Source: Desulfuromonas sp. TF (GTDB lineage Bacteria; Desulfobacterota; Desulfuromonadia; Desulfuromonadales; ATBO01). Taken from it: a stretch of 34,733 nt of DNA. Positions 1 to 34,733 of the stretch are shown one piece after another. The stretch spans positions 432,197 to 466,929 of the forward strand of contig NZ_KI421421.1 in NCBI RefSeq assembly GCF_000472285.1, written 5' to 3'. Below the pieces are notes generated by a model. It was not told the DNA's origin, did not search any database, and was given only the letters and a program-made list of their open reading frames with translations. Positions within the stretch are counted from its first letter, which is position 1. Every line of letters begins with the position of its first letter. Made by a program: the position numbers and the translations under genes.

Positions 1-207
1 TAGATTCGAATACTTTCCATGATCACGATTGACGACCCTTGCCAATTTTAACAGCCATTAACGAGCCCGCAAGCAGGTCGATGCGATACATCCGGAGGAA
101 TCGGTCCGCCCCGATTGATTTCAATACCTTCGCGACTTGATAAAATAGATCAGCTGCTTTACATTGTCACACCCAAGGAAAAATCCGCCCGAAGTTGAGG
201 AGTTCCG

Positions 208-1908
208 ATGACCAGATTCGATCTGCCCCGCGAAAAAAAGAAAGGGCATCTGACCCTGTTGCGCCAGCCCCGCAGCATCACCGCGAGGGAGTTCAACGCC
301 CTTACCCTGGCCGAACGCCTGGACATGGTGCGCGCCGCTCCGAGCCGGCAAAAATACGATCTTATCCTCGAGGCGAACGAACCCGAGGTGCTGATCCGCA
401 GGCTTTCGGTCCAGGAACTTTACCTGATGATCAAGGAATTGGGCCCTGAAGACGTCCCCGAAATCTTTTCCATGGTGAACACCGATCAGTTCGCCACCTT
501 CATCGATCTCGACTGCTGGCAGCAGGACCTTTTCGACGCGCCGGCCGCCCTGCGCTGGATGACCCTGCTTATGGATGCGGGGGAGGAGAAGGTTCTGGAA
601 ACAGCCGACGAGTTTGATTTCGAACTGCTGGTGCTGTTGTTCAAGAAGCTGATCACCATCACCCGCGGCCCCGAGGACGTTGAGGACGACGAGGAAATGG
701 CCGAGTTGATGCACCGCAGCGGCGGCTACGAGATCGAGTGCCGAGACCCGGAACAGGCCAAAACCGTTTTCGCCTTTCTCGACATCCTCTTCCGTCGTCA
801 CCACCACCTCTACATGCGCCTGATAGCGGCTGTGCGCTGGGAAGACGAGACGGCCCTCGAGGAGGAGGTCTATCGCTTCCGCATCGGCCGCCTGCAGGAC
901 CGCGGCTTCCCCGATCCCTTCGAGGCCCAGGCCATCTATGCCTGGATGGACCCCGGGGAGTTCGACCCCCGTCAGCACCGCAAGCTTCCCATGGAGTCGG
1001 GAGAAGAAGGGGTGGAGGCGCCCGGCTTCGTCCTCTCCGCGGCCCGCCCCAGGGATCTGCTGGCCGAGGTGCTGGCCGCCGGCATCGACCATGAGACCGC
1101 CTGGGAGCTGACGTTCATCCTGAACAAGGTGATGGTCGCCGACCGGGTGGACATAGGGGAGGCGTATCAGGTCCACGGCTCGATGGAGGAGGTCTACCGC
1201 TATCTCAACATTGCCCTGGAGCATCTCTCGGACGGCGATTCGGCCACGGCCGCCGATCTGATGGAAGGTGTCTACCTGCAGACCCTTTTCCGCCTCGGCT
1301 TCAGCCTCACGCTGGTGCTGCAGCGGCGTGCCTGGAAAATGCGCGACTCGAAGATCGCCCCCTATCTGGACGGCCCCTTTCGAGCGCTTATCGACGCACT
1401 GGGGCGTAAGAAGCCTCAATTTTATGAAGGGATGGATGCGGAAAATCGCGGCGGCGAGCGCTCCTTCGCCAACCTGCATGATATCCGTCTGGCCGAGGAC
1501 TGGCTGGACCGCCTCGAAGTCCAGCAGCGGCTGTTCGAACTCCGCTTCCCCTTCGAACTGCCCGCGGTGGCGGACCTGCACCTCGACGGGTGCGTCCCCG
1601 ACGATCCCGAGGACCTGGCCCTCTCCGACTTCTTTCTCACCGCCCTGGCCAACCGCATCCTCGGCCGGGCCTTCATCCCCCGTCCCATTGCCGGGGAGGA
1701 ACTGCTTGCGCTGCACGCCAGGGTCTGCAGCGAAGGAAAGGTCTCCGAGGAGCTGCGCCTTGAGACCCGCCACTGGCTCAACTCCCTCGAACCCGGAGCC
1801 GGCGCCTTCGGTGATTACTGCCTCGACTTGTGGGAGGAAGAGTTCTGCCGCCTCAAGCCGGAGGAGATCGAGCCGCGCTTCGTCAGCGGGATGATTGTGA
1901 AGCTTTAG
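208..1908 (+). CDS. DUF6178-like conserved protein, function unknown
   Basis: A 566-residue soluble protein with no signal peptide or membrane segment. It is acidic and rich in Leu, Glu and Arg, and looks all-helical. The pattern of an N-terminal basic stretch (DLPREKKKGHL), a region on ligand loss and ranking (LIRRLSVQELYLMIKELG) and a middle segment with FRRHHHLYMRL matches what I remember of the DUF6178 family, which is typical of Geobacter and Desulfuromonas relatives. No catalytic motif is visible, so no function is proposed. The ATG at 208 is preceded by a good ribosome binding site (GAGGAG, about 5 nt upstream). The gene stands alone: 104 bp separate it from the next gene, and the 207 bp before it contain no gene that I can see. 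A long antisense reading frame covers most of it but is a codon-bias shadow. The reading frame itself is certain; the family name is from memory. Confidence 0.75.
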   Translation: MTRFDLPREKKKGHLTLLRQPRSITAREFNALTLAERLDMVRAAPSRQKYDLILEANEPEVLIRRLSVQELYLMIKELGPEDVPEIFSMVNTDQFATFIDLDCWQQDLFDAPAALRWMTLLMDAGEEKVLETADEFDFELLVLLFKKLITITRGPEDVEDDEEMAELMHRSGGYEIECRDPEQAKTVFAFLDILFRRHHHLYMRLIAAVRWEDETALEEEVYRFRIGRLQDRGFPDPFEAQAIYAWMDPGEFDPRQHRKLPMESGEEGVEAPGFVLSAARPRDLLAEVLAAGIDHETAWELTFILNKVMVADRVDIGEAYQVHGSMEEVYRYLNIALEHLSDGDSATAADLMEGVYLQTLFRLGFSLTLVLQRRAWKMRDSKIAPYLDGPFRALIDALGRKKPQFYEGMDAENRGGERSFANLHDIRLAEDWLDRLEVQQRLFELRFPFELPAVADLHLDGCVPDDPEDLALSDFFLTALANRILGRAFIPRPIAGEELLALHARVCSEGKVSEELRLETRHWLNSLEPGAGAFGDYCLDLWEEEFCRLKPEEIEPRFVSGMIVKL

Positions 1909-2012
1909 TCAAGTCCGATCCGGCCGCGGGGGGTCTATTCCATAAGTAGTCAAAGTCGGACACCGTCGGAATGTTTGCCGAGCGAATTAGATAACTGGAG
2001 GCTATCAAGGAA

Positions 2013-2582
2013 ATGAATGAAAAACCCATCGCCGCAGGGAAGAGCAGCTTCGATCTGGTCGATCCGGAAAAGGTCTTTGCCGAATTGCAGCTACAGCCGG
2101 AGACCGTTTTTCTCGACGTGGCCTGCGGGGTGGGCAACTACGCCGTGGCCGCCGCCGAGTTCATCGGCACCGGGGGCGTTATCCATGCCGTCGATCTGTG
2201 GGAGGAAGGGATCGCCGCCCTTCGGGAGCGGATCGACCAGATGGCGCTGACCCAGATCCATGCCGAGGTCGGGGATGTCAGCCGGAGCCTGCCCGTGGAG
2301 GATGACAGTGTCGACGTCGTCCTGATGGCCACGGTCCTCCACGACCTTGTGGCGGATGGAACGGCGGTGGGGACATTGCGGGGAATTGTGCGGGTCCTCA
2401 AGCCGCAGGGGCGACTGGTGATCATCGAGTTCGACAAGGTGGAAAGTGAGCCGGGCCCCCCGGTGGCGATCAGGCTGTCGCCCGGAGAGGTGGAGGAGAT
2501 TGTCGCCCCCTACGGCTTTTGCGAAGAACACATCAAGGCCGTTGGTCCCACCACCTACCTCATCTCTTTTAAGACCGTCTAA
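2013..2582 (+). CDS. class I SAM-dependent methyltransferase
   Basis: A 189-residue protein with the Rossmann-like methyltransferase core. Motif I is FLDVACGVG at residues 33-41, followed by an acidic residue at the end of strand 2 (HAVDLW) that would hold the ribose of S-adenosylmethionine. An aspartate-rich loop (VEDDSVDVVLMATVLHDL) follows as motif IV/post-I, then GRLVIIEFD. The length and motif order fit a small Methyltransf_11/25-type enzyme. The substrate cannot be read from the sequence. GGAGG lies 12 nt before the ATG, and a second weak AAGGA is closer. The SugE-type exporter gene starts 28 nt after the stop, so the two are probably cotranscribed. A link to cation or toxicant resistance is possible but unproven. 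Confidence 0.85.
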   Translation: MNEKPIAAGKSSFDLVDPEKVFAELQLQPETVFLDVACGVGNYAVAAAEFIGTGGVIHAVDLWEEGIAALRERIDQMALTQIHAEVGDVSRSLPVEDDSVDVVLMATVLHDLVADGTAVGTLRGIVRVLKPQGRLVIIEFDKVESEPGPPVAIRLSPGEVEEIVAPYGFCEEHIKAVGPTTYLISFKTV

Positions 2583-2610
2583 GTGAGGCGGCATCATCGG
2601 GAAGTTCCAT

Positions 2611-2931
2611 ATGGCATGGGTTTATCTGGTCGTCGCCGGCCTCTTCGAATGCGGCTGGGCGATCGGCCTGAAATATACCGAAGGATTCTCCCGGCTATGG
2701 CCATCGGTGTGGACGATCGCCGCCATGGCCGTCAGTTTCAAACTATTGTCCATGGCGATGAGAACCATCCCCGTCGGCACCGCTTATGCCGTGTGGACCG
2801 GCATCGGAGCCGCGGGTGTGGCATTGGGGGGAATTCTTCTCTTCGGGGAATCGAGGGAGAGTATACGGATTCTGTGCATCCTGCTCATCGTCTGCGGGGT
2901 GTTAGGGCTGAAGGTTTTTTCGACGGATTGA
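2611..2931 (+). CDS. sugE: SugE/Gdx-type small multidrug resistance exporter
   Basis: A 106-residue inner-membrane protein with four hydrophobic segments, which is the size and topology of the small multidrug resistance family. The essential membrane Glu13 sits in the context [17 protein letters not shown]. This context is typical of the SugE/Gdx branch (guanidinium or quaternary ammonium export) rather than the EmrE branch. The family works as an antiparallel homodimer that exchanges protons for a cationic substrate. The gene follows the methyltransferase by 28 nt. That gap is too short for a guanidine riboswitch, and none was recognised upstream. GGGAAG precedes the ATG by 6 nt. It converges with the TAXI gene, leaving only 26 bp between stops. 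Confidence 0.9.
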
Positions 2932-2957
2932 GCCGATGGCAGGCTCGATTCTCCAGT

Positions 2958-3917
2958 CTATTGCCGGGACTCCCAGTAACGCTTCGCGCCCGGATGGAGA
3001 GGAACGGCGAGGTCCCGTGCTGCTTTATCGGGATCCAGTTCCCTGCCAGTGGGATGTACGGTCTGCATCTCCTTCAGCCCCTTGGCTGAAAAGATGTGAG
3101 AGAGCGCCTCAAAGACGATTTGGTCCTTTACCTTTTTGGAAGCCACCCATACGGCCTGATCCCGAAAAGTTTCCGCCTCCGCGTCCACGCATGAGTAAGC
3201 TCCCGCCGGAATCGTTCCCGGCGAATAGTAAGGATGTTCCGTGTAAAAGTCGGAACCGTCCGCAGCCTTGCTCAGATCGATGAAACGCAGGGAGGTGTGC
3301 CGGCAGATCTCCTTCAGAGAGGCGCTGGGATAACCGACTATCTGCCATACAGCCTCGACCTGGCCGCTGAGAAAATCCTTGACCACGAGGTCGAAGCTGG
3401 CATATTCGGGCTTGATCTCTTCCCACATTCCCACGCTCCGGAAAAACCTCCGTGCTGCCGCAAATGTCCCCGACCCTCGCGTTCCAACCGCCACCCTCTT
3501 GCCTTTCAGGTCTGCAAGTGTCCTGATGCTGCTGTTTTCCAGAACCGCAAGATGGGCGTATTCATCGAAGAGGCGGGCGACGGCCCTGACCCCGGTGAAG
3601 GAGACGGAATACTCTTTCAGCCGCCCTCTTTTCCCCAGTTCGATATCGCTGGCGCTGGCCAGAGCCATGTCGATTTTCCCCGTATCGAGTCGGATCAGAT
3701 TGGCGATCGAGCCGCCCGAAGGATTGACGGTGATGCGCACCGCCGGCATCTTGCGGTTCAGCAGTTCGGCCAGGCCTTCGGCAAAGACGAGGTAGGTCCC
3801 CCCGGCCGGGCCTCCGTCGAAAGACACTTCCTTTGTTTCCGCTCCCCGGGCGCTTCCGGGCAGCCCGATCGTCCATAAAAGGAGGAGCATCAGCAGGGTT
3901 GACAGCCTTTTATCCAT
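2958..3917 (-). CDS. TAXI family TRAP transporter solute-binding protein
   Basis: About 319 residues with a signal peptide: a basic start (MDKR), a Leu-rich core and a likely cleavage after the SARGA region. The mature part begins EVSFDGGPAGGTY, followed by NPSGGSIANL and DMALASASD. Those are hallmarks of the TAXI (TRAP-associated extracytoplasmic immunogenic) binding proteins, which scavenge carboxylates such as glutamate or succinate-like acids. VAVGTRGSGTFAAARRFF and GAYSCVDA are further family-typical stretches. The protein should be periplasmic. No TRAP membrane subunit (DctM or the fused 4TM-12TM form) is in the window, so it is an orphan binding protein or uses a distant permease. An alternative ATG lies 18 nt upstream at 3935; the chosen start gives a more normal signal peptide. 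Confidence 0.88.
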   Translation of the reverse strand: MDKRLSTLLMLLLLWTIGLPGSARGAETKEVSFDGGPAGGTYLVFAEGLAELLNRKMPAVRITVNPSGGSIANLIRLDTGKIDMALASASDIELGKRGRLKEYSVSFTGVRAVARLFDEYAHLAVLENSSIRTLADLKGKRVAVGTRGSGTFAAARRFFRSVGMWEEIKPEYASFDLVVKDFLSGQVEAVWQIVGYPSASLKEICRHTSLRFIDLSKAADGSDFYTEHPYYSPGTIPAGAYSCVDAEAETFRDQAVWVASKKVKDQIVFEALSHIFSAKGLKEMQTVHPTGRELDPDKAARDLAVPLHPGAKRYWESRQ

Positions 3918-4014
3918 GCCGCCTTCTGTACCCATCCGTTTTCGACCCTGTCAGCGGTTGACCGTCCGTCATTTGGCCGTTCTTCTACAAGAATCGATCG
4001 AAAAGGGTCTCCTG

Positions 4015-5763
4015 TCAACTGTCGTCCATTTCGCGTCCTTGCGCAGGCAGTTCCGGGGTTCGGTCGAGGTCGAGGGGGATCTCCTTCACCCGCATTCCTT
4101 CGCCGCTTCGGGTCAGGTAGAGAAAGAGCAGCACCGTCCTTCCCGAGAGCCTCCGCAGCCGTTCGAAGACTGCGGCGAAGTGCTGGATCTTGATTCCCTG
4201 CCCCTTGACAGCCTCCGTCTCCCGCCGCACCTGTTCCCGAACCGCCTCCCTCTCTTCCTCCGTCAGGGTCAGGTCGAAAAAGTCCGGCGCGTTGCCGGGC
4301 GCTACCCGTTCGCAGAGGGCCAGATCACGAGCCAGTCCATCCCTGAGGGTTTCGCGTACCTCTCCGCCGAAGGTGCTCCGGACGAAATTCCAGCAGGCCT
4401 CGAAAACCGCGCGCTGGGAAAGGGGATGACGAAAGAGGTCCCGGGTGCGCCAGAAGTCTTCCAGGCGTTCGAGGCCTGCGGAAAGGGAACCGCAGGCCGC
4501 CTTCAATCCTTCGAGAAAGCCGCCGAACCGACCGCTGTTGAAGGTGAGATCGAAGAGGCGGCTGAGGCCGCGAAGTCGGTCGATCTCGGCGAAGGTAAGC
4601 TCCGGTGTGGAGAGGATGCCATAGGGGGGATGAGGGTCGAAGCGAAGGCCAAGCCGGCGGGCGTCGCGGCGCAGGGGGGCGCCGGGGAGGAGCTTGACCG
4701 GTTCGATCTGCAGGTGGTGGGGACAGAGAGAGGCCACCTTCTCGACGGAGGCCAGGAAGTCCCGGTACCCTTCTCCCGGAAGGCCCGCGATGAGGTCGAG
4801 GTGGAGATGGATGTTCCCCGCTGCCCGCAGGCGGCGGACGCTCTCCTCCAGCTTCTCCAGGGAGGCCTGCCGGCCGATGGCGTCGAGGGTGGCCGGCAGA
4901 GTCGACTGGACCCCGATTTCGAACTGGAACATCCCCGATGGGACCGTTTCCAATAGAGCCAGGGTTTCTTCGTCGAGGAGATGGGCGCCGATCTCGAAAT
5001 GGAAGTGGGTCTGCCTGTTGTGCCGGAGAATGAAGGACCAGATCTCCCGGGCCCGGGCGGCATCATAGTTGAAGGTACGGTCGACCAGCTTGACCTTGGG
5101 GACTCCGGCGTCCATGAGCAGGCGCAGATCGTCCCGGATGCGGGCCATGGAGAAGGAGCGCACCCGTTCGTCGAGGGCGCTCATGCAGAAGGAGCAGGTG
5201 TACGGGCAGCCGCGGCTGGTCTCGAGATAGACGAAGCCGCGGGAGAGGTCTGCCAGGCCGAGAGCGAAGGGGGAGGGGAGTTCATCGAGATCCGCCAGGG
5301 GCGGAGCGTCCGGACCTTCGACTACCCCTTTGTTGCGGCGCTGAGCCAGGCGCGGAACGTCGAGGGAATCCACCCCCTTCGCCCAGGCCGAAAGGAGTCC
5401 GCGCAGGGGGATCTCTCCTTCGCCCCGCACCAGGGCGCTCACCCCCGGATGCCGGTCGAAGAGATCCGGACCGTCGAAGGAGACTTCCGGGCCGCCGAGA
5501 ACGATGCGGATCCCCGGCCGGACCGTCGCAAGTGCATCGGCCAGCTCCAGGGTCTCGCGGCGGTTCCACAGGTAGACCGAGAAGGCGACGACATCCGGCT
5601 CCTCGGCGATGAGGGCGGCCAGCACATTCTCCTTCGGTTCGTGGACGGTGAATTCACGAATGCACAGTTCCCCGCATTCTTCCCGGCAGTACGCGGCCAT
5701 GCAGGGAAGGGCGAGGCTCGGATGGATGAATTTGCTGTGCAGTGTTGTCAGGATGGTACGCAT
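4015..5763 (-). CDS. B12-binding domain radical SAM protein (DUF4080-like)
   Basis: A 582-residue enzyme with two visible domains. Residues 1-145 look like a cobalamin-binding Rossmann fold (MRTILTTLHSKFIHPSLAL, then VVAFSVYLWNRRE and RIVLGGPEVS). From about residue 175 a radical SAM core follows, with the cluster motif C186-x3-C190-x2-C193 in SRGCPYTCSFCMS. Core motifs continue with FEIGVQS and LDLIAGLPGEG. The last ~200 residues form a helical extension like that of DUF4080. Such enzymes cleave S-adenosylmethionine to start radical chemistry, often methylation or ring changes; the substrate is unknown. The open frame continues upstream to 6261, but that extension is low in sense and runs through an intergenic repeat. 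The ATG at 5763 gives the standard family N-terminus. It is divergent from the next radical SAM gene. Confidence 0.88.
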   Translation of the reverse strand: MRTILTTLHSKFIHPSLALPCMAAYCREECGELCIREFTVHEPKENVLAALIAEEPDVVAFSVYLWNRRETLELADALATVRPGIRIVLGGPEVSFDGPDLFDRHPGVSALVRGEGEIPLRGLLSAWAKGVDSLDVPRLAQRRNKGVVEGPDAPPLADLDELPSPFALGLADLSRGFVYLETSRGCPYTCSFCMSALDERVRSFSMARIRDDLRLLMDAGVPKVKLVDRTFNYDAARAREIWSFILRHNRQTHFHFEIGAHLLDEETLALLETVPSGMFQFEIGVQSTLPATLDAIGRQASLEKLEESVRRLRAAGNIHLHLDLIAGLPGEGYRDFLASVEKVASLCPHHLQIEPVKLLPGAPLRRDARRLGLRFDPHPPYGILSTPELTFAEIDRLRGLSRLFDLTFNSGRFGGFLEGLKAACGSLSAGLERLEDFWRTRDLFRHPLSQRAVFEACWNFVRSTFGGEVRETLRDGLARDLALCERVAPGNAPDFFDLTLTEEEREAVREQVRRETEAVKGQGIKIQHFAAVFERLRRLSGRTVLLFLYLTRSGEGMRVKEIPLDLDRTPELPAQGREMDDS

Positions 5764-5864
5764 AAGTGACAGGATAACGGAGGGGGCAGGGGTTGGGAAG
5801 AGGAAATTGCTCCCTGGCCCGGGAGTGTGGTATCCTCGCTTTTCAATGAAATCATTAAGGCTTC

Positions 5865-5980
5865 CTCTCGCCCGTTCGCTTCGCTCACTCGAGCACGCAG
5901 AGATCGCAGAGAAAACCCTGGTTCGTCGGTTTTCTCCGCGTCCTCTGCGAACTTGAGCGACTGAAAGGAGCGGGCGAGAG
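5865..5980. repeat. imperfect palindromic dispersed repeat, copy 1
   Basis: A stretch of about 116 bp between two divergent radical SAM genes folds on itself. The outer arms are CTCTCGCCCG (5865-5874) and CGGGCGAGAG (5971-5980). Inside are CGCTCA/TGAGCG and a long arm ending AGAAAACC (left, to 5917) facing GGTTTTCT (right, from 5928) around a 10-nt loop. The core reading TTCGCTTCGCTCACT followed by CACGCAGAG is shared with 9815-9905 in the same orientation. I recall similar elements, with translated shadows such as HRGHRE, from many genomes. It is probably non-coding. Confidence 0.75.
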
Positions 5981-6028
5981 ACGATTCTGTTTTTTTGGGA
6001 ATTCAGATTTTCCAGATCGGAAACCAAA

Positions 6029-7357
6029 GTGAAAAGATGCAAAACCATCCTTGCCGTGGTCGCCGATGAATCGGGGGAAGTCTTCGAGCACCCCGAACTG
6101 CTCATGCTGGGGATGAACGGCATGACCGCGCGCCTGCCGAGGGAGGATGAGCTCATCCCCCTGCCGGAAGGGAGCCGCCTCTTTACCATCCCCGATACGC
6201 CGCCCATCGGCTTCGACCGCAAACGGCGCCAGGCTGTCACGGCCGAGCGGCTGCCGCGCAACTGGGGGGGAGGACGGATTCAGGCGGTGTCGACCTTTCT
6301 GACCCCGGCCTTCACCCGCACCCTGCTGCCGGCGGCTGATTACCGGCACAAGAAGGTGCAGCTGCCCCTCTGGTCCTATACGGCGGTGGGGTGGTGCGCG
6401 GAGGAGGAGCGCTTCTACTGCGCCGCGGTGCGGGTCGACCGCAACACCCAGTGGGAGCCGGACCATTTCGATGACCGCAAGCTCGATCCCCTGGTGCGCC
6501 GCCGCCTGCGGGAAGAGCCGGACAACCGGCTGCTGGAGCAGCTCGCCCGCTGCGCCGTCGACTACCACTGCTTCGCCGCCAAGAACCTCTTCTTCCGCCG
6601 CTGGGAGGCCCCGCTTCCCACCTCTCCGGCCTGCAACTCCCGCTGCCTGGGATGCATCTCCCTGCAGGAGTCGGACTGCTGCCCTTCCAGTCAGGAGCGC
6701 CTGACCTTCGTCCCCACCGTCGAGGAGATCTGCCAGGTGGCGGTTCCGCATCTGCGCGAGGCCGAACAGGCGATCGTCTCCTTCGGCCAGGGATGCGAAG
6801 GGGATCCGATCCTTCAGGCGGACACCATCTGCTCCTCGGTACGCGAGATGCGCCGACAGACCCCCCGAGGCACCATCAACTTCAATTCCAACGCCTCCAT
6901 CCCCGCGGCCGTCGACGCTCTGGCGGAAGCGGGAGTGGACTCGATCCGCGTCTCGCTCAATTCGGTTCAGGAACGTTTTTACAACGCCTATTACCGTCCC
7001 CGAGGATATGTCTTTGCAGACGTCCTCGAATCGATCCGGCGGGGCAGGGACAAGGGGCTGTTCACCATGCTCAACTATCTGGTCTTCCCCGGCATCAGCG
7101 ACCGGGAGGAGGAGGTGGAAGCGCTCATCCGGCTGGTGGATGAGACCGGCATCGACATGATTCAGATGCGCAATCTGAGTCTGGATCCGGTCATGTACTG
7201 GGAGGCTATGGGCGTCTCCGGAGAGGGGATGGGAATGACGGCCATGCTCGATCGGGTCAAGGCCCGTGTTCCCCGAATCCAGTTCGGTTATTTCAACCGC
7301 ACCCGGGAGAACTTCTACCCCGAGGGGTTCGAATCCGACTGGCCGATCCCGGCCTGA
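6029..7357 (+). CDS. radical SAM protein, cytosolic, substrate unknown
   Basis: A 442-residue protein starting with GTG. The first ~195 residues are an unrecognised domain with several Cys and Trp residues. A radical SAM domain follows, with C202-x3-C206-x2-C209 (ACNSRCLGCISLQ) and a further Cys pair (DCCPSSQERL). The GxGE-like motif is replaced by SFGQGCEGDPI. INFNSNASIPAAVDALAEAGVDSIRVSLNS is a classic core strand/helix arrangement, and TMLNYLVFPGISD and IQMRNLSLDP follow. It lacks a SPASM-type C-terminal cysteine cluster. I do not know the reaction. It is divergent from the B12 radical SAM gene across a 265-bp gap that holds the palindromic repeat. No strong ribosome binding site is seen before the GTG, so the start is less sure than the frame. 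Confidence 0.85.
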   Translation: MKRCKTILAVVADESGEVFEHPELLMLGMNGMTARLPREDELIPLPEGSRLFTIPDTPPIGFDRKRRQAVTAERLPRNWGGGRIQAVSTFLTPAFTRTLLPAADYRHKKVQLPLWSYTAVGWCAEEERFYCAAVRVDRNTQWEPDHFDDRKLDPLVRRRLREEPDNRLLEQLARCAVDYHCFAAKNLFFRRWEAPLPTSPACNSRCLGCISLQESDCCPSSQERLTFVPTVEEICQVAVPHLREAEQAIVSFGQGCEGDPILQADTICSSVREMRRQTPRGTINFNSNASIPAAVDALAEAGVDSIRVSLNSVQERFYNAYYRPRGYVFADVLESIRRGRDKGLFTMLNYLVFPGISDREEEVEALIRLVDETGIDMIQMRNLSLDPVMYWEAMGVSGEGMGMTAMLDRVKARVPRIQFGYFNRTRENFYPEGFESDWPIPA

Positions 7358-7505
7358 GGGACGGCAATCCTACCCCCTACCCATTGACAAGGGGGGCCGG
7401 CAGTCTACCCTTTTCTGAAGGGCAGACGCTGAGGGCTGCCGCAGGACATCTGATGATTTTGAGAATCTGATCAGACTTAAATTCTTACTCAAACGAGGAA
7501 AATAG

Positions 7506-8384
7506 ATGGGATTACTTGATTTCTTCAAGCCGGTGGCGGTATGGCCGGTGGACCGCATAAAGCAATTCATCCAAGATCGTGACCCCGGCGATTACAACCT
7601 GATCGATGTCCGTCAGCCCCGGGAATATGCCCGCGGGCACATTCCGGGCGCGCGGTCGATGCCGGTCAGCCAATTGGAGGAGAACCATCGGGAGTTCGAC
7701 CCGGACAAACCGACCATCGTCTATTGCAATTCCGGCCCGCGAAGCCAGGCCGCCGCGAGCGTCCTTTTACGGATCGGTTTCCGCCAGGTCGTCTGCTTGG
7801 AGGGGGGGATTTCCGCCTGGCACGGGATGGTCGCCAAAGGGATGCCGGAGACCACGATGGTCTGGTTTTTCCCGGCCCATACCCCGGATCAGTTCGTCGC
7901 CCTGGCCTGGCTGCTGGAAAAGGGGACACGCGAGTTTTACGGCCATGTCTCCGATCGGCTGACCGATCCTGAAGCCAGGGAGATGTATCTCAAGCTGACC
8001 GAAGCCGAAGATCACCATCTGGCCGCGTTGCAAAAGCTCTATGAAAAGTTCACCGGTCACGCCGCCGGAGAGGAATTCCCCTTTGGGGTCATTGATATCG
8101 ATCCCGGCGAGGAGCCCATCATGGAAGGAGGAATCTCGGTCCGAAAGGCACTTGACTGGATAAAGGGGAAGACCCTGAAAGATATTTTAGAACTGACCAT
8201 CGGGGTGGAAACCGTCGCCTACGATCGGTATCTTTTCATGCTGGAGAAGATCGAGGACGAGAGCATCCGCAAGGTTCTCAAGTCCCTGGCTCTGGTTGAG
8301 AAACGGCACCTGGAAATGGTCTCCCAATGGCTCGAGAGGCTGATCGAACAAAAACAGAAGGTATCGGAATCGGCTCCACTCTAA
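7506..8384 (+). CDS. rhodanese domain + ferritin-like diiron domain fusion, copy 1
   Basis: A 292-residue cytosolic fusion. Residues 1-~110 are a rhodanese domain: LIDVRQPREYARGHIPGA, then the active-site loop CNSGPRS with the persulfide-forming Cys, then GGISAWHGM. From ~125 to the end lies a rubrerythrin-like four-helix bundle with the full ligand set: a Glu in EKGTREFY, ExxH in EAEDHH, a Glu in GVETVAYDRY and ExxH in VEKRHL. No rubredoxin-like Cys4 site is present. The combination suggests sulfane-sulfur transfer joined to diiron peroxide or sulfur chemistry, which is inference. GAGG lies 7 nt before the ATG. A paralog follows 25 nt after the stop. The 148-bp leader contains TTGACA at 7384 but no convincing -10 box. 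Confidence 0.88.
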   Translation: MGLLDFFKPVAVWPVDRIKQFIQDRDPGDYNLIDVRQPREYARGHIPGARSMPVSQLEENHREFDPDKPTIVYCNSGPRSQAAASVLLRIGFRQVVCLEGGISAWHGMVAKGMPETTMVWFFPAHTPDQFVALAWLLEKGTREFYGHVSDRLTDPEAREMYLKLTEAEDHHLAALQKLYEKFTGHAAGEEFPFGVIDIDPGEEPIMEGGISVRKALDWIKGKTLKDILELTIGVETVAYDRYLFMLEKIEDESIRKVLKSLALVEKRHLEMVSQWLERLIEQKQKVSESAPL

Positions 8385-8409
8385 GAGGCGGACCGGCGCG
8401 GAAGGATCT

Positions 8410-9246
8410 ATGAGCTTACTGGATTTTTTCAGACCCACATCCACCCTGTCGGTACAGGAGGTCAGGGCGTTTCTCGACGAACACAGTCCCGAGGAATACA
8501 ACCTGGTTGATGTGCGCCAGGCAAAGGAGTACGAGAGGGGGCATCTCCCGGGGGCGAAATGGATTCCCATGGATGAACTCGAAGAGAGGCAACGCGAGCT
8601 CGACCCGGGGAAGCGGACGATCACCTACTGCTCCGCCGGCGTCCGCAGCCGCGCCGCGGCGGCGGTCCTGGCCAATGCAGGTTTCAGGGAAGTGTACAGC
8701 ATGCGGGGAGGAATCAGGGAGTGGGAAGGCCTTGTCGCCGAAGGCGCCCCGGAGTCGGATTTGACGTGGTTTGACGCCGCCCGGTCCCCCGAAGAGTACC
8801 TGGCCCTGGCCTGGTATCTGGAGGAAGGAACCCGCCAGTTTTACGCCCGGCTCTCCGAAGAGCTGCGCGACAGGGAAGCCTCCGCCCTGTTCCGTGAGCT
8901 TGCCGTTGCGGAAGTGCGGCACAAGGAGACGCTGGTTGCCCTCTACGAGGGGTTCGCGGGGAAACCAGCAGGGGGCGGCTTTCCGGAGGGGGTGGCTGAA
9001 AGGCCGACCGAGCAGTACATGGAAGGCGGTATGCGGGTGAAAGAGGCCCTCGAATGGATCCGGGGGCGGCAGGTCCGCGATATCCTCGAGCTGGCCATCG
9101 GCCTGGAAGCTACCGCCTACGACCGCTACCTGATTCTGCGGCGCGAATTGGGAGATGAAAATTCGCGGCGGGTGTTTGAAATCCTCTCCGATGAGGAGAG
9201 ACGTCATCTGCAGAAGCTGACGCGGCTTTTCGATCATTTCATTTGA
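8410..9246 (+). CDS. rhodanese domain + ferritin-like diiron domain fusion, copy 2
   Basis: A 278-residue tandem paralog of the preceding gene, roughly half identical by eye across its whole length. The rhodanese domain has LVDVRQAKEYERGHLPGA and the catalytic loop CSAGVRS, so its active-site Cys is intact. The ferritin-like domain keeps EEGTRQFY, EVRH, LEATAYDRY and ERRH, so the predicted diiron ligands are also intact. AAGGA precedes the ATG. The 25-nt spacing implies one transcript. Because both copies keep both active sites, neither looks like a decaying duplicate; different partners or sulfur donors are plausible. The loop after the rhodanese Cys differs (NSGP versus SAGV), which is the region that sets substrate preference in rhodaneses. 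Confidence 0.88.
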   Translation: MSLLDFFRPTSTLSVQEVRAFLDEHSPEEYNLVDVRQAKEYERGHLPGAKWIPMDELEERQRELDPGKRTITYCSAGVRSRAAAAVLANAGFREVYSMRGGIREWEGLVAEGAPESDLTWFDAARSPEEYLALAWYLEEGTRQFYARLSEELRDREASALFRELAVAEVRHKETLVALYEGFAGKPAGGGFPEGVAERPTEQYMEGGMRVKEALEWIRGRQVRDILELAIGLEATAYDRYLILRRELGDENSRRVFEILSDEERRHLQKLTRLFDHFI

Positions 9247-9324
9247 TTGTCGCACAAAGACTCTTTTCGCCTGTTGTTGCTCACGAAACAGAGAGAGAAC
9301 CAACTAACAAAAGCTTAAACCATT

Positions 9325-9411
9325 GCACGCGGATCAAATCTGATAAAGGCGGATTAAAAGCGAAGTGTTCGATCCGAATTTATCAGATTCGATCAGATGT
9401 TATCCGCGTGC
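9325..9411. repeat. inverted-repeat element between genes
   Basis: The arms 9325-9344 (GCACGCGGATCAAATCTGAT) and 9392-9411 match as inverted copies at 18 of 20 positions. A second nested pairing, AATCTGATAAA (9337) with TTTATCAGATT (9379), competes with it. The element fills much of the 212-bp gap after the second rhodanese gene, and is A+T-richer than its surroundings. It has no T-tract, so it is not a plain terminator. It looks like a small dispersed repeat, but only one copy is in the window. Confidence 0.6.
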
Positions 9412-9458
9412 AGGTTTTGGACCTTTGAATCTTGAAGTCATTATAAGACTCCGGGGAT

Positions 9459-9794
9459 ATGCACAGACTCGCAACAGCGCTGGTACTCATGCTCTTGACA
9501 ATGGCCGCGGCTCCGGCGCACGCCATGAAAGATATTGTCGTGGATTGGGAGACCGGTGAGGTGACCGTCACAGAGGAGTCGGTGGACGAGGAAGCCGAAG
9601 AGGACGCCGCCCTCAGCTACATCGAAGAAGCCGAAGAGGCCGAAGAGAAGATCGAGAGACTGCAGAGGGCTGTGGAAATCCAGCAACAGGTGATCCGAAA
9701 ACAGAGTGCTCTGATCAAGGGGCTGCGCGAAGAGCTTCGGCACAAGGACCGGCTGCTGTTGGGGATGGAACAGCTGCTGCGGCGGTCACGGTAA
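9459..9794 (+). CDS. small exported coiled-coil protein, unknown function
   Basis: A 111-residue protein. Residues 1-22 are a clear signal peptide (MHRLATALVLMLL core, cleavage after AHA). The mature part starts with a short strand-like segment (MKDIVVDWETGEVTVTEE), then becomes a very acidic stretch and a long heptad-patterned helix (IERLQRAVEIQQQVIRKQSALIKGLREEL) ending in basic residues. This should be a periplasmic coiled coil, perhaps oligomeric. There is no family I recognise and no lipobox. No strong Shine-Dalgarno precedes the ATG. The signal peptide and good coding character make it a real gene rather than a shadow. Confidence 0.7.
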   Translation: MHRLATALVLMLLTMAAAPAHAMKDIVVDWETGEVTVTEESVDEEAEEDAALSYIEEAEEAEEKIERLQRAVEIQQQVIRKQSALIKGLREELRHKDRLLLGMEQLLRRSR

Positions 9795-9814
9795 TCAAAA
9801 TATTCATTTTTTCA

Positions 9815-9905
9815 CCCCCCGTTTGCTTCGCTCACTGGAGGCACGGAGAACACAGAGAAGTACCCCAGGATTTGTTGAATTTCTCTGTGTCCTCTGTGGG
9901 GAAAT
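9815..9905. repeat. imperfect palindromic dispersed repeat, copy 2
   Basis: Shares the core GTTTGCTTCGCTCACTGGAG and the following CACGGAGAACACAGAGAA with copy 1 at 5865-5980, in the same orientation. Inverted arms are 9842-9859 and 9881-9898 (TTCTCTGTGTCCTCTGTG), separated by about 21 nt. It lies between the coiled-coil gene and the convergent AcpH-like gene. It is shorter than copy 1, lacking the outer arms. Confidence 0.75.
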
Positions 9906-9935
9906 TCGTTTATCCTCTCGAAAAAAAGTCCGGTT

Positions 9936-10508
9936 TCACCAATCCCGCAAGTATTCTTTGGCTTCCTCCAGAAACAGGTCGCAGTCTGCCTCCAGGCCGG
10001 CATAATGCCGGTGCAGCTCCCCGATTCCGAGGGCGATGGGATTGGGGCGCCTGAGCCGTTCGGAGATGCGTTCGAGGACCCGGCCGATAACCTGCTCATC
10101 GCGATAGGAGACCAGCCAGTTGTGGGCGATCATACGGGGGGCGACCCGCTGCAGGCCGGGAGGGAGAATGTCCCGGCTGGTTTCGAGGAGCCGATAGATG
10201 TCCCGGGCGAACACCTCCAGGGGCGTGTCCGAGTAATGACTCCACTTCCTGGCGAGAAAGTGGTCGTAGAAGACGTCCACAAGGACGCCCTTGCAATGGC
10301 CGAAACGATCGTGAATCCGCGCCTTGCTGCGCCGGAAGACGGAGCTCTGGTGTGCGAAGGCGTCGACCCGGCGATGTTGTCTGATCCCCCGGAGAATCTC
10401 GGGAGCCCAGCCGTTTTCGAGCCGCCCCTTGATGAAGTCCCCCATCAGATTGCCCAGACGGCATTCGGGGGTCGGATCGGAGAGATAAAGGTGAACGAGA
10501 TAGTTCAA
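9936..10508 (-). CDS. AcpH-like (DUF479) acyl carrier protein phosphodiesterase family protein
   Basis: A 190-residue protein, close to the 193 residues of E. coli AcpH. The N-terminus MNYLVHLYLSDPTPECRLGN followed by LMGDFIKG is the family signature. GIRQHRRVDAFAHQ and VDVFYDHFLARKW carry the conserved His and Asp residues expected of an HD-like metal site. The family is linked to removal of the phosphopantetheine group from acyl carrier protein, although that activity has been debated. The start is TTG at 10508: it gives the exact family N-terminus, and GAGGG lies about 5 nt upstream. The open frame runs further upstream to 10904, but that extension overlaps the neighbouring gene in another frame and is rejected. 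It sits 47 nt after the MshEN gene stop, so the two are likely cotranscribed. Confidence 0.85.
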   Translation of the reverse strand: MNYLVHLYLSDPTPECRLGNLMGDFIKGRLENGWAPEILRGIRQHRRVDAFAHQSSVFRRSKARIHDRFGHCKGVLVDVFYDHFLARKWSHYSDTPLEVFARDIYRLLETSRDILPPGLQRVAPRMIAHNWLVSYRDEQVIGRVLERISERLRRPNPIALGIGELHRHYAGLEADCDLFLEEAKEYLRDW

Positions 10509-10555
10509 ATGAACCCTCGGGCGGTGGATGCCGGTCCGGTGCTTGCCGTCCCTTC

Positions 10556-11725
10556 CTATAAGGTGAGGATCTTGTTCTTGAGAACCAGGATCTCGAAGGC
10601 CATGGCCGCCTTGGATGTCAGCTTCTGCAGATCGAAAAGACGCTCGCCCAGATCGATCCCTTTTCCGTCCACGTAGAGTACGCCGACCACCCGTCCCATC
10701 ATCATGAGCGGAACCATCAGGGCGACATCCGGAAGCGTTCCTCCCATCTCCTGAAGCATCATGGAATTGAAGGGGGAGCGGGGGATGGGGCCGAGATAAT
10801 AACTTTTCGTTTCGGCTACCGTTTTCAATACGGAGGGTTCGTCCAGAGGGACCTGAAGCTGATCGAATCCCGGCGACTCCTGCCGGTCGACGGCGCACTT
10901 CCATCCCAGGGCCGTCTCCCCGCGGACCAGGAAAATCGCGCAGCGGGGGAATTCCCGGGCCAGGGCGCCGAGGACTACATCGAATATATCGTCGCGGTCG
11001 CGGGCCTCCACCAGCCGTTCTACGGCAGCTTCATCGCCCACGGTTTCGACGACCGGCGCCTCCACCTCTTCCTCGTGAATGTCCGCTTCTTCGAGATCGA
11101 TCGGTTCTTCGATTTCCTCGGACGCCGACGGACCGGCCGCGCCTTCTTCAAGCTCTTCGAACCAGTCGCCTCCGGGCTCCGCCGGAGACGGCGGGGGTGC
11201 GACAGCCGTCTCCTCCAACGGTTTCGGTTCGGGCGGCGGAGCAGGTCTCTTCTTCACCTCGACCTTCTTGGCCGCATGGATGTAGCGGCGTTCGCGCTCG
11301 ATGCCGTAGTAATTTTCGAGGGCGAGAACCATCCGTACCTCAGCCACGACCGCCGGGCGGATGATGAAGCCGGTGCGGAAGGAGATCTCGTCCAGCCCCT
11401 TGAGGTCCGTGGGGTTGGACATGGCCAGGGTGAGCCGGCGTCCCTCCAGCCGAAGAGGAATCACCCGATAGCGCTCGGCTATTTCTCGGGGGATGAGCTT
11501 GATGACCTCCGGATTGACCTTCATTATCTGGTCGGCGTCGATGGCTGGAAGACCGAACTTCTTGCTCAGCGTCCGGGTAATGTCCTCCTCATCCAGGGCG
11601 CCCATCTCGATCAGATTGGTGCCGAGTCTGCCGCCGAAGATGACCTGATATTTCAAGGCCTCTTCCAGCTCGGCCGGCGAAATGACGCCCTCCTGCAGCA
11701 GGAGGTCTCCCAGTTTGAGGGCCAT
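10556..11725 (-). CDS. MshEN-domain (GspE-II N-terminal) protein with GAF-like C-terminal domain
   Basis: A 389-residue soluble protein. Residues 1-~145 form an MshEN/GspE-II N-terminal domain: LGDLLLQEGVISPAELEEAL, then GGRLGTNLIEMGALDEEDI and LPAIDAD, then a second half with IPLRLEGRRLTLAMSNPTD. In this family the RLG...L pattern and its repeat bind cyclic di-GMP. Residues ~150-235 are a Pro/Glu-rich linker. Residues ~240-389 look GAF-like (CAIFLVRGETALGWKC, then VVGVLYVDGKG). It lacks the ATPase part of pilus motor proteins, so it is a stand-alone receptor-type architecture. That it senses cyclic di-GMP is inferred from the family. A strong terminator for the upstream M23 gene lies just before it, so it probably has its own promoter or depends on readthrough. 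Confidence 0.82.
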   Translation of the reverse strand: MALKLGDLLLQEGVISPAELEEALKYQVIFGGRLGTNLIEMGALDEEDITRTLSKKFGLPAIDADQIMKVNPEVIKLIPREIAERYRVIPLRLEGRRLTLAMSNPTDLKGLDEISFRTGFIIRPAVVAEVRMVLALENYYGIERERRYIHAAKKVEVKKRPAPPPEPKPLEETAVAPPPSPAEPGGDWFEELEEGAAGPSASEEIEEPIDLEEADIHEEEVEAPVVETVGDEAAVERLVEARDRDDIFDVVLGALAREFPRCAIFLVRGETALGWKCAVDRQESPGFDQLQVPLDEPSVLKTVAETKSYYLGPIPRSPFNSMMLQEMGGTLPDVALMVPLMMMGRVVGVLYVDGKGIDLGERLFDLQKLTSKAAMAFEILVLKNKILTL

Positions 11726-11742
11726 TTTTTATTGACTCCACT

Positions 11743-11783
11743 AAAAAAATCGTGAGGCGTCCTTACCCCTCATTCCTCACGAT
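11743..11783 (-). terminator. rho-independent terminator after the M23 peptidase gene
   Basis: Read on the minus strand, a perfect 9-bp stem ATCGTGAGG/CCTCACGAT with a 17-nt loop is followed directly by seven T residues. It lies 17 nt after the stop of the M23 gene and just before the start of the MshEN gene, where it could stop or attenuate transcription. Confidence 0.85.
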
Positions 11784-11799
11784 GTAAAGGTCTTCTTGC

Positions 11800-13143
11800 T
11801 TACTGGCGAACAATGGTATCGTCGCCTTCCCGCTCCAACTGCGCCTGAAGAATTTGTCCCCCTTCGAGGCGGGCCAGCAGGGGAGCGATGGACGTTTTGA
11901 ACTCCGCCATCCGTTCCCGCGAAACCGGCGGCGCGGCCTTGGCCCGGACCTTGTTCGGATTGACCGGAGAGCCGTTATTGTACATACGGAAACAAAGGTG
12001 CGGCCCGGTGGCCAGGCCGGTGCTTCCGACATAGCCGATCGTCTGTCCTTGAACGACCCGTTTCCCTTTTTTCATCCCCTTTGCGAATCCGTTCATGTGC
12101 AGATATAAGGTTTCGTAACTGTTGTTATGGCGGAGCTTGATGAAGTTCCCGTTGTACTTGGTACGGCCGATGTTGATGATGGTGCCGTCGCCGACCGTCT
12201 TGATCGGAGTGCCTGTGGGGGCGGCGTAATCGATGGCCGGGTGGGCCTTCCAGGTTTTTGTGACGGGATGGTAACGGCGCATGGTAAAGCCGGAGGAAAT
12301 GCGGGAGAAGGCCAGGGGGGCCCGCAAAAAAGCCTTGCGTACGCTGTTGCCTTCGCCGTCGTAATAGGAGGGTCGATTATTGCCGTCCTGGTAAAGAAAG
12401 GCTCTGTAGGTGGTTCCCTGATTGGTGAATTCAGAAGCCAGAATCCGGCCGTAACCGGCCGGCTTGCCGTCGCGAAAACGCTTTTCCACAAAGGCCTGGA
12501 AGGAGTCGCCGACGCGGATGTCGCGGATGAAATCGATATCCCAGGCAAAGATGTCGGCCAGGGACATGGCCAGCTCTGGGCTCTCACCGCTTTCGGCCAC
12601 GGCTTCGAAGAGGCTGGAAGTAATCGTTCCCCGGACAAGCTCAGTATCCACCGCGTAAGAAATGGGAATGCGGGTAAGGTCGATATTTTCTTCTTCCTTG
12701 CGGATGATGAGCTGTTCATCCTTGTCGATATCGTACTCGAAGCGGTCGAAGGAGCCGTCCACGAGGCAGAGCTTGTAAGGCTGCCCGGCGCAGATTTTCG
12801 AGAGAGGGAAGACCTCCTTGCTCTTGCTGGTAAGATTGAGAAGCTCCTGGGGGGTGAAATAGTCTCCCAGCAGGGCGGTGATCGTGTCGCCCGGGCGGAT
12901 GGTCCCCTCGACGAATTCCCGGCGGATCTCCGGAACAGAAGGCTCCTGCGGCGGCACTGGTTCCGGAGCCTCGGCTTCCCTCTGCGAAGTCAGGGTGTGG
13001 GCTTCGGTATTTATCGACGGCTGCCGGCTCAGGAGGAAGACCGCGACAGCGACCGCAAGGAAAAAAATAAGAAGCGGCAGGCGGCGTCGGGAGCGACGAC
13101 GCCTGAAAGGTGAACTCTTGGGAGGATGAAAATCGAAATTCAC
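11800..13143 (-). CDS. membrane-anchored M23 family murein endopeptidase (MepM/OapA-like)
   Basis: A 447-residue protein. A basic N-terminus (FRRRRSRRRLP) precedes one membrane helix at about residues 22-39, so the rest is periplasmic. Residues ~70-165 resemble the OapA/LysM-like N-terminal module of YebA/MepM (IRPGDTITALLGDYFTPQEL). The M23 domain spans ~280-400: H301-x3-D305 (HPAIDYAAPTGTP), then LYLHM and GPHLCFRMY. In LytM-type enzymes the last motif is HxH, whose second His binds zinc. Here it is H382-L-C384, so Cys may replace His. The family cuts peptide cross-links in peptidoglycan, usually for growth. The start is GTG at 13143, with AGG about 10 nt upstream. Confidence 0.87.
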   Translation of the reverse strand: MNFDFHPPKSSPFRRRRSRRRLPLLIFFLAVAVAVFLLSRQPSINTEAHTLTSQREAEAPEPVPPQEPSVPEIRREFVEGTIRPGDTITALLGDYFTPQELLNLTSKSKEVFPLSKICAGQPYKLCLVDGSFDRFEYDIDKDEQLIIRKEEENIDLTRIPISYAVDTELVRGTITSSLFEAVAESGESPELAMSLADIFAWDIDFIRDIRVGDSFQAFVEKRFRDGKPAGYGRILASEFTNQGTTYRAFLYQDGNNRPSYYDGEGNSVRKAFLRAPLAFSRISSGFTMRRYHPVTKTWKAHPAIDYAAPTGTPIKTVGDGTIINIGRTKYNGNFIKLRHNNSYETLYLHMNGFAKGMKKGKRVVQGQTIGYVGSTGLATGPHLCFRMYNNGSPVNPNKVRAKAAPPVSRERMAEFKTSIAPLLARLEGGQILQAQLEREGDDTIVRQ

Positions 13144-13335
13144 GGGTGATTGCCTGACGTTAGGACATGAAAAGAAAGGTCAGGGCCATCTGTTCTTCTT
13201 GCGACCCCGCAGAATATTGCGCAACTTTAGCAGATTCCGCGGCCCCTTGTCCAGACGCATAAGGTCGATTTTGAAAGCTTCGTCTTCCTTTCAATTCTAT
13301 TGAAAAACATGTTGCAAATAGGCTACACATTGTGT

Positions 13336-13387
13336 TCGAAAGTGACACCTTTCGATGTGCCATCCCGAACGGCAATTTGCATGCAAA
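13336..13387. promoter_or_regulatory. candidate operator palindromes upstream of the M20 peptidase
   Basis: Two perfect inverted repeats lie in the 260-bp divergent gap. TCGAAAG (13336-13342) and CTTTCGA (13349-13355) are 7-bp arms spaced by 6 nt. TTTGCATGCAAA (13376-13387) is a 12-bp uninterrupted palindrome 16 nt before the start codon. Upstream are TTGAAA (13300-13305) and a poor TACACA (13324-13329) at 18 nt spacing. Which regulator binds is unknown. Confidence 0.35.
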
Positions 13388-13403
13388 CCAGACGAGGTAA
13401 GCG

Positions 13404-14540
13404 ATGATCGACACCGAACGTTTAACGGCGGAGTTCGCACGCCAGGCCGCCATCTCCAGCCCCTCCTTTCGGGAGGGGGAGATCGCCCGCTATCTGACGG
13501 AGCGCTTCCGGCGCATGGGCGCAGAGGTGTTCATGGACGGGGCGGGAGAGAGAGTCGGAGGGGAGAGCGGCAACCTGATTGCAGCCTTTCCCGCCAGGGG
13601 GAAGGAGGGCGAACCCCTGATGCTCTCCGTGCACATGGACACGGTGGGACCGGCCGAGGGGGTCGCTCCGCTTCTGACGGATGGGGTTTTCACCAGTGCC
13701 GGAGAAACGATCCTCGGGTCCGACGATAAGGCCGGGATTGCGGAGATTATCGAAGCTCTGGAGGTCGTCCGGGAAAACAACATCCCTCACGGTCCCATCG
13801 AGGTGGTGGTCACCATCTGCGAGGAGGTGGGCCTCCTGGGAGCCAAACACCTCGACTTCTCCCGGATCAGGTCCCGGCGAGGACTCGCCCTCGATACTTC
13901 CGGGGTCGATCTGCTCATCCATCGGGCTCCCGCGGCCAACAAGATGCGTTTTGAGATCACGGGCCGGGAGGCCCATGCCGGCATTGCCCCGGAAAAGGGA
14001 ATTTCGGCGATCCAGGTCGCCGCGGCAGCCGTTGCGGCGATGCGCCTCGGACGAATCGACGAAGAAACGACCGCGAACATCGGCACCATCCAGGGAGGGC
14101 AGGCGACGAATATCGTCCCCAAAAAGGTAATTCTCGAAGGGGAGGCGCGCAGCCACGACCCGGGAAAGCTGACTCGGCAGACCGAACACATGATTTCCTG
14201 CCTGGAGGCGGCGGCGCTGGAACGGGCGAGGGAGCTCGATGGCGGAACATTCGTACCCGAGGTGAAAACCGAGGTCATGGCCGACTACCCGGCCATGGCG
14301 GTGCCCCTCGACGGATCGATCATCCGGCTGGTGCGGGAGGCTTCCGACCGCCTCCAGCGTCCTCTGGAAATCAAGGCCGCCGGAGGCGGCTCCGATGCGA
14401 ACATCTTCAACGGGCAAGGAATTGAGACAGTCATCCTCGGCACCGGAATGACCAATGTCCACACGGTGGACGAATGCGTTCGGGTCGAGGACATGGCACG
14501 GGTCGCCGGGCTGCTGGTGGAGATCATCCGCCTGGCCTGA
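13404..14540 (+). CDS. M20 family metallopeptidase (peptidase T-like)
   Basis: A 378-residue cytosolic protein with the M20 metal site in order: H77-x-D79 (SVHMDTVG), bridging D107 (GSDDKAG), the catalytic/ligand pair E140-E141 (TICEEVG), D164 (ALDTSG) and the late His353 (NVHTVDEC). The dimerisation domain has GREAHAGIAPEKGISA. The pattern matches the PepT-like M20B group, which removes N-terminal residues from small peptides. The size is normal. GAGG lies about 6 nt before the ATG. A hairpin follows the stop. Its relation to the divergent M23 peptidase across a palindrome-rich gap suggests peptide or wall turnover, but that is inference. Confidence 0.9.
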   Translation: MIDTERLTAEFARQAAISSPSFREGEIARYLTERFRRMGAEVFMDGAGERVGGESGNLIAAFPARGKEGEPLMLSVHMDTVGPAEGVAPLLTDGVFTSAGETILGSDDKAGIAEIIEALEVVRENNIPHGPIEVVVTICEEVGLLGAKHLDFSRIRSRRGLALDTSGVDLLIHRAPAANKMRFEITGREAHAGIAPEKGISAIQVAAAAVAAMRLGRIDEETTANIGTIQGGQATNIVPKKVILEGEARSHDPGKLTRQTEHMISCLEAAALERARELDGGTFVPEVKTEVMADYPAMAVPLDGSIIRLVREASDRLQRPLEIKAAGGGSDANIFNGQGIETVILGTGMTNVHTVDECVRVEDMARVAGLLVEIIRLA

Positions 14541-14554
14541 GCTGCCGTCTGGAC

Positions 14555-14581
14555 GCCCTGTTCCGGTTCCCGGAACAGGGC
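14555..14581 (+). terminator. perfect hairpin after the M20 gene, no T-tract
   Basis: GCCCTGTTCCGG (14555-14566), loop TTC, CCGGAACAGGGC (14570-14581): a 12-bp perfect stem with a 3-nt loop, 14 nt after the stop. No T-run follows, so it may be an inefficient terminator or an RNA-stabilising hairpin rather than a classic terminator. Confidence 0.45.
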
Positions 14582-14650
14582 TCGCCACAAGAAAGGGGAT
14601 TCAGGTTCCGTTATACTGGAGGAAACTCCACCCCCGCATCCGGTGGCGCC

Positions 14651-15982
14651 ATGGATAAATTTTCCGGACCAGGCAATTCGCGTGTCCATAGCTGGCTGAA
14701 ACGGCTGGTCAAGGTGGAACCGGAAGAAGTCCGCGCACTCCTCTGGTCCTTCAGCTACTTTTTCGCCCTTCTGTGCTCTTATTATATCGTGCGGCCCATG
14801 CGCGACGAGATGGGGATCGCCGGAGGGGTCGAACATCTTCAGTGGCTCTTTACCGGCACCTTCCTGGCCATGCTCGCCGCGGTTCCCCTGTTCGGCTGGA
14901 TCTCTTCGCGTTATCCCCGCAAGACGTTTCTCCCCCTCGTCTACTTTTTCTTCATCGCCAATCTGCTGATCTTCTTCGGACTCTTCCGCTCCGGGCTGAC
15001 CCACGCCTGGGTGGCCCGGGCCTTTTTCATCTGGACCAGTGTCTTCAACCTGTTCATCGTGTCGGTCTTCTGGAGTTTCATGGCCGATCTTTTCAACGAC
15101 TCCCAGGCGAAGCGCCTGTTCGGCTTCATAGCCGCCGGCGGCACCGCCGGCGCATTGGCCGGCCCCGCTCTGACCGCCACCCTGGCCATTCCTCTGGGAC
15201 CGACCAATCTGCTGCCGATCTCCGCCCTCGGTCTCGGGTGGGCGGTGCTGAGCATCCACCGGCTGGCCGCCTGGCGGAAGAGGATCGATCCCGGACCGTC
15301 CGCTTCGGCTTCAGCTTCCGGGGGCTCCTCCCCGGACGGGAGGAATCGCGGTCTGGGGGGCGGGGCCTGGGCGGGCATCCGGCTGATCGCCCGATCGCCT
15401 TACCTCCTGGGGATCTGCCTCCTGATCCTGCTCTTCACAACCCTTTCGACCTTCCTCTATTTTCAGCAGGCGCACATCATCGAGGACAGTTTCGCCGATC
15501 CGGCGAAGCGCACAGCGGTCTTCGCGGGGATCGATTTTGCCGCCAACGCGCTGACCCTCGTCATCCAGGTTTTCTTCACCAGCCGCATCGTCAAGGCGCT
15601 GGGGATGGCCTGGAGCCTGGCGCTGATCCCCCTGCTGCTGGGGGGCGGCTTTCTGCTGCTCGGCACGGCGCCGCTGCTGGCGGTGCTGGTGGCCGTACAG
15701 GTGGTGCGGCGAGCCGGCAATTACGCCATCATGAAACCGTCCCGGGAGATGCTCTTCGTCGTTCTCGGCGAGGAGGAAAAATACAAGGCGAAGAACGTGA
15801 TCGACACGGTCATCTACCGCAGCGGCGACGTGATCAGCGCCTGGGCCTATGCGGGTCTGCAGGCCCTCGGCCTGGGGCTCTCGGCCATCGCCTTCATCGC
15901 CGTGCCGATATCCGTGCTGTGGGCGTGGATCTGCTATCAGCTTGGAAAGGCGCAGGAAAAGAGAGCGGGTGTCCATCCGTAG
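14651..15982 (+). CDS. NTP/NDP exchange transporter-like membrane protein (MFS fold)
   Basis: A 443-residue inner-membrane protein with about 11-12 hydrophobic segments. The N-terminal signature YYIVRPMRDEMGIAGG and the downstream MADLFNDSQAKRLFGFIAAGG match the bacterial relatives of the ATP/ADP translocase family (TlcA/NTT). They also contain EKYKAKNVIDTVIYRSGD near residue 380. In obligate intracellular bacteria these proteins import ATP or nucleotides; free-living homologs have no assigned substrate. It has an internal Ser/Gly-rich linker between the two halves (ASASASGGSSPDG). The open frame extends upstream into the M20 gene, but the ATG at 14651 gives the natural start. GGAGG is 26 nt upstream, so the initiation signal is weak. 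Confidence 0.82.
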   Translation: MDKFSGPGNSRVHSWLKRLVKVEPEEVRALLWSFSYFFALLCSYYIVRPMRDEMGIAGGVEHLQWLFTGTFLAMLAAVPLFGWISSRYPRKTFLPLVYFFFIANLLIFFGLFRSGLTHAWVARAFFIWTSVFNLFIVSVFWSFMADLFNDSQAKRLFGFIAAGGTAGALAGPALTATLAIPLGPTNLLPISALGLGWAVLSIHRLAAWRKRIDPGPSASASASGGSSPDGRNRGLGGGAWAGIRLIARSPYLLGICLLILLFTTLSTFLYFQQAHIIEDSFADPAKRTAVFAGIDFAANALTLVIQVFFTSRIVKALGMAWSLALIPLLLGGGFLLLGTAPLLAVLVAVQVVRRAGNYAIMKPSREMLFVVLGEEEKYKAKNVIDTVIYRSGDVISAWAYAGLQALGLGLSAIAFIAVPISVLWAWICYQLGKAQEKRAGVHP

Positions 15983-16023
15983 TTTCCGGATAACCACTAG
16001 CTCGATAGAGAGGAGGTATCGCC

Positions 16024-16959
16024 ATGAACGGAAACGACCATCCGATATCCCGAAGGAGCTTCATCGGTTCTCTGACAGCGGTGCTTGCGGCCTTCTGGTT
16101 GGCTCCGCAGGGGCTGCGAGCGGCGGAGAGAAAGCTGATCCGAAAGGCGATTCCGGCCACCGGCGAGACCTTGCCGGTCATCGGGCTGGGCACCTCGCGG
16201 ACCCTGGACGTCGGCGGTGATCGAGCCGCCCTGCCAACCCTTGCCGAGGTCCTGCAGTCCTTCTTCGGCCACGGCGGAGAGCTGATCGATTCCTCGCCCA
16301 TGTACGGCTCGGCGGAACAGGTCATCGGCGAGCTGCTGAACCGCGTCGGGCACGGGGACCGGCTCTTTGCCGCGACCAAGGTCTGGACCGACGGCGAGCA
16401 GGCCGGCATACGGCAGATGGAAGACTCCCGTCGGAAGTGGGGCGTCCGCCGCTTCGACCTGATGCAGATTCACAACCTGCGCGATTGGCAAACCCACATG
16501 AAGACACTCCAGGCCTGGAAAGCCGATGGGAAAATCCGCTATACCGGGATCACCACGTCTCATGGCCGATTTCACCGGGAACTGGAAGAGATCCTGCGCA
16601 ACGAATCGCTGGATTTCGTACAGCTCAGCTACAACATCGAAGACCGCACCGCCGAAGAGCGTCTGCTGCCGCTGGCTGCAGAACGCGGGATGGCGGTCCT
16701 GGTCAACCGCCCCTATCAGCGCGGCGATCTCTTCCGCAAGATCAGGGGCAAAGAGCTGCCAGAGTGGGCAGCCGAATTCGACTGCACGAGCTGGGGCCAG
16801 TTCTTCCTCAAGTTCATCGTTTCCCACCCGGCGGTCACCTGCGTTATTCCCGCCACTTCCAGGGTCGATCATATGGAGGACAACATGGCGGCGGGCTTCG
16901 GCCGTCTGCCGGATGCCGCGACGCGCAGGAAGATGGTCGGCTACTTTGAATCTCTGTAA
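16024..16959 (+). CDS. Tat-exported aldo/keto reductase
   Basis: A 311-residue protein. The N-terminus carries a twin-arginine signal (SRRSFIG, residues 9-15) followed by a hydrophobic core and AAE, so it should be exported folded to the periplasm. The body is an aldo/keto reductase TIM barrel with the catalytic tetrad D89 and Y94 (DSSPMYGSAE), K119 (FAATKVW) and H150 (DLMQIHN). These enzymes reduce aldehydes or ketones with NAD(P)H, which is scarce in the periplasm. That conflict suggests a cofactor loaded in the cytoplasm before export, or a different role. AGGAGG is well placed 7 nt before the ATG. It is 41 nt after the transporter stop and may be in its operon. Confidence 0.88.
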   Translation: MNGNDHPISRRSFIGSLTAVLAAFWLAPQGLRAAERKLIRKAIPATGETLPVIGLGTSRTLDVGGDRAALPTLAEVLQSFFGHGGELIDSSPMYGSAEQVIGELLNRVGHGDRLFAATKVWTDGEQAGIRQMEDSRRKWGVRRFDLMQIHNLRDWQTHMKTLQAWKADGKIRYTGITTSHGRFHRELEEILRNESLDFVQLSYNIEDRTAEERLLPLAAERGMAVLVNRPYQRGDLFRKIRGKELPEWAAEFDCTSWGQFFLKFIVSHPAVTCVIPATSRVDHMEDNMAAGFGRLPDAATRRKMVGYFESL

Positions 16960-17140
16960 AGGAGGTCAGCCGTCCAGGATCGAAAGATTTGCCTCTCATC
17001 TTTCACTAATAGGGGCTTATTTAGCTCCTGCGTTGTGTGTTATGCTGTTCAAGGCCTGAAGCCCCATTTTCGAGTATGCGGCCGAATATTCAAAAAACAG
17101 GATCTGCAACATTCCAGTTGAGGTCAGAGGAGATGTTTTC

Positions 17141-19186
17141 ATGCAGGTAACTGAAATCATGGTTCCTGCCAGGGTTCAGATTCGTCCCTGGGACAATATA
17201 CGCAAGGCCATTGAGTTGCTTAAGCAATCCAAGCTCAATGGAGTGCCTGTCGTCGACCAAGAAGGAAAGCTCGTCGGATTTTTCGGCCGCTCGAATCTTT
17301 TTGACTGCCTGCTCAACGATATAAGCCTCGATACGGCTATAGAGAACTACTACATCCGCGATGTCGTTTATCTTCGCGAAGACAAAACCTATGACAGCCT
17401 GGAAGAACTGTCTCACTGGCTGCATACCTGCATGGTAGGCCAGACTGTCGTCGTGGATATGGACCATGAGCCGATCGGGATATTGACCCAGGCCGCATCC
17501 GTCATCGATCTGCTCGACCGCACCGAGTATTTGTACAAGGAATTGTCGAGCGTCATTGAGAATGTCCCGGCGGGTATCCTGGCTACCAATGAGGCGGGGA
17601 TCATCACCCTGGCCAATCAATATGCTCAGGACATTCTGCAAGAGGTTAAAAAGGGAAAATACATCGGCAATTATTTCAGTGTCCTGAAAGCCGATTTTTC
17701 GCCCGTCACCCGTGGCGACTGGATTGCACCGCGTAAGATTGAACATAAATCCCTGAAGCTTATCGCGACTGCTGTGCCGATCTATCAGAACACCCAGGTC
17801 AAGGGTGTGATTTTTGTCATCCAGGATATGACGGATGTCGAAGGAGTAGCCCATGAGCTCGGAGCCGTCAAGGAGCTCAAATCGACCCTTGAGACGGTTC
17901 TGGATGTCGCTTACGAAGGGGTAGCCGTCCTGGATGAACAGGGGCGGATCACCTTGGCGAATGCAAGCTTTTGCAGGAAAGTCGACAAATCAAGAGATCA
18001 GGTTATTGGACAGAATATCAGTAAATTCATCCCGATAACGGACGAAGAGTTGACTCTGAAAGCCTTGGAAATCAACTCCAAGCCTTGTGTGGTCTCTTCC
18101 ATGCCGTATACGAAACCCGACAACGCCAAAGGATTCGTCATAAAGATATACGAAGACCTCGATCAGCTGTCCGACGTCATGCAGCAGCTGAACAGGCTGA
18201 ATATGCAGCTCGATTATTACAAGGACGAGCTCTACAAGGCCAATGGCACGAGCTACACCTTGAATAACATCGTCGGCAATAATGAAATCATTGCGAGAAT
18301 AAAAGCACAGATCATGCAAGTGGCCCGCGGCAATTCGAACGTGCTGATTTCAGGAGAAAGCGGCACCGGCAAGGAGTTGTTTGCGCATTCGATCCATAAC
18401 GCCTCACTGCGGCGCAAGGAGCCTTTCATAAAAGTCAATTGTTCCGCGATCCCCGCGGAGCTTGCCGAATCAGAGCTGTTCGGCTATGAAGACGGAGCTT
18501 TTACCGGAGCGCGCAGGCAAGGCAAGCCGGGCAAGTTCGAACTGGCGGACGGCGGGACGATTTTCCTCGATGAGATCGGTGACATGCCGCTTCTGCTCCA
18601 GGGCAAGCTCCTTCGGGTCATTCAGGAAAAAGAAGTCGAAAGGGTGGGCGGGGTTAAGACGCGTAAAGTCGACGCCAGAATCATTGCCGCCACCAACAGG
18701 GACTTGAAACGTCTCGTCGGCGAAGGCACGTTCAGAGAGGATCTCTATTTCAGGATCAATGTCATCGAGTTCAAGATCCCCCCGCTGCGGGAGCGCAAAC
18801 AGGACATCCAGGTGCTCGCCGATCATTTCATAAAGAAGTACAACGATCGTTTCACGAAAAGGGTAAAAGGCATTGCCGACGAGGCCGTAGAGGCTTTGGT
18901 TCGATATGATTGGCCCGGCAATATCAGAGAGCTGGAAAACATCATAGAGAGAATGATGAATTACATCGAGAGCGGATGGGTCGATCTCAAGGACGTACCA
19001 GAGGAAATCAGGTCACCGGAGATGGAGTCCACGAAGACGGCACAGAGCCTGGCCCTGGCCGACATCGAACAGGAAGCGATCCGTGCCGCCCTCGACGAGG
19101 CTCGGGGGAACAAGTCCAAGGCGGCAAGGTTGCTGGGGATCAGCAGATCGAAACTCTACGAAAAGCTCTCTACGGATCAGTCCTGA
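17141..19186 (+). CDS. sigma-54-dependent transcriptional activator with CBS pair and two PAS-like domains
   Basis: A 681-residue regulator. Residues 1-125 are two CBS motifs (MQVTEIMVPARV, GVPVVDQEGKLVGFF, PIGILTQ), which often bind adenine nucleotides. Residues ~130-235 and ~250-340 are PAS-like (VIENVPAGILATNEAGIITLAN; VAYEGVAVLDEQGRITLAN). The AAA+ core has Walker A GESGTGKE (405-412), the sigma-54 contact loop GAFTGA (452-457) and Walker B TIFLDEIGD. A Fis-type helix-turn-helix ends it (GNKSKAARLLGISRSKLYEKL). There is no receiver domain, so it is probably not phosphorylated and senses through CBS or PAS. Its base composition is a little lower in G+C than its neighbours. AGGAG lies 8 nt before the ATG. 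The sigma-54 promoter at 19354 lies downstream, before the molybdoenzyme gene. Confidence 0.93.
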   Translation: MQVTEIMVPARVQIRPWDNIRKAIELLKQSKLNGVPVVDQEGKLVGFFGRSNLFDCLLNDISLDTAIENYYIRDVVYLREDKTYDSLEELSHWLHTCMVGQTVVVDMDHEPIGILTQAASVIDLLDRTEYLYKELSSVIENVPAGILATNEAGIITLANQYAQDILQEVKKGKYIGNYFSVLKADFSPVTRGDWIAPRKIEHKSLKLIATAVPIYQNTQVKGVIFVIQDMTDVEGVAHELGAVKELKSTLETVLDVAYEGVAVLDEQGRITLANASFCRKVDKSRDQVIGQNISKFIPITDEELTLKALEINSKPCVVSSMPYTKPDNAKGFVIKIYEDLDQLSDVMQQLNRLNMQLDYYKDELYKANGTSYTLNNIVGNNEIIARIKAQIMQVARGNSNVLISGESGTGKELFAHSIHNASLRRKEPFIKVNCSAIPAELAESELFGYEDGAFTGARRQGKPGKFELADGGTIFLDEIGDMPLLLQGKLLRVIQEKEVERVGGVKTRKVDARIIAATNRDLKRLVGEGTFREDLYFRINVIEFKIPPLRERKQDIQVLADHFIKKYNDRFTKRVKGIADEAVEALVRYDWPGNIRELENIIERMMNYIESGWVDLKDVPEEIRSPEMESTKTAQSLALADIEQEAIRAALDEARGNKSKAARLLGISRSKLYEKLSTDQS

Positions 19187-19312
19187 GGTCCGGAACCGCC
19201 CTCATTTCCGCATCGAACTGTCCGGAAAACAAACACCTGTTTTTTTTCCACACATGCGCCTCCTCCTCTTAAGCGAGAGCCTCCCCGCAGGGGTTCCGAA
19301 CCAATCCGCGAA

Positions 19313-19325
19313 AAATCAATGATTT
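19313..19325. promoter_or_regulatory. possible activator binding palindrome upstream of the -24/-12 promoter
   Basis: AAATCA-A-TGATTT forms 6-bp inverted arms around one base, about 30 bp before the -24/-12 element. Enhancer sites of sigma-54 activators normally lie 70-200 bp upstream, so this one is closer than usual. It is the only clear dyad found in the 354-bp gap (19187-19540) ahead of the promoter. The rest of the gap has a T-run at 19239-19246 and no gene. Confidence 0.25.
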
Positions 19326-19353
19326 CAAGACTCTGACCTCCTGCTCGATCCGC

Positions 19354-19370
19354 TTGGCCCGGTAATTGCT
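19354..19370 (+). promoter_or_regulatory. sigma-54 (-24/-12) promoter for the molybdoenzyme gene
   Basis: TTGGCCCGGTAATTGCT matches the sigma-54 consensus YTGGCACGrNNNTTGCW at every defined position except one (C for A). The invariant GG (19356-19357) and GC (19368-19369) are spaced by exactly 10 nt. Transcription should start near 19381, leaving a leader of about 160 nt before the ATG at 19541. The gene for a sigma-54 activator lies just upstream, which supports the call. Confidence 0.8.
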
Positions 19371-19540
19371 CTCCTTTAGAGGAAACGTCGGCTGATCCCC
19401 GGCCAAAATCGCATTCAGGTACCTCTTTACTGAGAGGGAGCGACAATATCGAAAAACCTTTGATGAACCGATTCAGCGGCCTGCACAGCTTGCTTAAACA
19501 ACACACCTGCTTTTAACCAGCCATCAGAAAGGAACATTTC

Positions 19541-21589
19541 ATGACGACGTCACATCAGGTTCTGACCGATTGCACACTCTGCTATCACAGCTGCGGCACC
19601 AGGGTGACCATCGAAGACGGCAAGGCCGTCAAGGTGGAAGGACTCGAAAACCATCCGATCAACCACGGTGAGCTCTGTCCCAAAGGCGAGGCGGCCCTGA
19701 CCCACATCTACTCGCCCGATCGGATCAAGACGCCGCTGAAGAAGGTCGACGGGAAGTTCGTCCCCATTTCCTGGGATCAGGCGCTCGATGAGATCGCCGC
19801 CAAACTTCTCGACCTGAAGGAGAAGTTCGGCCCCAGCGTTCTGGGGGTGTTCAGCGGCTCCATCGGGGTCGAGAACCTGGAGATGGCTCAGCTGACCCAG
19901 CGATTCAAGGCCGCCTTCGGCTCACCGAACTTTTTTTCCGTGGAGAGCATCTGCTATCGGATGCGCATCCGCACCCGTCAGATCACCTTCGGCAAGTATC
20001 CCACCGAGGAGCTCGATTCCAACCTCTACATCCTCTGGGGGCACAATCCCGATGCGAGCGACTTCCCCCTGAAGCTCGCCATGGAAAAAAATCTCGCCAA
20101 AGGTGCAAAGCTCGTGGTCATCGACCCGCGGCGCATCCCCCTGGCCGACCAGGCCGACATGTACCTGAAGATTCGCCCCGGCACGGACGGCGCCATGGCG
20201 ATGGCGATGCTGCACGTCATCATCAAGGAAGACCTGGTCGACCATGACTTCATCGAGAAGAACACCTTCGGGTACGACAAACTGGTGCCGCACATCGAAC
20301 CCTTCACTCCCGAGTGGGCAGAGGAAATCACCTGGGTGCCCGCCGACAAGATCAGGGAACTGGCGCGCCAGTTCGCAACCACCAAAGGGGCATCCATCTA
20401 CCAGGGAACGTGCACCCAGGACCAGACTGCCGGCGGCACGCAGAACAGCCGCGTCTTTTCCGTACTGCAGATCGTCACCGGCAACATCAACGTGCCCGGT
20501 GGATGGGTCATCAGTCCGCGTCCGCATTTCGGCAATGTGGGGCTCAATGTGGAAGGAGACCCTCTCGGCATGGACAAATACCCGTTGTTCATTGAAGTGT
20601 GGGGGCGCAAGAGTCCTTACGGCGTCATCACCATGGTTCCGGAGGCGATCCCTGACAAGCTGAAGGCATTTTACGTGGTGGGCGGAAATCCCCTGGTCTC
20701 CATGGCCGACTCCAATGCCTTCCGCGAAGCGTTCCGCCGGCTGGACCTGCTGGTGGTGCACGATATGTTCATGACGGAGACCGCCAAGGAAGCTCATTAC
20801 GTGCTGCCGGCCTGTTCCCACCTGGAAAAATGGGGACTGGCGTACACCTACAACGTCTGCCACTGCCTCCCTTACCTGATGCTCCGCAAGAAGTGCATCG
20901 AACCGGTGGGAGAGAGCTGGTCCGAATGGAAGCTGTTTACCGAGTTGGCCAAAAGGCTCGGGCTGGGCGATCAGTTCCCCTGGGAGAGCGAAGAGGATCT
21001 CATCCGTTTCGAACTCGGACCCAGCGGACTGACGTTCGAGCAGCTGCTGGAAGAGAACCCCGAAGGCCTCTATTATGGCGAGAAGAAGTATGAGATCCGG
21101 GACGGCCTCTTCGCGACACCTACCGGGAAGATCGAGATTTACAGCGATGCCATGGAGAAGGTCGGAGCGAATCCCCTTCCGGTGTATATCGAACCGGAAC
21201 GCAGCCCGAGGAAGAGCGACAAGGCCTATCTGGAGAAATACCCGCTCATCCTCTCCACCGGACATCGCAACTACTATTATGTGCACTCGCAGTTCCGGGA
21301 CGTCGATGCTCTGAAGAAGGAAGCCCCGGGGCCGGTGGCCGAAATGGGGCCGGAGACCGGAAAGCGGTACGGCTTGACCACGAATGACGACATCATCATC
21401 GAAACCAACCGGGGCCAGGTCAGGATGAAAGTGGCCCTGGACGAGAGTGTCGCCGAAGGATGTATATTCGTGCCCCACGGATGGTCCGGCGAAGCCAATG
21501 CCAACCTGCTGACCGACACCGACTGCCGGGAATCGATACTCGGTTATCCCGACGTAAAGTCGCTGATGTGTTCGGTACGTAAAGCCTGA
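19541..21589 (+). CDS. single-subunit bis-MGD molybdopterin (Mo/W) oxidoreductase, substrate unknown
   Basis: A 682-residue cytoplasmic member of the DMSO reductase superfamily with no Tat signal. The N-terminal [4Fe-4S] ligands are C11-x2-C14-x3-C18 and C46 (GELCPKG). Superfamily stretches include ISWDQALDEIA, KGAKLVVIDPRR, GTDGAMAMAMLHVI and the C-terminal LSTGHRNYYYVHSQFR and PHGWSGEANANLLTD. The metal-ligand position is probably C138 in SVESICYRMRIR. Formate dehydrogenases usually have Cys/Sec followed by His here; this has Tyr. The acetylene hydratase Asp beside the cluster is Tyr15 here. So it is neither a standard formate dehydrogenase nor a plain acetylene hydratase. No electron-transfer subunit gene is adjacent. 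AAGGA is 8 nt before the ATG. Gene order places it under sigma-54 control. Confidence 0.92.
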   Translation: MTTSHQVLTDCTLCYHSCGTRVTIEDGKAVKVEGLENHPINHGELCPKGEAALTHIYSPDRIKTPLKKVDGKFVPISWDQALDEIAAKLLDLKEKFGPSVLGVFSGSIGVENLEMAQLTQRFKAAFGSPNFFSVESICYRMRIRTRQITFGKYPTEELDSNLYILWGHNPDASDFPLKLAMEKNLAKGAKLVVIDPRRIPLADQADMYLKIRPGTDGAMAMAMLHVIIKEDLVDHDFIEKNTFGYDKLVPHIEPFTPEWAEEITWVPADKIRELARQFATTKGASIYQGTCTQDQTAGGTQNSRVFSVLQIVTGNINVPGGWVISPRPHFGNVGLNVEGDPLGMDKYPLFIEVWGRKSPYGVITMVPEAIPDKLKAFYVVGGNPLVSMADSNAFREAFRRLDLLVVHDMFMTETAKEAHYVLPACSHLEKWGLAYTYNVCHCLPYLMLRKKCIEPVGESWSEWKLFTELAKRLGLGDQFPWESEEDLIRFELGPSGLTFEQLLEENPEGLYYGEKKYEIRDGLFATPTGKIEIYSDAMEKVGANPLPVYIEPERSPRKSDKAYLEKYPLILSTGHRNYYYVHSQFRDVDALKKEAPGPVAEMGPETGKRYGLTTNDDIIIETNRGQVRMKVALDESVAEGCIFVPHGWSGEANANLLTDTDCRESILGYPDVKSLMCSVRKA

Positions 21590-21602
21590 CGGGAAGACCA
21601 TC

Positions 21603-21662
21603 CCCTGCGCGGGCGATGCCGGTCAATTCCCCCAGGGGCTTGACGCCATCGCCCGCACAGGG
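21603..21662 (+). other. long intergenic hairpin between the molybdoenzyme and FdhD-MobA genes
   Basis: CCCTG-C-GCGGGCGATG (21603-21618) pairs with CATCGCCCGC-A-CAGGG (21647-21662), with one mismatch, and an inner GTCAA/TTGAC pairing extends it. No T-tract follows, so it is not a standard terminator. It covers half of the 111-bp gap and could act as an RNA stabiliser or processing site that lowers expression of the accessory gene relative to the enzyme. Confidence 0.6.
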
Positions 21663-21700
21663 CGCGAAATACGGGAAACGCGAGACAGGAGGCAGTCGCC

Positions 21701-23203
21701 ATGCACGGCATCTACAGCTACAGCAAAGACAGCACGGGCCAAGGTCAATTGACGGCGCGGGAGAAAGAGGTGGTGGAAGAGTTCCCCCTCGTTCTGAACG
21801 TGAACGGTCGGGAGATCGCGACCCTCATCGCCTCTCCACACGACCTCCGTTATCTCGCTGTCGGCTTCCTCCGTCTCCAGGGGTTCGTCGAGCGGATGGA
21901 GGATTTCAATCTCCTCTCGGTCTGCAGCGATTTCGGGATGGCGCGGGTCGAGATCAAAGGGGAGCTCCCGGAAAAACTAAAGCCGGTCCTGACCTCCGGT
22001 TGCGGCACGGGGATCGCCTTCACCATTCCCCAGGCGCTGAAAGAAGGACTTTCCGGTGATCCCGGCAGACGTTTTTCGGCCGATGAGATATTCGCCATGA
22101 TGAACGAACTCGGTACGCGCGCCCAGCGCTACCGGAGCCACGGAGGAATGCATTCCGCCGCCGCAGGCGACGGAAGCATCTCTTTCTTCTCCGAAGATCT
22201 GGGGCGCCACAACACCATCGACCGCATTGCCGGCGAGGCTCTCATCAAGGGAATCGATCTGCATGGCATGATGCTGGTCACGTCGGGGCGGATCTCCACG
22301 GAGTTGGTGGCCAAGTCGGCGCTGCTCGGCATGCCGCTGATCGCCTCCCGCACCTCGCCGACCAATATGGCGATCAAGATGGCGGAGACAGCGGGAATCA
22401 CGCTGGTCGGGTACGTCCGGGGCGGCCGCTTCGAAGTCTACACGCACCGCGAGCGGCTGCAGATCGCCGATTCCGCGGAGAAGGTCAAAGGGGTGACCGG
22501 GGTCATCCTGGCCGGCGGCGCCGCCAGCCGGATGGGGAGCAACAAGGCCCTGCTTCCCCAGAACGGGGTCCGGTTCATCGAGGGGATATACCGGACCCTG
22601 GAAGGACTGTTCGAGGAGGTGATCGTCGTCACGAATACGCCGGAGCAGTATGCATTCCTGCCCTGCCGGAAGGTGCCGGATCTCTACCCGGGAAAGGGAG
22701 TGCTGGCGGGAATCCACTCGGGGCTGATGCACAGCGAGACCCCCGCGATATTTACCGTGGCCTGCGACATGCCGAGCCTGAATGCCGCTCTGATAAAGCA
22801 CCTCTGTTCACTTTCGGGCGGCGTGGATCTGGTCATATCCTCTACGGATCGAGGCTTCGAACCGCTCCATGCCCTCTACGGCAAAGGGTGTCTGCCCGCC
22901 CTTGAAGAGCTCCTGCAGAGTGAGGCCAACAGGAGGGTCATCGCCCTCCTGTCGCGCGTGCAGTCCCGGGAAGTCCACCCGGAGGAGATTGCGCCCTTCG
23001 ATCCGGAGTTCAGCTCCTTCGACAACATCAATACGCCGGAAGACTACTTTCGGCTGAGAAACGGGCGGCAAAGAACCGGAAAAGAAGGAGAAGGAGACGA
23101 AAAAGCCGTTCGGTCCCCGTATGCTCCGGGGCTGAGGAGAAGCGAACCCCGCCTGAAAACGACGGAACAAGCAGCGCCTCAACCTAGCATAAAGGAGAGA
23201 TGA
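21701..23203 (+). CDS. fdhD: FdhD-MobA fusion: sulfurtransferase plus molybdopterin guanylyltransferase
   Basis: A 500-residue fusion. Residues 1-~262 are FdhD, which passes sulfur to the bis-MGD cofactor of formate dehydrogenase-like enzymes. Its motif region reads TSGC101GTG, keeping one Cys but not the second Cys of the E. coli CxxC. SEDLGRHNTIDRIAGEAL and TSGRISTELVAKSALLGMP are typical family blocks. Residues ~266-455 are MobA: GVILAGGAASRMGSNKALLP is the nucleotide-binding signature, followed by FTVACDMPSL and EPLHALYGKG. MobA attaches GMP to molybdopterin. The last ~45 residues are charged and look unstructured. Together the fusion couples cofactor building with cofactor sulfuration. 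AGGAGG lies 9 nt before the ATG, and the next gene begins 3 nt after the stop. Confidence 0.92.
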   Translation: MHGIYSYSKDSTGQGQLTAREKEVVEEFPLVLNVNGREIATLIASPHDLRYLAVGFLRLQGFVERMEDFNLLSVCSDFGMARVEIKGELPEKLKPVLTSGCGTGIAFTIPQALKEGLSGDPGRRFSADEIFAMMNELGTRAQRYRSHGGMHSAAAGDGSISFFSEDLGRHNTIDRIAGEALIKGIDLHGMMLVTSGRISTELVAKSALLGMPLIASRTSPTNMAIKMAETAGITLVGYVRGGRFEVYTHRERLQIADSAEKVKGVTGVILAGGAASRMGSNKALLPQNGVRFIEGIYRTLEGLFEEVIVVTNTPEQYAFLPCRKVPDLYPGKGVLAGIHSGLMHSETPAIFTVACDMPSLNAALIKHLCSLSGGVDLVISSTDRGFEPLHALYGKGCLPALEELLQSEANRRVIALLSRVQSREVHPEEIAPFDPEFSSFDNINTPEDYFRLRNGRQRTGKEGEGDEKAVRSPYAPGLRRSEPRLKTTEQAAPQPSIKER

Positions 23204-23206
23204 TCC

Positions 23207-24085
23207 ATGTCCGACCAGGGATTTCACCAATTCAACGGCACCGAGAAGTACGTTGCCTCCCGGGCCCTCCAGGATGTCGTCAACGTTGCCCTGGCGCTGG
23301 AGCGTCCGCTGCTGCTGAAGGGAGAGCCGGGCACGGGAAAGACGCTTCTTGCCTATCATATCGCCGAATCCCTCGGGATGGAACTCATCCTCTGGAACGT
23401 GAAGTCAACCACCAAGGCGAGCAGCGGTCTCTACACCTACGATACGGTGCAGCGTCTGAACGATGCCCGTTTTGGGGACGGCGATGTGCGCGACATCCGG
23501 CGTTATATCAAACTCGGTCCTTTGGGGCGGGCCTTTGCGCGTCCCGAAAGGGTCGTGCTTCTCATCGACGAGGTGGACAAGGCCGATATCGAATTTCCCA
23601 ACGACCTGCTCTTCGAATTGGATGAGATGCGTTTTCACATCCTGGAGACCGACGAATGGGTGGAAAGCGCCCACCGGCCGGTGGTGATCGTTACGTCGAA
23701 CTCGGAGAAGGAACTTCCCGACGCCTTCCTTCGACGATGTGTCTTTCACTATATCGATTTTCCTGACGAAGATCAGATGCGCGCCATCATCGATGTGCAT
23801 TATCCGGGACTCTCCGGAGAGCTTCTCCAGAACGCCCTGAAGGTCTTCTACGGCGTACGCAAGGTTCCCGGATTGCGAAAACGCCCCTCGACTTCGGAAC
23901 TGCTGGATTGGATACGGGCGCTGCTGGCCAGCGGGGCGAAACTGACCGCGGAGGAGACCTCGCCATCCAAGGATGTCCCGTTTCTGGGGACCCTCCTCAA
24001 GATGGAGGGGGACCTCGACTCCCTGTCCCGCCACGCCAAACGCCCCACGGATGTGCGCACGGCAGGACGAAGCTCCGTCCGCTGA
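23207..24085 (+). CDS. MoxR family AAA+ ATPase
   Basis: A 292-residue cytosolic AAA+ protein. Walker A is GEPGTGKT (39-46), Walker B VVLLIDEVDKAD (116-127), and VIVTSNSEKELPDAFLRRC (sensor 1 and arginine-finger region) follows. MoxR proteins work with a VWA-domain partner as chaperone pairs in metalloenzyme activation; CoxD/CoxE in CO dehydrogenase maturation are the best precedent. Its ribosome binding site (AAAGGAG) overlaps the end of the FdhD-MobA gene, and the stop codon overlaps the start of the VWA gene by one base (TGATG), so the three are translationally linked. This placement suggests action on the molybdoenzyme, which is inference. Confidence 0.9.
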   Translation: MSDQGFHQFNGTEKYVASRALQDVVNVALALERPLLLKGEPGTGKTLLAYHIAESLGMELILWNVKSTTKASSGLYTYDTVQRLNDARFGDGDVRDIRRYIKLGPLGRAFARPERVVLLIDEVDKADIEFPNDLLFELDEMRFHILETDEWVESAHRPVVIVTSNSEKELPDAFLRRCVFHYIDFPDEDQMRAIIDVHYPGLSGELLQNALKVFYGVRKVPGLRKRPSTSELLDWIRALLASGAKLTAEETSPSKDVPFLGTLLKMEGDLDSLSRHAKRPTDVRTAGRSSVR

Positions 24086-25257
24086 TGTTTCTCTCCCTCT
24101 TTCATGCCCTGCGGGCACTGAGGGTGCCGGTCAGCGTCACCGAGTGGCTCACCCTCCTGGAGGGCCTTTCCAAGGGACTCCACAAGGAGAGCCTCAACGA
24201 TTTCTATTATCTGTCCCGCAGTCTGCTCGTGAAGGACGTCGCCTACTACGACGCCTTCGACCAGGCTTTTGCACACTGTTTCAAGGGGCAATCGCTTCCT
24301 GAGGATCTGGTGACCAGGGAGCAGATTCTCGAATGGCTCCAGGGGCCCCTCGCGCCGCTTCGTCTCTCTCCCGAGCAGATCGAGGAGATGAAAGCGCTCT
24401 CTCTGCCCGAGCTTCTGCGGGAACTGGAGAAGAGGCTGCAAGAGCAGGAGAAACCCCATCACGGGGGGCAAAAGTGGATCGGCACCGGCGGGACGAGTCC
24501 GTACGGCGCCAATGGCAGCCATCCCTCGGGAGTCTCCTTCGCCGCCCAAGGCAGCGGCGGGCGGGCCGCCTTGCAGGCCGTGGCCCGCAGGTATCGCAAT
24601 CTGCGCAACGATCTGACTCTGGACGTGCGCCAGATCAGCGTGGCACTGAAACGGCTGCGCGATCTTCGGGACTGCGGAGCCGAGGAGGCCCTGGACCTGG
24701 ACGCCACGATTGATAAAACCTGCCATAACGGCGGCGAAATCGATCTGGTTTTCGCCAGGGAACCGCAGAATCAGATTCGTCTCCTGCTGGTGATGGACTC
24801 GGGAGGCTCCATGGAGCCTTTCCGCAACCTCTCGGAAAGGCTCTTCTCGGCCGCCAACAAGCTCAACCACTTCAAGGACTTTCGCACTTTCTACTTTCAC
24901 AACTGTGTTTACGATAAGCTCTATACCAATCTCGAAACCGGTGAATTCGTCCCGACTGCCGAGGTTCTTCTGAAATGCGCCAAAACCTACCGGCTCATCA
25001 TGGTCGGCGATGCCGCCATGTCGCCTTACGAACTCTTTTACCACACCGACCTGCTGGATCATCTGCACACGCGCGACGTCCAGGGGATCGACTGGCTCCG
25101 ACAGCTCTCCGAGGTCTTTCCCCGTCGCGCATGGATGAACCCTCTGCCGGAAAATTCCTGGGCGCATTACGAAACCGTCCCGACAGTGGGGGCGCTCTTC
25201 CCGATGTTCCCCCTCACGCTCGAGGGGCTCACTCGAGCTGTCCGGCATCTACGGTAG
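24085..25257 (+). CDS. VWA domain-containing CoxE-like protein
   Basis: A 390-residue soluble protein. Residues 1-~120 are helical (LRVPVSVTEWLTLLEGLSKGL). A Gly-rich family signature follows at ~127-155 (HGGQKWIGTGGTSPYGANG). The VWA domain starts near 230 with a metal-ion-dependent adhesion motif D238-S-G-G-S242, where the usual DxSxS has Gly at the third position. YHTDLLDHL and WMNPLPENSWAHYETVP are typical of CoxE-like partners of MoxR ATPases. It probably binds substrate enzymes for the MoxR partner. The ATG shares one base with the MoxR stop codon; the open frame extends further upstream but overlaps MoxR completely, so the ATG at 24085 is chosen. It is the last gene of this block, 91 bp before the MFS gene. 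Confidence 0.9.
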   Translation: MFLSLFHALRALRVPVSVTEWLTLLEGLSKGLHKESLNDFYYLSRSLLVKDVAYYDAFDQAFAHCFKGQSLPEDLVTREQILEWLQGPLAPLRLSPEQIEEMKALSLPELLRELEKRLQEQEKPHHGGQKWIGTGGTSPYGANGSHPSGVSFAAQGSGGRAALQAVARRYRNLRNDLTLDVRQISVALKRLRDLRDCGAEEALDLDATIDKTCHNGGEIDLVFAREPQNQIRLLLVMDSGGSMEPFRNLSERLFSAANKLNHFKDFRTFYFHNCVYDKLYTNLETGEFVPTAEVLLKCAKTYRLIMVGDAAMSPYELFYHTDLLDHLHTRDVQGIDWLRQLSEVFPRRAWMNPLPENSWAHYETVPTVGALFPMFPLTLEGLTRAVRHLR

Positions 25258-25348
25258 CCGGAGCCTCCCAGACGCTTTCTCCCGGAAGGGCCACGATATC
25301 TCGGACTAGTCCCGTCCCGGCAGATCCATTTTTTGCAGGAGTATGCGA

Positions 25349-26560
25349 GTGATTCGTACCGACCGGAAAACCCTGTGGACCACCCCCTTCTGCCTGACCA
25401 TGCTCGGGATGCTGTTTCTCTTCATCCCGTTTTCACTCTATATGCCGGTCCTCCCCGCCTACCTCCTGGAGGAGTTGAACAGCTCCCTGCAGGCGGCGGG
25501 CGCGGTCAATGCGGCCTTTCTCATTGCCGCCGTGCTGTTCAGGGTCCATACCCCCCGACTCGAGGCACGATTCGGCGTCCGGCGGGTTCTGCTGGCCAGC
25601 GGAATTGTTTTCACGGCAACCAATGCGATCTATCTGGGGCTGGACTCCGTCGCCGGTATCCTGCTGAACAGGTTCGTCAGCGGCGCCGCTTTCGCCATCG
25701 TCAACACGTCGACCATGGCCCTCGGCAGTCGGCTTGTCCCACGATCAAGAATCGGCGAAGGCCTGGCCTATCTGACGACCATGGTGCTGGCCGGCGGTGC
25801 CGTCGGTCCGTACATCGGCCTGAAGCTTTCCTCTGTTTACGGCTACCCCTCGGTATTTATCTTCTCGACTTTGACCACCCTGCTCGGCCTGCTGATCATC
25901 TGTCTTGTTCCTGACCGTGAAGAAATGGCGAAGACGCCCGCGCGCATCTCCGTACGGGATCTGTTCGAGGTGAAGGCCGTTCCTGTTTCGCTGATCATCC
26001 TTGTACTCGCTTTTTCCTACGGCGGCGTGATGACCTTTGTGGTCGTCTATGCCTCGGAACTTCATCTGCCGCTGGTCATCGAGTATTTCTTCGTGGTTAT
26101 GGCGACCGCTTCCGTGCTTTCGCGCCTGGCAACCGGCCGATTGTATGACCGTCTTGGAGCCGATGCCGCGATTTGCGTGTCCATCGTCATCCTGGCAGGA
26201 GGGCTGATGATCCTGGGCGGGATCCATATCACCGCGTGGATGCTGCTGGCTGCCGCAATGATCGGCGTTGGATATGGAAGCGCTGTCCCCAGCATGCAGG
26301 CGCTGGCCATTCAGATCTCCCCGGAGCATCGCAGCAGCGCGGTGACAGCGACCTTTTTCACCTGCGTCGACGGAGGCATCGGCCTGGGCGCGTATGTTCT
26401 GGGAGGCGGCATTCAGGCCTTCGGATACGCAGCCGTCTACCTTGCACTGGGGGTGATGAGCTTCGGCTGCCTCCTGTCTTACTACCTCCTTTCAACCGCA
26501 AACAGGCGTTCCCAAAACGGACCTCTTCCCCCGCGGTCACCCGAGCCGGGGAGGGAGTGA
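25349..26560 (+). CDS. MFS transporter
   Basis: About 403 residues with 12 likely membrane segments in two halves joined by a basic/acidic loop near residue 190 (PDREEMAKTPARISVRD). The first half has RLEARFGVRRVLLASG, close to the MFS loop 2-3 motif, and the second half repeats it (RLYDRLGADAAICVS). The family moves small molecules by proton coupling; the substrate is not readable. It resembles drug/sugar-efflux-type members in the pattern SGAAFAIVNTSTMALGSRLVPRSRIGEG. An ATG lies at 25343, but the AGGAG is only 1 nt from it. The GTG at 25349 is 7 nt from the AGGAG, so it is the better start. Whether it belongs to the molybdoenzyme block is unclear. Confidence 0.87.
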   Translation: MIRTDRKTLWTTPFCLTMLGMLFLFIPFSLYMPVLPAYLLEELNSSLQAAGAVNAAFLIAAVLFRVHTPRLEARFGVRRVLLASGIVFTATNAIYLGLDSVAGILLNRFVSGAAFAIVNTSTMALGSRLVPRSRIGEGLAYLTTMVLAGGAVGPYIGLKLSSVYGYPSVFIFSTLTTLLGLLIICLVPDREEMAKTPARISVRDLFEVKAVPVSLIILVLAFSYGGVMTFVVVYASELHLPLVIEYFFVVMATASVLSRLATGRLYDRLGADAAICVSIVILAGGLMILGGIHITAWMLLAAAMIGVGYGSAVPSMQALAIQISPEHRSSAVTATFFTCVDGGIGLGAYVLGGGIQAFGYAAVYLALGVMSFGCLLSYYLLSTANRRSQNGPLPPRSPEPGRE

Positions 26561-26711
26561 AATACAGGACGCGTCGTATGTGAGGCTCCTATTTTGAGGA
26601 TGAATTTATATCGCTGAACGGTTATTCTATGAACCTGTCCGGTTATCAACCCTGCATCCTGGTTCTGCCCGGTTGCTGGTTTTCCCAAGTGTTTGTGAGT
26701 CCGTTCAAGGT

Positions 26712-27899
26712 ATGAAATTCAGGATATCTCCCCACATCGAACTCGTCCAATACCCTCCCATCACCGAGGTGAAATCGTGGATCGCCGGGCGGACCTTTTC
26801 GCCGGATCGGCCGCTGGTCGATCTCTGCCAGGCGATTCCCGACTATCCCCCGGCGCCGGAGCTGGTCGATTTCCTCCGCGAACGGATGAAGGACCCGCTG
26901 GTTTCGAAGTATTCCCCCGACGAAGGGCTGCCTGAAGTTCGCGAGGCGGTCTCCGCCTGGTATGGACGCCTCTACGGGAGCGCTCCGCGGCCGTCGGAAA
27001 TCTGCCTGACCGTCGGCGCCAGCCAGGCTTTCTGGCTGGCCATGACCGTGCTCTGCACCCGGGGGGACGAGGTGATCGTCCAGCTGCCGGCCTATTTCGA
27101 CCATCCGATGGCCCTCCAGGCCCTGGGAGTGCGCCCCGTTTTCATCCCCGGAGAAAAGGGGGGCGCCGGCGCCGACGCCGACGTCCGGAAGATCGCTTCT
27201 CTGGTGACGCCTCGGACCCGCGCCATCCTGCTCGTTTCTCCAAGCAATCCGACCGGTGAGATCCTTTCCCCGGAGGCGGTCCGGCAGCTATTCGAACTGG
27301 CCCGGGAGAAAGGCATCGCCCTGGTCCTCGACGAAACCTACAACGCTTTCATCCCGGAGGGCGCACCTCCCCACGCCCTTTTCGCGGATCCGGGCTGGAG
27401 AGATCACTTCATCCATCTCGCTTCCTTCGGCAAGACCTTCGCCCTGACCGGCTACCGGGCCGGAGCGCTGGTCGCCGCGGAAGGCTTCATGCAACAAGCT
27501 CTGAAGGTGCAGGACACCATGGCCGTCTGTCAACCGCGCATCACCCAGCACGCGGTGGCGTACGGCTGCGAGTGTCTCGATCCCTGGGTCGCGGCAAACT
27601 GCAACATGATGACCAGGCGTCACGATGCCTTCCGCGCCGCATTCACTCTCCAAGGAAATCCCTTCGAGCTGGCGGCGAGCGGGGGCTTCTTTGCCTGGGT
27701 CCGGCATCCTTTCGCAGGAAAAACAGGCCGGGAGGCGGCGCGGATCCTGGCTGAAGAGGCCGGTATCATCTGCCTCCCCGGGGAGGTTTTCGGTCCGGGG
27801 TTGGAGGGATTTCTCCGCCTGGCTTTCGGCAACATTGCCGATGAGGAAATACCGCAGGCGGTGGAGAGATTTCTGCAGATCGATCCGGGCCGGCAGTGA
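26712..27899 (+). CDS. pyridoxal-phosphate aminotransferase, class I/II
   Basis: A 395-residue fold type I PLP enzyme. The Schiff-base lysine is K241 in SFGKTFALTGYRAGA. N179 (SPSNPTGE), D207 and Y210 (LDETYNAF) bind the cofactor, and VGASQAFWLAMTVL is the phosphate-cup region. GVRPVFIPGEKG separates the domains. These motifs fit a broad-range aminotransferase of the aspartate/aromatic group; the amino acid used is not known. The frame opens at a TTG 39 nt upstream, but the ATG at 26712 gives the usual N-terminus. AAGG directly precedes it. The next gene begins inside its last codon (GTGA overlap), so HrpB is translationally coupled. Confidence 0.9.
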   Translation: MKFRISPHIELVQYPPITEVKSWIAGRTFSPDRPLVDLCQAIPDYPPAPELVDFLRERMKDPLVSKYSPDEGLPEVREAVSAWYGRLYGSAPRPSEICLTVGASQAFWLAMTVLCTRGDEVIVQLPAYFDHPMALQALGVRPVFIPGEKGGAGADADVRKIASLVTPRTRAILLVSPSNPTGEILSPEAVRQLFELAREKGIALVLDETYNAFIPEGAPPHALFADPGWRDHFIHLASFGKTFALTGYRAGALVAAEGFMQQALKVQDTMAVCQPRITQHAVAYGCECLDPWVAANCNMMTRRHDAFRAAFTLQGNPFELAASGGFFAWVRHPFAGKTGREAARILAEEAGIICLPGEVFGPGLEGFLRLAFGNIADEEIPQAVERFLQIDPGRQ

Positions 27900-30397
27900 A
27901 GGGCGGGAGGATCAAGGGACAACTTCCCGTCGATGAGGCTCTCCCCGAGCTTGAAAGAGCGCTGGCCGTCGGCGATGCGGCGGTCCTTCAGGCGCCGCCG
28001 GGTGCCGGCAAGACCACGCGCGTGCCGCTCGCACTTCTCAACGCGCCGTGGCTCGCCGGCAGATCGATCCTCATGCTCGAACCCCGCCGCCTCGCCGCGA
28101 CCAACGCAGCCCGCTACATGGCGAGGCTCATCGGCGAGGAGCCGGGCCGCACGATCGGCTACGCCATACGATATGAGAGCCGCATCGGCGCCGCCACCCG
28201 CGTCGAGGTGGTCACAGAGGGAATCCTCACCCGCCGCCTTCAGGAAGACCCGGAACTCACCGGGGTCGGCCTGGTCATTTTCGATGAATTCCACGAGCGA
28301 AGCCTCAACAGCGATCTCGCCCTGGCACTCTGCCGGGATGCCCAGCAGGGGTTGCGCAGCGATCTGAAACTGCTGGTAATGTCCGCGACTCTCGACGCAG
28401 CGCCCGTGGCGAAGCTTCTCGGCGATGCTCCGATGATCACCAGCGCCGGACGCGTTTTCCCGGTCGATATTCGCCACCTCCCCCGGGAGCCGCAGGGGAG
28501 CCCGGCCGAATTCACTGCCGCGGCGGTGCGCCGTGCGCTGGCGGAAACCGACGGGGACATCCTGGTCTTTCTCCCCGGGACCGGCGAGATCCGGCGCTGC
28601 GCCCGGCTGTTGGCGGACCTGGAAGAAAAGGTGGACCTCCGGCCCCTTTATGGCGATCTGCCCTTTGCCGAACAGGAGAGGGCGATCCTGCCCGGCCTGA
28701 GGCGCAAGGTTGTCCTGGCCACCAACATCGCCGAGACGAGTCTGACCATCGAGGGAGTGTCCGTTGTGATCGACAGCGGTCTGGAGCGCCGTCCGCGTTT
28801 CGACGCGGCGCGGGGGATGACCACCCTGGAGACGGTGAGCATTTCCCAGGCGAGCGCCGGGCAGCGGGCCGGCCGCGCGGGGCGTCTGGGTCCGGGCGTC
28901 TGCTGCCGCCTGTGGAGCGAGGGGGCGCACGGCGCTCTTCTCCCCTTCGCTCCGCCGGAGATCCGCAGCGCCGATCTCGCTCCCATGGCTCTGGAGCTGG
29001 CCCGTTGGGGGATTCCGGATCCGGCGCAGCTCGTCTGGCTCGATTCGCCTCCCGCAGGTCATCTCGCCGCCGCAAGAGAAGTCCTGCGGCAGCTCGGCGC
29101 CATCGATGACCAGGGACGGCTCACAGCGATGGGAGAGAGGATGGCCGCCTATCCGGCTCATCCCCGCCTGTCGCGACTGCTGGTCGCCGCACTGGAGGCC
29201 GGATATCCGGCCCTCGGCTGTGATCTGACGGCGCTTCTTTCCGAACGCGACGTGTTTGCCGCGGAGGAAGTACCACACAGCGCCAGTGGCAGCGACCTGC
29301 TCGATCGGGTCGAAGCGCTTCGCCGTTCTGAGGCGGAGGCGGTGAAGCGGGCCGCCCGCTACTGGAGACGGAAAACGGGAACGAAGGTCGGAGAGCCGTC
29401 GGCCGATCTGCGCGCAGTGGGACGCCTCCTGGCAGCCGCCTATCCCGACCGGATCGGGCGCGAGCGGGAGCCGGGATCGGGCCGCTATCTCCTCTCCGGA
29501 GGGCAGGGCGTCCGCCTGTCCCCGCGTTCGGCGATCGGCCGCAGCGAATGGCTGGTTGCGGTGGATGTAGCCGGCCGGCCCGGCGGGGAAGGGGAGATTC
29601 GCCTTGCCAGCGCCCTGGTGCGGAATGACATAGACGAACTCTTCGGGGATGGTATCGAGTGGCGGCGGGAAGTGGAATGGGATGAACGCAGCGGGCGCCT
29701 GATTGCCCGCGAGGTGCGGCGGCTCGGCGCCCTGGTCATCCAGGAGCGGCCGGCAGCCGCCCTCCCGGAAGATGCGGTGGCGGCCATGCTGGGTGTGGTC
29801 CGCCGGCAGGGACTGGATGTTCTCGGCTGGCACCCGGCGGCTCGGCAGTGGCGGGCAAGGGGGGCTTTCCTCGCCCGGTCATTTCCCGAGGACGGCTGGC
29901 CCGATCTGTCGGATGCGGCGCTTCTTGCCTCTGTGCAAAAGTGGCTGTCTCCCTTCCTTCAGGGAGTGAAATCCCTGGAAGGGTTGCGGCGGGTCGATCC
30001 CCTGCCGGCCCTGCGAAACCTTTTCGGCTGGGAGCGGCAGCTTGAACTCGACCGTCTCGCTCCGGAACGCCTGAAGGTGCCTAGCGGATCGAATATCCGC
30101 CTCGACTATGAAACGGAAGAAAGACCGGTGCTTGCGGTCAAGCTGCAGGAACTCTTCGGTCTGAGTGAGACTCCCCGCGTCGCCGGCGACCGTGTTGCGG
30201 TCCTGGTCCACCTCCTGTCGCCGGCCGGGCGGCCCCTGGCGGTCACCAGCGACCTCGCCAGCTTCTGGAAGAACATCTACCCCGACGTGAAAAAAGAGAT
30301 GAAGGGCAGGTATCCCCGGCATCCCTGGCCCGATGACCCCTGGAAGGCCGAGCCGACAAGGAAAACCCTCAGAGGACGGAGGACAGATGACAGATGA
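27896..30397 (+). CDS. hrpB: ATP-dependent DExH helicase HrpB
   Basis: An 833-residue helicase, the normal size for HrpB. Walker A is APPGAGKTT (33-41). The DExH box is DEFH (130-133), followed by VMSATLDAAPVAKLL (motif III), TNIAETSLTIEGV and QRAGRAGR (motif VI). The C-terminal domain ends with the HrpB-typical WPDDPWKAEPTRKT. HrpB is a superfamily 2 RNA helicase family protein of unclear cellular role. The GTG at 27896 overlaps the aminotransferase stop by 4 nt. Its last codons form one arm of the terminator shared with the converging M16C gene. Confidence 0.93.
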   Translation: MKGGRIKGQLPVDEALPELERALAVGDAAVLQAPPGAGKTTRVPLALLNAPWLAGRSILMLEPRRLAATNAARYMARLIGEEPGRTIGYAIRYESRIGAATRVEVVTEGILTRRLQEDPELTGVGLVIFDEFHERSLNSDLALALCRDAQQGLRSDLKLLVMSATLDAAPVAKLLGDAPMITSAGRVFPVDIRHLPREPQGSPAEFTAAAVRRALAETDGDILVFLPGTGEIRRCARLLADLEEKVDLRPLYGDLPFAEQERAILPGLRRKVVLATNIAETSLTIEGVSVVIDSGLERRPRFDAARGMTTLETVSISQASAGQRAGRAGRLGPGVCCRLWSEGAHGALLPFAPPEIRSADLAPMALELARWGIPDPAQLVWLDSPPAGHLAAAREVLRQLGAIDDQGRLTAMGERMAAYPAHPRLSRLLVAALEAGYPALGCDLTALLSERDVFAAEEVPHSASGSDLLDRVEALRRSEAEAVKRAARYWRRKTGTKVGEPSADLRAVGRLLAAAYPDRIGREREPGSGRYLLSGGQGVRLSPRSAIGRSEWLVAVDVAGRPGGEGEIRLASALVRNDIDELFGDGIEWRREVEWDERSGRLIAREVRRLGALVIQERPAAALPEDAVAAMLGVVRRQGLDVLGWHPAARQWRARGAFLARSFPEDGWPDLSDAALLASVQKWLSPFLQGVKSLEGLRRVDPLPALRNLFGWERQLELDRLAPERLKVPSGSNIRLDYETEERPVLAVKLQELFGLSETPRVAGDRVAVLVHLLSPAGRPLAVTSDLASFWKNIYPDVKKEMKGRYPRHPWPDDPWKAEPTRKTLRGRRTDDR

Positions 30398-30430
30398 CAG
30401 AGCAGATGCCGTCCTCCGTCCTCGTTTTTT
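30372..30430. terminator. rho-independent terminator between hrpB and the M16C gene
   Basis: GAGGACGGAGGAC (30372-30384, inside the hrpB 3' end) pairs perfectly with GTCCTCCGTCCTC (30411-30423), followed by GTTTTTT. The loop holds ACAGATG repeated (positions 30384-30397). On the minus strand a shorter T-run follows the stem. It should stop hrpB transcription and may also act on the converging gene. Confidence 0.8.
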
Positions 30431-33383
30431 AGATTCTTTCGATACTCAGCCCCGCATCCCCCAGTTCCTCATTCGCCTTCCTCAGCGCTTCCTCGCCGGC
30501 GATTACCGAGACGGCACTTGCCTCCCTGCCTTCCAGCAGGAATTCGGCGGCGACTCTCTGCAGGGTTTGGCGGCCGGTGGCCAGCACTCCTTCACGGAGC
30601 GTCTGGCGCATCTCCCGGGTCAGCCCCTGGCGTGTGTTGGCGAACTCCCGGTGCCCCCGGGCGCCGGGGGAGAGCGGTCGGTCGAGGTCGCTGAAGACGG
30701 CCAGGATCGCCTCGGTGATCTCATCGCTGCCGAATTTGCCGGCCGCGGCCCAGGACGCCGCATCGTCGTAGACGTTCAGAGTGCGCGTGAGCTGGGGGTC
30801 CCGGTAGGAGAGAAGAGAGAAAATCCCCGCTTCTGGATTGTAGCTGGCCATTCCGCCGTAGGCTCCGCCCTTCTCCCGGATCTCCCGGTGCAGATAACCG
30901 GCGCGCAGAAGTTTGGCCAGAACCAGGAGGGGGGCGGCGTCAGGGTGATTGAAGGGAACGGCGCGAAAGACTCTGCTGACATAGGAGACCGGAACCGACC
31001 AGGACCATCCCAGCCGCACGGGGACGGGGGTGAACGGATCGCGCATCTGTGCGGCCGGTTTCCGGCCGTCCGGCAGACCGCCAAGATACGGCTTCAGGGC
31101 GCCGCGAACCGGGTCGAAGGAAGGGGATTCGCCGGTCACGCCGCAGGCGATGAGTTCTTTCTGGAAGAGGATCCGGGCAATGCTCTGCATCTTTTCTGAG
31201 AGATCTTCGAGCTGCTCCGGAGGTCGGCCGGCTATCTCCTTCACCAGCCGCAGAAAAGACAGCCCCGACCAGCACTCCCGCAGCCTGGCCGACGGGGTCA
31301 GACGGCCTGCCGCGGCCCGGCCGGCGTAGCTGTGCCCGGAGGAGGGTATGGAGTTCTCCAGTGCGGTTTTGATCTGTCCGACCACGGTGTGCAGACGATT
31401 CAGATCGGTGAAGTCGGGGGCGGAGCATAAATCGGAGAGAATGCCGAAGAGCTTTTCCTGGTTGCGCACAAGCGCCTTCCCGCGGATTTCCATCAGTCCC
31501 GTGAATTCATCCAGATTGCTAGGATTTTCGAGGATCTCGGTTCCCGCGTGAATGCCGCCGGTTCCGGCTTCCATCTTCTCCGCCATTTCCATATAGCTGC
31601 GCCCGGCCGCCCCGACCTGGGTGAGAAGGGTGCAGAACACGGGGACATAGGGAAGCAGCTCCGACGGCAGGACGGCGGTTGGCAGGTAGGCGAAGAAGTA
31701 ATCGATGCCGTTGGTGGGCTGATCGAACCATTGAACCTCATGGCCTTGTTCGCGGCTGAAATTCGACGGGACGGGCGGCTCCTCGGGCGGAATGTCCTCG
31801 CGCCCCAGGGTGGGCAGGCAGGAGAGGTCTTCAGCGGCTTCCTGTGCCTTTCGCAGCTCTTCGGCTTGTTCGACGATCCGCTGCTTGGCCTCTTCCGTCA
31901 GCTCCCCTTTGATGCGGGCGAGGTGATTCCCCGTCTCCTTTTCCTCCTTCTCCTTCATGGTCGGGTCCGGCTTCAGGGTGAGGGTCACCCGGTGCGAATT
32001 GTCCAGCAGGTAGCGGCGGATGAGATTTTCAAAAAAAGGGCCGGCGGCTATTTCCCGGCGCAGTCTGGCCAGATTTTCCTCGAGCTTCAGAGGGGAGACC
32101 GGGTCGTCGCAGTGCAGCCAGGGACCCATGATGCGCATCAGCAGGGATAGGGAATAGGGATAATGGTCTCCGGTGACTTCCCGATGGCCGAATTCCAGGC
32201 GATGAATGGCGCCGTCGATGCGTTCCGGGGTGAACCCGGTCCGGGTCACCTCCTCGAGGGTGTCGAGAACAAGCTTTTCGATCTTCTCGGCATCCCGCGG
32301 GTTGGTCCCCTGCAGACCGGCCGCGAAATAGGTGGTGCGGTTTTCATCGTGATAGCCGGTCCCCGGCGCAAGGTTGCTCCCCAGCTTCGAATCGAGAAGG
32401 GCCTTGTAAAGAGGGGCCGCCGGATTTCCCGCCAGCAGAGTGGCCAGCAGGTTCAGGGCCAGACGCTCGAAACTGTCGCCGATGTCGCAGGTCAGCCATC
32501 CCAGCTGCACCATCGATTTTTTCTCCGTCGGTTCGCCGGGATCGATCGGATACATTTCGGTTATCCGCTGCGGAGTATCGAAACGGCGCTCGGGGGGGAC
32601 GGCGCCTGCCACATCCCGGATTTCGAAATGCCGCAGGGCTTTCTGTTCAACCACTTCGAGATGCTTCTCCAGCGGCAGATCGCCGTAGGTGAAAAAGTAG
32701 GCGTTGCTGGGGTGATAATACTCGGCATGAAATTCCCGCAGCTGCTCCCAGGTAAGATCGGGGATGGCGGACGGTTCGCCTCCCGAGTTGTGGCCGTAGG
32801 TGGTGGTGGGATAGAGGGCCTTTCCCATGCGGCGGCTGATCAGGGAGGAAGGCGAAGCCATCGCCCCCTTCATTTCATTGTAGACGACCCCCTTGAAGAG
32901 CAGGGGAGAGTCGGGGTTGTCCGGTTCGGAAAATTCGACCCGGTGCCCTTCCTGGCGGAAATCCCGCTCGCGCAGCAGGGGAAAGAAGGCGGCATCGAGG
33001 TAGATGTCCAGAAGGTTGTAGAAGTCCTTGGTGTTCTGGCTGGAGAATGGGTAGAGAGTCCAGTCGCTGGCGGTCATGGCATTCATGAAGGTATTGAGGC
33101 TGCGCTTGAGCATGGAGAAAAACGGATCGCGCACCGGAAAGTTCCGGGAACCGCACAGAACCGTATGCTCCAGGATGTGGGCGACGCCGGTGGAATCCCC
33201 GGGAGGAGTGCGGAAACCGACGGCGAAAAGATTATTGGGATCCGCGGCGGCAACATGAACCGCCCTGGCGCCGGTTTTTTCATGCATCAGTTGAAAGAGA
33301 GTTGCGTTCAGTTCGGGGAGAGGGGTGACAGCTGTTATGACGAAACCGTGCAGACGACGGCCTTTTTCCAGATCTGGGGGCAT
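30429..33383 (-). CDS. M16C metallopeptidase (PreP/Cym1-like)
   Basis: A 984-residue protein, the usual length of single-chain M16C presequence-protease-type enzymes (about 970-1000). The inverted zinc motif is H69-I-L-E72-H73 (GVAHILEHTVLCGSRNF). DPFFSMLKRSLNTFMNAMTASDWTLYPFSSQN and GVVYNEMKGAM are family blocks. The C-terminal half keeps the inactive second pair of domains (SVPVSYVSRVF, YGGMASYNPEAGIFSLLSYRDP). No signal peptide is visible, so it probably degrades small peptides in the cytoplasm. GGAG is 8 nt before the ATG. It is divergent from the outer-membrane protein gene and converges with hrpB across the terminator. Confidence 0.93.
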   Translation of the reverse strand: MPPDLEKGRRLHGFVITAVTPLPELNATLFQLMHEKTGARAVHVAAADPNNLFAVGFRTPPGDSTGVAHILEHTVLCGSRNFPVRDPFFSMLKRSLNTFMNAMTASDWTLYPFSSQNTKDFYNLLDIYLDAAFFPLLRERDFRQEGHRVEFSEPDNPDSPLLFKGVVYNEMKGAMASPSSLISRRMGKALYPTTTYGHNSGGEPSAIPDLTWEQLREFHAEYYHPSNAYFFTYGDLPLEKHLEVVEQKALRHFEIRDVAGAVPPERRFDTPQRITEMYPIDPGEPTEKKSMVQLGWLTCDIGDSFERLALNLLATLLAGNPAAPLYKALLDSKLGSNLAPGTGYHDENRTTYFAAGLQGTNPRDAEKIEKLVLDTLEEVTRTGFTPERIDGAIHRLEFGHREVTGDHYPYSLSLLMRIMGPWLHCDDPVSPLKLEENLARLRREIAAGPFFENLIRRYLLDNSHRVTLTLKPDPTMKEKEEKETGNHLARIKGELTEEAKQRIVEQAEELRKAQEAAEDLSCLPTLGREDIPPEEPPVPSNFSREQGHEVQWFDQPTNGIDYFFAYLPTAVLPSELLPYVPVFCTLLTQVGAAGRSYMEMAEKMEAGTGGIHAGTEILENPSNLDEFTGLMEIRGKALVRNQEKLFGILSDLCSAPDFTDLNRLHTVVGQIKTALENSIPSSGHSYAGRAAAGRLTPSARLRECWSGLSFLRLVKEIAGRPPEQLEDLSEKMQSIARILFQKELIACGVTGESPSFDPVRGALKPYLGGLPDGRKPAAQMRDPFTPVPVRLGWSWSVPVSYVSRVFRAVPFNHPDAAPLLVLAKLLRAGYLHREIREKGGAYGGMASYNPEAGIFSLLSYRDPQLTRTLNVYDDAASWAAAGKFGSDEITEAILAVFSDLDRPLSPGARGHREFANTRQGLTREMRQTLREGVLATGRQTLQRVAAEFLLEGREASAVSVIAGEEALRKANEELGDAGLSIERI

Positions 33384-33501
33384 GGCATTTTCTCCGAAAT
33401 TAGATAGTTATGACGATAGTTTATCGCACGGCAGGATGATGCGCCAGGGAAAATGAAAAGACGGTTGAGAGGGATGCCGCACCTCCCTGGTTTCTTTTCT
33501 A

Positions 33502-33530
33502 ATGACAAGCCGCAACCAGCTAATTACAAT
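33502..33530 (+). promoter_or_regulatory. sigma-70-type promoter for the outer-membrane protein gene
   Basis: ATGACA (33502-33507) and TACAAT (33525-33530) each match the -35 and -10 consensus at 5 of 6 bases, with a 17-nt spacer. Transcription would start near 33537, giving an 80-nt leader to the ATG at 33618. A CTCTC/GAGAG-type dyad lies in the leader. Confidence 0.7.
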
Positions 33531-33617
33531 GAGCTCTCGCCGGAGTGTTTTCCTCGGAGAGAGCGGTCTGTTTTGCAAGGAGTCGATCTGATGGGATGTC
33601 GTGAGGGAGAACGAATC

Positions 33618-34580
33618 ATGTGCAAGCTGTTGCGGATTCTCCTTTTGGGTTCTCTTGCACTTATCGTTACCGTTGTGCCGGCCAAGGCCGATTTTACGGA
33701 AAATCCGGCCTTTAAACTTGAGGCCGGATATCGTTTGGACGAGTTGGACTGGAATATTGCCGGAGGCATTGATGGACCCAACATTATTTCTGAACTGGAG
33801 TGGGAGGATCTGGAGATCTATCAGATCAGGGGGGGCGGCAAGCTCGGCTTTGGAAATGGAAAGGCGCCGTTTACAATCAGCGTGAGGGGTTCCGTGGCGT
33901 ACGGTTGGATCGTGGATGGGGAAAACCAGGATTCGGACTTTGACGGGGATGACCGGACGATCGAATTTTCACGCTCCAACAATAAATCCGATGATGGGGA
34001 TGTCTTCGATGTTTCGGCCGGGATCGGGCCACGATTCCGCATGTGGACCGATCGGCTGGCGATCACCCCCGTCGCCGGTTACTCCTACCATGAGCAGAAC
34101 CTGACGCTGACCGATGGATTCCAGACTGTTTCGAGGCCCGACATCGATCCTCACGTCCCTCCAACGGGCCCCTTCGGCGGACTGGACAGCACCTACGAGA
34201 CCCGGTGGTACGGACCGTGGGCAGGCATCGACATCGAATGGGAGCCTGCGAAGAGATTTCGACTGTACGGTTCCTTCGAGTACCATTGGGCCGATTTCGA
34301 AGCGGAGGCCGACTGGAACCTTCGTGACGACTTCGCGCATCCGAAAAGCTTCGAACACGAGGCCGACGACGGTGATGCCATTATTCTCGCTCTTGGCGGC
34401 ATGTACGACCTGACCGATCATTGGTCCGTTCATCTCAATCTCAATTACCAGGAGTGGAAAGCCGAAGACGGGGAAATCCGCTTTTTTTACACTGACGGCC
34501 GAGAAGTGATTCAGAGACTCAATGAGGTGAACTGGGAATCCTGGGCCGCGAATGTTGGTGTTTCCTATCGCTTCCTCTGA
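33618..34580 (+). CDS. outer-membrane beta-barrel protein, function unknown
   Basis: A 320-residue exported protein. Residues 1-24 are a signal peptide (MCKLLRILLLGSLALIVTVV, cleavage after AKA). The mature part alternates polar and aromatic residues as in outer-membrane strands (FKLEAGYRLDELDWNIAG; FTISVRGSVAYGWIV; RFRLYGSFEYHWADFEAEADWNL; WSVHLNLNYQEWKA) and ends WAANVGVSYRFL, with a C-terminal Phe-Leu of barrel type. Turn loops are rich in Asp and Gly. It resembles omptin-like or Protochlamydia-type barrel families, but I cannot assign one. GAGGGA lies 9 nt before the ATG, and a promoter is placed well upstream. The frame opens at 33453, but that region holds the promoter. Confidence 0.82.
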   Translation: MCKLLRILLLGSLALIVTVVPAKADFTENPAFKLEAGYRLDELDWNIAGGIDGPNIISELEWEDLEIYQIRGGGKLGFGNGKAPFTISVRGSVAYGWIVDGENQDSDFDGDDRTIEFSRSNNKSDDGDVFDVSAGIGPRFRMWTDRLAITPVAGYSYHEQNLTLTDGFQTVSRPDIDPHVPPTGPFGGLDSTYETRWYGPWAGIDIEWEPAKRFRLYGSFEYHWADFEAEADWNLRDDFAHPKSFEHEADDGDAIILALGGMYDLTDHWSVHLNLNYQEWKAEDGEIRFFYTDGREVIQRLNEVNWESWAANVGVSYRFL

Positions 34581-34622
34581 CTACATGGTTGGCAGAAGTC
34601 GATCTTGGTTCTTTTTTTTCGG

Positions 34623-34651
34623 TTGCAGAAACTCGTTGCTTGTGTTAGAAA
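34623..34651 (+). promoter_or_regulatory. promoter of tRNA-Pro
   Basis: TTGCAG (34623-34628) and TAGAAA (34646-34651) are spaced by 17 nt, just upstream of the mature tRNA start at 34664. The predicted start site is near 34658. Confidence 0.5.
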
Positions 34652-34663
34652 TTTTCCTCTTGT

Positions 34664-34733
34664 CGGGGCGTAGCGCAGCCTGGTAGCGCACCTGCCTTGG
34701 GAGCAGGGGGTCGCTGGTTCGAATCCAGTCGCC
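34664..34733 (+). tRNA. tRNA-Pro (anticodon TGG), 3' end cut by the window
   Basis: The acceptor strand CGGGGCG begins at 34664. The D arm is GCGC-AGCCTGGTA-GCGC. The anticodon stem CCTGC/GCAGG encloses CTTGGGA, giving anticodon TGG (34698-34700) for proline CCA. The T arm is CTGG-TTCGAAT-CCAG. Seventy bases are present; the last 7 or so (completing the acceptor stem, which would need CGCCCCG) lie past the window edge. Confidence 0.95.

Follow-up and report, generated by a model that had tools for sequence, protein, structure and literature searches.

The 34,733-nucleotide stretch of the Desulfuromonas sp. TF genome analysed here (contig NZ_KI421421.1, positions 432,197 to 466,929; the window) encodes a predicted molybdenum or tungsten enzyme of the DMSO reductase superfamily together with an FdhD-type maturation gene, which raises the question of whether this enzyme is a formate dehydrogenase (FDH) or acts on a different substrate. 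Guided by active-site residues that differ from those of both FDH and acetylene hydratase (AHT), an initial annotation had argued that the maturation gene does not make the enzyme an FDH and that a new substrate class is possible. The features of the window on which the answer turns are as follows.

17141..19186, plus strand: sigma-54 dependent regulator with CBS, PAS, AAA and HTH domains (from its domains; orthologs lie beside the same enzyme gene in loci L047, L181 and L183)
19541..21589, plus strand: bis-MGD (Mo/W) oxidoreductase of the DMSO reductase superfamily, 682 aa (Pfam and AlphaFold)
19571..19594, plus strand: [4Fe-4S] motif C11-x2-C14-Y15-x2-C18, with Y15 at the position of AHT Asp13 (alignments; PMC12096430)
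19676..19684, plus strand: fourth cluster cysteine C46 and K48, the latter aligned with the electron-transfer Lys44 of FdhF (alignment)
19952..19957, plus strand: predicted metal ligand C138, followed by Y139 at the position of FdhF His141 (alignments)
20519..20521, plus strand: R327, aligned with the second-sphere Arg333 of FdhF (alignment only)
21701..23203, plus strand: FdhD-MobA fusion (Pfam FdhD-NarQ 238 bits, NTP_transf_3 133 bits; TIGR00129 above cut-off)
23207..24085, plus strand: MoxR-type AAA ATPase (Pfam AAA; kept in L045; a 55% paralog lies beside the host bam cluster)
24085..25257, plus strand: VWA (CoxE-like) protein, partner of the MoxR ATPase (Pfam VWA_CoxE; L045)
25343..26560, plus strand: MFS transporter (Pfam MFS_1; kept in L045 and L046)

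The enzyme gene starts with ATG, and its product exceeded the gathering cut-offs for Molybdop_Fe4S4 (PF04879), Molybdopterin (PF00384) and Molydop_binding (PF01568). No signal peptide was found in the 682-residue protein, whose N terminus (MTTSHQVLTDC) has no twin-arginine signal. Codons for the key residues lie at 19571-19573 (C11), 19592-19594 (C18), 19676-19678 (C46), 19952-19954 (C138) and 19955-19957 (Y139), so that C11 and Y139 mark the exact ends of the span 19571-19957. Sequence alignment with four solved relatives placed C138, within SICYRMR, on the ligand Cys or Sec of 9t1s, 7qv7, 2e7z and 2vpw; in the alignment with Escherichia coli FdhF, Sec140 and His141 fell on C138 and Y139, respectively, and C138 was invariant across 52 aligned sequences. 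These alignments and the overall fold match point to C138 as the metal ligand. The ligand is followed by His in the F420 formate dehydrogenase 9t1s (Sec, shown as X) and in the HDCR FdhF 7qv7 (Cys), by Ile in the acetylene hydratase 2e7z and by Thr in the polysulfide reductase 2vpw (Cys in both), and by Met in NapA. The cluster motif, the ligand and the Tyr at both flanking positions had thus been assigned correctly to the residue, and the protein indeed has the defining residue of neither named family.

The two tyrosines differ in what they tell. In AHT, which binds its cluster through Cys9/12/16/46 and its metal through Cys141, Asp13 is the residue immediately after the second cluster Cys (PMC12096430), and it aligned with Y15. 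The CxxCYxxC motif was kept, with Y15 invariant, in 21/21 members of the family, and Y15 occurred in none of the 37 other superfamily proteins compared (PsrA has Phe there), so the motif is not a product of chance. The second-sphere residues of FDH are His and Arg (PMC13397495). At the position of the His, 20 of the 21 family members have Tyr and one has Phe; in the 37 non-family proteins this position holds Tyr in 6, Phe in 6 and Trp in 5 (17/37 aromatic). Because aromatic residues are common there outside the family, only the missing His is informative, and Tyr139 is weaker evidence than the invariant Tyr15: a Tyr after the ligand Cys is not diagnostic. Both departures on which the initial annotation relied are therefore real, but it made too much of the second. 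It also missed R327, which is Arg in 17/21 members and aligned with FdhF Arg333, although the RGQNN motif around Arg333 is absent and the gapped loop alignment makes the match tentative. The active site may thus not be wholly unlike that of FDH.

The best NCBIfam model for the protein was Fdh-alpha (TIGR01591), at 361 bits against a cut-off of 666. With this score below the cut-off and the His absent, membership of the FDH family was rejected, and the idea was kept as a rival: a divergent FDH or CO2 reductase, with Tyr for the second-sphere His, that provides the pathway with formate or formyl units. We consider it very unlikely. Shared with FDH H and HDCR FdhF are the superfamily, a Cys/Sec ligand, the cluster, a Lys after the fourth Cys, the tentatively aligned Arg and FdhD maturation, and it is the FdhD partner, the Arg and TIGR01591 as best model that speak for such an enzyme. 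So does a 60% relative in Desulfosarcina cetonica (L059), which sits inside the published acetone-degradation region of an organism whose C1 donor in this pathway was reported as unknown (PMC7888143). Against these stand the score far under the cut-off, Tyr139 for His, a nearest fold that is AHT, a position in the tree outside FdhF/HDCR (SH-aLRT 99) and the separate canonical FDH paralog of the host, with an ARLCH motif (L004). In the host, fdhD occurs three times, on each occasion close to a different superfamily gene, so fdhD is no marker of FDH in this organism, in line with the initial view that it does not make the enzyme an FDH. In L059 the region (1592-17819) further encodes a ThDP enzyme, an acyl-CoA mutase and an SDR, and the CoA ligase adjoining the relative reads as two overlapping frames.

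We turned to fold and phylogeny, two of the checks that the initial annotation had suggested. The AlphaFold2 model built from 52 aligned sequences (mean pLDDT 92.4, pTM 0.92) had AHT as its top Foldseek match (E 2.6e-58, TM 0.89). Among the families listed by VIA-align, AHT (2e7z) likewise ranked first, with Z 42.5 and an rmsd of 2.0 over 665 residues, followed at a gap of more than 3 Z units by formate dehydrogenases (Z 39.4 and 38.4) and polysulfide reductase (Z 37.6); by sequence, AHT tied with HDCR FdhF. In a quick tree with query-biased sampling, an unsure root and no characterised catechol dehydroxylase included, the family formed a clade (SH-aLRT 100) apart from FdhF/HDCR, PsrA and NapA, and it and AHT were separate clades within one broad assemblage.

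The enzyme resembles AHT of Pelobacter/Syntrophotalea acetylenica in being a soluble single subunit of similar size with the closest solved fold and a Cys ligand, yet differs in sequence (about 28-29% identity), in Tyr15 for Asp13, in Tyr139 for the Ile after the ligand and in its aromatic/CoA gene context. A hydratase like AHT, adding water to an unsaturated acyl-CoA or an alkyne with no net redox change, would match the nearest fold and the shared assemblage, and an SDR beside the gene in L051, L056, L057, L064 and L131/L155 could oxidise the hydroxylated product. However, Asp13 is subfamily-specific and essential in AHT, where the Asp13Ala substitution abolishes activity (PMC12096430), and its counterpart is Tyr in every family member; we regard this reaction as quite unlikely.

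Comparison with FDH and AHT alone, as made initially, shows that the defining residue of each is missing but leaves out other relevant neighbours, the catechol dehydroxylases of the gut (Dadh, Hcdh and their relatives). These are bis-MGD enzymes that act on aromatic rings, in the known cases on free catechols and not on CoA esters; they too are closest to AHT and have homologs in Geobacter and Desulfobacula (PMC7028382). Judged by their published description, they differ from the window enzyme in substrate, as CoA esters are proposed for the latter. The best reading is that the enzyme belongs on the AHT/catechol dehydroxylase side of the superfamily.

Two further bis-MGD systems bear on this placement. 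PsrA/PhsA is exported by the Tat route and works as the catalytic subunit alongside Fe-S and membrane subunits. The window enzyme shares with it (2vpw) the fold, the Cys ligand and an aromatic residue after the second cluster Cys, but has no Tat signal, and its neighbours include no electron-transfer or membrane subunits; they are instead the regulator and the FdhD-MobA, MoxR, VWA and MFS genes. Pyrogallol transhydroxylase (4v4c), a bis-MGD enzyme on phenols that was among the fold matches, offers a model for the opposite reaction on an aromatic CoA ester, namely oxidative ring hydroxylation or hydroxyl transfer. With 4v4c 22 decades weaker than FDH by sequence and only 48th by fold, and with benzoyl-CoA routes needing fewer hydroxyls rather than more, such a reaction strikes us as extremely improbable.

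The neighbouring genes in the window are of regulatory, maturation and transport types. The sigma-54 dependent regulator likely controls the operon; its best NCBIfam match was PrdR, a proline reductase regulator, below cut-off. The fusion protein is predicted to combine a metal-centre sulfurtransferase (FdhD) with a molybdenum cofactor guanylyltransferase (MobA). Among close relatives the fusion varies, with overlapping ORFs in L045 and the MobA-like part only in L047. The MoxR-type ATPase is presumed to be a maturation factor, and the VWA reading frame, called from 23908, probably starts at the ATG at 24085. Directly upstream of the regulator, an aldo/keto reductase (16024-16959) has an N terminus, ISRRSFIGSLTAVLAAFWLAPQG, that resembles a twin-arginine export signal and is unusual for its family. 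Elsewhere in the window, 7506-8384 and 8410-9246 (292 and 278 aa) are apparent tandem copies that join a rhodanese domain to a ferritin-like/rubrerythrin-type C-terminal part.

When 84,980 species genomes were scanned, 20 loci reached about 60-90% identity. Every one of these came from Thermodesulfobacteriota or from a MAG labelled Deltaproteobacteria; further relatives, at 42-47%, were found in Dehalococcoidia, along with paralogs. Two subfamilies, about 60% identical and both present in some genomes, are marked by CTLCYHSCG (the window type) and by C[VA]LCYHSCG or CCLCYQSCG. In an even sample of Thermodesulfobacteriota, 23 of 297 genomes carried a relative of at least 59% identity. Among 147 relatives from the host's own order no close ortholog was found beyond 36-42% identity, so the family is patchy; on plasmids, only distant matches (<32%) appeared.

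What actually points to a substrate is the aromatic/acyl-CoA gene context, which the initial annotation had not noticed; its suggestion of a new substrate class fares well in so far as these neighbourhoods favour a substrate outside formate and acetylene. We compared one longest locus per relative (36 loci including the window) with 56 other superfamily loci. Because the loci share ancestry and have flanks of unequal length, the p-values are optimistic and serve only as a guide. Within 3 kb of the enzyme, a CoA ligase lay in 14/36 family loci versus 1/56 others (p=3.3e-6), BamB/C/D or BamA in 7/36 versus 0/56 (p=1e-3), and butyrate kinase/phosphotransbutyrylase (Buk/Ptb) in 4/36 versus 0/56; any of these genes was present in 23/36 versus 1/56 (p=1.6e-11). 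An independent CoA ligase count, two duplicate loci included, gave the same picture (13/34 versus 1/97). At the window locus itself, no CoA ligase, Buk/Ptb or Bam gene adjoins the enzyme.

Several arrangements are operon-like. The enzyme shares one direction with BamB-BamC in L167 (BamB-BamC-enzyme), with BamB-BamC-BamD in L168 and with BamB-BamC-HdrA-MvhD-NuoE in L169, the enzyme gene coming first in these last two; BamB, C, D and HdrA adjoin CoA ligase-enzyme in L049, and in L052 BamC-BamB is divergent from CoA ligase-enzyme-IclR-TRAP. The BamB proteins of L052 and L168 matched the solved Geobacter metallireducens BamB (4z3w) at 831 and 688 bits, respectively. In L048/L065, genes like BamE-I (HdrA-MvhD-NuoE-NuoF-short NuoG) precede CoA ligase-enzyme, and BamB/C/D core genes lie near the enzyme in L185 and L187. 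L155 holds enzyme-SDR-ABC transporter-MFS-CoA ligase-SDR-Had-BamA within 14 kb, with Had (TIGR03201) and BamA (TIGR03200) both over curated cut-offs. The locus of an 89% ortholog, L181, encodes phenylphosphate carboxylase beta (TIGR02724 above cut-off) and a phenylphosphate-synthase-like pair (PPDK_N/PEP-utilizer), continuing with HK-RR-Buk-Ptb-sigma54 regulator-enzyme-FdhD/MobA. Enoyl-CoA hydratase, FMN reductase and 3-hydroxyacyl-CoA dehydrogenase genes lie near the enzyme in L054. No informative neighbour of the enzyme was seen in L058, L159, L162, L164 or L170. In L187 (8936-13693) the relative beside BamB-BamC is split into three reading-frame pieces, as is BamB, through gene decay or assembly error. 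In two separate lineages, genes of the xanthine oxidase family occur at a distance of a few kb from the enzyme (L045, 9053-11838; L052, 12438-14673), 62% and 55% identical to each other and both under the 4-hydroxybenzoyl-CoA reductase cut-offs.

Next, we asked how the family is distributed relative to benzoyl-CoA genes. With BamA called by TIGR03200 (E up to 1e-90) in the 297-genome sample, 17/23 carriers had BamA as against 56/274 non-carriers (odds ratio 11, p=2.6e-7). The link of the family to benzoyl-CoA genes is strong but, since 6/23 carriers are without BamA, not strict. Those six carriers also suit the idea of an oxidoreductase whose acyl-CoA substrates are not aromatic but aliphatic or alicyclic, with the bam link reflecting shared habitat and co-located degradation islands. 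The Buk/Ptb genes that adjoin the enzyme in Geobacteraceae and the beta-oxidation genes in L054/L166 would fit aliphatic acids too, butyrate kinase included; but BamB/C/D directly adjacent in several separate lineages (L049, L052, L167-L169, L185) and the Had-BamA adjacency in L155 make this explanation unlikely.

In the host's order, BamA exceeded the cut-off in 20/147 genomes, and the host BamA lies on the same contig, 235 kb from the enzyme gene. The genome has several BamB homologs and a full bamBCDEFGHI cluster, near which are an FdhD (62% to that of the window), a sigma-54 regulator, another superfamily enzyme, a MoxR (55%) and a VWA protein (38%), so the window enzyme and the host's cluster for aromatic ring reduction are accompanied by the same types of helper gene. 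Besides the pair in the window, the host has two superfamily-enzyme/FdhD pairs (L193, 4060-6795 and 9967-10656; L195, 5435-8953) that lie about 20 kb or less from BamB homologs, one of them beside this full cluster, which suggests that several Mo/W enzymes serve the aromatic metabolism of the host. Phenylphosphate carboxylase was not found in the host genome, and phenol was accordingly rejected as a general substrate for the host, although L181 has that enzyme. Gmet_1810, a benzoate-induced molybdopterin oxidoreductase near bamB2 of G. metallireducens (PMC1924859), looked at first like a family member; a host cluster, C12, with BamB-BamC, FdhD, an 838-aa superfamily enzyme at 33% identity and ferredoxin and NrfD subunits, proved the better analogue, and Gmet_1810 was not used as evidence.

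Together, these observations make a role in an aromatic-acid pathway well supported. We are fairly confident that the protein is an acyl- or aryl-CoA pathway enzyme and not an FDH. A CoA-ester substrate is suggested by the CoA ligase or Buk/Ptb neighbours, and the Bam, Had/BamA and phenol genes make an aromatic one likely. Taken as a whole, the best reading, which we hold to be on balance probable, is an uncharacterised aromatic acyl-CoA enzyme of the AHT/catechol dehydroxylase branch, most likely a reductive dehydroxylase. Dehydroxylation itself is the least certain part and is proposed tentatively, by analogy, because catechol dehydroxylases perform such chemistry (PMC7028382) and because nitrate and sulfate reducers reductively dehydroxylate protocatechuyl-CoA to 3-hydroxybenzoyl-CoA (PMC4585845).

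On this proposal, the enzyme would be a soluble, cytoplasmic, single-subunit Mo- or W-bis-MGD protein with one [4Fe-4S] cluster and Cys138 on the metal, that helps to degrade CoA thioesters of aromatic (or alicyclic) acids without oxygen and feeds the class II benzoyl-CoA (BamBCDEFGHI) pathway. An acid taken up via a TRAP or ABC transporter would be converted to its CoA ester by an AMP-forming CoA ligase, or by Buk/Ptb in Geobacteraceae. Oxygen-atom transfer at the Mo/W centre would follow, most likely to take a hydroxyl off the ring of a substrate such as 3-hydroxybenzoyl-CoA or protocatechuyl-CoA, with electrons entering via the [4Fe-4S] cluster and the product passing to BamB. FdhD-MobA would provide the guanylated, sulfurated cofactor, and MoxR-VWA would probably aid metal insertion or activation. 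To our knowledge, dehydroxylation of an aryl-CoA ester is so far known only in the xanthine oxidase family. The enzyme in question, 4-hydroxybenzoyl-CoA reductase, would be a functional analogue (Mo-dependent aryl-CoA dehydroxylation) from an unrelated Mo superfamily, and genes of its family lie near two of the relatives (L045, L052). The family might, as a somewhat doubtful possibility, comprise the aryl-CoA dehydroxylase of bis-MGD type that has been missing in strict anaerobes and that would feed hydroxybenzoyl-CoA esters (3-hydroxybenzoyl-CoA, protocatechuyl-CoA) to the tungsten BamB complex.

The superfamily and the wider AHT/catechol dehydroxylase group, including unassigned Geobacter and Desulfobacula members, were already known (PMC7028382). 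In the open-access literature, we found neither this subfamily nor its CxxCYxxC/CYRMR signature nor the operonic bam link described, and no assigned gene in the reports on catechol degradation that were read. For automatic annotation, the result corrects a family whose best curated model is that of an FDH. Strict anaerobes degrade hydroxylated and substituted aromatic acids via steps that are not all assigned to enzymes; the family, carried by a substantial minority of sampled Thermodesulfobacteriota (23/297), linked to benzoyl-CoA genes and marked by an invariant, distinct motif, provides a concrete candidate for gene deletion and assay in those Geobacteraceae that can be cultured.
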